A stretch of 64,000 nucleotides of DNA, taken from NCBI RefSeq assembly GCF_900112605.1, contig NZ_FOMJ01000001.1, positions 272,577 through 336,576 of the forward strand. Direction: 5' to 3'. Position numbers and translations under genes: made by a program. The notes under the pieces were generated by a model. The model saw only the letters and a list, made by a program, of their open reading frames with translations. It made no database searches and was not told where the DNA came from. Of this stretch, positions 1 through 64,000 are shown piece after piece (within the stretch, counting starts at the first letter, position 1; each line of letters opens with the position of its first letter). This stretch comes from Thiohalospira halophila DSM 15071 (GTDB lineage: Bacteria > Pseudomonadota > Gammaproteobacteria > Thiohalospirales > Thiohalospiraceae).

Positions 1-2
1 TG

Positions 3-188
3 CGCGAGACCTTCGAGGCCGCCCTGGCGGAACAGCCGGAGCCGGTGGCGCTGTTCAACGAATACCACGCCCTCATCGTCGCCCACGGCAAGGACATCTG
101 CCGGCCCCGGCCGCGCTGCTCGGAATGTGTCCTGGTTCAACGCTGTTCGCATGCGGAGCCGGTCCCGGAGATGGCGGAGAATGCTTGA
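3..188 (+). CDS. Endonuclease III-like HhH-GPD protein, C-terminal fragment
   Basis: Only the last 61 codons lie in the window; the gene starts upstream. The visible part ends in a four-cysteine cluster spaced C-x5-C-x2-C-x5-C, just after a stretch reading LFNEYHALIVAHGKDIC. That arrangement is the [4Fe-4S] loop at the C-terminus of the endonuclease III/MutY (HhH-GPD) superfamily of base-excision DNA glycosylases. The spacing differs by one residue from the C-x6-C of E. coli Nth, so it is probably one of the Nth-related paralogues and not Nth itself. The catalytic Lys/Asp region is outside the window, so activity cannot be judged. Confidence 0.65.
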   Translation, partial: RETFEAALAEQPEPVALFNEYHALIVAHGKDICRPRPRCSECVLVQRCSHAEPVPEMAENA

Positions 189-202
189 AGGGCACGCCAT
201 AT

Positions 203-223
203 TGTATATGCTGGAAATATACA
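203..223. promoter_or_regulatory. Palindromic operator in the brnTA promoter
   Basis: TGTATAT (203-209) and ATATACA (217-223) form perfect 7-bp inverted arms with a 7-bp spacer. They lie in a markedly AT-rich patch directly before the toxin start at 228 and overlap TATATG and AATATA, either of which could be a -10 element. BrnT-BrnA modules are known to repress their own promoter through an inverted repeat bound by BrnA. This is the natural candidate for that site; the assignment is inferred from position. Confidence 0.6.
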
Positions 224-227
224 GAGA

Positions 228-530
228 ATGATCGACTGGACGCAGGTTACTGGCTTTCAGTGGGACGACGGCAATAGTCGCAAGAATGTTGATAAGCATG
301 GTGTCACTCAGGGAGAGGCGGAGGCCATCTTCTTCCAGGCGCCACTGCTGGTTGCTCCTGACCCACGCAATAGCCAGCAAGAGGCCCGGTATCACGCCCT
401 GGGCAGGACGTTGGAAGGTCGCCGGCTCCATGTCCCTTTCACCCTGCGTGGCGAAGGGGCGCTCATCCGGGTCATCTCGGCGCGCGACATGCATCGGAAA
501 GAGAGGGCGCACTATGAACAGCACCGCTAA
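228..530 (+). CDS. brnT: BrnT family toxin (DUF497)
   Basis: This 100-residue protein matches the BrnT (DUF497) layout: an N-terminal FQWDDGNSRKNVDKHGV segment, a central acidic/hydrophobic strand region, and the C-terminal RVISARDMHRKERAHYE block. BrnT is a RelE-fold ribonuclease that inhibits translation as the toxin of a type II toxin-antitoxin pair. The gene overlaps the downstream BrnA-like antitoxin by 17 nt, which fits toxin-first order and translational coupling in this family. A palindrome lies immediately upstream, consistent with autoregulation. The conserved Arg/Lys/His residues are present, so it is probably active. Confidence 0.85.
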   Translation: MIDWTQVTGFQWDDGNSRKNVDKHGVTQGEAEAIFFQAPLLVAPDPRNSQQEARYHALGRTLEGRRLHVPFTLRGEGALIRVISARDMHRKERAHYEQHR

Positions 531-798
531 GCTGCCGGGAGACAATGCTTCCGAGGAAGAGGAGAGGGCCTTCTGGGAAGAGAACGATTCCAGTGAGGTG
601 ATCGATTGGGGTCAGGCAGAGTCGGTCACACTGCCCAATCTCAAGCCCTCCACGCGGACCATCTCCTTGCGCCTGCCAGAAGGACTGCTCGATCGGATCA
701 AGGTGGAGGCTCATAGGCGCGATATTCCGTATCAATCCCTGATCAAGGCCTGGCTGGCCGAGGCTGTCGAGCATTCGGGTGAGTACGGGGGGCGCTAG
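514..798 (+). CDS. brnA: BrnA/CopG-type antitoxin
   Basis: The frame reads 94 residues from ATG 514, inside the toxin's last codons. An acidic N-terminal half contains the WEENDSSEVIDW segment typical of antitoxins paired with DUF497 toxins. The C-terminal half (about residues 48-90) reads TRTISLRLPEGLLDRIKVEA and then a helical region ending in IKAWLAEAV, as in the CopG/ribbon-helix-helix DNA-binding fold. It should neutralise BrnT and repress the shared promoter. The frame continues open upstream to 286, but the toxin occupies that stretch and 514 gives the normal antitoxin length. Confidence 0.8.
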   Translation: MNSTAKLPGDNASEEEERAFWEENDSSEVIDWGQAESVTLPNLKPSTRTISLRLPEGLLDRIKVEAHRRDIPYQSLIKAWLAEAVEHSGEYGGR

Positions 799-839
799 GT
801 CGGCGTTCTCGACCCAAGCAACCTGCAACGGATATAGCC

Positions 840-1139
840 ATGCGCCTGTCCGATGAACACAAGGCCCGGATCCGGGAGCTGGTCCACGAAACGGCCGGCG
901 AACGCGCTGAAGTTCGTGTCTTCGGTTCCCGCCTTCGGGACGATGTCCGCGGCGGCGACCTGGATCTTCTGGTCACCGTGGATGAGCGCGTGGCGAATCC
1001 GGCCCTCTTGAGGGCTCGACTGGAAGCGCGGATCAGTCGGGCCATGGACGGGCGTTCCGTGGATGTGGTGCTCCAGGCACCGAATCTCCAGGAAGGCGCT
1101 ATTCACCGCGTTGCAGCGGAAGAGGGGATTGCACTGTGA
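840..1139 (+). CDS. Orphan MNT-domain nucleotidyltransferase
   Basis: A 99-residue minimal nucleotidyltransferase. The signature is intact: GS at residues 29-30, then the metal-binding D40-x-D42 pair in a GGDLDLLV strand, and a third acidic position near RSVDVV. Proteins of this type usually work as MntA antitoxins that AMPylate a HEPN-domain HepT toxin. Here no HEPN partner follows; the next gene is a Nudix hydrolase after 26 nt. It starts 41 nt after brnA and may be the remnant of a second toxin-antitoxin module or act on a partner elsewhere. Another MNT gene with its HEPN partner lies near 14.6 kb. Confidence 0.75.
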   Translation: MRLSDEHKARIRELVHETAGERAEVRVFGSRLRDDVRGGDLDLLVTVDERVANPALLRARLEARISRAMDGRSVDVVLQAPNLQEGAIHRVAAEEGIAL

Positions 1140-1165
1140 TTCTGGTAACGAGCTAGGAAGCCTTC

Positions 1166-1582
1166 ATGCCCGCCCCCGAGACCCCGAACCTGGCCGCCGA
1201 CTGCATCATCGAGGTCACCGACCGCGAGGGGCCGGCCATCGTCCTCATCGAACGGCGCAACGAGCCGGCCGGCTGGGCGCTGCCCGGCGGCTTCGTGGAC
1301 GTGGGGGAGACGGTGGAGGCCGCGGCGGTGCGCGAGGCGGCCGAGGAGACGGGGCTCGCGGTCACCCTGGAGGGGCTGCTGGGGCTCTACTCGGCTCCGG
1401 ACCGCGACCCGCGGGGCCATACCGTAAGCGCCGTCTACATCGCCCGCGCCACCGGCGAGCCGGAGGGGCGCGATGACGCCCGTGCTGCCGCGGTGGTGGA
1501 TCCGCGCCACCCGCCGCGGCCGCTGGCCTTCGACCACGACCGGATCCTCGCCGACTACTGCAGTATTCGATTACCTTCTTGA
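1166..1582 (+). CDS. Nudix hydrolase
   Basis: This 138-residue protein is nearly all Nudix domain. The Nudix box is complete: G42-x5-E48-x7-R56-E57-x2-E60-E61-x-G63, in the order GGFVDVGETVEAAAVREAAEE. Nudix enzymes hydrolyse nucleoside diphosphates linked to another group. The preceding ERRNEPAGWALPGG segment resembles ADP-ribose/NADH pyrophosphatase-type members, but the substrate cannot be fixed from sequence. ATG 1166 is preceded by AGGAAG at good spacing. It stands alone between the MNT gene and trxA. Confidence 0.85.
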   Translation: MPAPETPNLAADCIIEVTDREGPAIVLIERRNEPAGWALPGGFVDVGETVEAAAVREAAEETGLAVTLEGLLGLYSAPDRDPRGHTVSAVYIARATGEPEGRDDARAAAVVDPRHPPRPLAFDHDRILADYCSIRLPS

Positions 1583-1607
1583 ATATCGACTGCGGTGGCT
1601 CCATAGT
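1579..1607 (+). promoter_or_regulatory. Putative sigma-70 promoter for trxA
   Basis: TTGAAT (1579-1584) and CATAGT (1602-1607) are separated by 17 bp, each matching the consensus at four of six positions. They overlap the end of the Nudix gene and would give a leader of about 60 nt before the thioredoxin start at 1675. Confidence 0.4.
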
Positions 1608-1674
1608 AGGTCATCGACCGCTGGCGGGACCCGTCCCACCGACCCCACACCTTTCGTCTTCAAGGAGCGCACCC

Positions 1675-2058
1675 ATGGCCACCGTCGAACTCACCAAGGA
1701 CAACTTCGAGCAGACCATCGAGGACAACGACATCGTCCTGGTGGACTTCTGGGCCTCCTGGTGCGGCCCCTGCAAGAACTTCGCGCCCATCTACGAAGAG
1801 GCCTCGGAGAACCACTCCGACATCGTCTTCGGCAAGGTGAACACCGAGGAGGAGCAGGAGCTGGCCGCGAGCTTCCAGATCCGCTCCATCCCGACCCTGA
1901 TGCTCTTCCGCCAGAAGGTGGTGCTCTTCTCCCAGGCCGGGGCCCTGCAGGGCTCCCAGCTGGAGGAGCTGATCCAGAAGGCGCGCGAGGTGGACATGGA
2001 GCAGGTCCACAAGGAAGTCGCCGAGCAGCAGGCGCAGCAGGCCGACGAGCAACAGTAA
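1675..2058 (+). CDS. trxA: Thioredoxin
   Basis: A 127-residue thioredoxin-fold protein with the redox motif W29-C30-G31-P32-C33 and the cis-proline segment RSIPTLM facing it. It should reduce protein disulfides in the cytoplasm using thioredoxin reductase. It is longer than the usual ~108 residues: the extra 20 or so are a charged, glutamine-rich helical tail (EVAEQQAQQADEQQ). ATG 1675 is chosen because an AAGGAG ribosome site precedes it; the upstream in-frame codons to 1579 look non-coding. It has its own likely promoter and terminator, so it is probably monocistronic. Confidence 0.92.
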   Translation: MATVELTKDNFEQTIEDNDIVLVDFWASWCGPCKNFAPIYEEASENHSDIVFGKVNTEEEQELAASFQIRSIPTLMLFRQKVVLFSQAGALQGSQLEELIQKAREVDMEQVHKEVAEQQAQQADEQQ

Positions 2059-2114
2059 GCCGGGAGCCAGCGGGGGCTGCCGCTGGCGGCAGAGCGCCCC
2101 GCATGGCACAGTAG

Positions 2115-2147
2115 GGACCCGTCCCCGCAGGGGAGCGGGTCCTTTTT
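2115..2147 (+). terminator. Rho-independent terminator after trxA
   Basis: GGACCCG (2115-2121) pairs with CGGGTCC (2136-2142) around an internal CCCC/GGGG hairpin, followed directly by TTTTT (2143-2147). It lies 57 nt past the trxA stop and before the next gene at 2163. Confidence 0.85.
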
Positions 2148-2162
2148 GTGTGGAGTTCGTGC

Positions 2163-2888
2163 ATGTCCATCGTCGACGACTATATCTGCCGCGAAGGCGA
2201 TACCGTCCGGGTTGGTGCCGAGGCGGCAAGCCGGTTCGCCAAGGAGGTAGCCGGCGATTTCAATCCCATTCACGACCCCGACAACCGGCGATTCTGCGTG
2301 CCCGGCGATCTCCTCTTCGCCCTGGTGGTGGGCCACTACGGCCTCTCCCCGCGGATGGAGTTTCGCTTCAACGGGATGGTCGGCGCCGATACCCCGCTGG
2401 CGCTGCCGGAGGCGGACGGCGAGATGACCATCGCCGATACCGATGGCCGGGAGTACCTCACCGTCGCCCGGGCGCCGGAGCCGCTGGCCGATCCGGCCGT
2501 CGCGGAGGCGCTGGTGCGCGGCTACGTCGCCTTCTCCGGGCAGAATTTCCCCTGGATCCTGCAGCCGCTCATGGCGGAGCAGGGAGTGATGTTCAACCCC
2601 GACCGCCCGCTCATCATCTATGACAGCATGGCCTTCGAGCTGCTGGAGGGGGAGGGCGGCCCCGATCTGGACGTGGAGCTGGCTGACAGCAGCATGGAGG
2701 TCGATGGCAAGCGCGGTGATGTCCATCTCGCCTTCCGGCTCACCAGTGGTGGCCGGACGGTGGGCCACGGCTCCAAGCGGCTGGTGGTCAGCGGCCTGCG
2801 CCCCTACGACGAGACGCGCATGGCCGAGATCATCGAGACGTTTGATGTCCGCAAGGCCGCCTACTTCGAAGAGGCCGGGGCCGTCTGA
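2163..2888 (+). CDS. DUF3581 family protein
   Basis: This 241-residue protein matches the uncharacterised DUF3581 family of gammaproteobacteria. It opens with a segment like AASRFAKEVAGDFNPIHD, which resembles the substrate-side helix of hotdog-fold (MaoC-like) dehydratases and thioesterases. A second half contains VSGLRPYDETRMAEIIETFDVRKAAYFEE. The NPIHD motif suggests a hotdog-fold, acyl-CoA-like role, but that is inference and no function is established. I prefer ATG 2163, five codons downstream of a weak GTG at 2148. The gene follows the trxA terminator and ends before a REP-like repeat. Confidence 0.75.
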   Translation: MSIVDDYICREGDTVRVGAEAASRFAKEVAGDFNPIHDPDNRRFCVPGDLLFALVVGHYGLSPRMEFRFNGMVGADTPLALPEADGEMTIADTDGREYLTVARAPEPLADPAVAEALVRGYVAFSGQNFPWILQPLMAEQGVMFNPDRPLIIYDSMAFELLEGEGGPDLDVELADSSMEVDGKRGDVHLAFRLTSGGRTVGHGSKRLVVSGLRPYDETRMAEIIETFDVRKAAYFEEAGAV

Positions 2889-2902
2889 AGTGCGTCTCCG
2901 TC

Positions 2903-2934
2903 GTTCCGGATGGCGCATCGCGCTGGTCCGGAAC
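2903..2934. repeat. REP-like palindrome (copy 1)
   Basis: GTTCCGGA (2903-2910) and TCCGGAAC (2927-2934) form outer arms around an imperfect TGGCGC/GCGC inner stem, followed by a CTCGAGAAC tail. The same outer arms and a similar tail recur near 58.0-59.5 kb, so this is one copy of a dispersed palindromic repeat. It sits between the DUF3581 gene and hemH. Confidence 0.7.
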
Positions 2935-3022
2935 CTCGAGAACAGGCCTGTTACGGCTGTACGGGCGCACGGGCCCATCCCGATCCAGAATAGGGCAGGT
3001 TCGAGTCCCACGAGGAGGCACC

Positions 3023-4120
3023 ATGGCCCGCTTTCGCGGCGAGCAGTACCACCACGGCGAAGGGGAGCGGCTCGGCATCCTGCTGACCAATCTCGGCACG
3101 CCTGACGCCCCCACTCCCTCGGCCCTGCGCCGGTATCTGGGCGAATTCCTCTGGGATCGGCGCGTGGTGGAGATCCCGCGGGCCGTCTGGTGGCTCATCC
3201 TCCACGGCATCATCCTGCGCACGCGGCCGAAGAAATCCGCCGCGGCCTACGCCGGCGTGTGGGGCGACGAGGGTTCGCCGCTCCTCGCCCACGGCCGCCG
3301 CCAGGCAAAGGCGCTGGAGACCGAACTGAACCAGCGGCTGCCGGGGCCGGTGAGCGTCTCCCTGGCCATGCGCTACGGCCAGCCCTCCATCCAGGCCGGG
3401 CTGGAGGAGCTGCACGCCGCCGGCGCCCGCCGGATCCTGGTGCTGCCGCTCTATCCCCAGTACGCCTCCGCCACCACCGGCTCCACCTTCGACAAGGTGA
3501 CCGAGGTGCTGCGCCAGTGGCGCTGGGTGCCGGAGGTCCGTTTCGTCCACCAGTACCACGACGATCCGGGCTACATCGCCGCCCTGGCCAGCTCCATCCG
3601 CGAGCACTGGGCCGAGCACGGCCGACCCCGGCGGCTGCTCATGTCCTTCCACGGCATCCCCGAGCGCGGGCGCGATGCCGGTGACCCCTACTTCTGCCAC
3701 TGCCACAAGACCGGCCGGCTGCTCGCCGAGGCGCTGGAGCTGGGCTCGGAGGAGTGGCAGGTGGCCTTCCAGTCCCGCTTCGGCAAGGCCAAGTGGATCG
3801 AGCCCTATACCGACGCGACCCTCACCGCCTGGGGCCGGGAAGGGCTGGAGCACGCCGACGTGGTCTGCCCCGGCTTCCCCGCCGACTGCCTGGAGACCCT
3901 GGAGGAGATCGGCGAGGAGAACCGCGAGTACTTCGAGGAAGCCGGTGGCGGGCAGTACCACTACATCCCGGCCCTCAACGACCGGGCCGACCACATCCAG
4001 GCCCTGGCCGCCCTGGCCACCCGCCACGTCGCCGGCTGGCCCGAGGCCGAGCGTGCCCCGGATCCCGAGGCGGCCGAGTCCAGCCGTCGCCGCGCCCTGG
4101 AACTGGGGGCGGCGGATTAG
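3023..4120 (+). CDS. hemH: Ferrochelatase
   Basis: This 365-residue protein is a full-length ferrochelatase, which inserts Fe2+ into protoporphyrin IX in the last step of haem synthesis. It opens with LGILLTNLGTPDAPTPSALRRYL. The conserved SFHGIP block places the metal-binding histidine at H210. The acidic patch that helps metal insertion is seen in ADVVCPGFPADCLETLEEI. A CxC region (FCHCHKT) follows the active-site strand. ATG 3023 is preceded by GAGGAGG. It is 15 nt upstream of the first V-type ATPase gene and could be co-transcribed with it, although a functional link is not obvious. Confidence 0.95.
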   Translation: MARFRGEQYHHGEGERLGILLTNLGTPDAPTPSALRRYLGEFLWDRRVVEIPRAVWWLILHGIILRTRPKKSAAAYAGVWGDEGSPLLAHGRRQAKALETELNQRLPGPVSVSLAMRYGQPSIQAGLEELHAAGARRILVLPLYPQYASATTGSTFDKVTEVLRQWRWVPEVRFVHQYHDDPGYIAALASSIREHWAEHGRPRRLLMSFHGIPERGRDAGDPYFCHCHKTGRLLAEALELGSEEWQVAFQSRFGKAKWIEPYTDATLTAWGREGLEHADVVCPGFPADCLETLEEIGEENREYFEEAGGGQYHYIPALNDRADHIQALAALATRHVAGWPEAERAPDPEAAESSRRRALELGAAD

Positions 4121-4135
4121 TCAGGGGCAACCACG

Positions 4136-4453
4136 ATGAGTGAGTACGACGACGATCCCGATGCCGCCATCCGCCGGGTGCTGGAGTCCGAGGAGGAGGT
4201 CCAGGACGCCATCCGGCAGTGCCGGGAAGAGGCGGAGGCGACGGTGGCCGAGGCCCGGGAGCGGGCCCAGCGGATCGGCGAGCGCGCCGATGACCGGATC
4301 CGGCGGCTCCACGAGTCCATGGCCGAATCGGGAGCCGAGGCGGCCAGCGAGGAGCCGACGGAGGAGGACTCTGCCGAGGTGGCGGCCCGGGAGCACCTCG
4401 CCGCCGCCGTCCGCGCCCTGGCCGATGACCTCCTGGACGGGGAGGGGTCTTGA
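4136..4453 (+). CDS. V/A-type ATPase coiled-coil stalk subunit (H/G-like)
   Basis: A 105-residue, highly charged, nearly all-helical protein: about 75 residues rich in Glu, Arg and Ala with no membrane segment. First position in a V/A-type ATPase operon and this composition fit the H (archaeal AhaH) or G-type peripheral-stalk subunit. That subunit pairs with subunit E to hold the catalytic head still. Family assignment rests on context and coiled-coil character, since such subunits diverge quickly. Its stop overlaps the TTG start of the next gene. Confidence 0.65.
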   Translation: MSEYDDDPDAAIRRVLESEEEVQDAIRQCREEAEATVAEARERAQRIGERADDRIRRLHESMAESGAEAASEEPTEEDSAEVAAREHLAAAVRALADDLLDGEGS

Positions 4454-5157
4454 CCGAGCCGGCGCTGGCCTACGTCATTGCCCGGGTCCGCGGCCGCCAG
4501 CGGACCTTTCCCGATGTGCAGGGCTGGCGCGCCCTGGAGGCGACCGGTGACGCCGATGCCCTGCTGGAGGCGGCCCGTTCCGGGCCCCTGCGCCCCTGGG
4601 TGGCGGGGCTGGACCGCACCGCCACGGCCACCGGCTACGAGCGCCGCCTGCGCGAGCGCTGGCTGGAGCACGCGGAGGAGGTCACCGGCTGGCTCCCCCG
4701 GCGCTGGCAGGCGGCGGCGCACTGGTTCGGCCATCTGCCCCGATTGCCGGTTCTGGTCCACCTCCTGCGCGACGGGGCGGCTCCCGCCTGGACCCTGGAG
4801 GATCCCGTCCTCTCCCCGGTGGCCCTGGGCGGGGATGCCGAGGGGCGCCGCGCTGCCCTGGCGCAGACCGCGCTGGCGCCGCTGGCGACCAGCGAGGTCG
4901 ATGAAATCGGCCGCGACTGGGCCGCGATCTGGCGCACCCACTGGGCGGAGCCCGACCATCTCGAACCGGCCCAGCGGGCCCTGACCGCCGCCCGCGGGGC
5001 CGCCGATCCGGCCTCTGCCACCCGGACCCTGCGCGGGGCCCTGCGCCGGGCCGGCACCAGCCCGGCGGCGGCCTTCCTCCACCTGGGACTGGCCGCCGTT
5101 CACCTCCAGCGCCTGCGCGGCCTGCTGGCAAGCCGCGCCCTGCGGGGGCCGGCATGA
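4450..5157 (+). CDS. Unassigned protein in the V-type ATPase operon (possible C-subunit counterpart)
   Basis: A 235-residue Arg/Ala-rich soluble protein starting at TTG 4450, overlapping the previous stop. I see no recognised motif. It is predicted to be helical, with many amphipathic segments and repeated aromatic-arginine clusters (ERRLRERWLEHAEE, LPRRWQAAAHWFG). The canonical subunit C, the central-stalk adaptor of about 330-350 residues that links head to rotor ring, is otherwise missing from this operon. By elimination this gene may fill that role, but it is much shorter and the homology is not visible. The start choice is supported by coupling to the upstream gene. Confidence 0.45.
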   Translation: MTEPALAYVIARVRGRQRTFPDVQGWRALEATGDADALLEAARSGPLRPWVAGLDRTATATGYERRLRERWLEHAEEVTGWLPRRWQAAAHWFGHLPRLPVLVHLLRDGAAPAWTLEDPVLSPVALGGDAEGRRAALAQTALAPLATSEVDEIGRDWAAIWRTHWAEPDHLEPAQRALTAARGAADPASATRTLRGALRRAGTSPAAAFLHLGLAAVHLQRLRGLLASRALRGPA

Positions 5158-5167
5158 GGGGGCCGGC

Positions 5168-7033
5168 ATGAGTCTGCGGACCCGCCAGGCGCGCTGGTTC
5201 GAGCTCCTCACCCAGCGCGCGGAGCTCCCCCGGGCGGTGGACTGCCTGGCCCACACCGGCGCCGTGGAGCTGGAGACCCGCTCCGAGGGGGAGGCCGAGC
5301 CGGCCGTGGCCGGCCTGGAAGAGGGGCTGGAGGAGTACCGCCAGCTCCAGGCCCGCTACGGCGACTACTTTCCCCCCGCCGAAGAGCGCCGCCCCGACGA
5401 GCATCCCGGCGTCCCGGAGGAGGTCTTTCGGGATGCCCTGGATCGCGTGCGTGCCTGGGCGAATGACGCGGATGCCGCGGTCCAGCGGCTGGAGGCCATC
5501 GCCGCCGAGGAGGCGGAGCTGGCCCGGGTGGCCGACTTCCTGGGCGGCCTGGGCGATGCCGATCTCCCCCTGGGCGCGCTGGCCAGGGAAGGGGAGTCGG
5601 TGGTCAGCACCGTCTTCCTCCTCCCGGCCGCGCTGGAGGAGGGGATGGAGAGCCTCCCCCCGGGGGTGATGACCCGCCGGGTTCCGGGGAGCGAGGCCAC
5701 CTACCTGCTGGCCGTGGGCCCCGCCGACGAGGTCGATACCCTGTATCGCCGGATCACCCGGGAGCGCGGCCAGCGTCTGAGATTGCCGCGGGAGCCGGGG
5801 GATACGCCGGCGGAGGCCCGGCAGACGGTGGCCCATCGCCGGGCCGAACTGGCCTCGGAGGCGGCCGACCTGCGCCGCCGACTGGACCGCCTGGCACGCC
5901 AGCACGGCCTCGCCGGCGCCGTGGGCGAGATCGAGCGGCTGCTCTGGTTCATCCGGACCGTGGATGCGGTACCGGTCTCCGAGAACTTCGCCTGGCTCAC
6001 CGGCTGGACCAGCGAGGAGGCCGCCGACCTCCAGGCCGCCCTGGCCGAGGCCGGAGTGGAGGGGGTGGTCCGGCTCACCGACCCGCCCCCCGGTGTTCAG
6101 CCGCCCCAGGTCTTCCACAACCCGGCCTGGGCGCGCCCCTTCGAGATCTTCGCCCGCCTGCTGGGTACGCCGGACCGCAACGAGGCGGATCCCAGCCGCC
6201 TGCTCGCCGTCCTGGTGCCGCTGCTGTTCGGCTACATGTTCGGCGATCTCGGCCAGGGGGCGGTCCTGGCCGCCCTGGGCTTCGGGCTGCGTCGGCGCTA
6301 CCCCGCCGCCGGGATCCTCATTCCGGCCGGTGTGGCCTCCATGGCCTTCGGCGCCCTCTACGGGAGCGTCTTCGCCCTGGAGATCCTGCCGCCGCTGTGG
6401 CTGCGTCCCATGGACGAGCCCCTGACCATCCTGCTGGTGCCGCTGGTGGGCGGGATCGTCATCCTCCTGCTGGGACTGCTGCTCAACGGCGTCGAGGCCT
6501 TCTGGGCCGGCCGCGTGGGGCTCTGGTGGCGCCAGGAGGCCGGTGTCCTGGTGGGCTACCTCGGCCTCATGGCGGGGCTGCTCCATCCCGCCGGCTTCGC
6601 GGTGGCCGGAGCCGGCCTGGTGTGGTACCTCTGGGGCGCCTGGTCCCGGGGCGGCGGGGAGGGCCGGTTGGCTACCCTGGGCGCCGACGCGGGGCGGCTG
6701 CTGGAGAGCGCCTTCCAGCTCGTCATCAACACCCTCTCCTTCGCCCGCGTGGGGGCCTTCGCCCTGGCCCACTCGGGGCTGGCGCTGGCGGTGGAGTCCC
6801 TGGCCCACGGGGCGGGGTTCATCGGGGCCGCGATCATCCTGGTGGCGGGGAATGTCGTCATCCTCGCCCTGGAGGGGCTGGTGGTCTCCATCCAGATCAC
6901 GCGCCTGATGCTCTTTGAATTCTTCGTGCGCTTCCTCCACGGCGGGGGGCGGCCCTTCCGGCCCCTGGCCGCTTCCCGCTCCAGCGGGGGAGGCGACTCA
7001 ACCAAGACCGACCCGGAAAGGAGCTCGACATGA
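5168..7033 (+). CDS. ntpI: V/A-type ATP synthase/ATPase subunit I
   Basis: This 621-residue protein has the two-part architecture of subunit I (subunit a equivalent). An N-terminal soluble half of about 330 residues is alpha/beta and coiled-coil. A C-terminal membrane half of about 290 residues has roughly seven helices, including the family block LLFGYMFGDLGQGAVL and the NTLSFARVGAFALAHSGL helix. The arginine in that helix (LSFARVG) is the expected half-channel residue that faces the rotor carboxylate. Subunit I forms the ion path and anchors the stator. It overlaps subunit K by 4 nt. Confidence 0.93.
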   Translation: MSLRTRQARWFELLTQRAELPRAVDCLAHTGAVELETRSEGEAEPAVAGLEEGLEEYRQLQARYGDYFPPAEERRPDEHPGVPEEVFRDALDRVRAWANDADAAVQRLEAIAAEEAELARVADFLGGLGDADLPLGALAREGESVVSTVFLLPAALEEGMESLPPGVMTRRVPGSEATYLLAVGPADEVDTLYRRITRERGQRLRLPREPGDTPAEARQTVAHRRAELASEAADLRRRLDRLARQHGLAGAVGEIERLLWFIRTVDAVPVSENFAWLTGWTSEEAADLQAALAEAGVEGVVRLTDPPPGVQPPQVFHNPAWARPFEIFARLLGTPDRNEADPSRLLAVLVPLLFGYMFGDLGQGAVLAALGFGLRRRYPAAGILIPAGVASMAFGALYGSVFALEILPPLWLRPMDEPLTILLVPLVGGIVILLLGLLLNGVEAFWAGRVGLWWRQEAGVLVGYLGLMAGLLHPAGFAVAGAGLVWYLWGAWSRGGGEGRLATLGADAGRLLESAFQLVINTLSFARVGAFALAHSGLALAVESLAHGAGFIGAAIILVAGNVVILALEGLVVSIQITRLMLFEFFVRFLHGGGRPFRPLAASRSSGGGDSTKTDPERSST

Positions 7034-7383
7034 TTCAGGCACAACGACGCGCGGCGGGACTCACCCTCCTGGCACTGCTGGCCGCCGTGGCCGGTACCGT
7101 TCTGGTCTTCGCCGCGCCGCAGGCGCTGGCCGCGGCCGCCGGGGGGGAGAACGCCATCGACCCCGGGGTCCGCCAGTGGGGCTACATCGCCGCCGCCCTG
7201 GCCACCGGCCTCTCGTCCCTGGCCGCCGGCTATGCAGTGGCGGCGGTGGGTTCGGCGGCGGTGGGGGCCATCGCCGAGAATCCCGATCTGCTGGGCCGGC
7301 TGCTGGTCTTCGTGGGCCTGGCGGAGGGGATCGCCATCTACGGCCTCATCGTCTCCATCCTGATCCTCAACCAGCTCGGCTAG
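7030..7383 (+). CDS. ntpK: V/A-type ATPase proteolipid subunit K (c ring)
   Basis: A 117-residue hydrophobic protein. Residues 8-38 look like a leader-like helix ending AQALA. The remainder is one hairpin of two membrane helices, with the ion-carrying carboxylate at E99 in GLAEGIAIYGLI. Many V/A-type K subunits are two fused hairpins, but this one has only a single hairpin and so one carboxylate per two helices, as in F-type c and many archaeal A-type rings. No glutamine partner typical of Na+-binding rings is evident in helix 1, so proton coupling is more likely; that is inference. Confidence 0.9.
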   Translation: MIQAQRRAAGLTLLALLAAVAGTVLVFAAPQALAAAAGGENAIDPGVRQWGYIAAALATGLSSLAAGYAVAAVGSAAVGAIAENPDLLGRLLVFVGLAEGIAIYGLIVSILILNQLG

Positions 7384-7387
7384 GGCC

Positions 7388-7717
7388 TTGGCGGGACGGG
7401 ACTGGTCGACCGACCTGGGCCGGCGGCCGCCGGCCTATCTGGGGGATGCCACCACCGCTGCCGGTTTCCGGCTGGCGGGGCTGGATGCCCACGCCCCGGA
7501 GGCCGACCAGCTCCTGCCCACCTTCCGCGAATTGCTGACCATCACGGACCTCCTCCTGCTGGGGGCCACGGCGGCCCGCAGCCTGCCACCGTCGGAGGTC
7601 AATGCAGCAGTGGCCTCGGGTCGGCCGCTGGTGGTGGTGGTGCCGGATATCCACGGGGAGACCCCCATGCGCGACCTCAAACAGCGCCTGCGTCGGGAAC
7701 TGGGAGTGGATCTGTGA
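7388..7717 (+). CDS. ntpF: V/A-type ATPase subunit F
   Basis: A 109-residue protein starting at TTG 7388, only four bases after subunit K. The N-terminal strand-turn YLGDATTAAGFRLAG is the hallmark of the F subunit (compare IGDxDTxxGFRLAG). The C-terminal half reads PLVVVVPDIHGE, matching the family's second strand and helix. Subunit F sits with D in the central rotor shaft and modulates ATPase activity. Its stop overlaps the GTG start of subunit E. The order F-E differs from the common archaeal E-C-F. Confidence 0.85.
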   Translation: MAGRDWSTDLGRRPPAYLGDATTAAGFRLAGLDAHAPEADQLLPTFRELLTITDLLLLGATAARSLPPSEVNAAVASGRPLVVVVPDIHGETPMRDLKQRLRRELGVDL

Positions 7718-8397
7718 ACGCGAGTACCGTCGACGAGAAGAGCGACCCGCCGACCTCCATCCTGGAGGCCCAGGCCGAATCGCTGCTGCAGCGCCTGGCG
7801 GAACACCGTGCGGCCCGCTGCGCCGAGATCCGGCAGGAGGCGGCGGCCGAGGCCCGGGCCATCGTCCAGGAGGCCTTCGCCGATGCCCGCCGGCGCATGG
7901 GGGAGGCGGTGGCCACCGAGCGCGCCCGAGCCCGGCGCCAGGAGGCCGCCTGCCGCGCCCGGGAGCAGAGCCGGGCGCGCCAGCGCCGCCAGGCCGTGGC
8001 GCGGGATCTGCTGGCCGAGGGCTGGCAGGCACTGCAGACGGAGCTGGAGCGCCGCTGGCAGGATCCCGGGGCCCGGCAGGCCTGGGTGGACCGGCTGGTG
8101 GCGGCCGCCTGTTCCCGGCTGCCCAGGGGGGAGTGGTGGCTGACCCATGCGCCGGGCTGGCCCGCGGAGGAGGCCGAGGCGGCCCGGCAGCAGATGGAGG
8201 CCCGGGGTGCCGGCGAGGTCCGCATCGAGGAAGCCCCGGCCCTGCGCGCCGGGTTGCGGATCTGCGTCGATGGGGCCTGCCTGGATGCCAGCGTGGGCCC
8301 CTCCGACCGGGGCCTCCTTGCCCGACCCCAGCGCCTGGAAGGGGAGCTTCTGGCCCATCTGGAGCGGCTGACCGCGGAGCCGGAGGGAACGACATGA
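7714..8397 (+). CDS. ntpE: V/A-type ATPase subunit E
   Basis: This 227-residue protein starts at GTG 7714. The first 120 or so residues form a long charged helix rich in Arg, Ala and Glu (AEARAIVQEAFADARRRMGE), followed by a compact alpha/beta C-terminal domain ending in a helical tail. This is the layout of the V/A-type E subunit, the peripheral stalk that heterodimerises with the H/G-type subunit encoded first in the operon. It overlaps F upstream and A downstream by 4 nt each, suggesting tight translational coupling and balanced production. Confidence 0.85.
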   Translation: MNASTVDEKSDPPTSILEAQAESLLQRLAEHRAARCAEIRQEAAAEARAIVQEAFADARRRMGEAVATERARARRQEAACRAREQSRARQRRQAVARDLLAEGWQALQTELERRWQDPGARQAWVDRLVAAACSRLPRGEWWLTHAPGWPAEEAEAARQQMEARGAGEVRIEEAPALRAGLRICVDGACLDASVGPSDRGLLARPQRLEGELLAHLERLTAEPEGTT

Positions 8398-10149
8398 GCC
8401 GGGCGGAGCTCACCTGGATCAGTGGGCCGGTACTGCGCGCCCGGCCCCAGGGGTCCTTCCGGATCCAGGAGGCGGTTCGCGTGGGCGAGGCCGGCCTCCT
8501 GGGGGAGGTCATCCGACTGGCCCGCGGGGAGATCGTGGTCCAGGTCTACGAGGAGACAGCGGGCCTGCGCCCCGGCGTCATCGTGGAGGGAACCGGCCAG
8601 CCCCTGGCGGTGCAGCTGGGGCCGTCGCTGCTGGGCCGGATCTTCGATGGCCTGCTGCGCCCCCTGACCATCGAGGAGGGGCGGCACGTGCGCCCCGGGC
8701 TGCGCAGCGGTGAACCGGAATCCTTCCCCTTCCAGCCGGATGTGGCCGTGGGGGATGCCCTCGACGCGGGAAGTCCCTTCGGCACGGTCCGTCCCAGCGG
8801 GAGCCGGGAGCAGCGCTGCCTGGCGCCTCCGACGGCTGGCGGGGAGGTCACCTGGGTCGCGCCGGCCGGGGAGTACCGCGAGGATGCCCCGCTCCTGCGC
8901 CTGCGCGACGCGCAGGGCGAGGAGCACGAGGCGGCCATGCGCCACACCTGGCCGGTGCGCCACCCCCGGCCGGTGGCCCGACGGCAGACCGCCGAGGCCC
9001 CCATGGTCACCGGCCAGCGCATCATCGACATCCTCTTCCCGGTGGCCCGGGGCGGCCGGGCGGCCCTGCCCGGCGGCTTCGGCACCGGCAAGACCATGCT
9101 CCAGGAGAGCCTGGCCAAGTTCGCCGACGCGGATGTCATCGTCTATGTCGGCTGCGGCGAGCGGGGCAACGAGATGGCCGGCGTGCTGGAGGAGTTCCCC
9201 CAGCTCGACGACCCCCTCCACGGCCGGCCGCTCATGGAGCGTACGGTGATCATCGCCAATACCTCCAACATGCCGGTGGCGGCCCGGGAGGCGAGCATCT
9301 ATACCGGGGTCACCGTGGCGGAGTACTTCCGGGATCAGGGGCTGGACGTGGCGCTCATGGCCGATTCCACCTCGCGCTGGGCGGAGGCCCTGCGGGAGGT
9401 CTCCGGCCGCCTGGGCGAGCTGCCGGGGGAGGGCGGCTACCCCGCCTACCTCTCCAGCCGCCTGGCCGACTTCTACGAGCGCGCCGGGACGGTGGTGACC
9501 CGGGGCGGCGACGGCGGGTCGCTCACCCTCATCGGGGCGGTGAGCCCGCCCTCCGGCGACTTCTCGGAGCCGGTGACCACCCATACCAAGCGCTACACCC
9601 GCTGCTTCTGGGCCCTGGACCGGGAGCGGGCCCAGGCGCGCTTCTATCCGGCCATCAATCCACTGACCTCCTACTCCGAGGATGCCACCGACCTGGATGG
9701 CTGGTGGGAGCGCCAGGGCCACGCGGAGTGGCTGAGCCAGCGCCGGCAGTTCCTCTCGCTGCTGGAGGAGCAGCAGCGGCTGGAGCGCATGGCACGCATC
9801 GTCGGCAAGGACGCCCTGCCGCCGGCGCAGCGGATCACCCTGCTCTCGGCGGAGCTGGTCAACGAGGGCTTCCTGCGCCAGTCGGCGCTGTCGCCCACCG
9901 ACCGCCACTGCTCCCCGGCGCGCCAGATCGCCATGCAGCGCGCCTTCGTGCGTTTCATCGACCGGGCGCGGGCGGCGGTGGACAGCGGCGTCCCGGTGGA
10001 CGCCATCGCCGGTCTGGAGCTGACCCGCCGGCTGCGGCGGCTGGGCGAGGAGTACGGCGAGGAGCATCTGAAGGAGCTGGAGGCGCTGCCGGGCGCTATC
10101 GATGCCGCCCTGGCCAACCTGGAGCAGGAAGCAGGAGAGGAGGGGGATT

Positions 10150-10160
<11 letters not shown>
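8394..10160 (+). CDS. ntpA: V/A-type ATPase catalytic subunit A
   Basis: A 588-residue catalytic subunit that hydrolyses or makes ATP at the head of the complex. It has the N-terminal barrel (about 1-75), the ~90-residue bulge or non-homologous region specific to V/A-type A subunits, and the nucleotide-binding core. The P-loop is G227-GFGTGK-T234, the catalytic glutamate lies in YVGCGERGNEM, and the switch region is LMADSTSRWAEALRE. A C-terminal helical domain follows. ATG 8394 overlaps the stop of subunit E. All catalytic motifs are intact, so an active enzyme is expected. Confidence 0.97.
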
Positions 10161-11548
<1,388 letters not shown>

Positions 11549-11562
<14 letters not shown>

Positions 11563-12154
11563 TTTCAGCCCGACCCCCTCGACCCTGCTGGACCTGCGCG
11601 AGGAGCGGCAGGTCGTTCAGGACGGCTACCACTTCCTGGACGAGAAGCGCCTCTCCCTGGCCGCGCGGATCATGGAGGAGCTTCAGGCCCAGCGGCAGGC
11701 GCTGGCCGAGTGGGAGGAGGCGCGGGAGGCGGCCGCGGCGGCACTGGCGGCCGCCGTGGGCCGCCACGGCCTGGAGGACCTGGGGGTGCAGCCACCCCGG
11801 GAACCGGCGGGGAAGCTGGAGGTAGCCGGCTCCGGCTTCCTGGGTGTCCTGCTCCAGCGCACCGCCGTGCGCTACCGGCCGGGCGAGGGAGCGCCGGCCC
11901 TGGACCCCTCCGCCGAGGCCGACGCCTGCGCCGACGCCTTCGCCCGGCTGACCGAGGCGGCGGCCCGGCGCGCCACCCACGAGGCCAACCTGGCCCGCCT
12001 GCTGGACGAGTACCGGGTCACCGCCCGCCGGGCCCGCGCCCTGGAGGATGTCGTCCTGCCGGAGCTGGACCGCGACGTCGCCTGGATCGGCACCGCCATC
12101 GAGGAGCAGGAGCAGGAGGAGGCGGTGCGCGCTCGGCTCCACGCCCCGGACTGA
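11549..12154 (+). CDS. ntpD: V/A-type ATPase rotor subunit D
   Basis: A 201-residue coiled-coil protein that forms the central shaft transmitting rotation between head and ring. The N-terminal helix carries the family pattern (PTPSTLLDLREERQVVQDGYHFLDEKR) and the C-terminal helix has RRARALEDVVLPEL, close to the conserved RRVNALE motif of subunit D. ATG 11549 lies inside the tail of B, with an in-frame GAGGAG just before it. It is the last gene of the operon and is followed by a strong terminator. Confidence 0.93.
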
Positions 12155-12178
12155 GCCGAAGACGACCCTCCGGGATCG

Positions 12179-12217
12179 AGAAAGCCCGCCGGGGCACGGG
12201 GCCGCGGCGGGCTTTCT
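12179..12217. terminator. Bidirectional terminator between the ATPase operon and the porin gene
   Basis: AGAAAGCCCGCC (12179-12190) and GGCGGGCTTTCT (12206-12217) form a perfect 12-bp stem with a 15-nt loop. The A-rich left and T-rich right arms allow it to end transcription from both the subunit D gene (+) and the porin gene (-), which converge here. Confidence 0.85.
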
Positions 12218-12247
12218 GCGTCTCGGGGCTGGATCCCGGCGTGGGGC

Positions 12248-13483
12248 CTAGTAGGTGATGTAGCCGCCGAGTACGAAGGCGTTGATGGTGTCTTCGCCGC
12301 CGTGCTTGTTTTCTTCGATGGCGTTCTCCGCCTTGGTCTGCTCGAAGCCGGCCTTGATGTTGGCGTTGTGGCCGTCGATGAGGTAGGTGATGCCTACGCG
12401 GGTGGCGTCGTAGCTGCCCCGGTCCTGGTCGGCGTCGGAGCCCCAGGACTCGTGGGCCACCCAGGGCTGCCAGTCGCCCACGGTGTAGCCGGCCTGGGCG
12501 TAGTAGCCGGAGCCCTGGACGCGGTCGACCGTAGCGGAGTAGGGGCGATCGTCTTCCCCGTCCATGACGGCACCATCCGAATTCACAAAGTGCTCATTGC
12601 CGCCCCCAAGGTCGAGGTCCATCCAGCCGGCCTCGGCGGAGAGCGCCCCGGGGCCCATGGGCTGCTCCAGGAAGAGGTCGGCGGTCATGAGTTCGTAGTC
12701 GTGCCACTCGGCAGGACTGTTTCCGTCGATGGCAGCTTCAGCAACCTCGTCCTGGGCGTCCATGGCCAGGCCGATCCCGAAGGTCTCCTTGCCGCCGTGG
12801 TAGGTGGTGAGGTTGTAGTAGCCCGGCTCCGGATCGCCGAAGTTCATCTGCACCCGGGCGGTGTAGCGCTCGCTGTCGTTGTTGGTGCTCGCGCCGTCGT
12901 AGGTGCCCACGTAGTACTTCAGATGGGTGCTGTCGGAGAGGGAGCCGCTGCCGAACAGGGTCAGGCCCATGTCGCGCACGCCGACATCGCCGCCGAGCCC
13001 GGAATCGGTCTCCGGGAGGACCTGGTTGGTGAAGGCGCCCACGGCGCGGGCGCCCCAGGTGAGGTCCTTGTAGACCAGGCCGGTGCGGTCGATGGCCATG
13101 AGGCCGCCGGAGCTGGTGGTGGACTGGCGCAGGCTCGGCGCCATGTTCTCGCCGGCGATGACCTGGGCCCAGTCGTCGAGCTTGTACTTGATGAAGGCGT
13201 CGATGACCCGGGCGTCGCCCCCGGCCCCGGGGCCCTCGGCGAACTCGGTCTGCATGAACAGCGAGACCTTCTCGTGGACGGTTGCGCCCAGGCGCAGACG
13301 GCCGCGGCGGATCTTGTAGTCGCGGCTGTCGGCCACGGCGTCGCTGTCGTACTGGATCATCTGCGACTGCAGCCGGAAGCCGAGGTCCAGGCTGGCGTCG
13401 TCGTTGATCTCCACCTTGGCGCCGGCGAGGGCGCTGGCCGGCAGGCTCGCGGCCACGAGGCCGGCGATGAGGGTATGGCGCAT
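12248..13483 (-). CDS. Outer-membrane porin, phosphate-selective OprP/OprO type
   Basis: A 411-residue precursor. Residues 1-20 (MRHTLIAGLVAASLPASALA) are a clear Sec signal peptide. The mature part opens with VEINDDASLDLGFRLQSQ and continues as alternating beta strands with many aromatic strand ends, as in the phosphate-selective porin O/P family. The chain ends in FVLGGYITY, a C-terminal aromatic outer-membrane signature. Mature composition is acidic (D/E-rich loops), which suits high-salt proteins but is odd for an anion channel, so substrate is open. ATG 13483 is preceded by GGGGAGGAAG. A pair of palindromes upstream may control it. Confidence 0.82.
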   Translation of the reverse strand: MRHTLIAGLVAASLPASALAGAKVEINDDASLDLGFRLQSQMIQYDSDAVADSRDYKIRRGRLRLGATVHEKVSLFMQTEFAEGPGAGGDARVIDAFIKYKLDDWAQVIAGENMAPSLRQSTTSSGGLMAIDRTGLVYKDLTWGARAVGAFTNQVLPETDSGLGGDVGVRDMGLTLFGSGSLSDSTHLKYYVGTYDGASTNNDSERYTARVQMNFGDPEPGYYNLTTYHGGKETFGIGLAMDAQDEVAEAAIDGNSPAEWHDYELMTADLFLEQPMGPGALSAEAGWMDLDLGGGNEHFVNSDGAVMDGEDDRPYSATVDRVQGSGYYAQAGYTVGDWQPWVAHESWGSDADQDRGSYDATRVGITYLIDGHNANIKAGFEQTKAENAIEENKHGGEDTINAFVLGGYITY

Positions 13484-13643
13484 GGTCTTCCTCCCCTTGT
13501 TGGAATGGTGCGCTGTCGGAAAGCGCCCCGGGCCGCCTGTCGGGTGCAAGCGGTCCCGGGGATGTCCCGGGGAGGCAAACAAGGGTCGTGCCAGGTGGGA
13601 GGGCCCGCCGTGGCGGTCTCTCCAAGGCGAAGAGGCGGCCGGC

Positions 13644-13680
13644 GTTACGTTTCGTAAGCCCGCTTGTTACGCAGCGTAAC
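13644..13680. promoter_or_regulatory. Tandem GTTACG-N3-CGTAAC palindromes upstream of the porin gene
   Basis: GTTACG-TTT-CGTAAG (13644-13658) and GTTACG-CAG-CGTAAC (13666-13680) are two 15-bp inverted repeats whose centres are exactly 22 bp apart, two turns of the helix. The second is perfect and the first has one mismatch at its outer base. They lie 160-200 bp upstream of the porin start and just past the 3' end of cysZ. This is the pattern of a dimeric regulator binding cooperatively on one face; I cannot name the factor. Confidence 0.65.
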
Positions 13681-13697
13681 GTTCAGCCCGTGCAGGG

Positions 13698-14465
13698 TCA
13701 GTCCTCGCGGGGGAGACGGGCCACGGCCAGGGAGGTGGCCCCGGCCACGGCGGCTGGCAGCACCAGGAAGTTCAGCACCGGGATGGCCGTCGCAACCGCC
13801 GCCGCGGCGCCGAAGCCGAGTACGGTCCAGCGCCGTTGACCCAGTACCGGCCGCTGGTCGGGGAAGCGCAGGCCGCGATTGCCCAGCGGGGCGTCCAGGT
13901 ACTCCTGGGAGAGCGTCCAGGCGCCGAAGAGGAACCAGGCCACCGGGGCGAGGACATTCACCACCGGGATCACGAAGAGCAGGAGCAGCGGCACGGCCCG
14001 CACGGCGAAGTAGCCGAGCTTGCGCACCTCCGCCCCCACATCGGCCACGGCGCCGGTGGCCAGCGCGGTGATGCCACCCTCACCATCCTCCGGGGTAGTG
14101 CCGGTGAGGTGATGCTCCACCGCCGCCGCCAGCGGCCCCACGAAGGGGGCGGCCACCAGCGCCGCTACCAGGGTGAAGGCGTAGAAGACCACCAGCAGCG
14201 CGGCGACGACGAAGAGGGGCCAGAGCAGCCACGCCAGCCAGTCCAGCCAGCCCGGCGTGGCCGTCTGCACCCAGGCCACCAGCTCCGCGAAGCCGGCCGC
14301 CCCCGCCGCGATGCCGCCGGCGAAGACCAGGATGTTCAGCAGCAGCGGGATCACCATCCACTTGCGCACCCCGGGCTGCACCATGAGCCGGAAGCCGCGG
14401 AGAAAGTGGGCCACGCCGGAAAGGGGGTTGTCCGCTAGCATGGGTCTATCGGGATCAGGAGTCAT
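13698..14465 (-). CDS. cysZ: CysZ-like sulfate uptake membrane protein
   Basis: A 255-residue EI24/CysZ family membrane protein. It has the family start (LSGVAHFLRGFRLMVQPGVRKWMVIPLLLNIL), four or more hydrophobic helices and the C-terminal FLFGAWTLSQEYLDAP block. CysZ of E. coli mediates sulfate entry for cysteine synthesis. ATG 14465 is preferred; an alternative ATG lies 24 nt downstream and would remove eight residues. It points in the same direction as the porin gene 214 nt further on, and the two could serve anion uptake together, though they are probably separate transcripts. Confidence 0.85.
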   Translation of the reverse strand: MTPDPDRPMLADNPLSGVAHFLRGFRLMVQPGVRKWMVIPLLLNILVFAGGIAAGAAGFAELVAWVQTATPGWLDWLAWLLWPLFVVAALLVVFYAFTLVAALVAAPFVGPLAAAVEHHLTGTTPEDGEGGITALATGAVADVGAEVRKLGYFAVRAVPLLLLFVIPVVNVLAPVAWFLFGAWTLSQEYLDAPLGNRGLRFPDQRPVLGQRRWTVLGFGAAAAVATAIPVLNFLVLPAAVAGATSLAVARLPRED

Positions 14466-14489
14466 TCGTCTTCGGGGCTGTTCAAACGG

Positions 14490-14518
14490 CTGGCAGTCAG
14501 GGACAGCCATCGTACAAT
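14490..14518 (+). promoter_or_regulatory. Putative promoter of the mntA-hepT pair
   Basis: CTGGCA (14490-14495, four of six) and TACAAT (14513-14518, five of six) are spaced by 17 bp and lie 48-76 bp before the MntA start at 14566. The site also sits within the first codons' upstream region of divergent cysZ. Confidence 0.45.
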
Positions 14519-14565
14519 GAGGGAGAAGCGAAGGCATCACCGTCGATCAACCGGGGGAGTCGCTC

Positions 14566-14856
14566 ATGCGACTGGAGGAGATCAGGCAAAGGCGAGCGGA
14601 CATTGCGGATCTGGGTCGGCGATACGGTGCGGGCCGGATCCGGGTCTTCGGGTCCGTGGCTCGAGGGGAGGAGCGACCCGACAGCGATATCGACTTCCTG
14701 GTGGATCTGAAGCCCGGCTACGACATGTTCCGGCAGCGACTTCCCCTGGCGGAGGAGTTGGGAGAGATGCTCCACCACCCCGTCGACGTGTTGCCGGAGC
14801 ATGAACTCAATCCACATCTGCGCGAGCAGATCCTGCGGGAGGCAGTGGACCTGTGA
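14566..14856 (+). CDS. mntA: MntA-type nucleotidyltransferase antitoxin
   Basis: A 96-residue MNT protein with the complete motif GSVARGE (residues 29-35) and the D41-x-D43 metal pair (SDIDFLV). In MntA-HepT modules the MNT protein transfers AMP from ATP to a tyrosine of HepT and so silences the toxin. The downstream HepT-like gene overlaps by 4 nt, which supports a genuine pair. ATG 14566 is preceded by GGGGGAG. It is a likely type VII toxin-antitoxin system in current naming. Confidence 0.88.
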   Translation: MRLEEIRQRRADIADLGRRYGAGRIRVFGSVARGEERPDSDIDFLVDLKPGYDMFRQRLPLAEELGEMLHHPVDVLPEHELNPHLREQILREAVDL

Positions 14857-15203
14857 ACCGCTGGAAGGCACACGCCCACCATATCCTGGATACGGCCGAG
14901 CGACTTCGCCGGATTCAAGCAAGGGGGCGAGTGTCAGAGGACGAGATCCTCTATGATGCGGCCCTCCGTAATCTGCAGACCCTCTCCGAAGCGACCCAGT
15001 TCCTGCCGGAGGAGGGGCAGGCTCTCTGCCCCGATATTCCGTGGAAGGAGATCAAGGGGTTCCGCAACATCCTCGTGCATAACTACCTCGGTGAGATCGA
15101 TCCCCTCACGGTGGAGTCGGTTATCACCGAGCATCTTCCCGCCCTTGAGGCGTGTGTGAAGAGCATTCTCGCCTCTACAGGGGATGATGACCTGCAATCC
15201 TGA
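14853..15203 (+). CDS. hepT: HepT-like HEPN ribonuclease toxin (DUF86)
   Basis: A 116-residue HEPN/DUF86 protein that starts at GTG 14853 inside the mntA stop. The ribonuclease motif R-x4-H-x-Y is complete: R71, H76 and Y78 in RNILVHNYLG. In HepT toxins the arginine and histidine cleave RNA and the tyrosine is the residue AMPylated by MntA. The N-terminal half is helical and carries the LQTLSEA segment typical of DUF86. With both active-site and modification residues intact, the pair is probably functional. Confidence 0.9.
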   Translation: MNRWKAHAHHILDTAERLRRIQARGRVSEDEILYDAALRNLQTLSEATQFLPEEGQALCPDIPWKEIKGFRNILVHNYLGEIDPLTVESVITEHLPALEACVKSILASTGDDDLQS

Positions 15204-15238
15204 CGTAGCGCTGCACTCCCCCTCCCTCCAATCACGGC

Positions 15239-16513
<1,275 letters not shown>

Positions 16514-16570
16514 GGGGCCTCTCCGTTGGTTGTCGGGGGTACACACCCCCGTTGATGCCTGGACGAGGCC

Positions 16571-16598
16571 ACTATAGCGGAATGTTTTTCTATCGAAA
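16571..16598 (-). promoter_or_regulatory. Putative promoter of the tviB-like gene
   Basis: On the minus strand, TTTCGA (16598-16593) and TATAGT (16576-16571, five of six) are 16 bp apart, 58-85 bp upstream of the start at 16513. The surrounding 16580-16680 stretch is the most AT-rich part of this divergent intergenic region; a convincing promoter for the rightward operon was not identified in it. Confidence 0.4.
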
Positions 16599-16744
16599 TG
16601 TCTGACTGGGCGAAGATCGAGCAGAAATCATCTATTTGCACAATTTAATTACATCATGAAGGCGCTTCAGGAAGTAGTATAGCCCCACGTAGCAGTTGTG
16701 CGGTGCTCTCAGAGCTACTGCGAGCCCCGGAGAGAGGGTGTGAC

Positions 16745-18148
16745 GTGGCAACAATAAGAATATTCCGGCACTATCTCAGGCTCCCGTTTCTGGTTCTCGG
16801 TCTGGTGGAAATCGGCGCATTCCTGGTCGCTTTTTATGCAGGCGTCTATTTGCGCTTTTCGGACCAGCCGGCCGCCATCGACGAGAGCGTCGGCCCGCTC
16901 CTTCCGCGGGGCATCGTCTTTTCCTCGGTCCTGCTGGTGGCCCTGATAGCCATGGGCCTCTATCAGGCCCGGCTGCGTGAGGGGCGGAGCGGGATCATCC
17001 TGCGCGAGATCGCGGGCTTTGCCCTGGGTGGTGCCGGGCTGGCCTTCATCTTCTATATCTTCCCCACGGTCTTCACCGGGCGCGGTGCGCTGGCCCTGGC
17101 GCTCCTGCTGGCCTTCCTCGCCTCGGTGGTCCTGCGCCTCTTCTTCTACCGGATGGTGGACGTCGACACGCTCAAGCGCCGGGTCCTGGTGCTCGGCGCC
17201 GGGGAGCGGGCCGCCTCCGTTACCCGCTATCGCCGCCGTGTGGACCAGCGGGGCTTCACTATCGTCGGCTTCGTCCACGTCCGGGGGGAGCGGGATGCCG
17301 TGGACCCGGGGCGGGTGATCCACCTGGCCGGGCGACTGAAGGACTTTGCCCGGGAGCAGGAGGTGGAGGAGATCGTGGTCGCCATCGATGATCGTCGCCG
17401 CAGCTTCCCCATGGATGAACTCCTGGACTGCCGCATGAGCGGCATCGAGGTCATCGAACTCCTGACCTTCTACGAGCGCGAGTTCGGCAAGGTGCGGCTG
17501 GATCTCATCCATCCCAGCTGGCTGGTCTTTACCGACGGTTATGCCCAGGGGGCCTTCCGGACCTACATCAAGCGCAGCTTCGATGTGGCCGCCGCGCTCC
17601 TCCTGCTCATCCCGGCGCTCCCGATCATGCTGCTAACGGCCCTGGCTATCCTCCTCGAGGACGGCTGGCGCCAGCCGGTCTTCTATCTCCAGACCCGGAC
17701 CGGTGAGCACGGCCGTCCCTTCCGCGTCATCAAGTTCCGCAGCATGGTCGTGGATGCCGAGAAGGAGGGGGCGGCGCAGTGGGCGACGCAGAACGACGTC
17801 CGGGTCACCCGGGTCGGCGCCTTCATCCGCAAGACCCGCATCGACGAGCTGCCGCAGATCATCAACGTCCTCAAGGGCGACATGAGCTTCGTCGGCCCCC
17901 GGCCGGAGCGGCCCGAGTTCAACCATCAGCTGGCCGAGGCCATCCCCTACTACGAAGAGCGTCACCGGGTGAAGCCGGGCATTACCGGCTGGGCACAGCT
18001 CTGCTACCCCTACGGCGCCTCGGAGGAGGATGCCCGGGAGAAGCTCCAGTACGACCTCTACTACGTGAAGAACCACAGCCTCTTTCTGGACTTCGTGATC
18101 CTCATCCAGACGGTGGAAGTGGTCCTCTTCGGGAAGGGGGCGCGATGA
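16745..18148 (+). CDS. Priming polyprenyl-phosphate sugar transferase (EpsB/exosortase-A-associated type)
   Basis: This 467-residue membrane enzyme should start each polysaccharide unit by moving a sugar phosphate onto undecaprenyl phosphate. It has about four N-terminal membrane helices, a CoA-binding-like domain ([14 protein letters not shown]), a fifth hydrophobic helix, and the bacterial sugar transferase domain. That domain carries the family motif FRVIKFRSM and the GPRPERPEF block, ending in [10 protein letters not shown]. The form matches the PEP-CTERM/EpsH-associated family. GTG 16745 is chosen because GGAGAGAGGG precedes it; the frame is open 14 codons further upstream. It is first in the long polysaccharide gene run. 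Confidence 0.88.
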
Positions 18149-18306
18149 GCGGGATTCGTCCAGTTGGCCCTCTCGGTCTGAGGGCGTTTTCGACAGACAG
18201 GGTGGTGGCCGGTAGGCAGCCCACACCGCTCGGCCGAATAATTCCATCGCCGCGCTGCGGGCGCATACAGGGCCGGGGACCATCCCCGGAGGAAGGAAGG
18301 AAGTCC

Positions 18307-18990
18307 ATGAATACGCGAAGCCGAGGCATCGTCATCGTGAAGGAAGGTCCCGGGGGGCTGTTGCTGGCGGTCCTGGCCCTGCTGCTAGTGGTCCTTCAGG
18401 GCTGTGGCGGCGGGGCCGTCCAGCGCGAGGGAGAGGGGGCGGGCCCGGTGGCTCCCGACGGGATGGAGGGGTACCGCCTGGTGGAGTCCTACCGCATCGG
18501 TGTGGATGACACCCTCCAGGTCAGCGTCTGGCGACACGAGGACCTCTCGGTGAGCGTACCTGTCCGGCCGGATGGCCGGATCTCGGTCCCCCTGGGGGGC
18601 GAGATCGAGGCCGCGGGCCGGACCCCGCCGGAGGTGGCCCGGAGCATCGAAGGGGCGCTGTCCGAGTTCGTCCGGGACCCCCAGGTCGCCGTTATCGTCA
18701 CCGAGCTCAACAGCCACGAGTACCTCTCCCGGGTCCGGGTGACGGGGGCGGTGCCATCGCCGCTTTCGATCCCGTACCGGCCCGGGATGACCGTCCTGGA
18801 CCTGGTCCTGGAAGCGGGGGGTGTTACCGAGTTCGCTGCCCCCTCCCGGTCCCGGGTCTATCGGCGCACCGGTACGAAGACGGAGACCATGTCCGTGCGC
18901 CTCGATCGGATCCTCGAGGACGGGGACCTGGACAGCAACATCGAGCTGCGGCCCGGGGACGTGGTGACCGTCCCCGAGCGGGTCTTCTGA
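18307..18990 (+). CDS. Polysaccharide export lipoprotein (Wza/EpsE type)
   Basis: A 227-residue lipoprotein. A basic N-terminus and hydrophobic stretch end in a lipobox LQGC with acceptor C33. The mature part has the Poly_export domain (YRIGVDDTLQVSVWRHEDLSVSV) and one SLBB repeat (VRVTGAVPSPLSIPYRPGMTVLDLVLEAGG). It forms or contributes to the outer-membrane channel through which the finished polymer leaves. It is shorter than E. coli Wza and lacks the C-terminal membrane helix, as in exosortase-associated export proteins. A strong GGAGGAAGGAAGG ribosome site lies before ATG 18307. A 158-nt gap separates it from the sugar transferase. Confidence 0.88.
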   Translation: MNTRSRGIVIVKEGPGGLLLAVLALLLVVLQGCGGGAVQREGEGAGPVAPDGMEGYRLVESYRIGVDDTLQVSVWRHEDLSVSVPVRPDGRISVPLGGEIEAAGRTPPEVARSIEGALSEFVRDPQVAVIVTELNSHEYLSRVRVTGAVPSPLSIPYRPGMTVLDLVLEAGGVTEFAAPSRSRVYRRTGTKTETMSVRLDRILEDGDLDSNIELRPGDVVTVPERVF

Positions 18991-19002
18991 GGAGGGCACG
19001 CG

Positions 19003-20547
19003 ATGGCTTTCTCGATGGAAGAGCAGACCCGGATCCTGGTGCGGGAGGTCTATCACCGGCGGGTCATGATCGTGACCCTGTTCATCATCGTCTCCCTCCT
19101 GGCGGTCAGCGTCGGGCTGGTCATGCCCAAGCGCTATTCCACCAGTACCGACATCCTGGTGGATGACCGCAACATCCTGCAGCCGCTCATGGAGGGGACG
19201 GCCGTTCCCACCGGTGTCTCCGACCGGGCGAGCCTGGCCCGGGAGCTGATCTTCGGCCAGCGGATCCTGAACCAGGTCCTGGAACGGGCCGGCCTGCGCG
19301 AGCCCGACATGACCCCCCGCGAGGAGGAACAGGCGCTGGAGGACCTCAAGTCGGCCACCCGCGTGACCAGCCACGGCAACAACCTCATCCGGATCACCTA
19401 CCAGGACAGCGACCCGGACCGGGCGCAGAGGGTGGCCCGACTCTTCGCCGGGCTTTTCATCCAGGGCAGCCATGAGGCGAAGCTCCGGGAGAGCCGGGAG
19501 GCCTTCAACTTCATCGACGAGCAGGTGGAGGAGTACCACCAGAAGCTGGTGGAGGCGGAGCGCAAGCTCAAGGAGTTCCGCTCCCGCAATCTGGGCGCCC
19601 GCGCCGGCTCGGAGCGCTCCATCAACGAGCGAATCAATGAGCTGACCTCCCGCATCGAGCGCACGGAGATGGAGCTCAAGGAGGCGCGGGTCCAGGAGGA
19701 GTCCCTCCAGCGACAGCTCTCCGGCCAGGCGGCCATCACGGTGAGCCTTACTCGGGAGGGCCAGTTCCGCGGCCAGCTGGCCGAACTCCAGCAGAAGCTG
19801 GATGACCTCCTCCTGCGCTACACCGACTCCCACCCCGACGTACGCCGGGTGAAGTCCCAGATCGAGACCCTCAAGCAGGCGGTGGAAGATGAACGCCAGC
19901 GCCGGCAGCTCGCCGAGCAGAACGGGGAACAGGAGGACTTCGTCGACGAGAACATCTCCCTGAACCCCCTCTACCAGCAGCTGCGCAGTCAGCTTTCGGA
20001 GATCCGGACCCGGATCGACACCCTGGAGACCCGCCTGGCCGAGAGCGAGGAGCAGCTGAACCGGGAGATCGAACGGGGACAGCAGGTCCACGAGAGCGAG
20101 GCGGTCCTCTCCGAGCTCACCCGGGATTACGAGGTGAACAAGGAGATCTACCAGGACCTCCTGCGCCGGCGGGAGAACGCCCGCGTCTCCATGAGCATGG
20201 ACGAGCAGAACCAGGGCCTGGCCCTGCGGATCGAGGAGCCGGCCCGGCTGCCCAACCAGCCGGACGGGCTCCGCCTGATGCACGTGGCCGCGGGTGGGCT
20301 CTTCGCGGGCCTTGCCCTGCCGCTGGGGCTGGTGGTGCTGCTGGTCCGCTTCGACCCGCGGCTGCGCTCCGCCGAAGAGCTGTCACGCACGCTGGAGGTG
20401 CCCGTCATGGGCGTCATCCCCCACCTGGCGAATCCCGTGGACCGGCGTCAAGGGCGGCGGATCACCCTGTGGCTCGTGGCCGCCACCCTGCTCTGGGCGG
20501 GTCTCTTCGGGGCCGCTGGCTGGGGCCGTATCACCGGAGTCGTGTAA
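19003..20547 (+). CDS. Polysaccharide chain-length determinant (Wzz/GumC type)
   Basis: A 514-residue inner-membrane co-polymerase that sets polymer length. A membrane helix at about residues 21-44 is followed by the Wzz domain (KRYSTSTDILVDDRNI). A long periplasmic coiled-coil region (about 150-390) comes next, with a GNVR-like domain around residues 360-400, and then two C-terminal membrane helices. No cytoplasmic kinase domain is attached; the separate kinase-like protein follows. The architecture matches chain-length proteins of EpsH/exosortase A loci. Its TAA stop shares one base with the ATG of the next gene. Confidence 0.9.
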   Translation: MAFSMEEQTRILVREVYHRRVMIVTLFIIVSLLAVSVGLVMPKRYSTSTDILVDDRNILQPLMEGTAVPTGVSDRASLARELIFGQRILNQVLERAGLREPDMTPREEEQALEDLKSATRVTSHGNNLIRITYQDSDPDRAQRVARLFAGLFIQGSHEAKLRESREAFNFIDEQVEEYHQKLVEAERKLKEFRSRNLGARAGSERSINERINELTSRIERTEMELKEARVQEESLQRQLSGQAAITVSLTREGQFRGQLAELQQKLDDLLLRYTDSHPDVRRVKSQIETLKQAVEDERQRRQLAEQNGEQEDFVDENISLNPLYQQLRSQLSEIRTRIDTLETRLAESEEQLNREIERGQQVHESEAVLSELTRDYEVNKEIYQDLLRRRENARVSMSMDEQNQGLALRIEEPARLPNQPDGLRLMHVAAGGLFAGLALPLGLVVLLVRFDPRLRSAEELSRTLEVPVMGVIPHLANPVDRRQGRRITLWLVAATLLWAGLFGAAGWGRITGVV

Positions 20548-21362
20548 TGACCAGCAAACTGGAGAATGCCCTGCAACGGGCCCGTGACGAGGGGCACGGC
20601 GGGAAGGGCCCGGAGGCCGAGTTCGGCCCGGGGCACGGAAACCGCGCCCTGCGCCGCCGCGAGGACCACCGCCGCGCCATCGCCAGCATGGACGAGGGGC
20701 CGCTGCACACGGCGGAGTTCCTGGACGAGCGGCGGATCATCCATCCCGGCATGAATCAGCCCGAGGTGGCCAACCGCTTCCGCGAGCTGCGGACCCGGCT
20801 GTTCGAACTGCGGCCCACCGGCAACTTCTCGCTCCTGGTCACCTCCGTGGTGCCCAGTGGCGGTGCGACCTTCACCGGCCTCAACCTGGCGGCCGCCATT
20901 GCCCTGGACCAGTCCCGGACCTCCCTGATGATCGACGCCAATCTCGGCGAGCCGCGGCTGCAGGAGATCCTGGACCTGCGACCCGAGCTGGGGCTGGCCG
21001 ACTATCTCGAGGACGACACCCTGGACATCGCCCGGATCCTCTACACCAGCGGGATCCCGCGGCTGCGGGTCATCCCCATGGGGCGCCGACGCGAGGGGGC
21101 GGCGGAGTTCTTTACCACGGTTCGCATGCATCGGTTCATGGAGGATGTCCAGAGCCGCTATCCGGACCGCTACGTCGTGGTGGATGCCCCGGCCCTCTCG
21201 GAATCGGCGGACGCCCGGATCCTCGCCGATCTCTGCGATTACGTCCTCCTGGTGGTGCCCTACGGTCGGGTTACCCGGCCCCAGATGGAGCACGCCGTGG
21301 CCAGCATCGGCCAGGACCGTCTGGCCGGCGTCGTGATGAATGATGAACCGACCTGGGACTGA
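20547..21362 (+). CDS. BY-kinase-like protein with a degenerate Walker A motif
   Basis: A 271-residue homologue of the tyrosine autokinases (CpsD/Wzc cytoplasmic domain) that partner chain-length proteins. The linker EVANRFRELRTRLFEL and the domain order are typical, and Walker A' (SLMIDANLGEPRL) and Walker B (YVVVDAPAL) positions are recognisable. The Walker A position at residues 103-110 reads PSGGATFT, with no GK[ST] lysine, and there is no C-terminal tyrosine cluster. ATP hydrolysis by the usual mechanism therefore looks unlikely, and it may be a structural or regulatory pseudokinase. It overlaps the next gene by 23 nt. Confidence 0.8.
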   Translation: MTSKLENALQRARDEGHGGKGPEAEFGPGHGNRALRRREDHRRAIASMDEGPLHTAEFLDERRIIHPGMNQPEVANRFRELRTRLFELRPTGNFSLLVTSVVPSGGATFTGLNLAAAIALDQSRTSLMIDANLGEPRLQEILDLRPELGLADYLEDDTLDIARILYTSGIPRLRVIPMGRRREGAAEFFTTVRMHRFMEDVQSRYPDRYVVVDAPALSESADARILADLCDYVLLVVPYGRVTRPQMEHAVASIGQDRLAGVVMNDEPTWD

Positions 21363-22632
21363 GCGGTGTCGCCTCGGGCCGGTGGTCGTGGCCGGGATGC
21401 TCCTCTGGCCGCCCGCCGTGACCGCCCTGGATACCGCCTGGGAGCTGGGAGTGAGCCAGGAACACAGCGACAACATCCAGCGCAACCCCGAGGGGCAGGA
21501 GGTCGCCGACGTGGTGCGAACCGGCAGCCTCGGTGCGCAGTTGCAGGCGGATCGCTCCTACCTCGAGGGCCAGGCGGAGGTGCGGGTCGACTACCTCCAT
21601 TACCGCGAGGGGACCTTCAACGACGAGGTCCGGGGGCAGGGCAGCGCCGACCTGACCTGGCACATCGCTCCCGAGCGACTGAGCTGGCAGCTCCAGGAGC
21701 GGCTCGCGGTTGTCGAGGAGCGCTCCACCGAGCCGTTGTCCCCGGGCAACCGCCAGCAGGTCAATGTCTTCTCCACTGGACCGGATTACCGCCTGCGGCT
21801 GGGGGGCAGCCGTTTCCTGGACGCGGGTGCCCGCTATACCGACCTTCGGTATTCCCGGAGCGACAACGACAGTCAGCGGGTCGGGGTCCAGTTCCAGGTG
21901 GGTTATCGCCCGAGCCCGGTCCTGGAGAACCGGCTCATCCTGGACATGACCCGGACCCATTTCCCGCAGCGGGCCTCGACCCGGGACTACGACCGCCAGG
22001 ACCTCTACGGCCGAATCTCCCTGCGGGGAGCCACCACCCGCACCGTCGCCGACCTGGGAGTGACGAGTATTCAGCGGGCGGCCGGCGATGACATCGGCGG
22101 GGCCCTGGCCCGGCTGGCCTGGGAACGGGACCTGACGGCGGTCACGGAGCTGCGCGTGAACCTGGCGGGTGAATACAGCAACACGGCCAGCGATCTGCTG
22201 GGCCGGCCCGAGGAGCCCGCGCGCGATCCGGCCGCCGTGGAGTCCGCCGCAGATGTCTTCTTCGCTCGCCGTGGGGATATCGGCATCCGCCACGAGACGC
22301 CCCGGGGCTCCCTGGCGCTGGACCTGCTAGTGGAGGACCGGGAGTACGAGGAGGCCCCGCTCGATCAACTGCGCACGCAGGCAAGCCTCATCCTGGGCGT
22401 GGTTGCCGGCCCCCGCAGCCGACTGGAGCTTTTCGGCTACCACGCCGCCTATGACTACGACGCAACGGAGCGCCGGGATGTCGATCGGGAGGGCGGATTG
22501 CGCCTGCGGTACCGGTTGCGCCGCTCCCTGGAGGTCCGGCTGGAGGGGGCCCGGGCGGAACGGATGACCAACGGTGATACCGGCGAATACCAGGAGAACC
22601 GCGTTCTCCTGGAACTGAGCTATCGAGGGTAG
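21340..22632 (+). CDS. Outer-membrane beta-barrel protein of the polysaccharide locus
   Basis: A 430-residue protein with an N-terminal hydrophobic signal (about residues 12-30, ending VTALDT). A long series of alternating beta strands follows, many ending in aromatic or arginine residues (RYTDLRYSR, LELFGYHAAYDYD). The C-terminus, LLELSYRG, lacks a terminal Phe. This resembles the uncharacterised barrel found in exosortase-associated exopolysaccharide clusters. The usual guess is a role in secretion through, or attachment to, the outer membrane; the sequence does not show more. ATG 21340 is 3 nt before a second ATG, both within the preceding gene's tail. Confidence 0.75.
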   Translation: MMNRPGTERCRLGPVVVAGMLLWPPAVTALDTAWELGVSQEHSDNIQRNPEGQEVADVVRTGSLGAQLQADRSYLEGQAEVRVDYLHYREGTFNDEVRGQGSADLTWHIAPERLSWQLQERLAVVEERSTEPLSPGNRQQVNVFSTGPDYRLRLGGSRFLDAGARYTDLRYSRSDNDSQRVGVQFQVGYRPSPVLENRLILDMTRTHFPQRASTRDYDRQDLYGRISLRGATTRTVADLGVTSIQRAAGDDIGGALARLAWERDLTAVTELRVNLAGEYSNTASDLLGRPEEPARDPAAVESAADVFFARRGDIGIRHETPRGSLALDLLVEDREYEEAPLDQLRTQASLILGVVAGPRSRLELFGYHAAYDYDATERRDVDREGGLRLRYRLRRSLEVRLEGARAERMTNGDTGEYQENRVLLELSYRG

Positions 22633-22640
22633 GGACAACC

Positions 22641-23741
22641 ATGTATCTCGAGCACTTCGGCCTGGACGACGAGCCCTTCCGCCTGGATCCCGAGGGGGAG
22701 TACCTCTACCTCTCCGAGAACCACCGCCGGGCGAGGACCTTCATGGAGTACTCGCTCTTCCGGGAGGGGGGCTTCGTGGTGGTAACCGGCGACATCGGTA
22801 CCGGCAAGACCACCCTGGTGGAGCACTTCCTTGCCGGTCTGCCGGAGGATGTGGCGATCGCCCGTCTCGCCCGCACGCGGCTGGAGCCGGCCGAGCTGTT
22901 GCAGACCCTCATGAGCCGCTTCGGCATGGAGCCCTTCGAGGGCAGCCGGGTCGCCTTCATCGACGCCATCACCGATCACCTGGAGGGCCTCTATCGGCGG
23001 GGGCGCACCGCCCTGCTGGTGGTGGACGAGGCCCAGGCCCTGGGGCGGGATGCCCTGGAGGAGCTGCGCCTGCTCACCGAGTTCGGCGGTGGCCGCGGTC
23101 GGCGGCTGCACGTCCTCCTGGTGGGGCAGCCGGAACTGGGGGATCTCCTGGACGGCCCGGGGATGGACCAGTTCCTCCAGCGAGTCCGGCTGCGGATGCA
23201 TCTGCGTCCCCTGACCGGCGACGAGATGGTCGAGTACATCAATCACCGCCTGGCCGTCGCGGGGGCCACCGAGGCGCTGTTCGACGATGTGGCCTGCGAG
23301 CGGATCCTGGAATACAGCGGCGGCGTGCCGCGGCTGGTCAACGTCCTCTGCGATACCGCCCTGATGCTGGCCTACGGTGAGGGACGCCGCTATCCCGGCA
23401 TCGATTCGGTGGACGAGGCCATTGCCGAACTCGGCTGGCGGCCCTTCACCGATCGTCCCCGGGGCCTGGCCCCGGTGGGGGGAACCGAGGGCGCCATCCG
23501 CGACGTCGCCGGTCAGCTGGAGGACGGCCTCGGGGACCTGCGGGAAGAGCTGGCCGCCACCCGGGCCCAGCTGGCGGAGCTTACGGAGGTCGTCCGCGCC
23601 CTGGCGCATCCCGGTTCCGGACCGCCGCCGGAACTCGACCAGCTGGTGGAGCAGGGCGAGGTGGAGAAGCCGGAGCAGACGGGCGAGGGTGCCAGCGGCC
23701 ACGGCTGGTTCGCCCTGAGCCGGCGGCGGGAGAGTTCATGA
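22641..23741 (+). CDS. ExeA/GspA-like AAA+ ATPase of exosortase-associated loci
   Basis: This 366-residue ATPase has the ExeA family opening MYLEHFGLDDEPF. Its Walker A motif is intact (GDIGTGKT, residues 50-57), as is Walker B (LLVVDE, D129-E130), followed by sensor residues (LLVGQPEL). A C-terminal coiled-coil of about 60 residues ends in a charged tail. It matches the secretion ATPase family that accompanies EpsH/exosortase A clusters and probably powers a step of polymer assembly or export. Unlike the kinase-like protein two genes upstream, all nucleotide-binding residues are present. It overlaps the next gene by 4 nt. Confidence 0.88.
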   Translation: MYLEHFGLDDEPFRLDPEGEYLYLSENHRRARTFMEYSLFREGGFVVVTGDIGTGKTTLVEHFLAGLPEDVAIARLARTRLEPAELLQTLMSRFGMEPFEGSRVAFIDAITDHLEGLYRRGRTALLVVDEAQALGRDALEELRLLTEFGGGRGRRLHVLLVGQPELGDLLDGPGMDQFLQRVRLRMHLRPLTGDEMVEYINHRLAVAGATEALFDDVACERILEYSGGVPRLVNVLCDTALMLAYGEGRRYPGIDSVDEAIAELGWRPFTDRPRGLAPVGGTEGAIRDVAGQLEDGLGDLREELAATRAQLAELTEVVRALAHPGSGPPPELDQLVEQGEVEKPEQTGEGASGHGWFALSRRRESS

Positions 23742-25441
23742 TGGCGGATATTGCCGGCATTGCCCTGCTCCAGCGCCATCTGGCCCCGCCACGGGCCGAG
23801 GAGCTGGCACGCATGGCCGCGGTCCTCGGCGGTGCCGAGGAGAGCCTGGTCGCCGGGGCCACCGGCACGGCGGCACTGGGGTCCCCCGTCTACCGCCTGG
23901 AGCGCGGCGGCTGGCTGGTAGTCGCCGGCGCAGCCGGCAGACCGGTTCCGGACGAGGAGGGGCTGCTCTCCCCGGAACCCGGGCCGACCCTGGCGCGGCT
24001 GGCGGGCCCCTTTGCCCTGGCGGCGTGGGACGGGAGTCGCGGGCGCCTGATCCTGGCCAGCGACCGCCAGGGCGGAGAGACCCTGTACTATGCCCTGGCC
24101 CGGGGGCGGGTCTGCTTTGCCACGCGGGTGGGGGCATTGCAGGAGGTGCTGGGGGAGGTGGCCGGGATGGATCCCGTCGGCATGGACCAGCTCTTCACGC
24201 TGGGGGCCCCCGTGGCGCCACGGACCGTCTTCGAGGGGATCGAACGCGTGCCGCCGGGATGCTGGGTGGAGATCGATGCCCGCCACCCGGTCCTCCATCG
24301 GTTCGCCTCGCCCGCCTTCCGCCCCGAAGAGGACCCCCCGGCCGAAGGCGCCGGAGGGGGGCTCGAGTACTGCCTGGAAGCCGCCCTGGAGAGGTCCACC
24401 GGTGCCGAGTCCGCGTCGGTCGCCCTCGGCGCCGACCCGGAGACCGCCCTGGAAGAGCCGGCCGGCGCCGCGCTGCTCCGGCTGGCCGGCACCCCGGGGC
24501 CGGCACGGGTGGAATCGGGTGCATGGATGGAGGCGGGCGACCTGGAGGTCGCGGTCCGCGCGCTGGAAAGCCCCCTGGTCTCCCTGGCTCCGGTGCAGGA
24601 GGGGGGGCTGGGCCGACACCTGCGGTCCCAGGGCCGGGGGCGAGTGGTGACCACCGCCGGCGGCAGCCTCGTCTCGGGGGAAAGTCGTCTGGTGGCGGAG
24701 CTGGCCGTGCGGCGGGGGTGGGCGCGCCAGCCCGATTCCATTGGGCGGCCTCGGCTGCTGGACGCCCTCGATCCCGAGCGTCTGGCGGGCACCGGCCCCG
24801 AATGGCGTCGTGCCCTCTACGGCCAGGGGCTCGACAGCCCGGATGCCGTCACCTTCAGCCACCTCCCGCGCTGGGACCAGAACGCGCGGATCCGGGCGCT
24901 CTATCTGCCGGGTGTTCGAGAGGCGCTGCCCGAGGATCCGCTGGAGGAGCTGGAGCAGGGCCTCCCCGGGGACTTCGCGCTGTGGCCGGGTCTCCATCGC
25001 GCCCTCCATCTGGAGCTGACCCTCTGGCTGGGCGGGCGGCGGCCCGGCTCGGTCCTGGCCGCCATGGGCATAGTGGTCGAGAGCCCCTGGCTGGATCCCG
25101 ACGTTGTGGCAGCGGCAGCGGCGCGACCGCATGCCCCGGTGCTGCGCCGGGCGCTGCATCGGGCGCGTCGAGGGACCGGTCCTTCCCGGACCGGGAGCGG
25201 GGTCGCACCGCTCCCCGGGGCCGGGGAGGCCACCCTGGGACGCTATCTGGATCCGGGGTTGGTGGAGGTGACCGGCCTGTTCGATCCCGATCGAGTCGGC
25301 CGGCTGGTAATGCGGTGGCGACGGGGCTGCCGGCTGACGCCCGCGGATCGCAGGGCGCTACTGGTGGTGGTGACCACCGGGATCTGGGCCCGGCACTGCC
25401 TGGAGCGGCCCTCCCTGCTCCCCACGGAGGCCAGGGCATGA
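23738..25441 (+). CDS. Asparagine-synthetase-like protein with both active sites lost
   Basis: This 567-residue protein aligns by eye with class-II amidotransferase/asparagine synthetases. Residues 90-120 (FALAAWDGSRGRLILASDR...ETLYYAL) copy the FALWDxxRxxLxLARDRxGxKPLYY block, and later parts follow the synthetase domain. However, the N-terminus is MMADIAGIALL, without the catalytic cysteine right after Met. The ATP-pyrophosphatase loop, normally SGGxDS, reads VALGADPET at residues 228-236. Neither glutamine hydrolysis nor AMP activation should work as known. Exosortase A loci carry related amidotransferases; this is probably a derived, non-catalytic relative. The frame is intact and well preserved, so it is not an obvious pseudogene. 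Confidence 0.75.
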   Translation: MMADIAGIALLQRHLAPPRAEELARMAAVLGGAEESLVAGATGTAALGSPVYRLERGGWLVVAGAAGRPVPDEEGLLSPEPGPTLARLAGPFALAAWDGSRGRLILASDRQGGETLYYALARGRVCFATRVGALQEVLGEVAGMDPVGMDQLFTLGAPVAPRTVFEGIERVPPGCWVEIDARHPVLHRFASPAFRPEEDPPAEGAGGGLEYCLEAALERSTGAESASVALGADPETALEEPAGAALLRLAGTPGPARVESGAWMEAGDLEVAVRALESPLVSLAPVQEGGLGRHLRSQGRGRVVTTAGGSLVSGESRLVAELAVRRGWARQPDSIGRPRLLDALDPERLAGTGPEWRRALYGQGLDSPDAVTFSHLPRWDQNARIRALYLPGVREALPEDPLEELEQGLPGDFALWPGLHRALHLELTLWLGGRRPGSVLAAMGIVVESPWLDPDVVAAAAARPHAPVLRRALHRARRGTGPSRTGSGVAPLPGAGEATLGRYLDPGLVEVTGLFDPDRVGRLVMRWRRGCRLTPADRRALLVVVTTGIWARHCLERPSLLPTEARA

Positions 25442-26457
25442 CGACCCGGAGTCGACGCGACCGCCTGGCCAGCTGGCTGGGGCGGACCGGCATGATGCGA
25501 CCTCTGGCCCGGCTCTGGCACGCCGGCCACGACGGGGTGGTGATCCTTGCCTACCACCGCGTGGTGGATACCGGTCCGGAGGCGGATTTCCCCTGGGACA
25601 TCGACCTGGTCAGCGCCTCGAGCACCGCCTTCGATCGCCAGATGGCCGAGATCCGGCGTCACTATCACCCGGTGGGGCTGGAGGAGGTCTGGCGGCGCTG
25701 GAGTCGGGGGCGCCGGCTGCCGCGGCGGGCGGTGGCGGTGACCTTCGATGACGGCTTCGCCGATAACGCTACCTGTGCACTGCCCATCCTGCGCCGCCAC
25801 GGGATCCCGGCCACGGTCTTCGTCAGCAGCGGCTATGTCGGTTCGCGGACCCCCTTCTGGTTCGACGGCCTCGCCCACTGGGTGAACACCACGCAGGCCG
25901 AACGGATGACCATCGCCGGCGAAGTCTGGTCGCTGACCTGCATGGACAGTCGCCGGCGGGCCGGCTGGGCCGCCCTGGGCCATCTCAAGCAGCTCGAGGA
26001 GCCCCGGCGCCAGGAACAGCTGGAGGCCTGGCGGACCGAGATCGGGGAGGACGACGAGCTCGATGAAGGCTCGCGCCCCCTCTCCCGGGTCGAGCTCCAG
26101 GCGCTGGTGGAGGGCGGGATCTCCATCGGCTCCCACACGGTGAGCCATCCGGTCCTCTCGCGGTGTGATGACGCCACCCTGAGGCGGGAGCTGACCCAGT
26201 CCCGGCATGACCTGGAGGCCATGACGGGAAGCCCGGTGACCACCCTGAGTTACCCCGTGGGCGGGGCCGATGCCCACGGTCACCGGGTCCGGGAAGCGGC
26301 GCGGGAGGCCGGTTACCGCCTGGCCTGTGCCTACGTGCCCGGATTCAATCGGCGCCGCACGGCGGATCGATTTGCGCTGCGGCGTCAGCGGATCGAGCGC
26401 TACATCGACCATGATCGATTTCGCGCCATGCTGGCCTGTCCGGAGGTGTTCAAGTGA
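25438..26457 (+). CDS. NodB-type polysaccharide deacetylase
   Basis: This 339-residue protein has the NodB fold. Motif 1 is AVTFDDGFADN (catalytic Asp and metal Asp), motif 2 is GSHTVSHPVLS (the H-x3-H metal histidines), and motif 3 is near LSYPVGG. The start region carries the VVILAYHRV strand common to deacetylases of capsule loci. It should remove N- or O-acetyl groups from the sugar polymer. The enzyme has no obvious signal peptide, so it may act on lipid-linked intermediates in the cytoplasm. It overlaps the genes on both sides by 4 nt. Confidence 0.87.
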   Translation: MTTRSRRDRLASWLGRTGMMRPLARLWHAGHDGVVILAYHRVVDTGPEADFPWDIDLVSASSTAFDRQMAEIRRHYHPVGLEEVWRRWSRGRRLPRRAVAVTFDDGFADNATCALPILRRHGIPATVFVSSGYVGSRTPFWFDGLAHWVNTTQAERMTIAGEVWSLTCMDSRRRAGWAALGHLKQLEEPRRQEQLEAWRTEIGEDDELDEGSRPLSRVELQALVEGGISIGSHTVSHPVLSRCDDATLRRELTQSRHDLEAMTGSPVTTLSYPVGGADAHGHRVREAAREAGYRLACAYVPGFNRRRTADRFALRRQRIERYIDHDRFRAMLACPEVFK

Positions 26458-27803
26458 ACCGCCCGACTTCCAGTGCCGTGGACGGCGCCTGGGTGCCCCG
26501 GCTGGCGCTGCTCCTGCAGACCGCGGTCTGGGCCCTGAGCCCCTTCCACTTCCTCATCGCCTACCTGGTGCTGCTGCTCATCCGTCCCCACGAGTTCCTG
26601 CCCGGGGTCCAGGGGCTGCCGCTGATGCCGGTGGTGATGATGGGGGCGGTGGCCGCCTGGATCCTGGCGCGGGAGAAGGATTTCGGCGCACCGGCCTTTG
26701 TCCTGCTGGTGGGGCTGGTCCTGGCCATGGTCGCCAGCCGGGTCGCCTTGGGCTGGCTCGGCGGGATCCCGGCAGTAATATCCGAGTTCTTGCCCATCCT
26801 CCTGATCTTCCTGCTGGTGGCCACGGTGGTCAGTACGCTGTCGCGCCAGCGGGTCTTCCTGGTGCTGCTCTTCGGTGCCTCCGTCTACATGTCGCTGCAC
26901 GGGATCCAGCAGCACCTGACCGGGACCGGCTGGACCGGGGCCGAGCTGCTGGCCGGGCGCATCCGCTATATCGGCTTCTTCCACGACCCCAATGACCTGG
27001 GCCTCTTCCTGGTCATGACCCTGCCCATGGCCTTCTTCCTCTTCGGGCGCAGCCGCAGCCCGGCGGTGCGGCTGCCCCTGGTGCTGGGAGTCGCCGTCGT
27101 CTTCTACGCCATCTATCTCACCGGATCCCGCGGGACGCTCCTGGCTACCCTGGCGGTCCTCGGGGTCTACTTCGCCCGCCGCTACGGCTGGACGGTGAGC
27201 GCCCTGCTCGCGGCACTGGTGCTACCCGTCCTCCTGCTGCTCCTGCCGAGCCGTTTCACGGACCTGGATCCGGGAGAGTCCTCGGCCCACGGCCGGGTGG
27301 AGGCCTGGTACAACGGCATGCAGATGTTTCAGAGCAATCCGCTCACCGGGGTGGGCTGGGGGCGGTTCACGGAGTTCAATCCGCTGACGGCGCACAACTC
27401 CCTCGTCCTGGTGCTGGCGGAGACCGGCCTGCTGGGACTGACCTTCTGGCTGGCCTTCTTCGGCGGCGTGGTCTGGCTGCTGTTCCGGGTGCTTGGCCAC
27501 TGGCAGCAGTACGGGGACGCCGTGGCGGACCCCGCGGGTCGCGAATGGGCGGATCTCGCCCGGGCGCTGCTCATCGCCTTCGTGGGGATCGGGGTCTCCG
27601 CCTTCTTCCTCAGTCGCAGTTACAACATCATCCTCTATCTGCTGGCCGCGGTGGCCGTCGGTGCCTTCCTGGGGTATCGGCGCAACAGGGGGCTGGAGGC
27701 GCCCGGTCCGGGGCGGGTGCTGGAGCGGGCGGCCCTGGGTGCGCTGGTCCTGGCGGCCGCCTTCTTTGTCGTCATCAAGGGTCTGCTGGGGGCGGCGTCA
27801 TGA
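26454..27803 (+). CDS. O-antigen polymerase/ligase-like membrane protein (Wzy/WaaL type)
   Basis: A 449-residue protein with about eleven membrane helices and a periplasmic loop holding the family signature. The Wzy_C segment (YLTGSRGTLLATLAVL) is followed by a loop with GVGWGRFTEFNPLTAHNSLVLVLAETGLLGL, whose HNS and glutamate are characteristic. The start RPHEFLPGVQGLPLMPVVM resembles the exosortase-A-associated O-glycosylation ligase family. In this setting it would polymerise repeat units or ligate them to an acceptor. It starts at GTG 26454, overlapping the previous stop. Confidence 0.85.
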   Translation: MNRPTSSAVDGAWVPRLALLLQTAVWALSPFHFLIAYLVLLLIRPHEFLPGVQGLPLMPVVMMGAVAAWILAREKDFGAPAFVLLVGLVLAMVASRVALGWLGGIPAVISEFLPILLIFLLVATVVSTLSRQRVFLVLLFGASVYMSLHGIQQHLTGTGWTGAELLAGRIRYIGFFHDPNDLGLFLVMTLPMAFFLFGRSRSPAVRLPLVLGVAVVFYAIYLTGSRGTLLATLAVLGVYFARRYGWTVSALLAALVLPVLLLLLPSRFTDLDPGESSAHGRVEAWYNGMQMFQSNPLTGVGWGRFTEFNPLTAHNSLVLVLAETGLLGLTFWLAFFGGVVWLLFRVLGHWQQYGDAVADPAGREWADLARALLIAFVGIGVSAFFLSRSYNIILYLLAAVAVGAFLGYRRNRGLEAPGPGRVLERAALGALVLAAAFFVVIKGLLGAAS

Positions 27804-29353
27804 GGGCGCCGGTCTCTCTGCTCCGGAATACGGCCTGGGCGACGGCGGGCCGGTATGTGGAGTACTTCCTCGGCATGGTGATGTCGGTGATGATTGCCCG
27901 GGCGCTGGGGCCGTCGGATTACGGCATCTATGCCTTCGCCATCTGGCTGAGCCACCTCTCCCTGTTGCTCATCAATGGCGGCCAGCCCACCGCGCTGATC
28001 AAGTTCCTGGCGGAACTGCGGGGCCGGGGAGACGAGGGGGCGGAGGGGGCGCTGTTCCGCCGGGTCAATCGGTTCCACCACTGGACCACGGGCCTCTTCC
28101 TGGCGCTGGGCAGCGGTATCATCGCGCTGGCGGGCGATTCCATCCTCCCCGGCGACGCACCGGGCGTACTGCTCTGGCTGGTCCTTCTGGCAACGGTCTT
28201 CAAGGCCTCCTACATGTTCCGGCAGGGGCTCGCGAAGGGGCGGGAAGACTTTCGTGCCATCGCCCTGACCATCCTGGTGGTCGCACCGGCCAATACGGTC
28301 GCGGTCGCCGTGGCCTCATCGGTGGGCGCCGGGCTGGCCGGTTTCCTGGCGGTCTTCACGGGGGCCGGCCTGGCCTACTTCCTGTTGCTGCGGGTATTCC
28401 TGGGCCGTCCCCCGATTCCCGATCCCGGCGCGCCGGAGCGGGTCGCCGCGCTCCGCCCGCGCCTGCATCGCCACATCCTCCTGGCAACGGCCAATACCCT
28501 GCTGGCCTTCCTGGTCTTCAAGCAGTCGGAGGTCCTCTTCCTGCGCCTGTTCGCGGAGACCAGCGCCATCGCCTACTTCAATGTGGCCTTCACGCTCTCC
28601 ACGGCGGCGGCGACGCTGGTGCCGGGGATCGTCGGCACCATTCTGCTGCCGGCCATGGCGCGGGCGGTGGCCCGGGATCAAGCGACGGCCGGGCGCACCT
28701 TCGTGGAGTCCACTCGGTACCTCTGGCTGCTGGGACTGCCGCTGATGGCGGGCGGGCTGCTCTATGCGGACAACCTCGTGGGGCTCCTCTACGGGGCCGA
28801 ATTCCGGGATGCCGCCGTCCCGCTGGCGGCGCTACTGGTTGCCAGCTCCTTCCACATCATCTCGCAGGGGGGCAGCAGCTATCAGATCAGCTCCGATCGG
28901 CAGCATGTCCTTCTGCGACTCAATCTCGTGCTGGTGGCGATCACCCTGGCCCTCGACTGGGTCCTCATCGCCAACTACGGCCTGACCGGGGCGGTGATCG
29001 CCTTCAGCACCACCACCATCGGGTCGTCGCTCTTCCTTATCGCGCTGACCTGTCGGGATCTGGGGGTCCGCCTCCCGCTGGGCATCGCCCTGCGGGCCAC
29101 GCTGGCCGGCGGCCTGGCCCTGGTCCTGGTCTGGCCCCTGGGCTGGGTTCTGGGCTCCGTCGCGGAACTCCTGGTGGGCGGGGTCCTGTTCGTCGCCATC
29201 TACCTGGTGGCAACCCTGCGCCTGCGCTGCTGGACGGCCACCGACCTGGCCACCGGGCACCGCCTGCTCAAGCGGCCGGGGATCCGGTGGCTGGTGCCGG
29301 GCGGTGCCTTCCTGCTGGACCGCGTCGGGGCACGCCCCGCTACTACGGAGTAG
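27800..29353 (+). CDS. Polysaccharide flippase (Wzx/MATE-like)
   Basis: A 517-residue protein with about 12-14 membrane helices. The opening LLRNTAWATAGRYVEYFLGMVMSVMIARALGPSDYGIYAFA is the typical polysaccharide biosynthesis (Wzx) N-terminus, and the later ETSAIAYFNVAFTLSTAAATLVPG is a conserved helix. It should move lipid-linked repeat units to the periplasmic side for the polymerase encoded just upstream. It overlaps that gene by 4 nt, and the next gene follows 3 nt after its stop. Confidence 0.9.
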   Translation: MRAPVSLLRNTAWATAGRYVEYFLGMVMSVMIARALGPSDYGIYAFAIWLSHLSLLLINGGQPTALIKFLAELRGRGDEGAEGALFRRVNRFHHWTTGLFLALGSGIIALAGDSILPGDAPGVLLWLVLLATVFKASYMFRQGLAKGREDFRAIALTILVVAPANTVAVAVASSVGAGLAGFLAVFTGAGLAYFLLLRVFLGRPPIPDPGAPERVAALRPRLHRHILLATANTLLAFLVFKQSEVLFLRLFAETSAIAYFNVAFTLSTAAATLVPGIVGTILLPAMARAVARDQATAGRTFVESTRYLWLLGLPLMAGGLLYADNLVGLLYGAEFRDAAVPLAALLVASSFHIISQGGSSYQISSDRQHVLLRLNLVLVAITLALDWVLIANYGLTGAVIAFSTTTIGSSLFLIALTCRDLGVRLPLGIALRATLAGGLALVLVWPLGWVLGSVAELLVGGVLFVAIYLVATLRLRCWTATDLATGHRLLKRPGIRWLVPGGAFLLDRVGARPATTE

Positions 29354-29356
29354 CCC

Positions 29357-30703
29357 ATGTACGAGACCCTCTTCCAGAAGGCACTGCTACCGCTCCGGGA
29401 CCGGCTCCGGGGTGGCAGAACCACGAACTACTGGCGGGAGTACGAGGCGCAGCAGTGGTGGTCGCCGCAGGAGCTGGCCGATCTCCAGTGGCAGAAGCTG
29501 CAGGTGCTGCTGGACCACTGCCAGCGCCGGGTCCCCTATTACCGCGAGACCTGGGCCGCCGCCGGGGTGGATGTCAACGACTTCACCGGTGTCGGCGATC
29601 TGCGCTTCCTGCCCACCGTGGACAAGGCGGCCATCCGCGAGAATCGCCAGGCCTTCATCGCCGAAGGGTGGGAGGACCGGGTGATGACCAAGAACACCGG
29701 GGGCTCCACCGGCGAACCGCTGCACTTCGGCTTCACCCGCGAGAGCGATGAGCGGCGGATGGCCGTGATGTTCCGCGGCTACGGCTGGGCCGGCGCCGCC
29801 CCGGGGCGGCGCGTAGCCTATCTCTGGGGGGCGCCGGTCGCGGAGCGTACCCGCCTGGCGCAATTGAAGGAGGCGGCCTTCCACCGCTTCTTCCATCGGC
29901 GCATGTTCGATACCAATCGACTGGACCCGGAGGTTCTGGAGTCCCTGCGTCGGCAGCTCCTGCGCTACCGGCCGCGGGCCATCGTCGGCTACGTGGCCCC
30001 CCTGCAGGCACTCGCCGACTACGCCCTGCGCCAGGGGCGGGAACTGCCGCGAGTGGATGGCGTCCTGGCTGCCGCCGAGCAGCTCTATTCCAGTCAGCGC
30101 GAACTCATCGAGGAGGCCTTCCGATCCCCGGTCTTCAATACCTACGGCTGCCGGGAATTCATGCTCATCGCCTCGGAGTGCGAGCACGGGCGCATGCACC
30201 TCAACAGCGACCACCTGGTGGTGGAGGCGGTGGACGAGGCCGGCCAGCCGGCCACTGAAGGCGGGGATCTCGCCATCATCGACCTGCACAACTTCGGCTT
30301 TCCCTTCGTGCGCTATCGCAATGGCGACCAGGGATTGCCCGGGGCCGCCGGCTGCCCCTGCGGACGCGGCCTCCCGGTACTGGACCGGCTGGACGGGCGC
30401 AGCCTGGACATCCTTCGGACCCCGTCCGGGGCCACCATTCCGGGTGAGTACTTCTTCAACGTCATGCGACCGGTGGAGGGGGTGCGCCGCTTCCAGGTGG
30501 TCCAGGAGGCGCTGGATCGCCTGGAGGTGCGCTACGTCCTGGGGCCGGAGTTCACCGCGGCCGATCAGGAGCAGATCGAGGCGGAGATCCGCCGGGTACT
30601 GAATGATGACGCCATGGAGGTGACCTACCGCGCCATGGACGAACTCCCGACTACCGCCAGCGGCAAGCTCCGGGTGACGCTCTCCCGGCTGGAGGAGACA
30701 TGA
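29357..30703 (+). CDS. CapK/PaaK-like adenylate-forming enzyme
   Basis: This 448-residue protein resembles phenylacetate-CoA ligases and their capsule relatives (CapK). It has the AMP-binding P-loop TKNTGGSTGEPL, the adenine-site region NTYGCREFM, and the RYRNGDQG and C-terminal GKLRVT segments. A small zinc-like knuckle (CPCGRG) is also present. In polysaccharide loci these enzymes are thought to activate a carboxylic acid for transfer to the sugar chain. The substrate here is unknown. The GNAT/FemAB-like transferase at 37.2 kb could use a group activated by it. Confidence 0.82.
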   Translation: MYETLFQKALLPLRDRLRGGRTTNYWREYEAQQWWSPQELADLQWQKLQVLLDHCQRRVPYYRETWAAAGVDVNDFTGVGDLRFLPTVDKAAIRENRQAFIAEGWEDRVMTKNTGGSTGEPLHFGFTRESDERRMAVMFRGYGWAGAAPGRRVAYLWGAPVAERTRLAQLKEAAFHRFFHRRMFDTNRLDPEVLESLRRQLLRYRPRAIVGYVAPLQALADYALRQGRELPRVDGVLAAAEQLYSSQRELIEEAFRSPVFNTYGCREFMLIASECEHGRMHLNSDHLVVEAVDEAGQPATEGGDLAIIDLHNFGFPFVRYRNGDQGLPGAAGCPCGRGLPVLDRLDGRSLDILRTPSGATIPGEYFFNVMRPVEGVRRFQVVQEALDRLEVRYVLGPEFTAADQEQIEAEIRRVLNDDAMEVTYRAMDELPTTASGKLRVTLSRLEET

Positions 30704-31809
30704 ACATCGTCCATGTTGTGGAGAATCTGGAGCGGGGCGGCCTGGAACGCATGGTCGTCGACCTCGCCACGGCGCAGCAGGCGGACGGCCATCGGGTCGC
30801 CATCGCGACGCTCTTTCAGCCGGGGCAGCTGGCCCCGGAGGCCGAGGCGGCCGGTGTGGTTGTCCATCCGGCGGGCAAGCGGCCGGGCCCGGATCTGCGC
30901 GCCCTGGGCGAACTGCGCCGGTTCTTCCGGTCGTGGCGGCCCGAGGTGATCCACAGCCACAATCCCATGCCCCACCAGTACGCAGTCGCCGCCTCCCCGG
31001 GGCGGCGAACCGGGCGCATCAATACCCGTCACGGCCTGGGGCAGGCGGCGGACAGCCGGCGCTCCCGCCGTCTCTTCCGGCTGGCCATGACGCGGACGGA
31101 CTTCGGCGTCGCGGTGTGCCGCGCGGCGCTGGATCAGTACGTCCGCAATGGCCTGATCCCGCCGCGCAAGGGGCGGGTAATCCACAACGGGATCCGGGTC
31201 GACCGCTTCCTGCCGCGGGATTCGCGCCGACGGGATGCCCTGCGTACCGAGCTGGGACTGGAGCCCGGCGGGCCGGTGGTGGGGACGGTGGGCCGGCTCA
31301 ATCCGGCCAAGGATCAGGGGCGGCTGGTGGCGGCCTTCTCCGGCATCCGCCAGCGCCATCCCGACGCCATCCTGGTGATCATCGGGGGCGGCCCCCTGGA
31401 GGCCGAACTCCGCCAGGATATCGCCAGGTCGGGCCTGGAGGCCGCCGTCTTCCTCCTGGGGGACAGCGACCATGTCCCGGAGTTGCTGGCCGGTTTCGAC
31501 CTCTTTGTCCTGCCCTCCCGGACCGAGGGCTATTCCATCGCCCTGCTGGAGGCGGCGGCGGCCCACCTGCCCGCCGTGGTCACCCGGGTCGGGGGGAACG
31601 CCGACATCGTCGCCGACGGCCTGCGGGGGCGGGTGGTGCCACCGGGGGATACGGCCGCCCTCACCACCGTGGTGAGCGAACTCCTCGCCGCGCCGGAACA
31701 TCGCCTGTTCATGGGGCAGAACGCCGGGAGCTGGGCGCGTGAGCATGCCTCCGTGGAGGCCATGGCCCACAGCTACGAGGCGCTCTACCGGGAGGCGGGG
31801 GCGAGATGA
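30700..31809 (+). CDS. Glycosyltransferase family 4
   Basis: A 369-residue GT-B enzyme. The N-terminal domain begins with HVVENLERGGLERMVVDLA, the form seen in exosortase-A-associated transferases. The C-terminal GT4 domain has the nucleotide-binding TVGRLNPAKDQGRLV stretch and the SRTEGYSIALLEAAA block with the E-x7-E acidic pair. It should add a sugar to the growing lipid-linked unit in the cytoplasm. Donor and linkage are not readable from sequence. It overlaps its neighbours by 4 nt on each side. Confidence 0.88.
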   Translation: MNIVHVVENLERGGLERMVVDLATAQQADGHRVAIATLFQPGQLAPEAEAAGVVVHPAGKRPGPDLRALGELRRFFRSWRPEVIHSHNPMPHQYAVAASPGRRTGRINTRHGLGQAADSRRSRRLFRLAMTRTDFGVAVCRAALDQYVRNGLIPPRKGRVIHNGIRVDRFLPRDSRRRDALRTELGLEPGGPVVGTVGRLNPAKDQGRLVAAFSGIRQRHPDAILVIIGGGPLEAELRQDIARSGLEAAVFLLGDSDHVPELLAGFDLFVLPSRTEGYSIALLEAAAAHLPAVVTRVGGNADIVADGLRGRVVPPGDTAALTTVVSELLAAPEHRLFMGQNAGSWAREHASVEAMAHSYEALYREAGAR

Positions 31810-32981
31810 ACGAGACCGTGATCCTGACCAATCTCTTCCCGACACCCTGGGAGCCGGGCCGCGGGACCTTCAATCTCCAGGCCTTTACCCATCTGGCCGG
31901 CCGTCGTCCGCTGCGCGTGATGGTGCCGGTGGAGTGGCCGACCTGGCTCCGGCGTCGACCCGCGCCGCCCCCCCTGCCCGCGGGGCTGGCCGGGCGGGTG
32001 GACTGGTTCCCCTACTGGTACCCGCCGCGGGTGGGACGTGCCCTCCACCCGCTCGGTCTCCTGGCCTCCCTCGCGGCCGCCCGGCCGGGCCGCCTGTTGC
32101 GCCGGCCCGCCGCGCTGCTGGCGAGCTGGGCCTATCCGGATGCCGTGGCCGGGGCCTGGCTGGCGGCCCTGTGGCGAGTGCCGCTGGTGGTGAAGGTCCA
32201 CGGCTCCGATCTCAACCTCATGGCCACCGGCGGCCTCCATCGGCCCCAGATCCGCTTCGCCCTGCGGCGGGCCGCCGGGGTACTGGCGGTGAGCGAGGCC
32301 CTGGCCGGGGAGGCGCGCAGCCTGGGGGCGGCACCGGACCGCATCCGGGTGATCTACAACGGCGTGGATACTGCCCGATTCCAGCCCGGCGATCGGCGCC
32401 AGGCGCGACAGGCCCTGGGGCTGGCTCCCGGTCGGCGAGTCCTGCTCTTCGTGGGCAACCTCAAGGACTCCAAGGGCTGCCAGGATCTCCTGGCGGCCTT
32501 CGCCAGGGTGGCGGCCGCTCAGCCCCGGGTCGATCTCCACTACGTGGGGAACGGGCCGGAGTCGGACTCGCTGGCCGACCGGGCCGCGAGCCTGGGAATC
32601 GGGGAGCGGGTCCATCTCCACGGGGGCCGGCCTCATACCGAGCTGGGTCAGTGGTTCAACGCCGCCAACTGGACGGCGCTCCCCAGCCATGCCGAGGGCG
32701 TTCCCAACTGCCTGCTGGAGTCCATGGCCTGCGGGACGCCGGTGGTTGCCTCCCGGGTCGGCGGGATCCCGGAGGTGGTTCCGGACGAGGCCGGGATCCT
32801 GCACCCGCCCCGGCGGGAGGAGGAGCTGGCGGCGGCCCTGGAGGAGGCCATGGGACGGCGCTGGGACCGGCCCCGCATCGCCAGCCACGCGGCCGGCTTC
32901 GACTGGGCGACCAATGCCCGCGAGACCGATGCCCTGCTGTCCCGGGCGACCGGAACAGGGGAGGAATTCCAGACATCATGA
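31806..32981 (+). CDS. Glycosyltransferase family 4
   Basis: A 391-residue GT-B enzyme of the GT4 family, distinct from the one before it. N-terminal TNLFPTPWEPGRGTFNLQ is typical of this branch. The C-terminal half has LLFVGNLKDSKGCQDLLAAFA and the PSHAEGVPNCLLESMACGTPVVAS block with its conserved glutamates. It probably adds one residue of the repeat unit. It overlaps the preceding GT4 gene by 4 nt and the following deacetylase by 4 nt. Confidence 0.88.
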   Translation: MNETVILTNLFPTPWEPGRGTFNLQAFTHLAGRRPLRVMVPVEWPTWLRRRPAPPPLPAGLAGRVDWFPYWYPPRVGRALHPLGLLASLAAARPGRLLRRPAALLASWAYPDAVAGAWLAALWRVPLVVKVHGSDLNLMATGGLHRPQIRFALRRAAGVLAVSEALAGEARSLGAAPDRIRVIYNGVDTARFQPGDRRQARQALGLAPGRRVLLFVGNLKDSKGCQDLLAAFARVAAAQPRVDLHYVGNGPESDSLADRAASLGIGERVHLHGGRPHTELGQWFNAANWTALPSHAEGVPNCLLESMACGTPVVASRVGGIPEVVPDEAGILHPPRREEELAAALEEAMGRRWDRPRIASHAAGFDWATNARETDALLSRATGTGEEFQTS

Positions 32982-33616
32982 AGACCCGACTGATCCAGGA
33001 ACTCAAGCGCCTGATCCGCGCCTGGCTCCTTCGCAGTACCCGCAACCGGCCCGAGGTGTATCTGACCTTCGACGACGGCCCCCATCCGGTGGGGACACCA
33101 GCGCTGCTCGACGTGTTGCGCCGCCACGAGGTCCCGGCGACCTTCTTCCTCATCGGGACGGCTGCCGAGCGCTTTCCGGATGCCGTGGATGCCATCGTGG
33201 CCGATGAGCACCTCATCGGGAATCACTCCCTGACCCACCGGCACTTCGGGCAATTGGGGAGTCTGGGCCAGTGGCGGCAGATGCGGGCGGCAGAACGGAT
33301 TCTGCGGCGTCACGACAGGCTTCGGGGACGACCGTTCCGGGCCCCTCAGGGGCGGTTCCGGCCCCTCTTCGGCCTCTGGCTCGCCCTGCGCGGACGGGGG
33401 CCGATCCACTGGTCCCTGGATAGCGGCGATGGCGGCTTCACCGACGTCGACGAACTGGTGGAGCACCTCCGGGAGCATCCACCGGGGCCGGGGGATGTGC
33501 TGCTCTTCCATGACGATAGTCCCGTCACGCCGCGGGCCCTGGAGCGGCTCCTGCCGGAGTGGAAGGCCGCCGGCCTGACCTTCGCCAGACTGCCGGGCTG
33601 GGAGGTCGGGCGATGA
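32978..33616 (+). CDS. NodB-type polysaccharide deacetylase (short)
   Basis: A 212-residue compact NodB domain. Motif 1 is VYLTFDDGPHP, motif 2 GNHSLTHRHFG with the two metal histidines, and motif 3 falls in PFRAPQGRFRP. The C-terminal LLFHDD block supplies the usual leucine-histidine pair. It is the second deacetylase of the operon; two such enzymes suggest a polymer rich in N-acetyl-amino sugars, consistent with the UDP-HexNAc dehydrogenase next door. No signal peptide is apparent. Start and stop both overlap neighbours by 4 nt. Confidence 0.87.
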   Translation: MKTRLIQELKRLIRAWLLRSTRNRPEVYLTFDDGPHPVGTPALLDVLRRHEVPATFFLIGTAAERFPDAVDAIVADEHLIGNHSLTHRHFGQLGSLGQWRQMRAAERILRRHDRLRGRPFRAPQGRFRPLFGLWLALRGRGPIHWSLDSGDGGFTDVDELVEHLREHPPGPGDVLLFHDDSPVTPRALERLLPEWKAAGLTFARLPGWEVGR

Positions 33617-34800
33617 GGATCCTCTATCACCACCGCACCCGCGGTCGCAGCGTGGAGGGCGTCCACATCCGCGGCATCGTCGAGGCCCTGCGCGCCATGG
33701 GCCACGAGGTGTCCATCCTCTCCTTCCCCGGGGCCGATCCGGAGGCCCCGGAGGAGCGGGCCGATCAGCGCCCCGGCCGGGCCCAGGCGGTGATCCGCTG
33801 GGTTACCACGCGCCTGCCGGAGTGGGCCTTCGAGGCGCTGGAGCTGGCCTACAACGCCTATACCTGGCCGCGACTCTCCCGCGCCGCCCGGCGCGACGGC
33901 GAATGGGATCTCATCTACGAGCGCTACTCCCTCTTCCTCTTTGCCACCGTGCTCTGGGCGCGGCGGCGGGGGATCCCCGTGGTGCTCGAGATCAACGACT
34001 CGGCGCTGCTCGAGCGGGTGCGACCGCTGTCCTGGCGCCGTCTGGCGCGCGCCATCGAGGGCCGCGTGCTGCGGGCGGCCAGCGGGCGAGTCTTCATCTC
34101 CCGTAATTTCCGGGAGACCGCCGAGGCCGCCTACGGTGACCTCTCCCCGGCGGTGATCTCCCCCAACGCGGCCGATGCCGCGGTCTTCTTCGACCCGGAC
34201 CGCTACGATCGCGAGGCCATCCGCGCGGAGTACGGCCTCGAGGGGCGCGTGGTGGCCGGTTACGTCGGTGCCTTCGTCGCCTGGCACGGGATCCAGCCCT
34301 TCGTGGAGGCCATCCTGCCCCGGCTCCGGGAGCGGCCCGAGCTGGTGCTGCTGCTGGTGGGGGACGGCGAACGCTACCCGGCCATCGCCGAGGCGGTGGA
34401 AGCGGCGGGTCTCGCCGATCAGGTACGGCTCACCGGACGGGTTCCCCATGCCGAGGTCCCGGCACTCATGGCGGCCATGGACTTCGCGGTACTCCCCGAC
34501 TCCAACACCTACGGCTCCCCCATGAAGGTCTTCGAGTTCATGGCCATGGGGCTGGGGGTGGTGGCGCCGGACTACGGGCCGCTCACGGAGGTCATCGGCG
34601 ACGGCGAGACCGGCTGGCTCTTCCCCGCGGGAGACATCCCGGCCGGCATGGAGCGGACCCTGGCCGTGGCCGGTGACGAGGCCGAGCAGCGCCGCGTGGG
34701 GGCGGCGGCAGCGGACTACATCCGCCGGGAACGGCAGTGGCGGGACAACGCCGCCCAGCTCCTGGCCCTGGTGCCCGGAGCGGGCGAGGAGGGGAGATGA
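33613..34800 (+). CDS. Glycosyltransferase family 4
   Basis: A 395-residue GT4 enzyme. The N-terminus reads RILYHHRTRGRSVEGVHIRGIVEAL, a form frequent in exosortase-associated loci. The donor-binding half shows VVAGYVGAFVAWHGIQPFVEA and then LPDSNTYGSPMKVFEFMAMGLGVVAPDYGP with the conserved SPMKxFEyMA block. It should act in repeat-unit assembly; sugar specificity is unknown. It starts inside the deacetylase stop and overlaps the following GT2 gene by 4 nt. Confidence 0.88.
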   Translation: MRILYHHRTRGRSVEGVHIRGIVEALRAMGHEVSILSFPGADPEAPEERADQRPGRAQAVIRWVTTRLPEWAFEALELAYNAYTWPRLSRAARRDGEWDLIYERYSLFLFATVLWARRRGIPVVLEINDSALLERVRPLSWRRLARAIEGRVLRAASGRVFISRNFRETAEAAYGDLSPAVISPNAADAAVFFDPDRYDREAIRAEYGLEGRVVAGYVGAFVAWHGIQPFVEAILPRLRERPELVLLLVGDGERYPAIAEAVEAAGLADQVRLTGRVPHAEVPALMAAMDFAVLPDSNTYGSPMKVFEFMAMGLGVVAPDYGPLTEVIGDGETGWLFPAGDIPAGMERTLAVAGDEAEQRRVGAAAADYIRRERQWRDNAAQLLALVPGAGEEGR

Positions 34801-35996
34801 TCGGACTGGAGCTACTCTTCTGGCTGGCGGTGGTGGGAGTGGTCTATACCTATGCCCTCTATCCCATCGTCCTCATCGTGGCCGCCACCGGGGGGCAGGT
34901 GGCCGGTGATCTGCGCTTCGTGACCGGCAAGGGGGAGCGTCGGACACCGGCGCTTCCGGCGGAGCCGCCGCCGGTGGCCGTGATCATCGCGGCCTTCAAC
35001 GAGGCCGGCTCCATCGGGCCCCGGCTCTACAACCTCCTGGCCCAGGCGTATCCCGGGGAACTCCGCATCCTCGTCGGGTCGGATGCCTCCGATGACGCCA
35101 CGGTGGCCGAGGCCCGGGCCGTGGCCGACCCCCGCATCGAGGTCATCGACTTCCGCGAGCGGCGGGGCAAGGCGGCGGTGCTCAATGATCTCGTCTCCCG
35201 GGTGGGGGAGGGGATCCTGATCCTGACCGATGCCAACACCCGCTTCGAGCCCCGGACCCTGGAGCAGCTGGTGCGCCACTTTGCCGACCCGGCCGTGGGC
35301 GTGGTCTGCGGGGAACTCCATCTCGAGGGGAATGACGGCAGCAATCAGGACGGCGTCTACTGGCGCTACGAGCAGGTCCTGAAGTTCTACGAGAGCCGTA
35401 TCGGGGGCCTTCTCGGGGCCAATGGCGCCGTCTACGCCCTGCACCATGACGCCTTCCGCGCCCTGCCGGCGGGGACCATCGTGGATGATTTCCATACCGC
35501 CATGGTCGCGGCGGAGGAGGGGTGGGGAGTGGTCTACGACCCCGAGGCGCGGGCGGTGGAGGAGACGCCGGAGGCGCTGGCCGATGAGTTCCGCCGCCGG
35601 ATCCGCATCGGGGTGGGGAACTGGCAGTCCTTCGCCCGCTTCGTCGGCATGCTCCATCCGCGCCACGGGGCGCGGGCCTTCACCTTCCTCTCCCACAAGG
35701 TGCTGCGCTGGCTGGTACCCCACCTGGCCCTGGTGGCGCTGGCGACCAGCATCGCCCTGGCCGTGAGCGGGGAGGGGCTCTACATCGGGATCCTGGTGCT
35801 CCAGATCCTCGGCTATGGCTGGGCGGTGGGTGGCTGGTTGTGGCTCGCCGCCGGCCGCCGCCTGCCGGGACTCGCCCGGGCACCCATCTCCCTGGCGGCC
35901 ATGAACGTGGCGCTCTTCCTGGGATTCCTGCGCTGGCTGGTCGGGGGCAGTGGCGGGGCGTGGAACCGGACCCGGCGCAATTCGGAGGCGACATGA
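34797..35996 (+). CDS. Glycosyltransferase family 2, membrane-bound
   Basis: A 399-residue GT2 enzyme with an N-terminal membrane helix, the GT-A domain and three C-terminal membrane helices. The GT-A domain shows AVIIAAFNEAGSIGPRL, the metal-binding region ILTDANTRFEP, and GANGAVYALHHDAF, with RRRIRIGVGNWQSF near the acceptor site. The layout is that of processive or membrane-associated transferases such as NodC/IcaA relatives. It may therefore elongate or add a single sugar at the membrane. It overlaps both neighbours by 4 nt. Confidence 0.87.
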   Translation: MIGLELLFWLAVVGVVYTYALYPIVLIVAATGGQVAGDLRFVTGKGERRTPALPAEPPPVAVIIAAFNEAGSIGPRLYNLLAQAYPGELRILVGSDASDDATVAEARAVADPRIEVIDFRERRGKAAVLNDLVSRVGEGILILTDANTRFEPRTLEQLVRHFADPAVGVVCGELHLEGNDGSNQDGVYWRYEQVLKFYESRIGGLLGANGAVYALHHDAFRALPAGTIVDDFHTAMVAAEEGWGVVYDPEARAVEETPEALADEFRRRIRIGVGNWQSFARFVGMLHPRHGARAFTFLSHKVLRWLVPHLALVALATSIALAVSGEGLYIGILVLQILGYGWAVGGWLWLAAGRRLPGLARAPISLAAMNVALFLGFLRWLVGGSGGAWNRTRRNSEAT

Positions 35997-37198
35997 TGGC
36001 GATCCTCATCGGCCTGCTCCTGGCGGCCCTCCTGCTGGCAGCCGGGGGTGTGGTGCTACTGGTGCGACGACGCAACATGCACCAGTGGCTGCCGGCCTAT
36101 CTCCGCCGGCGGCGCCCGCGCCACCGCGAGCCGGGGCCGGTGCACGTCCTCTTCTGCTTCGTGGATCACTTCGAGCCGCGCTGGGGCGGGGCGGATATCG
36201 AGACCGAGCGGGCCCGGGTGGCGCGCTGGTGCCGCGACTATCCCCGCCTGGCGGAAGGGCACCGCGATGCCGACGGTCGACCGCCCCAGCACACCTTCTT
36301 CTATCCCGAGGAGGAGTATCGCCGGGAGCACCTGGAGGCGCTGGTGGGGCTCTGCGCCGCCGGCTACGGGGAGATCGAGGTCCACCTTCACCACGATGAC
36401 GACACGGCCGAGAACCTGCGCCGGACCCTCAACGGCTTCGTGGAGACCCTGGATTCCGAGCACGGGGCGCTGCCGCGGGATCCGGCAACGGGCCACCCGG
36501 TCTACGCCTTCATCCACGGCAACTGGTGCCTGGACAACAGCCGGGCGGACGGCCGCTGGTGCGGCGTCAACAACGAGATCGACATCCTGCGGGAGACCGG
36601 CTGCTACGCCGATTTCACCCTGCCCTCGGCCCCCTCGGATACGCAGACGGCGCAGATCAACAGCCTCTACTACGCTACCGACGACCCCGATCGACCCAAG
36701 TCCCACGACCGCGGCGAACCGGTCCGCGTGGGCGGGCGGGCCAGCGGCGACCTGATGATCATCCAGGGTCCGCTGGGTCTCGCCTGGCACGACCGCAAGT
36801 GGGGCCTCATGCCGCGCATCGAGAATGCCGACCTGCGCCGCGCCTTCCCGCCCACCCCGGCGCGGGTGGACCAGTGGGTGCGCGAGGGCGTCCACGTGGA
36901 GGGGCGTCCGGAGTGGGTGGTGGTGAAGGTCCATACCCACGGCACCCAGGAGGGGGACATGGATACCCTGCTGGGGGAGCCGGTGGACCGGATGTTCGAG
37001 CACCTGGAGCGGGCCTACAACGATGGCGAGCGCTACCGCCTCCACTACGTCACCGCCCGGGAGTGCTACAACATCATCAAGGCCGCCGAGGCCGGGGAGA
37101 GCGGCGACCCCGGCGCGTTCCGCGACTACCGCCTCCCGCCGCCGCCCATGCGGGCCGGGAATGATGGAACGGAGGTGCGGGGCCATGTCGCCTCCTGA
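35993..37198 (+). CDS. Uncharacterised His-rich membrane-anchored protein, possible deacetylase/hydrolase
   Basis: A 401-residue protein I cannot place in a named family. Residues 1-25 are a membrane anchor. The rest contains a series of metal-type motifs: VLFCFVDHFEPRW, HTFFYPEEEYR, EVHLHHDDDTAEN, YAFIHGNWCLDNS and VKVHTHGTQEGDMD. The spacing of these Asp/His strands suggests a beta/alpha barrel related to NodB deacetylases or glycoside hydrolases, with a metal site; that is inference. Its operon position, between a GT2 and a GNAT-like transferase, supports a role in modifying or trimming the polysaccharide. The start is ATGATG at 35993. Confidence 0.6.
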   Translation: MMAILIGLLLAALLLAAGGVVLLVRRRNMHQWLPAYLRRRRPRHREPGPVHVLFCFVDHFEPRWGGADIETERARVARWCRDYPRLAEGHRDADGRPPQHTFFYPEEEYRREHLEALVGLCAAGYGEIEVHLHHDDDTAENLRRTLNGFVETLDSEHGALPRDPATGHPVYAFIHGNWCLDNSRADGRWCGVNNEIDILRETGCYADFTLPSAPSDTQTAQINSLYYATDDPDRPKSHDRGEPVRVGGRASGDLMIIQGPLGLAWHDRKWGLMPRIENADLRRAFPPTPARVDQWVREGVHVEGRPEWVVVKVHTHGTQEGDMDTLLGEPVDRMFEHLERAYNDGERYRLHYVTARECYNIIKAAEAGESGDPGAFRDYRLPPPPMRAGNDGTEVRGHVAS

Positions 37199-38360
37199 CA
37201 GTGCCGGCCGGACGGCAACGATGGCCGCCGAGGTGACCCTCCCCTGGCGCTGGCTGGACCCCTGGCGGGAGGCCGGGGAGGTGGAGACGGCCTGGCGGAG
37301 CCTGGAGGCGCGCTTTCACCCCCCCTGGTTCCTGCGCTGGGCCTGGGTGGAGAACTGGCTGGCCTGCCTGCCGCCGGGGCTCGACCTGCGGCTGGCCGTG
37401 GCCGGTTCGGTAACGGAGCCCGAGGCCGCCTTCTTCATCGGCCGCCGCCGACGCTGGCGCCACGGCCTCTTCCCGGTGCGGGAATGCCATCTCAATGCCA
37501 CCGGCTACCCGACCTACGATAACCTCTGGATCGAGTACAACGCCGTTCCCGGGCGCTCACTGGCCTGGTCCGAACTCCTGGCGGCCCTTCCCGCGGGCTG
37601 GGATGAATTCCACCTGCCCGGGCTGGACACGGCCGCCTTACCCGGCCATGCCCTGGCGACAGTGCCACCGGGCCTGATCGGGATCTCGCGCAAGGCGATT
37701 CCCTCTCCCCGGGTGGATCTGGAGGCGGTGCGGCGGCGCCAGGCCGAGGGAGGCGACTACCTCGATCTCCTCGGGCGGAATACCCGCAGCCAGATCCGGC
37801 GCTCCTGGCGGCTGGCCGAGGAGACCTGGGGCCCGCTCCGGCTGGAGGAGGCCGCCGATCCCGGGGAGGGCGCGGTCTTCCTGGACCGGTTGGCGGCCAT
37901 CCACCAGGAGAGCTGGCAGGAGCGAGGGGAGGCCGGGGTCTTCGGGGAGGAGTGGTTCCTCGATTTCCACCGGCGGCTGGTGGCGCGACACTTCGATGAC
38001 GGTATCCAGCTCCTGGCGCTGCGAGCCGGCGACCAGGAGCTGGGCTACCTCTACAACCTCGTTGCCAACGGCCGGGTGCTCTTCTACCAGTGCGGGATCC
38101 CGCGCCTGGAAGACAACCGCATCAAGCCGGGCCTCATGGCGCATGCCGCGGCCATCCGTCACAACGCGGCCCGGGGCGAGGCTCTCTACGACTTCCTCGG
38201 CGGCGATACCCGGTACAAGCAGAGCCTGGCCACCGGGGCCGCCTCCTCCTCGAACGACTCGGCCGACCTTGCCTGGTTCATCCTCCAGCGGCCCCGGCTC
38301 TCCCTGCGTGCGGAGGCGCTGGCCCGCTCCCTCAAGCGCCGCCTCTTCCCCTCCCGCTAG
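37185..38360 (+). CDS. FemAB/CelD-like GNAT acyltransferase
   Basis: A 391-residue protein resembling the Acetyltransf_6 (CelD/BcsL, FemAB-like) family found in exopolysaccharide loci. Visible blocks are FHPPWFLRWAWVENWL near the start, ARRRQAEGGDYLDLLGRNTRSQIRRSWRL-type helix in the middle, and the core GYLYNLVANGRVLFYQCG followed by EALYDFLGGDTRYKQSLATG. It should transfer an acyl or aminoacyl group to the sugar polymer. ATG 37185 follows GGAGG and overlaps the previous gene by 14 nt. It is the last gene of the tightly overlapped run. Confidence 0.8.
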   Translation: MSPPDSAGRTATMAAEVTLPWRWLDPWREAGEVETAWRSLEARFHPPWFLRWAWVENWLACLPPGLDLRLAVAGSVTEPEAAFFIGRRRRWRHGLFPVRECHLNATGYPTYDNLWIEYNAVPGRSLAWSELLAALPAGWDEFHLPGLDTAALPGHALATVPPGLIGISRKAIPSPRVDLEAVRRRQAEGGDYLDLLGRNTRSQIRRSWRLAEETWGPLRLEEAADPGEGAVFLDRLAAIHQESWQERGEAGVFGEEWFLDFHRRLVARHFDDGIQLLALRAGDQELGYLYNLVANGRVLFYQCGIPRLEDNRIKPGLMAHAAAIRHNAARGEALYDFLGGDTRYKQSLATGAASSSNDSADLAWFILQRPRLSLRAEALARSLKRRLFPSR

Positions 38361-38582
38361 GGCGTCGCGGCCTCGCTCTCCCGTATCGAGTCCGGAACTG
38401 GTTCACACGGACAGTGGGGCGTGGCTCACGCTCGGACTGCCAAGCCGGTCCCGATTTGAGTAATTGGTTCTGCCAGGGAGTGCGGATCGTGAAACCTGTC
38501 GCAAACCGTGAGCCCCGACTGCGTTTTTATTACGCCCGACGCCATTGGAACGTCCATGAACGCAGAATACGGGGAATCAGAC

Positions 38583-40673
38583 ATGCGACAGAACAACCGG
38601 GGCTATGTACGCGGGACCACGGCGCTGGCGCTTCTCGCCGCGCTGGGGGTGTCCGGCTGCCAGGTCGAGGTAGCGGTCGACGGCGAGACGCTGGAGGGCG
38701 AGACCGTCGACGGGGATGGGACCGTAACCGTGACCGGAACGGAGGATACCACGACCTCGGATGGTACCGAGTCCGGTACCTCCGGGGATGACACCACGAC
38801 CTCCGATTCCGGTGGTACGGATTCCAGTACTTCGGATTCCACGAGTTCGGATTCCACGACTTCGGACTCGACCACCGACGACTCCACGGCCTCCACCGAC
38901 GACAGCACCAGCACCGCCGACGGCTCCACCACCGACGATAGCACCAGCAGCTCGACCGATGACGCCACCACGGCGGATGCGGTGGCGGTGACCTTCCACG
39001 GTCAGCCCGGGATCGGGGCCGCAGAGGATCGCTGGGTGGCCTTCGCCGTTCCCTTCCCGCAGGGTGCCCGTCAGGAAACCGCCGATCTCGCCCTTCAGGT
39101 GGGCGGGGCCGAGACCCCGGTGATGGCCGAGGTCGTCGCCAACTGGCCGGATGGCAGTGTGCGCTCCGTGCGCCTGTGGACGCAGGTGGCTATCGGGGCG
39201 GGGGAGACCGTCAGTGGTGAACTCGTGACGGGTGCCACTGATCCGGCTCGCCTGGACTCCGTCGGCGTCTCCGTGGCCGATACCTGGATCCCGATCAGCG
39301 AGTCCGGGGTCGACGAGTCGGAATATACCACCGCCGAGGTCATGGAGCCGGCGGTCTATACCACCCTGCCGGCGGAGTGGCTGGCCGGCATGACCCTGCG
39401 CACCGAGACGGTGCCGGTGGACGCGTGGAGCGACTCCGGCTGGTTCGACGAGGCGCTGCTGGGCTATTCGCGCACCATGGTCAACGACGTTTCCGACGCC
39501 GTGAGCGAGGAGGACCTGGTCAACTATGAGCCCGACACCTGGGGGGACACCGGTTCGGTGGACACCAGCTCCTGGCTCTTCGACCGCGCCTCCACCCTGT
39601 GGGGCGTCTACTTCCGGACCGGGGATGTGAAATGGCTGCGCCATGCCCACCGGGCCAGCCAGTACTACGCCCTGAACGTCGAGCGGGACAACGACACCAG
39701 CCCGTCGGATTCGGATAATCGCAACTTCCGGGGCCAGTTCCGGTTCAAGGACATCAACTACGTCGATCACAAGTACAGTTATGGTATGCCCATGCTGATG
39801 GACCGGCTGGTCCTGGGCGCGGCGGTTGATGGCCCCGCCGCCGGGGAAGACGGGGTGCGGGCGGTCTCCGACCTCGTTACCAATGGCTACTGGGAGGGCA
39901 CCTACGGTAGTGACGGTGCCTACAATCCCGACCTCGGGGCCAACCACCTCTGGACGGAGCGCCACCAGGCCTATGCCTTTGCCGCTCATCTCACGGCCTG
40001 GGAGTACACCGGCGACGCCGCCTACCGCGACAAGCTGGACGACTACGTGGCGCAGATGGTCGACCACGTCGCCAATCCGCCCGGGGGCTACGCCGCCGAC
40101 GGCTGTCTGGTCCACGACTTCAAGCACCACGAGTGGAACAAGTACAACGACACGCCGACCCCGGTCTGCTCTCCGTGGATGACGGCGCTGCTGGCGGAGC
40201 CGCTGTGGCGCTACCACCGCCTCACCGGCGATGACCGGGCGCTGGGCCTGCTGGCCGATTTCGCGGAATCGGTGGCGCAGGACGGGACCTACATCGCCCA
40301 GGACGAGAGCAGCAACGTCGGCACCAGTTCCACCCTGTGGGACGCCCGGCTGCCGCAATATCTCTACTCCAGCAGCTATAACGGGGTGTCCGAGGGGGTC
40401 AGCGACCCCTGGCAGGACTGGGAGCACGCCTGCGATGTGGCGGGTCTGGTGGAGCGCGGGGTCACCGCCGGGGAGATGCTCGACCGCGACATGGCGGCCG
40501 AGCAGACCGTGGCCGATGACCTTATGGCCACCTGCGAGACCAACCTGGACAAGTGGTACCGTCCCGGTGATGACTCCTACGTCTCCCAGTACGGTCCGGA
40601 ATGGCGTCTGACGCCGGCGCGCAAGTACAACTGGTGGTTCGGTACCACCCTGGACCTGCCGCGGCTGCGCTAG
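38583..40673 (+). CDS. Large lipoprotein with Ser/Thr/Asp-rich linker, lyase/glycosidase-like (paralogue 1)
   Basis: A 696-residue lipoprotein with acceptor C26 in VSGC. Residues of about 45-135 form a low-complexity linker of Thr, Ser and Asp (TTSDGTESGTSGDDTTTSD). Next comes a beta-rich region (VAFAVPFPQGA...WPDGSVRSVRLWTQ) of the kind seen at the front of RIFT-barrel/PcRGLX-like polysaccharide enzymes. A ~430-residue helical region follows (RASQYYAL, WTERHQAYAFAAHLTAWEYTGD) that recalls an alpha/alpha toroid. I infer a surface polysaccharide lyase or hydrolase acting on the locus polymer; no function is proven. ATG 38583 follows GGGGA. The convergent gene downstream is a close paralogue. 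Confidence 0.65.
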   Translation: MRQNNRGYVRGTTALALLAALGVSGCQVEVAVDGETLEGETVDGDGTVTVTGTEDTTTSDGTESGTSGDDTTTSDSGGTDSSTSDSTSSDSTTSDSTTDDSTASTDDSTSTADGSTTDDSTSSSTDDATTADAVAVTFHGQPGIGAAEDRWVAFAVPFPQGARQETADLALQVGGAETPVMAEVVANWPDGSVRSVRLWTQVAIGAGETVSGELVTGATDPARLDSVGVSVADTWIPISESGVDESEYTTAEVMEPAVYTTLPAEWLAGMTLRTETVPVDAWSDSGWFDEALLGYSRTMVNDVSDAVSEEDLVNYEPDTWGDTGSVDTSSWLFDRASTLWGVYFRTGDVKWLRHAHRASQYYALNVERDNDTSPSDSDNRNFRGQFRFKDINYVDHKYSYGMPMLMDRLVLGAAVDGPAAGEDGVRAVSDLVTNGYWEGTYGSDGAYNPDLGANHLWTERHQAYAFAAHLTAWEYTGDAAYRDKLDDYVAQMVDHVANPPGGYAADGCLVHDFKHHEWNKYNDTPTPVCSPWMTALLAEPLWRYHRLTGDDRALGLLADFAESVAQDGTYIAQDESSNVGTSSTLWDARLPQYLYSSSYNGVSEGVSDPWQDWEHACDVAGLVERGVTAGEMLDRDMAAEQTVADDLMATCETNLDKWYRPGDDSYVSQYGPEWRLTPARKYNWWFGTTLDLPRLR

Positions 40674-42190
40674 GACTGCCGGACTCGGCCAATAGCCGTG
40701 AGGAGAAAGAAAGGGCCCCCGCCTTCCAGGTCGGGGGCCCTTTTCTGGTTGGTCTCATGGCCCTGGTGGGGTGGCCCGCCGGTTCAGTGCTGGAGATCGT
40801 GGAGCCAGGGCAGATCGAGCGTCGTCCCGAACCACCAGTTGTACTTGCGGGTGGGGGTCAGGCGCCACTCGGGGCCATTCTGTGCGAGATAGCTATCGTT
40901 GCCCGGGCGACGCCAGTTGTCGAGATTGGTTCGGCAACTCGCCATCATCTCGTCGGCAACCACCCTTTCACGGCTCATGTCGCGCTCCAGGAGCCGGCCG
41001 GCGACTACGCCCCGATAGAGCAGGCCGGAGACATCACAGGTATGTTCCCAGTCGCCCCAGGGGTCGCTGACCCCTTCATCCACTCCATTGTACTCGCTGG
41101 AGTAAAGGTACTGCGGCAGCCGCGCATCCCACAGGCCCGAGCTGGTGCCGACGTCGCTGCTCTCGTCCTGGGCGATGTAGGTGCCGTGCTCGGCTACCGA
41201 CTCGGAGAAGTCGGCGAGGAGGCCCAGGGCGCGCCGGTCCTGGGTGAGTCGATAGTAGCGCCACAGCGGCTCCGCCAGCAGCGCCGTCATCCACGGAGAG
41301 CAGACCGGGGTCGGCGTGTCGTTGTACTTGTTCCACTCATGGTGCTTGAAGTCGTGGACCAGACAGCCATCGGCGGCGTAGCCCCCGGGCGGATTGGCGA
41401 CGTGGTCGACCATCTGCGCCACGTAGTCGTCCAGCTTGTCGCGGTAGGCGGCGTCGCCGGTGTACTCCCAGGCGGTGAGGTGGGCCGAGAAGGCATAGGC
41501 CTGGTGGCGCTCCGTCCAGAGATGGTTGGATGCAAGGCCCGGGTTGTAGGCCGCCGAGTCGCCGTAGGTACCTTCCCAGTACCCGTCCGTGATGAGGTCC
41601 GAGACGGCCCGCACCGCATCCTCGGCCCGGGAGGGTCCGGCCTCGGGGGCACCGGCCACCAGCCGGTCCAGCAGCATGGGCAGGCCGTAGCTGTACTTGT
41701 GATCCGGGTAATCGACATCCTTGAACCGGAACTGGCCGCGGAAGTTGCGATCACTGGAATCGCTGGGGTTGGTATCGTTGTCCCGCTCGATGTTCAGGGC
41801 GTAGTACTGGCTGGCCCGATGGGCATGGCGCAGCCACTTCACGTCGCCGGTCCGGAAGTAGACCCCCCACAGGGTGGAGGCGCGGTCGAAGAGCCAGGAG
41901 CTGGTGTCCACCGAACCGGTGTCGGCCCAGGTATCCGGCTCGTAGTTGACCAGGTCCCCCTCGCTCACGGCGTCGGAGACGTCGTTGACCATGGTGCGGG
42001 AATAGCCCAGCAGCGCCTCGTCGAACCACTCCGATTCACTCCACTGGTCCACGGGGACGGTCCGGGTGCGCAGGGTCGTTTTGGAGAGCCAGGCCGCCGG
42101 GAGGGTGGCGTAGACCGCCGGCTCCATGATCTCGGCGGTGGTGTATTCCGCCTCGTCCACGCCGGATTCCGTGATGGGGATCCAGGTCGA
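39279..42190. repeat. Inverted duplication: two ~1.4-kb arms in convergent paralogues
   Basis: The region encoding about 460 C-terminal residues is duplicated in inverse orientation, roughly 39279-40670 and 40790-42190. It is separated by about 115 bp that hold a terminator. A 220-bp segment compared directly (40005-40220 against the complement of 41270-41470) differs at only two positions, both silent. The N-terminal thirds of the two genes are much less alike. Confidence 0.85.
40710..40744. terminator. Bidirectional terminator between the convergent lipoprotein genes
   Basis: AAAGGGCCCCCG (40710-40721) pairs with CGGGGGCCCTTT (40732-40743) around a 10-nt loop, followed by TTTT. The A- and T-rich flanks let it work in both directions between the paralogues ending at 40673 (+) and 40784 (-). 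Confidence 0.88.
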
Positions 42191-42694
42191 GGCGGCCTCG
42201 ATACCGGTGCCCAGCTCCTTGTCCCGCGGCCCACCCCAGCGCAACTCCAGGGTCAGCGATTCACGGCTGGAGAAGCGCGCATTCAGGGAGACGCGAACCG
42301 ACCGGATACTGCTCGGCTCACCGGTGTCCGGGTCCCACCAATGGCCAATGGCCCTGGTACGGATGGGGATCTCGCCCTGATTGTCGTGCAGGGAGACCGA
42401 ATCCGCATCGGTTAGCCAGCCCTGCGGGAAGGGGACGGCGAAGACGACGCCCGTGCCGGTATCCGTTGAGACGGCCTGCTGGGGATGGAGAGTGACCACC
42501 ACCCGGCCCTCGTAGCCGTCGGTGTCGTAACGAAAGGCATCGCTGTCGGGGTCCAGCTCGCTGTCGTTCAGCGGGGTGCCCCCATCGGAGCTGGTGGTAT
42601 CCGTGGTCGCCCGGAGTTCCTCGTTACAGCCGGGGAGGGTGAAGGCCAGCATGGCGGCCAGCGCCAGGAGCGTGGGGGAAGGGGGGTACCGCAT
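40784..42694 (-). CDS. Large lipoprotein, lyase/glycosidase-like (paralogue 2)
   Basis: A 636-residue lipoprotein, with acceptor C23 in LPGC. Its mature chain has the same order as the convergent gene: a short D/S/T-rich linker (~residues 27-65), a beta-rich segment (VVFAVPFPQGW), and a long helical region nearly identical to paralogue 1. For example, YRDKLDDYVAQMVDHVA and the KYNDTPTPVCSPWMTA stretch are unchanged. The linker is much shorter, about 30 instead of 90 residues. The same role, degrading or processing surface polysaccharide, is inferred. ATG 42694 follows GGAGGACAACC. Confidence 0.65.
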   Translation of the reverse strand: MRYPPSPTLLALAAMLAFTLPGCNEELRATTDTTSSDGGTPLNDSELDPDSDAFRYDTDGYEGRVVVTLHPQQAVSTDTGTGVVFAVPFPQGWLTDADSVSLHDNQGEIPIRTRAIGHWWDPDTGEPSSIRSVRVSLNARFSSRESLTLELRWGGPRDKELGTGIEAASTWIPITESGVDEAEYTTAEIMEPAVYATLPAAWLSKTTLRTRTVPVDQWSESEWFDEALLGYSRTMVNDVSDAVSEGDLVNYEPDTWADTGSVDTSSWLFDRASTLWGVYFRTGDVKWLRHAHRASQYYALNIERDNDTNPSDSSDRNFRGQFRFKDVDYPDHKYSYGLPMLLDRLVAGAPEAGPSRAEDAVRAVSDLITDGYWEGTYGDSAAYNPGLASNHLWTERHQAYAFSAHLTAWEYTGDAAYRDKLDDYVAQMVDHVANPPGGYAADGCLVHDFKHHEWNKYNDTPTPVCSPWMTALLAEPLWRYYRLTQDRRALGLLADFSESVAEHGTYIAQDESSDVGTSSGLWDARLPQYLYSSEYNGVDEGVSDPWGDWEHTCDVSGLLYRGVVAGRLLERDMSRERVVADEMMASCRTNLDNWRRPGNDSYLAQNGPEWRLTPTRKYNWWFGTTLDLPWLHDLQH

Positions 42695-42873
42695 GGTTGT
42701 CCTCCGTGGAGTTCCGGGTCGGCGAGGGCCGTCCCTGGCCTCTCGGGAATGGGACTATAGCCCCTGGGGGAGGGGCTGTAGACCGCTTCCGACCCGCTGC
42801 GGTACCAGTTGCGGGAGGGTCGAACGGATCTGCCGGATTGTGGCCGGTTATCAACCAGCCGCGGCAGGATTGT

Positions 42874-44793
42874 TCAGTACTTGAACCGGTTCACCAGGTC
42901 CTGGAGCTCGCTGGCCAGGCGCGCCAGTTCGTCGCCACTGGTGGAGGTCTGGTTGGCGCCCTCGGCGGTCTGCTCCGAGATCTCGTTGATCTGGACGATA
43001 TTCCGGTTGATCTCGTCGGCGACGGTGCTCTGCTCCTCGGCGGCCGAGGCGATCTGGGTGTTCATGTCCGAGATCTGGCTCACCGAGTGGGTGATGTTGG
43101 TCAGCGCCTCTCCGGCACTGCCGGCCTTTTCCACCGTGTTGGCGGCACGGGTCCGGCTGGTCTCCATGGCCTCCACCGCCTCCCGGGCGGCCTGCTGCAG
43201 CCGCTCGATCATGCCCTGGATCTCCTGGGTGGACTCCTGGGTCCGGCTGGCCAGGGTGCGGACCTCGTCGGCCACGACGGCGAAGCCGCGGCCGGCCTCG
43301 CCGGCCCGGGCCGCCTCGATGGCGGCGTTGAGGGCGAGCAGGTTGGTCTGATCGGCAACGTCGCGGATGACGTCCAGCACGGAACCGATGCTCTCGGAGT
43401 CCTTGCCCAGCCGATTGATGGTCTCCGAGGCCTGGTTGACGTCCTCGGCGAGCTGCTTGATGGCGTCCACGCTCTCGTTGACCACCTGGGAGCCGTTGTT
43501 GGCGCTGGAGTCGGCCTCGCGCGCCGCCTCGGCGGCGTTCTCGGCGTTGCGGGCCACCTCCTGCACCGTGGAGGTCATCTCGTTCATGGCGGTGACCACC
43601 TGCTCGGTCTCGCCGCGCTGGCGCTGGATGGCGTCGTTGGTCTCGGAGGTGATGGTGGACATCTCCTCCGAGGCCGCCGCCAGCTGGTTGGTGGAGCCGG
43701 CCACCTGGCTCACCGTCTGCTGGACCCGCTCGGCGAAGCGGTTGAAGGCCTCGCCGAGTTCGGCGATCTCGTCGGAGCCGCTGGTATCCAGGCGGCGGGT
43801 GAGGTCGCCATCGCCCTCGGCGATGTCGTGCATGGCCGCGACCGCGCCCTTGATGGGCCGGGTGATGCTCAGCCCCATGAACCAGGCGAAGGCCAGCCCC
43901 GCGGCCAGGGCGAGGACGCCGACGCCGATGATGGAGTTACGGGCCACGGCGTAGGCATTCACGTAGTAGCTGCGGTCCCGGGAGACCTCCAGCACGCCGA
44001 TGGGCTTGCCGGAATAATCGGTGACCGGGGCGGCGTAGAAGGCCGCGGGGTCACCGCCGAGCTCCCCCTGGCGGAAGGCGTCGCCGTCGCGCGCTTCCCC
44101 AAGGGCGGCCTCTTCCATGAGCCTGGGCGCCTGCCAGGTGCTGGCGAAGGGCTCCAGCCGACCGTCGCGCAGGGTGTGGAGGGCGATATGGACATTGGCC
44201 TCGGCGCCCTGGAGTGCCCGGACCTCCTCGAAGAAGGGCTTGCCGAAGGACATGCCCAGCTCCACGGAGCCCACCTGCTCACCGTCGTGTTGGACCGGGA
44301 CCACGCCGCGGATCCCCAGGCCGGCCACGCCGCGCTCCAGTCCGCTCACGGCCTCGCCTTCCTCGTTTACCTCCACCACGGTATGGCGGAAGCCGGAGAG
44401 GTCATCGCCGTATTTCTCCGGCCGGTGCAGGCGCAGGAAGGAGGTGGCCGGGGCGGTGTGGAACTGGAACTGCCGCACGGCGTACTCCTCCTCCAGGAAG
44501 GAGTACATGGGCAGGAGCCACTCGCGCAGCGTCTGCCGGTCGCGCTCGGCAAACCGCTCGGTGACGGGTTCGAAGTGGGCGAGGGAGTCGGCCACGGCCG
44601 ACCCGACCTTCGCCTCTGCCTGAATGCGTCCGGTGACCTTGTCGTGCAGGGCCCGGAGTTCCCGCTTCTCCGCCTCTTCGATGATGCCGCCGATCTGATT
44701 CAGAACCAGCGGCATGAGGATGGCGAGGGTGACCAGCAGCGTGGCGGCCACGCCCAGGATCAAGCGGGGGCCGATGCGAAGACGTTGCAGCAT
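42874..44793 (-). CDS. Methyl-accepting chemotaxis protein
   Basis: A 639-residue chemoreceptor. A membrane helix lies at about 11-34 and a ~250-residue periplasmic double-Cache-type sensor follows ([26 protein letters not shown]...), matching the Cache_3 class. Then come a second helix (~287-309), a HAMP domain ([26 protein letters not shown]), and the kinase-control hairpin with [20 protein letters not shown]. The tail ends in LVNRFKY, without the NWETF-type tether for CheR/CheB. No other chemotaxis genes are in the window. It is a single gene with a CRP-type site about 145 nt upstream. Confidence 0.93.
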
Positions 44794-44936
44794 GGGGACT
44801 CCATGTTCCTTGAGTGCTTACGATCGAGAGTACCGGTCGTACGGGGACCGGGAAAAGAAGAGCGCGGAAGTCTATTACCAGGCGCTAATGTCGACAACCC
44901 TGGTGGGGATTTCGTGCTGGCCAGCCTTTTCCAGAG

Positions 44937-44952
44937 TGTGATCCACGTCACA
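44937..44952. promoter_or_regulatory. Perfect CRP/Vfr-type binding site
   Basis: TGTGA-TCCACG-TCACA at 44937-44952 matches the TGTGA-N6-TCACA consensus in all ten half-site positions. It lies in the gap between the Smr gene and the chemoreceptor gene, both on the minus strand, 144-160 bp upstream of the receptor start. Control of the receptor by a cAMP-CRP/Vfr-like regulator is the likely reading. No clear -35/-10 pair was identified nearby. Confidence 0.7.
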
Positions 44953-45005
44953 GAATGAGGGGTTGCGAATCTCGTCGCTGCCAGACCCCTCGGGTTCCGG
45001 CCGGG

Positions 45006-45581
45006 CTATCGGGCTCGGGCCAGGAGCACCAGCAGCGCGCCCGTACCGCCGGCGCTGGCCGGGGCCGAGGCAAAGGCCAGGACCTCCGGTCGCTGCCGCA
45101 GCCAGGCATCCACCAGCCCCTTGAGGACGGAGCCGTCGGTGCCCCCCTTGCCGTGTATGACCCGGATGCAGCACTGCTGCCGCTGGCGCGCCCCGGTGAG
45201 GAATCGGTCCAGCTCCGTGCGGGCGGCCTCGCGGGTCAGGCCGTGGAGATCGAGTTCCGCCGTGATGGTCAGCTGGCCGTTGGCCAGTCGCCGCATGACC
45301 TTGTGCTGGATGCCGCCCCGGCGGAAGGAGAGGACCTCGCCGCCATCCCGGGGGAGGGCAGGACCATCCGTCAGGGGAGGATCCTGCGCCTCACCGGCAT
45401 CCGCGCTCGCCCGGTCGCCGGTCCTGCTGAAGCGTGGCCGGGGTGCCGGTGGTGGTGGGGCGTCCGGGCCCGGCTCCGATTCCAGGGGCGTGACGTCCGC
45501 TACTGCCTCGCGGAAGAGGCGTCGCTCCTCCTCGGTTACCGGGTCGGATCCCCGGGGGCGGGTTGGGCGGCGTCGGGACAT
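45006..45581 (-). CDS. Smr-domain protein
   Basis: This 191-residue protein has a disordered, Pro/Asp-rich N-terminal half and a C-terminal Smr (small MutS-related) domain. The domain carries the two landmarks DLHGLTREAA and IHGKGGTDGSVLKGLV. Smr domains have nicking or RNA-cleaving activity, and short proteobacterial members such as SmrB act in ribosome rescue. Which applies here cannot be decided. I chose ATG 45581; a GTG ten codons upstream is an alternative. It is divergent from surE, with about 127 nt between. Confidence 0.82.
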   Translation of the reverse strand: MSRRRPTRPRGSDPVTEEERRLFREAVADVTPLESEPGPDAPPPPAPRPRFSRTGDRASADAGEAQDPPLTDGPALPRDGGEVLSFRRGGIQHKVMRRLANGQLTITAELDLHGLTREAARTELDRFLTGARQRQQCCIRVIHGKGGTDGSVLKGLVDAWLRQRPEVLAFASAPASAGGTGALLVLLARAR

Positions 45582-45708
45582 GGCAGGTCGATTCCGGACC
45601 GGATTATCCACAGGCTAGCATGTCATCCGGCGGTCACGGCAGGGCGGCTTACCCGGGCCGGGCCGTCTGTGCCAGAATACCTGCTGTAGTGGGCGCGAGG
45701 AGGGGCGC

Positions 45709-46458
45709 ATGGAGATCCTGCTGAGTAATGATGACGGGGTGCGTGCACCCGGACTCCGGGCGCTGGCCGAGGCGCTGGGTGGCCTGGGGCGGGTCACCGT
45801 GGTGGCCCCGGATCGCAATCGCAGCGGCGCCTCCAACTCCCTGACCCTGGAGCAGCCCATTCGTGCGCAGACCGAGGCCGACGGCTTCGTCTGCGTCGAG
45901 GGGACCCCCACCGATTGTGTCCATCTCGCCATCACCGGACTGCTGGAAACCGAGCCGGACATGGTGGTCTCGGGGATCAATGCCGGTTCCAACCTGGGGG
46001 ACGACGTCCTCTACTCCGGCACCGTGGCGGCGGCCATGGAGGGGCGCTTCCTGGGGCTGCCCGCCATGGCCATCTCCCTGGCCGGGACCGAGCTGGTCCA
46101 TTACGACACCGCTGCCCGGGTGGCTACCCGGCTGGTGCAGCGGCTTACCGAGGATCCGTTGCCGACGGACACCCTGCTCAACGTGAACGTGCCCGACCGG
46201 CCCTTTGATGAGCTGGCGGGTTACCGCGTGGCGCGGCTGGGTCATCGCCACAAGGCGGAGCCGGTGATCCGTTCCGCCGACCCGCGCGGTCGCCCCATCT
46301 ACTGGGTAGGGCCGCCGGGGGACGAGGAGGATGCCGGCCCGGGGACCGACTTCGATGCCATCCGCCAGGGCTACGTCTCCCTGACCCCCATCCAGGTGGA
46401 CCTGACGCGCCACGAGGCGCTGGACGGCCTGACGCGCTGGACGGAGGGGCTGGGGTGA
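45709..46458 (+). CDS. surE: 5'/3'-nucleotidase, exopolyphosphatase SurE
   Basis: A 249-residue SurE protein. The metal-binding N-terminus ILLSNDDG (D8-D9) is intact, followed by [42 protein letters not shown] and the C-terminal [18 protein letters not shown]. SurE dephosphorylates nucleoside monophosphates and short polyphosphates and helps survival in stationary phase. It begins the conserved block surE-pcm-yqaA-nlpD-rpoS, with 4-nt overlaps down to yqaA. ATG 45709 follows a GAGGAGGGG ribosome site. Confidence 0.95.
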
Positions 46459-47120
46459 CCGACCTGCGCCGCCACGGCATCGGCATGACCTCCCAGCGGA
46501 CCCGCGACCGGCTGGCCGAACGCCTGGCGGAGAAGGGGATCCGGGATACGGCGGTGCTGGAGGCCATCCGCTCGACCCCGCGCCATCTCTTCATGGACGA
46601 GGCGCTGGCCACCCGCGCCTACGAGGATACGGCGCTGCCCATCGGCCACGGCCAGACCATCTCCCAGCCCTGGGTGGTGGCGCGGATGACCGAGGCATTG
46701 CGCGAGATCCAGCCCATGGATCGGGTCCTGGAGGTGGGGACCGGGTCCGGTTATCAGGCGGCGATCCTCGGCGGCGTGGTGGACGAGGTCTATACGGTGG
46801 AACGCATATCCGAGCTGGTCCGCCTGGCGCGAGAGCGTCTGCGTGAACTGCGCGTGAACAATGTCCATCTGCGCCAGGGCGACGGGGCGGAGGGCTGGGT
46901 GGACCAGGCCCCCTTCGACGGCATACTGCTCACCGCAGCCCCGGAAGAAGTACCGTCGGAGCTGCTGGAGCAGGTCCGTGAAGGGGGGCGGATCGTCGCC
47001 CCGGTCGGGCGCGAGGGGGGCGTGCAGGAGCTCGTCGCCCTGGATCGGACCTCGGAGGGCTTCGAGCGGACCGTCCTGGACTACGTGGCCTTCGTCCCGC
47101 TCATCCGGGGACGCGGATGA
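46455..47120 (+). CDS. pcm: Protein-L-isoaspartate O-methyltransferase
   Basis: A 221-residue Pcm. It methylates isoaspartyl residues from S-adenosylmethionine so that damaged proteins can be repaired. It shows the SAM motif [15 protein letters not shown], the family block [31 protein letters not shown], and the later [17 protein letters not shown] 46455 overlaps the surE stop. The pcm-surE link is conserved in gammaproteobacteria and serves stationary-phase protein maintenance, consistent with rpoS two genes further on. Confidence 0.95.
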
Positions 47121-47695
47121 GGCTCTTCGGGCCCCTCTATGATCGGGTCATGGCCTGGTCCCGCCATCCGCGGGCGCCCTGGCTGCTGGGCGGTCTCTCC
47201 TTCGCCGAATCCTCCTTCTTCCCCGTGCCCCCCGACGTCATGCTGGCTCCCATGGCCATGGCCCGCCCTTCCCGGGCTGCGGTCCTGGCCCTTATCACCA
47301 CCCTGGCCTCGGTGGTGGGCGGGATCCTGGGGTGGATCATTGGCGCCTTCGCCCTGGAGGCGGTCCAACCCCTGCTGGTGGAACACGGCTACCAGGCGGC
47401 CTTCCAGCGGGCCACCGACTGGTTCGCCGACTGGGGCTTCTGGGCGATCCTCATCGCCGGTTTCTCGCCCATCCCCTACAAGGTCTTCACCATCGCCGCC
47501 GGCGCCCTCGCCATGAGCCTCCCCGGCTTCATCCTCGCCTCGTTCCTCGGGCGCGGTGCCCGTTTCTTCCTGGTTGCCGGCCTCATGGCCCGGGGCGGTC
47601 CGCGCATGGAGGCGGCCCTGCGGCGCTGGGTGGACTGGCTGGGCTGGGGCGGAGTGGTCGTCCTGGCCGGGGCCTGGCTGCTCCTGCGGGGATGA
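47117..47695 (+). CDS. yqaA: YqaA/DedA-like inner-membrane protein
   Basis: A 192-residue membrane protein of the SNARE-associated/VTT (DedA-like) family, with about five hydrophobic helices. The family block is present as [18 protein letters not shown] near the start and [19 protein letters not shown] in the middle. Members of this superfamily are linked to lipid flipping and membrane homeostasis, but this branch's role is not proven. It is the usual neighbour between pcm and nlpD and overlaps pcm by 4 nt. Confidence 0.88.
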
Positions 47696-47699
47696 AGCC

Positions 47700-48482
47700 A
47701 TGACCGGCCGGTTCCTCACCCTTCGCTCCGCTTTGCTCCTGTTGTTTGCCCTCCTGCTTGTCGGGTGCGGTCCGGGCTTCATCGGTGATCGTACCCAGCA
47801 GCTCAACTGGCATCCGCGCTACCACACGGTAACCGAGGGGGATACGCTCTACTCCATCGCCTGGAGGTACGGTTACAACTACAAGACCGTCGCCCAGTGG
47901 AACGATATCGGTCCCCCCTACACCATCGAGCTGGGGGAGCGTATCCGCGTGGCCCCGCCGGCGGAATTCGGGGCGCGCGAGGCGCAGGCCCGGGCGCGGG
48001 GGGACTCCGGGGGCGGAACGGGCGGCAGCGCCTCGGCCGCTGCCGGCGGGGCCGCTTCCGGTTCCGCGTCTTCCTCCGGGTCGTCACCGGCGCGCACCCC
48101 GGCGGGGCCGCCACCCGAGTTCGCCTGGCCTGCCAGGGGGGAGGTGGTCCGCGAATTCCGTGGTGATGGCAATGGCAAGAAGGGTATTGCCATCGCCGGC
48201 GAGGCAGGGGACCCGGTCCGTTCTGCAGCCAATGGCCGCGTGGTCTATGCGGGTAGTGGACTCATCGGTTACGGCCGCCTTATTATCGTCAAGCACGATC
48301 GGGACTACCTGAGTGCCTATGCCCACAACAGCCGCCTCCTGGCGGCCGAGGGCGACCGGGTGGAGAAGGGAGAAAAAATCGCGGAGATGGGGGATACCGG
48401 CGCCGACCGGGTCATGCTTCACTTCGAGATCCGCGAGGGCGGCAGCCCCGTCGATCCGCGAGGCCATCTCCCGGCGCAGTAA
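47700..48482 (+). CDS. nlpD: NlpD-like lipoprotein, LysM and degenerate M23 (LytM) domain
   Basis: A 260-residue lipoprotein (lipobox LVGC, C23). A LysM domain follows at about 42-88 ([17 protein letters not shown]...). Then come a Gly/Ser/Ala-rich linker and a C-terminal M23 domain (about 140-258). The M23 zinc residues are not all present: the first His position reads KKGIAIAG and the last motif is MLHFEI. As in E. coli NlpD this suggests an activator of cell-separation amidases and not an active peptidase. ATG 47700 follows the yqaA stop by 4 nt. In many gammaproteobacteria an rpoS promoter lies inside nlpD. Confidence 0.92.
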
Positions 48483-48498
48483 CCGGTACGGGGGAAGA

Positions 48499-49497
48499 AT
48501 GGAGAACGAGAATCCCGAGAGCGAGTCGGACGAGATCGCCAAGACGGAGTGGGGGACGGAAGCCGATCAGGATATCGCAGAAAACTCGGCGGAACCATCG
48601 GCTGCAACGGAGGGAGCGGTAGACGAGAAGGAGGGAAACTGGGAGGCGGGATCCATCCCCGACAGCCAGCTCGATGCGACCCGTCTCTACCTTTCCGAGA
48701 TCGGCTTCTCGCCGCTGCTGACCGCCGAGGAGGAGGTGACCCTGGCCCGGGCCCTGCAGCAGGGGGACGAGGCGGCGCGCAAGCGCATGATCGAGTCCAA
48801 TCTGCGGCTGGTGGTCAAGATTGCCCGGCGTTACCTCAACCGCGGTCTGCCCCTGCTCGACCTCATCGAGGAGGGCAATATCGGCCTCATCCGGGCGGTG
48901 GAGAAGTTCGACCCCGAGCGCGGGTTCCGCTTCTCCACCTACGCCACCTGGTGGATCCGGCAGACCATCGAGCGCGCCATCATGAACCAGACGCGCACCA
49001 TCCGGCTGCCCATCCACGTCATCAAGGAGATCAACATCTATCTCCGGGCGGCCCGGCATCTCTCCCAGACCCTGGATCACGACCCCAGTACCGAGGAGAT
49101 CGCCGCCGAACTCGACCGGCCGGTGGAGGAGGTCAAGCGCATGCTCGGCCTCAACGAGCGTACCGCCTCGGTGGACGAGCCGGTGGGCCGGGATGGCGAG
49201 CGCTCCCTGCTGGACTCCATCCCCGACGAGGCCGTCATCGACCCGGCCCAGATGCTCCAGGACGAGGATGTCCGGGAGCACCTGGAGGAGTGGCTCTCCG
49301 GCCTCACCGAGAAGCAGCGGGCGGTGGTGGAGCAGCGCTTCGGCCTCCACGGCACGGAGCCGGCCACGCTGGAAGAGGTGGGCAACCGGATCGGCGTTAC
49401 CCGGGAGCGGGTCCGCCAGATCCAGATCGAGGCCCTGCGCCGGCTGCGCCGGGTCCTGGAGGGGCAGGGCTACAACGCCGACGCCCTGTTCAAGTAG
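48499..49497 (+). CDS. rpoS: RNA polymerase sigma factor RpoS
   Basis: A 332-residue stationary-phase sigma factor. An acidic N-terminal region is followed by region 1.2 ([22 protein letters not shown]), region 2 ([40 protein letters not shown]...), region 3 and the region 4 helix-turn-helix ([27 protein letters not shown]). The region 2.4 stretch [17 protein letters not shown] is canonical. It directs the general stress and stationary-phase programme. It lies 16 nt after nlpD with a GGGGAAG site before ATG 48499. Its last 8 nt overlap the convergent Mth938-like gene. Confidence 0.96.
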
Positions 49498-49939
49498 CGC
49501 CCGAGGTGGCCAGGATGGCCGCCGCCACCGGCCGGCCCTCGGCGGCGATGACGTTGAAGGTCCGGCAGGCGCCGGGGGTGTCCAGGCACTCCAGGCCGAT
49601 CCCGGCCTCGTTCACCGGCGCCGTCACCTGCGGATGCGGGAAGCGGATCCGGTCTCCGGTCCCCAGCAGCAGGACCTCCACGTTGAGTTCGGCCAGGGCC
49701 TCGAAGTGGCTGCGCTCCAGCTCCTCGAAGGTCTGCGGTGGCCAGCCCCGGTCCAGATGGCCCGGGGTGGCGACCAGGAAACTGCCCGGGATGACGTCCA
49801 GCCGCTCGTTGCGGAAGCCGTTCTCCTCCTCGATCACGGGATTCTCCGCCCGCTCGCCGGGGGGCAGGGCGATGGTCACCCCCTCCGGTCCGTAGGCGCG
49901 GATGGTGTACCAGCCGTGGTTGTCGAGACTCAGTTGCAT
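49490..49939 (-). CDS. Mth938-like domain protein (DUF498)
   Basis: A 149-residue small protein of the Mth938/Xcc1710-like family. Recognisable segments are [31 protein letters not shown] and [31 protein letters not shown]. Homologues in mitochondria assist complex I assembly, but the bacterial role is not established. The reverse strand of the alanine aminotransferase promoter region lies upstream. The gene converges on rpoS and overlaps its end by 8 nt, so no terminator separates them. Confidence 0.85.
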
Positions 49940-50024
49940 GGTCGACTCCAGTTCGATGGCGGGGCCTTTTCTTCGTCAGAGACCCACGAGCGGCTAACTG
50001 CCACCGGAATTCCCAAAGCGCAAA

Positions 50025-50053
50025 TTGACAGCCCGGGGAGGCGTGGTTACGTT
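50025..50053 (+). promoter_or_regulatory. Putative promoter upstream of alaC
   Basis: A perfect -35 TTGACA (50025-50030) is followed after 17 bp by TACGTT (50048-50053), a weak -10 with three consensus bases. It ends 57 bp upstream of the TTG start at 50111 in a gap between divergent genes. Confidence 0.5.
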
Positions 50054-50110
50054 AGCGGTTTACCGCGGCGCCGTTGCGCGACGCCCACCGAAGACGCGGA
50101 CCCGTAGACC

Positions 50111-51304
50111 TTGAACGAAGAATTCCCCCGAATCAAACGCCTCCCCCCCTACGTCTTCAACATCGTCAATGACCTCAAGGCGAAGGCCCGCGCCCGGGGC
50201 GAGGATATCGTCGACTTCGGCATGGGCAATCCCGACCAGCCCACGCCGCGCCACATCGTGGACAAGCTGGTGGAGGCGGCCCAGCGGAACAACACCCACC
50301 GCTACTCCGTCTCCCGCGGGATCCCGCGCCTGCGCCGGGCCATCAGCCAGTGGTACGCCGACCGCTACGACGTGGCCATCGATCCCGAGAACGAGGCCAT
50401 CGTCACCATCGGCTCCAAGGAGGGGCTGGCGCACCTGGCGCTCTCTGTCCTGGAGCAGGGGGATACGGTCCTGGTTCCCAATCCGGCCTATCCCATCCAC
50501 CCCTACGGCGTGGTCATCGCCGGGGCGGATATCCGTCACGTCCCGCTGGTGCCGGACGTGGACTTCTTCGCCGAGCTGGAGCGCGCCATCAAGGAGGCGT
50601 GGCCGCGGCCGAAGATGCTCATCCTGAACTTCCCGGGAAATCCCACCACCCAGTGCGTCGACCTCGACTTCTTCGAGCACGTGGTGGCCATGGCGCGGGA
50701 GTACGGGATCTGGGTGGTCCACGACATCGCCTACGCCGAGATCACCTTCGACGGCTACGAGGCCCCCTCCATCCTCCAGGTGCCCGGCGCCAAGGAGGTG
50801 GCGGTGGAGTTCTACAGCCTCTCCAAGACCTACAACATGCCCGGCTGGCGCGTGGGCTTCATGTGCGGCAACGACAAGCTGGTCGCCGCCCTGGCGCGGA
50901 TGAAGTCCTACCTCGACTACGGCACCTTCACCCCCATCCAGGTGGCCGCCATCCATGCCCTGGAGGGGCCGCAGGAATGCAAGGAGGAGATCCGCGCCAT
51001 GTACGAGCGCCGGCGCGACCACCTGGTATCGGGCCTGCGTGGCGCCGGCTGGGAGGTGGAATCGCCGCGGGCGACCATGTTCGTCTGGGCGCCGATCCCC
51101 GAGGCCTATCGCCACCTGGGCTCCCTGGAGTTCTCCAAGAAGCTCCTGCAGGACGCCAAGGTGGCCGTCTCGCCGGGTATTGGTTTCGGCGAATACGGCG
51201 ACGACCACGTGCGCTTCAGCCTCATCGAGAACGAACACCGCACCCGCCAGGCGGTGCGCGGTATCCGCGACATGTTCCGCCGGGACGGCGTCGCCCAGAG
51301 CTGA
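50111..51304 (+). CDS. alaC: Alanine-forming aminotransferase (AlaC-like)
   Basis: A 397-residue PLP-dependent class I/II aminotransferase. It begins at TTG 50111; no ATG fits the start of the domain ([19 protein letters not shown]). The family shows in [12 protein letters not shown], in the PLP-binding NFPGNPTTQ, and in the catalytic lysine K239 of [16 protein letters not shown], with the substrate arginine in VRFSL. It should make alanine from glutamate and pyruvate. It precedes hom-thrC by 28 nt and could be co-transcribed with them, as in related genomes. Confidence 0.9.
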
Positions 51305-51332
51305 CGCCGCCGGCCAGGAAAGGAGGAAAACC

Positions 51333-52646
51333 TTGGAACCGGTAAAGATCGGCCTTCTGGGCCTGGGGACCGTGGGCTGCGGCACCGCGACGGTCCTGGA
51401 GCGCAACGCCAGTGAGATCGGCCGGCGCGCCGGCCGCGGCATCCAGATCGCGGCGGCCAGTGCCCGGGATATCGAGCGGCCCCGGGCCTGCGACACCAGT
51501 GGCATGCGGCTCACCACCGAACCCACCGAGGTGGTGGACGACCCCGAGGTCCAGGTGGTCGTGGAGCTCATGGGCGGCGAGGGTCTGGCCCGGGAGATGG
51601 TCCTGCGCGCCATCGAGGCCGGCAAGCACGTGGTCACTGCCAACAAGGCGATGATCGCCAAGCACGGCAACGAGATCTTCGCCGCTGCCCAGGCCCGGGG
51701 CGTCATGGTCGCCTTCGAGGCAGCGGTGGCCGGCGGCATCCCCATCATCAAGGCCATCCGCGAGGGGCTGGCCGGCAACCGCATCGAGTGGCTGGCCGGG
51801 ATCATCAACGGCACCGGCAACTTCATCCTCACCGAGATGCGCGACAAGGGTCGCGACTTCGCCGACGTCCTCGGCGAGGCGCAGCGGCTGGGCTATGCGG
51901 AGGCCGACCCGACCTTCGACGTCGAGGGGATCGATGCCGCCCACAAGCTCACCATCCTGGCGGCCATCTCCTTCGGGATCCCGCTGCGCTTCGATGACGT
52001 CCACTGCGAGGGCATCGGTCACATCGCCCGGGAGGATGTCGCCTACGCCGACGAGCTGGGCTATCGCATCAAGAACATCGGCTTCGCCCGCCAGAACGAG
52101 GACGGCGTGGAGCTGCGGGTCCACCCGACCCTGATCCCGGAAAAGCGCCTCATCGCCAACGTCGACGGTGTCATGAATGCCGTGCTGGTGCGCGGCGATG
52201 CCGTGGGGCCGACCCTCTACTACGGACCGGGTGCCGGCGCGGAGCCCACCGCCTCCGCCGTGGTGGCGGACCTGGTGGACGTGGTCCGGGCGCTGACCAG
52301 CGATCCGGAGAACCGGGTGCCCCACCTGGCCTTCCAGCCCGACGCCATCGTCGAGCGGCCCATCCTGCCCATCGACGCCGTGGAGACGGCCTACTACCTG
52401 CGCCTGCAGGCGGTGGACCGGCCCGGCGTCCTGGCCGAGATCACCCGGATCCTGGGCGAGGAGGGGATCAGTATCGAGGCCATGATGCAGAAGGAGCCGC
52501 CGGGCAGCGCGCCCGATTCGGCCACCGTGATCATGTTGACCCAGCGGGTGGTGGAGCGCTCCATGAACCGCGCCATCGAGCGCATCGAGGCGCTGGACAC
52601 CGTCGCTGGCAACGTTACCCGCATCCGCATGGAGACGCTGGGCTAG
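51333..52646 (+). CDS. hom: Homoserine dehydrogenase
   Basis: A 437-residue enzyme that reduces aspartate semialdehyde to homoserine for threonine and methionine synthesis. It has the N-terminal Rossmann motif (KIGLLGLGTVGCGTATVL). The conserved KAMIAKHG, the substrate-site block AVAGGIPIIKAIREGLAGNRIEWLAGIINGTGNFIL and the Asp/Lys region in EADPTFDVEGIDAAHKL follow. A C-terminal ACT domain (YYLRLQAVDRPGVLAEI) should give threonine feedback. A TTG at 51333 is used, with AGGAGG six bases before it deciding the start. Confidence 0.95.
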   Translation: MEPVKIGLLGLGTVGCGTATVLERNASEIGRRAGRGIQIAAASARDIERPRACDTSGMRLTTEPTEVVDDPEVQVVVELMGGEGLAREMVLRAIEAGKHVVTANKAMIAKHGNEIFAAAQARGVMVAFEAAVAGGIPIIKAIREGLAGNRIEWLAGIINGTGNFILTEMRDKGRDFADVLGEAQRLGYAEADPTFDVEGIDAAHKLTILAAISFGIPLRFDDVHCEGIGHIAREDVAYADELGYRIKNIGFARQNEDGVELRVHPTLIPEKRLIANVDGVMNAVLVRGDAVGPTLYYGPGAGAEPTASAVVADLVDVVRALTSDPENRVPHLAFQPDAIVERPILPIDAVETAYYLRLQAVDRPGVLAEITRILGEEGISIEAMMQKEPPGSAPDSATVIMLTQRVVERSMNRAIERIEALDTVAGNVTRIRMETLG

Positions 52647-52670
52647 GCCCGGCGCGACGAGGAAAACCAC

Positions 52671-53822
52671 ATGCCGTTTCGTCCCCGCTACACCGGCCTC
52701 ATCGACAAGTACCGCGACCGCCTGCCGGTCCACGATGACACCCGCGTCATCGGTCTGGGCGAGGGCAACACGCCCCTCATCCGGCTGAACAACATCCCCG
52801 CCGAGCTGGGCCGGGACGTGGACATCTACGTGAAGTACGAGGGGCTGAATCCCACCGGCTCGTTCAAGGATCGCGGCATGACCATGGCCGTGACCCAGGC
52901 GGTGAACGAGGGATCGAAGGCGATCATCTGTGCCTCCACCGGCAACACCTCGGCCTCCGCCGCCGCCTACGCCGCCCGGGCCGGGATCACCCCCTTCGTG
53001 ATCATCCCCGACGGCAAGATCGCCATGGGCAAGATGGCCCAGGCGATGATCGAGGGGGCCGTGGTCATCCAGATCCAGGGCAACTTCGACGAGGGCATGC
53101 GACTGGTGAAGGAGGTCGCCAACGAGGCGCCGGTGACCATCGTCAACTCCATCAACCCCTACCGCCTCCAGGGGCAGAAGACCGCCGCCTTCGAGATCGT
53201 CGAGGAGCTGGAGCGCGCCCCGGACTACCACTGCCTGCCCGTGGGCAACGCCGGCAACATCACGGCCCACTGGATCGGCTACAGCGAGATGGCGGCCTCG
53301 TCGCCCAAGGATGCCACCGACGCCTGCAGTTTCTGCCAGGGCCACTGCAAGTTCGCCGGCGGGGCCTCGGTGGGTAATCGGCCGAAGATGGTGGGCTACC
53401 AGGCGGCCGGCAGCGCCCCCTTCCTGCGCGGAGCCTACGTGGACGACCCGGACACCGTGGCCACCGCCATCCGCATCGGCCATCCCCAGTCCTGGGACAT
53501 GGCCTGGACGGTGAGCCAGGAGTCCGGCGGCTGGTTCGACGAGTGCGCCGACGCGGAGATCCTGGATGCCCAGAGCCTGCTGGCCCGGCGCGAGGGGATC
53601 TTCTGCGAGCCCGCCTCCGCCGCCTCCCTGGCCGGGGCCCTGCGCGATATCCAGAACGGCCGGATCGAGGACGGCTCCACCATCGTCTGCACCCTTACGG
53701 GCCACGGCCTCAAGGATCCCGATACCGCCATCCAGCAGGCCGAGGAACGCGGTGGCCGCATGCATCGCGTCCCGGCCGAACTGGGGGCGGTGAAAGAGGC
53801 CATCCTCGGCAACCTGGACTGA
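52671..53822 (+). CDS. thrC: Threonine synthase
   Basis: A 383-residue PLP enzyme converting O-phosphohomoserine to threonine. The start LIDKYRDRLPV...GEGNTPL is typical of the short (class II-like) form. The catalytic lysine is K66 in PTGSFKDRGM, and the phosphate-binding GNAGNIT loop follows. The form resembles the PA3735-like bacterial type. It lies 24 nt after hom and makes the natural pair hom-thrC. Confidence 0.94.
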   Translation: MPFRPRYTGLIDKYRDRLPVHDDTRVIGLGEGNTPLIRLNNIPAELGRDVDIYVKYEGLNPTGSFKDRGMTMAVTQAVNEGSKAIICASTGNTSASAAAYAARAGITPFVIIPDGKIAMGKMAQAMIEGAVVIQIQGNFDEGMRLVKEVANEAPVTIVNSINPYRLQGQKTAAFEIVEELERAPDYHCLPVGNAGNITAHWIGYSEMAASSPKDATDACSFCQGHCKFAGGASVGNRPKMVGYQAAGSAPFLRGAYVDDPDTVATAIRIGHPQSWDMAWTVSQESGGWFDECADAEILDAQSLLARREGIFCEPASAASLAGALRDIQNGRIEDGSTIVCTLTGHGLKDPDTAIQQAEERGGRMHRVPAELGAVKEAILGNLD

Positions 53823-53826
53823 GGCC

Positions 53827-54837
53827 GTGGCGGGGCGGCGGCTTCCCCTGCTGGTCCCGCCGCTGTTCGGTCCGGTCTCCGGTCTCGAGCGGGCGGCCGC
53901 CAGCGACCTCCCGCGGCTCCCCGCCCTGGGGGCCCTGGCGGCTCGCGGCCGGCCGCTGCCCGGTTCCAGTCCGGAGGCCCTCCTGGCCGGCTTCTTCGGA
54001 GAGGGAGCCGGCCTCGCCGCCCTGGCCCATATGGGGGATACCGGCGAGGACGATGGCCGATTCCGCCTCTTCGCCGATCCCGTCCACCTCACCGCCGGCC
54101 ACCACCACCTGGTCATGGATGCCGCGGGGGAGGAGCTGGAACTGGAGCCGGAAGAAGCGGCGGAGCTGGTGGCCGCCCTCAACGACCTCCACGGCGACCG
54201 CGGCTGGATCTTTTCCGCCCCCCTGCCGCACCGCTGGTATCTCGAACTGTCCGAGCCGGCCACGGTGGTGACCACGCCGCTCCCCGCCGTCGCCGGGCGC
54301 CCGGTGGATCGGGGGCTCCCTGGCGGCGAGGCTGGACGGACCTTCAACGCCGCGCTGGCCGAGACGCAAATGGCGCTCCACGACCATCCCGTCAATCAGG
54401 GGCGCGCCTCCCGGGGGCTGCCGCCGGTGAACAGCGTCTGGTTCTGGGGCGAGGGGCGGGTCGCCGGCTTGCAGCGACCGGTCTCGACCCTCTGGGCCGA
54501 CCATCCAGCGGCTCGCGGCGGCGCACGGGCCACCGGCGCCGACCTGCGCGAACCCCCGGCCGATGCCGACGCCTTCCTGCGCACCGCGGAAGCCGGCGAT
54601 CATGTCGTCCTCCTGGAGGAGGAGAGGTATGCCGCGGCCACCGCCCCCGGTGCCTGGCTGGAGGTGATGAAGGCGCTGGAGACCGCCTGGTTCGAGCCCC
54701 TGCTGACCGCCCTCCAGCGAGGACGCCTGCAAGGACTGGATATGGTGGGCGAGGCCGGCGGGGTGCACCTGACCCGGGGCAGTGCCCGCCGGATCTGGCG
54801 CCGGCCCTGCTCGCTGGGGCGGCTCGCCGGCGGTTGA
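53827..54837 (+). CDS. Cofactor-independent phosphoglycerate mutase-like protein, function unknown
   Basis: A 336-residue protein starting at GTG 53827, 4 nt past thrC. It resembles the uncharacterised gammaproteobacterial family annotated as phosphoglycerate-mutase-like regulators. The best landmark is PPVNSVWFWGEGRV; other parts (LELEPEEAAELVAALNDLHGDRGWIFSAPLPHRWYL) are typical of that group. The metal-binding and Ser residues of true iPGM are not visible, so enzyme activity is doubtful. Close relatives often sit next to recJ in this neighbourhood; recJ is absent here. Confidence 0.65.
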   Translation: MAGRRLPLLVPPLFGPVSGLERAAASDLPRLPALGALAARGRPLPGSSPEALLAGFFGEGAGLAALAHMGDTGEDDGRFRLFADPVHLTAGHHHLVMDAAGEELELEPEEAAELVAALNDLHGDRGWIFSAPLPHRWYLELSEPATVVTTPLPAVAGRPVDRGLPGGEAGRTFNAALAETQMALHDHPVNQGRASRGLPPVNSVWFWGEGRVAGLQRPVSTLWADHPAARGGARATGADLREPPADADAFLRTAEAGDHVVLLEEERYAAATAPGAWLEVMKALETAWFEPLLTALQRGRLQGLDMVGEAGGVHLTRGSARRIWRRPCSLGRLAGG

Positions 54838-54895
54838 CCGGGCACCGGACCCCCGGTAGCGTACCGACCGGTTCTCCGCACATGGATGGTGTGAC

Positions 54896-55219
54896 ATGGC
54901 CCTGTTCGAACTCCTCATGCGCCAGGAGGTCTCGCTGCTCATCAATCTGGCGGCGATCCTGGTGATCCTCTACGGCCTCTTCCTCGCCGTGAGCCTGCGC
55001 CCGGCCGTGGCGTCCGGGGCCGTGGGTCGTTGGTGGACGACGCTGACGCTGCTCATTGTCCTCTTCAGCATCGGCTTTCTCGCCTCGCCCTACCTCTGGG
55101 AGCTGCCGCCGGCCAACCAGCAGCTGGTAGTGGCACTGGTCTTCCTCTTCGGCGCCTTCTACGTGGTACTGACCATCCGCATGCTCCACGGCGTGATCCG
55201 CGAACTCAGCGAGGCCTGA
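54896..55219 (+). CDS. Small hypothetical membrane protein
   Basis: A 107-residue protein with three predicted membrane helices at about residues 13-33, 47-64 and 78-97. Short charged ends flank them (MALFELLMRQEV at the front, RELSEA at the back). I recognise no family. It has a plausible ATG at 54896 after GGTGTGAC, with no strong ribosome site. It stands alone between the PGM-like gene and prfB, and the spacing of 70-odd nt to each neighbour suggests separate transcription. Confidence 0.6.
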   Translation: MALFELLMRQEVSLLINLAAILVILYGLFLAVSLRPAVASGAVGRWWTTLTLLIVLFSIGFLASPYLWELPPANQQLVVALVFLFGAFYVVLTIRMLHGVIRELSEA

Positions 55220-55290
55220 CTGCCCTGCATGGCCGGCGGCGGCTGTAGTATCATGGCCGTTTAACCGTCGAACCGCTTGGGAGTTCGTTA

Positions 55291-56392
55291 ATGCAGGAGC
55301 TCAACGCCGTCTACAGCCGGATCCGGGACCTCCAGGGACGCGCCGAGTCCCTTAGGGGGTATCTTTGACCTCGAGGGCAAGCGGGAACGCCTGACCGAGG
55401 TCGATCGCGAGCTGGAGGAACCGGCCGTCTGGTCCACCCCCGACCGCGCCCAGGAGCTGGGCAAGGAGCGGGCGCGACTGGCCAATATCGTCTCCGAGAT
55501 GGACGCCATCGGCGGCACCCTGGCGGATGCCGAGGAGCTGCTGGAGATGGCGGCCGCCGAGGAGGATCAGGGGACCGTGGACCAGGTCATTGCCGACCTG
55601 GACGAGCGCGAGCAGCAGCTGGAGCGGCTGGAATTCCAGCGCATGTTCTCCGGCGACATGGACTCCCACAACGCCTATCTCGATATCCAGTCCGGCTCCG
55701 GCGGCACCGAGGCCCAGGACTGGGCCGAGATGCTCCTGCGGATGTACCTGCGCTGGGCCGAGCGGCGCGGCTTCGATACCGAGATCATCGAGGTCTCCGA
55801 GGGCGACGTCACCGGCCTCAAATCGGCCTCGGTGAAGGTCTCCGGGGAATACGCCTACGGCTGGCTGCGCACCGAGACCGGGGTCCACCGGCTGGTGCGC
55901 AAGTCGCCCTTCGACTCCGGCAACCGGCGCCATACCTCCTTCGCCTCGGTCTTCGTCTATCCCGAGGTGGACGACACCATCGAGATCGAGGAGCCGGATC
56001 CCGGCGAGCTGCGCGTGGATACCTACCGCGCTGCCGGCGCCGGCGGGCAGCACGTCAACAAGACCGACTCCGCCGTGCGGCTGACCCACCTGCCCACCGG
56101 GATCGTGGTCCAGTGCCAGACCGAGCGCTCCCAGCACCAGAACAAGGCGCGCGCCATGGAGGGCCTGAAGGCCAAGCTCTACGAGATGGAGAAGCGCAAG
56201 CAGGACGAGGAGCGCCTGGCCCAGGAGGAATCCAAGTCGGACATCGGCTGGGGCAGCCAGATCCGCTCCTACGTCCTGGACTCCGGCCGGATCAAGGACC
56301 TGCGTACCGGCGTGGAGGTGGGCAATACCCAGGCCGTGCTCGACGGCGACCTCGACGGCTTCATCCAGGCCAGCCTCAAGCAGGGGCTCTAG
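55291..56392 (+). CDS. prfB: Peptide chain release factor 2, +1 programmed frameshift
   Basis: RF2 reads UAA and UGA stop codons. The gene is split: codons 1-25 run from ATG 55291 to CTT 55363-55365, then an in-frame TGA (55366-55368). Reading resumes in +1 at GAC 55367 and continues to 56392, giving 366 residues, the normal RF2 length. The stop-recognition tripeptide is SPF (RKSPFDS) and the peptidyl-release GGQ is at residues 251-253. Low RF2 slows reading of the TGA and promotes frameshifting, so the protein autoregulates. It lies 50 nt upstream of lysS, the conserved partner. Confidence 0.97.
55351..55369 (+). promoter_or_regulatory. RF2 programmed frameshift signal
   Basis: CTT AGG GGG TAT CTT TGA C: an internal Shine-Dalgarno-like AGGGGG (55354-55359) lies three bases before the slippery CTT (55363-55365). 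The TGA stop and a following C complete the classical prfB site. All elements are in the canonical arrangement. Confidence 0.97.
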
Positions 56393-56442
56393 CCCCGAAA
56401 CCAACCACGCCCCACGAATCAACTGCGGAGTCGCCTCGACCC

Positions 56443-57975
56443 ATGAGCCGCGAAGAGAACGAGCAGATCGCCGCCCGCCGCGCCAAGCTTGCCGAGCTGC
56501 GCGAACAGGAGGGCGCCACCTTCCCCAACGACTTCCGCCGCAACGTCATGGCCGGCGAGATCCACGCCGAGTACGAACAGACATCGGGGGAGGCGCTGGA
56601 GGCGGAGCCGGTCCGGGTGGCGATTGCCGGCCGGATGATGACCCGCCGGATCATGGGCAAGGCCAGCTTCGCCCACGTCCAGGACGAGTCCGGACAGATC
56701 CAGCTCTACGTCCAGCGGGACAGCTTGCCCGAGGGGCTCTACAACCAGCAGTTCAAGAAGTGGGACCTGGGGGACATCATCGGGGCGGAGGGGACGCTCT
56801 TCCGCACCAGGACCGGCGAGCTCACCGTCGCCGTGGACCATATTCGACTGCTCACCAAGGCCCTGCGTCCGCCGCCGGAGAAGTACCACGGCCTGGCCGA
56901 CCAGGAGACCCGCTACCGCCAGCGCTACCTGGATCTCATGACCAACGAGGCCAGTCGCGCGGCCTTTCGCAAGCGCTCCGCCATCCTCCACCACATCCGC
57001 GACTTCCTGGTGGAGAACGGCTTCCTGGAGGTGGAGACGCCCATGATGCAGGTCCTGCCGGGCGGGGCGGCGGCGCGGCCCTTCGTCACCTACCACAACG
57101 CCCTGGACATGGAGCTCTACCTGCGCATCGCGCCGGAGCTCTATCTCAAGCGGCTGCTGGTGGGCGGCTTCGAGCGGGTCTTCGAGATCAACCGCAACTT
57201 CCGCAACGAGGGGCTGTCGCCGCGCCACAACCCCGAGTTCACCATGCTGGAGTTCTACGAGGCCTACGCCAACTACCACGACCTCATGGACCAGACCGAG
57301 GCGCTGCTGCGCCGCCTGGCCACGGAGGTCCACGGCGCCAGCGAGGTCACCTGGCAGGGCGAGACCTTCGACTTCGGCGCCCCCTTCGCCCGCATGACCA
57401 TGGCGGAGGCGGTGGCCGCCCACGAGCCGGGGCTGGATGCGGCCGTGTTCACCGACCGCGAGGCGGCGGCAAAGGCCGCGGCCGGGTTCGGCCTCGAAGT
57501 GGGGCAGCAGTGGGGGCTGGGCAAGATCCTCACCACGATCTTCGAGGAGCGGGTGGAGCACCAGCTGCGCCAGCCCACCTTCATCACCGCCTATCCGGCG
57601 GAGGTCTCACCGCTGGCCCGGCGCAACGATGCCGACCCCTCCATCACCGACCGCTTCGAACTCTTCATCGGCGGCCGGGAGATCGCCAACGGCTTTTCCG
57701 AGCTCAACGACGCCGAGGACCAGGCGGAGCGCTTCCGCCGCCAGGTGGAGGAGAAGGAGGCCGGGGACGAGGAGGCGATGTACTTCGACCAGGACTACGT
57801 CACCGCCCTGGAGCACGGCATGCCTCCGGCGGCCGGCGAGGGGATCGGCATCGACCGCCTGGTGATGCTCTTTACCGACGCCGCCTCCATCCGCGACGTC
57901 CTGCTCTTCCCGCACATGCGGCCCCAGGTCGAGGCAGGAGCGCATGCAGAAGTCGAGAGTAGCGGCGAGTGCTGA
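56443..57975 (+). CDS. lysS: Lysyl-tRNA synthetase (class II)
   Basis: A 510-residue class II enzyme that charges tRNA-Lys. The N-terminal OB-fold anticodon domain (about 55-150) starts near [26 protein letters not shown]. Class II motifs are visible: motif 1 near [21 protein letters not shown], motif 2 [30 protein letters not shown], and motif 3 [14 protein letters not shown]. The C-terminus extends a few residues ([14 protein letters not shown]) beyond the family norm. It follows prfB and is followed by a palindromic repeat that may end transcription. Confidence 0.97.
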
Positions 57976-58004
57976 TCCTCAAGTGGATGGTTCGTAGGGC
58001 CGTC

Positions 58005-58036
58005 GTTCCGGATGGCGCGCAGCGCCAGTCCGGAAC
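58005..58036. repeat. REP-like palindrome (copy 2)
   Basis: GTTCCGGA-TGGCGC-GCA-GCGCCA-G-TCCGGAAC is a near-perfect inverted repeat (one-base asymmetry) 30 nt after the lysS stop, followed by a CCCGAGAA tail. It is the same element as at 2903-2934. Confidence 0.8.
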
Positions 58037-58090
58037 CCCGAGAAAAGGCCGGTAGAGGCCGTTCCGGACTCCGGTGGCCAGGCTTTCGAG

Positions 58091-58185
58091 GTTCCCGCCT
58101 GCGCGGGAACGACGGGGGTGCGGGAAGCCGGAAATGCCGTCGTTCCGGACTGGCGCTACGCGCCATCCGGAACGACGGCATTTCC
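58091..58185. repeat. Composite REP-like element: short hairpin plus long palindrome
   Basis: Two parts are joined. GTTCCCGC-CTGC-GCGGGAAC occupies 58091-58110. A 56-nt palindrome from 58130 to 58185 has arms ending GGAAATGCCG/CGGCATTTCC with the CCGGA core and a TAC centre. The long hairpin lies between the convergent lysS and DAHP synthase genes and could halt both transcripts. A reverse-orientation copy lies at 59427-59507. Confidence 0.85.
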
Positions 58186-58197
58186 GAAAAGGCCCCG

Positions 58198-59277
58198 TCA
58201 GGTGCTGGCGGCCTCGCGGGTCTCGCCGCGGGCGCGGCGAGTCCGTACGGCCTCGGCCAGTAGCCGGGCAGCGGTCACGCTGTCCTCCCAGCCCAGGCAG
58301 GCGTCGGTCACCGACTGGCCGTAGGCCATGTCGTCGCTGATCTCCTGCCTTCCGCCCTGCAGGTGACTCTCCAGCATCAGGCCGATGATCCGGTTCTCGC
58401 CCCCGGTGATCTGTCCCGCCACATCCCGGGCGACCTCCAGCTGGCGCTGGGGGTCCTTGCGCGAGTTGGCGTGGGAGCAGTCCACCATCAGCCGGGACGG
58501 GAGGCCGGCGTCATCCAGCTCGGCGGCGGCGGCCGCCACGTGCTCGGCATCGTAGTTGGGGCCGTCGTTACCGCCGCGCAGGATGATGTGGGTGTCTTCG
58601 TTACCGGCGGTGGAGAAGATGGCCGAGCGCCCCTCCCGGGTCAGGGACATGAAGTGGTGCGGATGGGCCGCCGAACGGATGGCGTCGATGGCGATCTTCA
58701 GGCTGCCGTCGGTGCCATTCTTGAAGCCCACCGGGCAGGAGAGGCCGGAGGCCAGCTCGCGGTGGACCTGACTCTCCGTGGTCCGGGCGCCGATGGCCCC
58801 CCACGCCACCAGGTCGGCGATGTACTGCGGGCTGATGAGGTCCAGGAACTCCGTGGCCGCCGGGACTCCCTTCTCCGCCAGGTCCGTGAGCAGACCGCGA
58901 GCGAGCCGCAGCCCCTTGTTGATGCGGAAGCTGCCGTCGAGATCCGGGTCATTGATGAGCCCCTTCCAGCCCACGGTGGTCCGCGGCTTCTCGAAGTAGA
59001 CCCGCATCACCAGCTCGATGTCCTCGGCCAGCTCCTCCTTGAGCGCCTTGAGGCGATCGGCGTACTCCCGGGCCGCCTCGGGGTCGTGGATGGAGCAGGG
59101 CCCCATGATCACGAGCAGGCGGTCGTCCTCGCCGGTGAGGATGCGGTGGATCGCCTCCCGGGAGCCGAAGACCGTCTCCGCCGCCGCGTCGGACAGCGGC
59201 AGGCTCTGGTGCAGCTGCACCGGGGAGATGACTTCCTTGATGTTGGTAATGCGCAGGTCTTCGGTTCGGTGCGACAT
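58198..59277 (-). CDS. 3-deoxy-7-phosphoheptulonate (DAHP) synthase, class I
   Basis: A 359-residue type I DAHP synthase, which condenses erythrose 4-phosphate and phosphoenolpyruvate to start aromatic amino-acid synthesis. Conserved parts include RLLVIMGPCSIHDPEAAREYA, MRVYFEKPRTTVGWKG, GAIGARTTESQVHRELASGLSCPVGFKNGTDG, and the C-terminal MVDCSHANSRK and MLESHLQGG metal/phosphate sites. It belongs to the AroF/G/H group; which feedback type is not clear. ATG 59277 is preceded by CGAACGCCC without a strong ribosome site. Palindromic elements lie on both sides of the gene. Confidence 0.93.
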   Translation of the reverse strand: MSHRTEDLRITNIKEVISPVQLHQSLPLSDAAAETVFGSREAIHRILTGEDDRLLVIMGPCSIHDPEAAREYADRLKALKEELAEDIELVMRVYFEKPRTTVGWKGLINDPDLDGSFRINKGLRLARGLLTDLAEKGVPAATEFLDLISPQYIADLVAWGAIGARTTESQVHRELASGLSCPVGFKNGTDGSLKIAIDAIRSAAHPHHFMSLTREGRSAIFSTAGNEDTHIILRGGNDGPNYDAEHVAAAAAELDDAGLPSRLMVDCSHANSRKDPQRQLEVARDVAGQITGGENRIIGLMLESHLQGGRQEISDDMAYGQSVTDACLGWEDSVTAARLLAEAVRTRRARGETREAAST

Positions 59278-59312
59278 GGGCGTTCGGCGTTGGCGTCGGT
59301 ACGAATGGGCCC

Positions 59313-59318
59313 ATTCTA
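59313..59318 (-). promoter_or_regulatory. Putative -10 element for the DAHP synthase gene
   Basis: On the minus strand TAGAAT (five of six consensus bases) lies about 37 nt upstream of the start. No good -35 is seen 16-18 bp further up, so the promoter may depend on a protein bound to the palindrome at 59355-59373. Confidence 0.4.
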
Positions 59319-59354
59319 GCGCGTTTGAACGCCGATCGGGGCCGTGGCGATCGA

Positions 59355-59373
59355 ATTTGGACTGAGTCCAAAT
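59355..59373. promoter_or_regulatory. 19-bp palindrome upstream of the DAHP synthase gene
   Basis: ATTTGGAC-TGA-GTCCAAAT is perfect over both 8-bp arms. It is centred about 87 bp upstream of the start codon and about 46 bp upstream of a possible -10. Such a site suits a dimeric regulator. It does not match the TyrR box (TGTAAA-N6-TTTACA). The 360-bp gap 59278-59637 otherwise holds only the repeats listed here. Confidence 0.6.
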
Positions 59374-59426
59374 CGAGAGTAACCCGTTCGGGCCCGTGTG
59401 CCAAGTCCGGGTAACTGTCTCGGGGC

Positions 59427-59507
59427 TCCGGACCGGCGCTACGCGCTATCCGGAACGACGGCACATCCGGCTTCCTGCACCCCCGTTGTTCCCGCGCATG
59501 CGGGAAC
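59427..59507. repeat. Composite REP-like element, inverted copy
   Basis: A TCCGGACCGGCGC...CTATCCGGAACGACGG hairpin (59427-59462) is joined to GTTCCCGC-GCAT-GCGGGAAC (59488-59507) through ATCCGGCTTCCTGCACCCCCG. Apart from point changes this is the reverse complement of the element at 58091-58185. It has the tail CTCGAGAACGAAG as at 2935. Confidence 0.8.
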
Positions 59508-59556
59508 CTCGAGAACGAAGCCCCCCTAAAGTTGAGTTACCGACCTGTTCTCGGGC

Positions 59557-59586
59557 TTCCGGGTCGGCACTGCGTGCCGCCCGGAA
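59557..59586. repeat. REP-like palindrome, divergent copy
   Basis: TTCCGGG-t-CGGCAC-TGC-GTGCCG-CCCGGAA forms a good hairpin at 59557-59586, followed further on by CCCGAGAGCGG. It shares layout and arms' first bases with the other copies but has a GGCAC inner stem. It lies 51 nt before the 3' end of the minus-strand bat operon. Confidence 0.65.
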
Positions 59587-59637
59587 TGACGGAGCTGGTT
59601 GTTCGTGGACAGGCCGGAATCCCGAGAGCGGAGCCCC

Positions 59638-61005
59638 TCAGGGATCGCGCCGCCGCAGGTCCTGTTCGAACTTGCGCCGCCAGAAGCCGGCAGGATCCTC
59701 CTGGAGGAGGGGGCCGGGGTGGTCCACCGCCTCGCGCTCGTCCTCGGCGCGGTCCTGGGCGCGGCGGACCGCCTCCTCGCGGGCATCCAGGTATTCCTGC
59801 ACCAGGTCGCGGTTGATGCGGGCATCCTCGAGGTCGGGATTGCCATCCAGGGCGGTCTCCCAGGCGGCGATGGCCTCGCCGGGGCGGCCGGCCCGCAGGA
59901 GGGCATTGCCCCGGTTGTAGTGGGCACGGGGGTGGTCCACCCGGGCAAAGGCCTCGGCGGCATCCAGCCAGCGGTCGGCGCGGTAGAGCGCCATTCCCCG
60001 CCACTCCGGGTCCTCGAACAGGGCCGCGGCCTCGCGGTAGTCGCCGGCCTCGTAGGCCGCCATGGCGGCCTGGTCCGGCGTCTGCCACGGGTCGGCGGGA
60101 GCGGGCGGCGGAACGGCCAGCAGTGGGAGCAGGAGCAGCCAGCCGCGTCTTGCCCCCAGGGCGACCACCAGGGCCATCAGCACCAGCAGGGCCGTGAGGG
60201 GCGCGGCCGAGGTGCCCTCGCCGGCGATGCGGCGGTCCCGGAAGGCTCCGGGCCCACGAGGGAGGGGATCCAGGCCGGCGAGCCCGGCGGCGGCGTGGAC
60301 CTCGCCGCCGACGTCACGCAGCGCCGGCGCCTCCCCGCCGTGGCCCACCCGATGGACGGCGACTCCCTGTTCAATAAGCCGTCGTGCAGCCGTTACGGCC
60401 GCCGGATCGGGCGGGGGGGCGGAGACCAGGATCACGGCGCCGTTCTCGATCCCGGTGCGTTCCAGGACGGCCCCGGCGCGCTCCAGGGCGGTGGCGAGGT
60501 CGCGGCCGGGACGGGGCATGGTATCCGGGGCGAGCCAGCGCAGCTGCCGGCGGACCAGCGCGGCATCCGGGGTCGGCGGTACCACCTCGTGGGCCGTCCC
60601 CGCGGCAACCAGCAGGCCCACCTGGGGGAGCCGCGAGGTGCGCAGCCAGTCGCGCAGGGCGGTCCGGGTCTCTTCTGACGGGGCGCCGGCAGTGGAGAGA
60701 TCCAGAACCACCATGGCGGCGGAGGTGCGCTGATAGAGCGATGTAGTGCTGCCCTCCAGGCGGGGGCCGGCGAGGGCGATTACGGCCAGGAGCCAACCCG
60801 CGGCCAGGAGGCCGGCGGCCAGACGGCGGCGGTCGCGGTGTTCGCCGCCGGTGAGGTGGGCGAGGAGCCGGGGTTCGATGACGCCGCGCCACGGGGAGTC
60901 GCTGCCGCCGCGCAGGAGCCAGCCCCCCCAAAGGGCGGCCAGGGGCAGGAGCAGCCAGAGCCATTCCGGCCGGGCCAGGCTCCAGTGGGAGAGCCAGTCG
61001 CTCAT
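59638..61005 (-). CDS. batB: BatB/BatC fusion: VWA domain with degenerate MIDAS plus TPR region
   Basis: A 455-residue protein. Two N-terminal membrane helices (about 15-32 and 62-80) precede a von Willebrand A domain, a further hydrophobic pair (about 290-330) and a C-terminal TPR region (AHYNRGNALLRAGRPGEAIAAWETAL). The MIDAS metal site reads D102-x-S104-x-A106, so the last serine is replaced and metal binding is doubtful. This matches BatB joined to a BatC-like TPR domain, as in several proteobacteria. It ends the operon, overlapping batA by 4 nt. Confidence 0.82.
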   Translation of the reverse strand: MSDWLSHWSLARPEWLWLLLPLAALWGGWLLRGGSDSPWRGVIEPRLLAHLTGGEHRDRRRLAAGLLAAGWLLAVIALAGPRLEGSTTSLYQRTSAAMVVLDLSTAGAPSEETRTALRDWLRTSRLPQVGLLVAAGTAHEVVPPTPDAALVRRQLRWLAPDTMPRPGRDLATALERAGAVLERTGIENGAVILVSAPPPDPAAVTAARRLIEQGVAVHRVGHGGEAPALRDVGGEVHAAAGLAGLDPLPRGPGAFRDRRIAGEGTSAAPLTALLVLMALVVALGARRGWLLLLPLLAVPPPAPADPWQTPDQAAMAAYEAGDYREAAALFEDPEWRGMALYRADRWLDAAEAFARVDHPRAHYNRGNALLRAGRPGEAIAAWETALDGNPDLEDARINRDLVQEYLDAREEAVRRAQDRAEDEREAVDHPGPLLQEDPAGFWRRKFEQDLRRRDP

Positions 61006-62030
61006 GGCGTCTCCTCCCCGGGGGCGGATGTCTCGTCGGCGCCAGGGCGACGGCGCAGGGAGAGGCCCACCCACACGGCGGAGCCGAGGAGGGCGAGGCC
61101 CAGCGGGAACGGGTAGAGCGGGGTGGTTCGAACCACCCGCCGCCGGTCCGCCACCGGCTCCAGCTCGTCCACCGTGGCGAGGAGATCGGTCAGGGCGTCG
61201 GGGTCGGCGGCGGGGAAGTAGCGGCCGCCGGTGCGTTCGGCGATGCGCCGGAGCAGCGGCTCGTCCAGATCGCGCATGGGATCGATGGGTGTGCCTCCCT
61301 CTTCACTGGCCCCGATCCCGACCGTATGGATCCGCAGGCCCTTCTCCACGGCCCGGTCCAGGGCGGTGTCCACCGGGATCCCCGGGGCGGTGTGGGCGCC
61401 ATCGGTGAGCAGGAGCAGGACCCGCTGGGCGCCGCTGGCGGCGTCGGCCCGGGCTGCTGCCAGGGCGATGGTCGCCCCGATATTGGTCGTCGTTCCGGCC
61501 AGGCCGACGTCCAGGCCCTCGAGCATGGCGGCCAGACCGGCGTGGTCGTGGGTCAGGGGCACCAGGGGGTAGGCGCGCCCGCCGAAGACGATGAGGCCCA
61601 GCCGGTCCCCCTCCCGGCGGGCGATGAATTCGGCCAGCCGATCCCGGGCGATGGTCAGCCGGGTGGGGCCGCGCTCGCCGCCGCCCATGTCCCGGGTAAG
61701 CATGCTTACCGAGATATCCAGTCCGATGACCAGGTTGCGCGCCGTCCCCTCCACGGTGGTGGCGGTGCGCTCCATCGCCACCGGCTGGCTCGCCGCCAGG
61801 ACCACCAGGAGCCACAGGACCAGGGCCGCGAATCGCCGCCGGCGGGCCCCGCCGCCGTGCCGGGGCGGATGGCGCGACTCGTCGAAGAAGGGGACCCAGA
61901 CCGCCGTGCCACTCGGGGCCGCCGGCGGCAGGAGTCGGCGGACCAGCCACGGCAGGGGCAGCAGAAGCAGGGCCCAGGGCGCGGCCAGCCCTGACGGACC
62001 CAGCCGCAGGGTCTCGAGGAGTCCGCTCAT
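61002..62030 (-). CDS. batA: BatA-like VWA membrane protein
   Basis: A 342-residue protein with membrane helices near residues 17-33 and 66-84 and another at the C-terminus (about 308-328). Between them is a VWA domain with an intact MIDAS motif D105-x-S107-x-S109 (GLDISVSM), the GTTTNIG threonine and the LLLTDG aspartate. Bat proteins were first linked to aerotolerance; with MoxR ATPases they are thought to assist assembly or maturation of envelope or metal-containing proteins. ATG 62030 lies in the preceding gene's end. Confidence 0.87.
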   Translation of the reverse strand: MSGLLETLRLGPSGLAAPWALLLLPLPWLVRRLLPPAAPSGTAVWVPFFDESRHPPRHGGGARRRRFAALVLWLLVVLAASQPVAMERTATTVEGTARNLVIGLDISVSMLTRDMGGGERGPTRLTIARDRLAEFIARREGDRLGLIVFGGRAYPLVPLTHDHAGLAAMLEGLDVGLAGTTTNIGATIALAAARADAASGAQRVLLLLTDGAHTAPGIPVDTALDRAVEKGLRIHTVGIGASEEGGTPIDPMRDLDEPLLRRIAERTGGRYFPAADPDALTDLLATVDELEPVADRRRVVRTTPLYPFPLGLALLGSAVWVGLSLRRRPGADETSAPGEETP

Positions 62031-62524
62031 CGCCGCTTCCTCCGCCGCGCGTGGCGCAGCCACCGCTCGGCCAACCGGAAGAGGGCCTCCCGGTCATAGT
62101 CACCTGCTTCCACCGTCGGCCGGTAGGGGGCATCCAGCAGGATCCGGCCCGGACCCTCGCTGAAGGTGCGCGCCTCCAGGGTATTGTCCAGGAAGTGGAG
62201 CCACGCCAGTCCGGTCAGCCCGGCGACCTCCTCCGCGGGCGCCAGGGCGAGTGCGCGGCGCCTGAGGAGGGTGTTGAGGGCGGCCAGCTCCCGGGCACGC
62301 TGGGAGTCGTCCTCGGGGGGCTGGCGGTGGAGCCGGCGCAGGGCGCGCAGGAGTTCTCGCCGCTGTCGCCCGCGGCGCCACAGCCAGCTGGCGAGGACAA
62401 GCAGTCCCAGCGCCAGGAGGAGGCCCCCGGCGAGCCACCACCAGCCGATTGCCGGCGGCCACCAGGCGACCGGCGGCGGGGCGTGGACGTCGCGCAGGCG
62501 CGTCAGGAGTTCGGCGGTGCTCAT
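62027..62524 (-). CDS. DUF4381 family membrane protein
   Basis: A 165-residue protein with one membrane helix (about 24-48, GWWWLAGGLLLALGLLVLASWLW). The N-terminal RLRDVHAPPPVAWWPPAIGWW and the C-terminal YDREALFRLAERWLRHAR are typical of DUF4381, the standard partner between DUF58 and batA genes in MoxR operons. Most of the rest is cytoplasmic, helical and Arg/Leu-rich. The role is unknown. It overlaps the genes on both sides by 4 nt. Confidence 0.82.
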   Translation of the reverse strand: MSTAELLTRLRDVHAPPPVAWWPPAIGWWWLAGGLLLALGLLVLASWLWRRGRQRRELLRALRRLHRQPPEDDSQRARELAALNTLLRRRALALAPAEEVAGLTGLAWLHFLDNTLEARTFSEGPGRILLDAPYRPTVEAGDYDREALFRLAERWLRHARRRKRR

Positions 62525-63507
62525 GCGCTGCGCCCCTGGCCGCGGGCATGGAGCAGGCGCCGCACGCTGTCCCCCAGGTCGTGCTCGGTGGACAGGCGCA
62601 GCAGGTGGGCGCCCCGTTCCACGAAGGCGGCCCGCACCGCCGCCGCCCGCGCCTCGAAGGCGGCGTGGTGCTGACGGCGGTAGGCGGGGTCGGTGAAGTC
62701 CAGGGTGCCGCGGCGGACGCCGTCGGTGACCGGGTAGCGCGCCGCCGGGGGCGCCTCGGTCTCCAGCGGGTCGTAGAGGAAGACCCCGAAGAGGTCGGTG
62801 CGCCGTGCCAGCAGTCCCAGCAGGCGCTGGGCGTTGTCGTCCAGCCCCTGGAAATCGCTGATGGGCACCAGGGCGGTGCCGGTGGAGACCCGGCGCAGCA
62901 GGTGCTCGAACAGTGGCGTCATGCCCGGCGGTTCGATCTCCGGGTCCGGTTCGGTGGCATGGGCCTCGGCCAGCACCCGGATTACGCGGAGGATCCCCCG
63001 CTTGCCGCCCCCGGGGGGGAGGTCCACGTGGCCGCGGTCGGTTGCCACGGTCAGGCCCACCCGGTCGCCGTCGTGGATGGCCGCCCAGGCGAGCAGGGTG
63101 GCGACCCGGGCCGCCAGGACCGACTTGAAGACCGAGCGGGTGCCGAAGCGCATGGAGCGGCGGAAGTCCACCACCAGGTGCAGCGGCCGCTCGCGCTCTT
63201 CCCGAAAGACCTTGGTGTAGGGACGGCCGGTGCGGGCGGTGACCTTCCACTCCACCAGCCGCAGGTCATCTCCGGCCTGGTAGGGGCGGACCTCCTCGAA
63301 GTCCAGGCCGCGACCGCGGACCCGGGAGGTGTGCAGGCCCACCCGGGTTCGTCCGGGGGGTCGGCGCCGGCCCAGCGCCAGGCGGGCGGCCAGGGGCTGC
63401 AGGGCGAGGAGGTCGGTGCGGCGCACGTGGACCGGCGAGGGCCCCTCCGGCTCGGCCGGGGCCCGCCTTCGGGGGAGTCTGCGGCGCAGGGCGTCCAGCC
63501 AGGACAT
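62521..63507 (-). CDS. DUF58 domain protein of the MoxR operon
   Basis: This 328-residue protein carries the DUF58 signature VRPYQAGDDLRLVEWKVTARTGRPYTKVFREERE in the middle and a VWA-like fold after it (LVVDFRRSMRFGTRSVFKS...). The MIDAS-like site is imperfect (DFRRSM), as is common for the family. It has no membrane helix and is likely a cytoplasmic partner of the MoxR ATPase encoded immediately upstream. Its stop overlaps the DUF4381 start. Confidence 0.88.
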   Translation of the reverse strand: MSWLDALRRRLPRRRAPAEPEGPSPVHVRRTDLLALQPLAARLALGRRRPPGRTRVGLHTSRVRGRGLDFEEVRPYQAGDDLRLVEWKVTARTGRPYTKVFREERERPLHLVVDFRRSMRFGTRSVFKSVLAARVATLLAWAAIHDGDRVGLTVATDRGHVDLPPGGGKRGILRVIRVLAEAHATEPDPEIEPPGMTPLFEHLLRRVSTGTALVPISDFQGLDDNAQRLLGLLARRTDLFGVFLYDPLETEAPPAARYPVTDGVRRGTLDFTDPAYRRQHHAAFEARAAAVRAAFVERGAHLLRLSTEHDLGDSVRRLLHARGQGRSA

Positions 63508-63513
63508 GGGGCC

Positions 63514-64000
63514 TCAGGTGGCGCGGACGCGGCGGAGGAGCTCGTCGATGACCCGGTCGCTGTCGATGCCCGAGGCCTCCGCCTCGAAGGAGAGGACCAG
63601 GCGGTGGCGTAGCACGTCGTGGGCCACGCGCTGGATGTCCGTGGGCGTGACGTGCTCGCGGCCGGCCAGCCAGGCATGGGCCCGGGCGCAGCGATCCAGG
63701 GCGATGGTTCCCCGCGGGCTGGCGCCGAAACGGACCCAGTGGCCCAGCTCCTCGCCCAGCTCCCCGGCCTGTCGGGTCGCCAGCATCAGGCGCAGGAGGT
63801 AGTCCTCCACCTCCGGGCTCATGTAGAGGGAAAGGACCTCGGCGCGGGCGGCGAAGACGGTCTCCTGGCTGATGGTCGGCGGCGGAGTGACCTCGGTGTG
63901 CTCGGCGTTGCGGCGCGCCTCCTGGCGGGCCAGCTCCAGGATGCGCTGCTCGGCACCCTTGCCGGGGAAGTCGATGCGCACGTGCATGAGGAAGCGGTCC
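63514..64000 (-). CDS. MoxR-type AAA+ ATPase, C-terminal part (cut by window edge)
   Basis: The last 161 or so residues of a MoxR-family AAA_3 ATPase; the ATP-binding half lies beyond 64000. Visible are DRFLMHVRIDFPGK (sensor-like arginine region), the helical lid and SPRGTIALDRCARAHAWLAGREHVTPTDIQRVAHDVLRHRLVLS, the family's C-terminal sensor 2 and lid helices. It should work as a chaperone-like ATPase on the VWA proteins encoded downstream. It leads the operon moxR-DUF58-DUF4381-batA-batB. Confidence 0.9.
   Translation of the reverse strand, partial: DRFLMHVRIDFPGKGAEQRILELARQEARRNAEHTEVTPPPTISQETVFAARAEVLSLYMSPEVEDYLLRLMLATRQAGELGEELGHWVRFGASPRGTIALDRCARAHAWLAGREHVTPTDIQRVAHDVLRHRLVLSFEAEASGIDSDRVIDELLRRVRAT

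Follow-up and report, generated by a model that had tools for sequence, protein, structure and literature searches.

How two adjacent genes of opposite orientation can be closely alike in one domain and widely diverged in the rest is the question raised by the locus described here, which lies in a 64,000-nucleotide stretch of Thiohalospira halophila DSM 15071 (the window). An earlier note on this DNA had proposed that the pair arose by inverted duplication not long ago, or that gene conversion is continuing within the catalytic-looking domain only, and the two genes and their surroundings were therefore analyzed with respect to silent-site identity, gene content and occurrence of homologues.

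Two convergent genes form an inverted repeat next to an exopolysaccharide locus

The genes, the arms of the repeat and the adjacent elements are as follows (positions refer to the window):

38583..40673, + strand: gene A, an open reading frame for a predicted lipoprotein with lipobox GVSGC, a long Ser/Thr/Asp-rich linker, a PcRGLX-type N-terminal barrel and a C-terminal domain (arm 1)
40784..42694, - strand: gene B, an open reading frame for a predicted lipoprotein with lipobox TLPGC, a short linker, a borderline PcRGLX-type barrel and a C-terminal domain (arm 2)
39282..40666, + strand: left arm of the inverted repeat, the C-terminal domain of A (ungapped alignment)
40803..42187, - strand: right arm of the inverted repeat, the C-terminal domain of B (ungapped alignment)
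~40708..40747, no strand assigned: predicted bidirectional intrinsic terminator, a hairpin in the 110-bp spacer with T-rich tails on both sides
16703..38360, + strand: XrtA-type exopolysaccharide locus, directly upstream of gene A

Genes A and B are convergent paralogues separated by a 110-bp spacer, and their last 467 codons align in register with zero gaps at 81% nucleotide and 83% amino acid identity, a homology far above chance in which the longest exact match between the arms is 104 bp. The inverted repeat of convergent paralogues that had been reported is thus present (39282-40666 and 40803-42187), but its description as near-identical, with about 460 residues almost unchanged, was overstated, considering the above values and a nucleotide identity of 71.5% over the last 450 bp. 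A genome search identified A and B as the sole copies, adjacent and with no third, so that each is the only in-genome template of the other and a partner gene able to act as donor for gene conversion is present in the same genome. The spacer hairpin (folding energies of -33.7 kcal/mol on the + strand and -30.5 kcal/mol on the - strand), with terminator-like sites and T-rich tails on both strands, agrees with the bidirectional terminator previously read there and is predicted to stop transcription in either direction.

The predicted signal peptides of both genes contain a lipobox and Cys with no Asp at +2 (A ...GVSGC-Q, B ...TLPGC-N, as read from the sequence), by which both products are predicted to be outer-membrane lipoproteins, in line with the surface lipoproteins proposed earlier; the N-termini are lipobox-like in both (VSGC and LPGC).

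The pair directly follows the XrtA-type locus, and hence does lie at the end of a polysaccharide locus as the earlier note had stated. This locus contains genes for an EpsB-like transferase, export, Wzz, a kinase, an ATPase, deacetylases, Wzy-like and Wzx proteins, together with CoA-ligase-like, glycosyltransferase and GNAT genes. Within 16703-38360, TIGR03013, TIGR03027 and TIGR03007 scored over their cut-offs, and TIGR03018 and TIGR03015 below them (XrtA/PEP-CTERM-type); despite these genes, an exosortase (PF09721) was not found in the genome. A V/A-type ATPase gene set (subunits I, A, B and D) is located at 5168-12154, upstream of the exopolysaccharide locus.

Silent-site identity along the arms is a mosaic

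The comparison along the arms was restricted to codons at which A and B encode the same amino acid, and protein conservation is thereby excluded as a cause of any mosaic. Identical codons then amounted to 50 of 68 at 39270-39545, 22/23 at 39546-39620, 61 of the 95 at 39621-39995, 65/67 at 39996-40214 and 50 of 107 at 40215-40670, so that a tract of high silent identity is flanked by two segments of lower identity, as is expected of conversion, and the segment-wise profile is a mosaic rather than one of uniform divergence. The boundaries of the tracts below, and the second tract as such, come from post hoc segmentation:

39996..40214, + strand: tract in A attributed to recent conversion (219 bp, 2 silent differences)
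41255..41473, - strand: partner of this tract in B, in the same ungapped register
39546..39620, + strand: putative further short tract in A (75 bp, 98.7% nucleotide identity; two-state segmentation)
41849..41923, - strand: counterpart in B of this putative tract, in ungapped register

Across the 219-bp tract A and B differ at just two positions (GAC/GAT and CAC/CAT), each of them silent, which recovers at 39996-40214 the 220-bp stretch with two silent changes noticed before, and identity is 72-78% in the flanks on both sides. A stretch of 67 codons is the longest to contain no more than two silent differences, as compared to a mean of 23 and a maximum of 46-47 in 20,000 shuffles (p=5e-5), and the same p value was obtained when shuffling was performed within each amino acid. 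When the main tract was removed, the next-longest run was marginal (p=0.05); silent identity among the remaining segments, which had been chosen from the data, varied beyond expectation (chi-square p=1e-5), and a second conversion tract at 39546-39620 is suggested.

The opposite situation prevails in the last 450 bp of the arms, where the silent match was 0.47 as against approximately 0.49 predicted by independent draws from local codon usage. Silent sites at the C-terminal end are therefore at codon-usage saturation, which indicates that the duplication is old. The pair thus very probably represents an old inverted duplication in which a recent gene-conversion tract was laid down within the conserved domain. 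The recent inverted duplication offered by the earlier note finds no support in these silent sites; as to its second proposal, conversion itself stands, its extent being limited to the 219-bp tract, perhaps the 75-bp tract and older patches instead of the whole domain, and 'continuing' gives way to one clear recent event.

Homology ends sharply in front of the shared domain

The edge of homology at ~39270 is sharp. Upstream of it the N-terminal barrels of A and B are 29-31% identical, which bears out the divergence of N-terminal parts and linkers reported earlier; this value (0.31) is barely higher than that of either copy to the outgroup homologue L014 (21-26%). In the arms, A-B identity is 77-100% as opposed to 34-52% to L014, and among the relatives found none is closer to either copy than the other copy. 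This contrast may reflect replacement or rapid evolution of the N-terminal module in one of the two, or else a conversion at an early stage that was larger and covered the C-terminal domain. In gene A, the Ser/Thr/Asp-rich linker (38805-38969) contains degenerate tandem repeats of 15, 18, 21 and 36 bp, and gene B is without most of this linker.

Alternative explanations of the mosaic

An old duplication without any conversion would account for the mosaic if the tract were just the part of the protein under the strongest constraint, or if RNA, DNA or antisense coding functions kept its silent sites fixed. Ten of the 73 tract residues are indeed family-invariant, above the arm average, and long antisense open reading frames overlap both arms; nevertheless, only same-residue codons were compared and shuffles within residues still gave p=5e-5, while the antisense frames extend over almost the full length of the arms, taking in most of the saturated segment, and are of a kind common in a window of 70% GC. 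Constraint alone was rejected on this silent-site evidence, and we regard it as very unlikely.

The sequence comes from a draft assembly in 23 contigs, and a collapse or chimera between the repeats could in principle mimic conversion. Such an artefact is highly improbable, seeing that exact matches do not exceed 104 bp, that the pair lies deep inside an 815-kb contig, and that a misjoin between the inverted repeats would turn the inner segment around and not yield a tract flanked by 72-78% identity.

A recent inverted duplication, with N-termini diverging fast under selection and no conversion, would fit the restriction of the homology to one adjacent pair absent from 94 relatives, as well as the finding that A and B are closest to each other among the relatives found. 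It is hard to credit, because the saturation of the C-terminal 450 bp (0.47 versus 0.49) is unlike what would be expected next to a near-intact 219-bp tract, and recent duplication alone was rejected as contradicted by the silent-site profile. Least probable is an inversion switch, in which recombination within the tract would turn the inner segment around, so that A and B exchange their C-terminal parts, a notion that is compatible with conversion and suits the inverted geometry, the in-frame ungapped register and the 104-bp exact core, but of which one configuration is seen (in a single assembly) and whose flipping alone would not give patchy identity.

Returning to old duplication with recent conversion, the following history is proposed. 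A gene for an exopolysaccharide-linked lipoprotein would have undergone an old inverted (convergent) duplication, after which both copies would have diverged, most of all in the linker and the N-terminal barrel. Gene conversion, that is, short non-reciprocal recombination that is presumably RecA-dependent, would then have copied patches of the C-terminal domain between the opposed arms, the latest event being the 219-bp tract and perhaps preceded by older ones. The outcome would be different N-terminal modules on outer-membrane-anchored glycan-active enzymes or binders that may act on the cell's own exopolysaccharide. The mosaic of silent identity, the saturated flank, the presence of just two copies, the linkage to exopolysaccharide genes here and in other genomes, and a like sharing of one domain in a remote relative (G604, below) are observations; in this history we infer the direction of copying, the recombination machinery, the enzymatic activity and the benefit.

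Distribution of homologues and a tandem pair in a remote relative

Homologues of A and B were found in none of 94 other genomes of the neighbourhood and, with two profiles, in none of a 369-genome class sample, and no close relatives occurred in genome contigs, viral contigs, plasmids or phages. Distant homologues are present in 5/398 other genomes of a phylum-wide sample and in 13 of the 148 genomes of one family, the nearest being 36% identical; a second genome with an orthologous A/B pair was not found in any sample searched (neighbourhood, class, phylum, family and contigs). Among the distant homologues, L018 adjoins genes for glycosyltransferases, Wzx, Wzy and an acyltransferase, L016 adjoins a polysaccharide deacetylase gene, and the neighbours of L014 that were examined gave no family match. 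The family is sparsely distributed, occurs in exopolysaccharide loci of distant gammaproteobacteria and is poorly described; a literature search on it in such loci found nothing on point.

In a remote relative (G604, L025:8860-12521) a tandem pair carries a 363-residue C-terminal domain that is identical at the protein level, with 3/1089 nucleotides differing, behind different N-termini and proline-alanine linkers of unlike length. The G604 pair is a further recent example, separate from A and B, of neighbouring genes that share one domain but differ in their N-termini; a fresh duplication, and not conversion, may be responsible there. Another genome (G965:C1:1688404-1706028) contains two oppositely oriented homologues (L030 and L039) with ~15 kb between them; one of the two is part of a 1258-residue open frame.

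Predicted function of the protein family

The profile PF19501 (PcRGLX_1st), which represents the N-terminal RIFT barrel of a Penicillium rhamnogalacturonan exolyase (PcRGLX-like family, Pfam), matched gene A with 34.6 bits (E=1.7e-8, cut-off 22.1) and was borderline in gene B, with 21.3 bits, just under the cut-off of 22.1, and 22.4 bits as a genome hit. Further PcRGLX domain models gave no match in A or B at E<=1, and the GH127 profile PF07944 gave none over its cut-off in either. It did match homologue L014 (~36% identity) over the cut-off (E=2.3e-7) and L015 weakly, the best stretch in both covering part of the profile only (49-174 of 376). The C-terminal half appeared mostly helical in a structure model of low confidence (pLDDT 38.8), whose quality is insufficient for use; sequence searches of the PDB with A and B returned no meaningful relative, and PHROGs and NCBIfam no usable family for either.

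The PcRGLX-type barrel, together with the GH127 match in L014, suggests that A and B are glycan-active enzymes or binders. The proteins are most likely anchored in the outer membrane, and on balance it is somewhat more probable than not that they act on the cell's own exopolysaccharide, a role supported by the polysaccharide-gene neighbours of L018 and L016. That recurrent homogenisation limited to the domain, or arm inversion, maintains one catalytic module under varied N-terminal modules, an arrangement also present in the G604 tandem pair, is a doubtful proposition; if true, it would imply a surface system of two specificities acting on the cell's own exopolysaccharide.

Comparison with known systems

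High synonymous and non-synonymous identity of paralogues within a genome has been used by others as the argument for conversion, both in a phylogenomic survey of long-lasting gene conversion and concerted evolution in prokaryotes (PMC6053082) and for the rRNA operons of E. coli (PMC8022953). Gene conversion between bacterial paralogues is thus well known, and A and B are a further instance of this process, their tract sharing the high silent identity. They differ from the known cases in being homogenised only in patches of one domain and not over the whole gene, and conversion is seen here within one genome. The pair illustrates cleanly how conversion can act in patches on inverted paralogues of a bacterium, a saturated background lying beside a near-intact tract.

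As regards the PcRGLX-like family (PL26 of CAZy), the likeness consists of the N-terminal barrel, for which A scores over the Pfam cut-off and B is borderline. Unlike these lyases, A and B show no match to the remainder of the enzyme, the C-terminal half resembles the GH127 profile in two homologues, and they are situated in an exopolysaccharide biosynthesis locus instead of a pectin-use locus. The likeness to the GH127 (beta-L-arabinofuranosidase-like) catalytic domain, PF07944, is carried by the match in L014 and the weak match in L015, whereas A and B themselves are without a match and the homologues cover a partial profile. The locus also points to a poorly described surface-protein family that travels with exopolysaccharide gene clusters, and in which two unrelated genomes place the same C-terminal domain under different N-termini.
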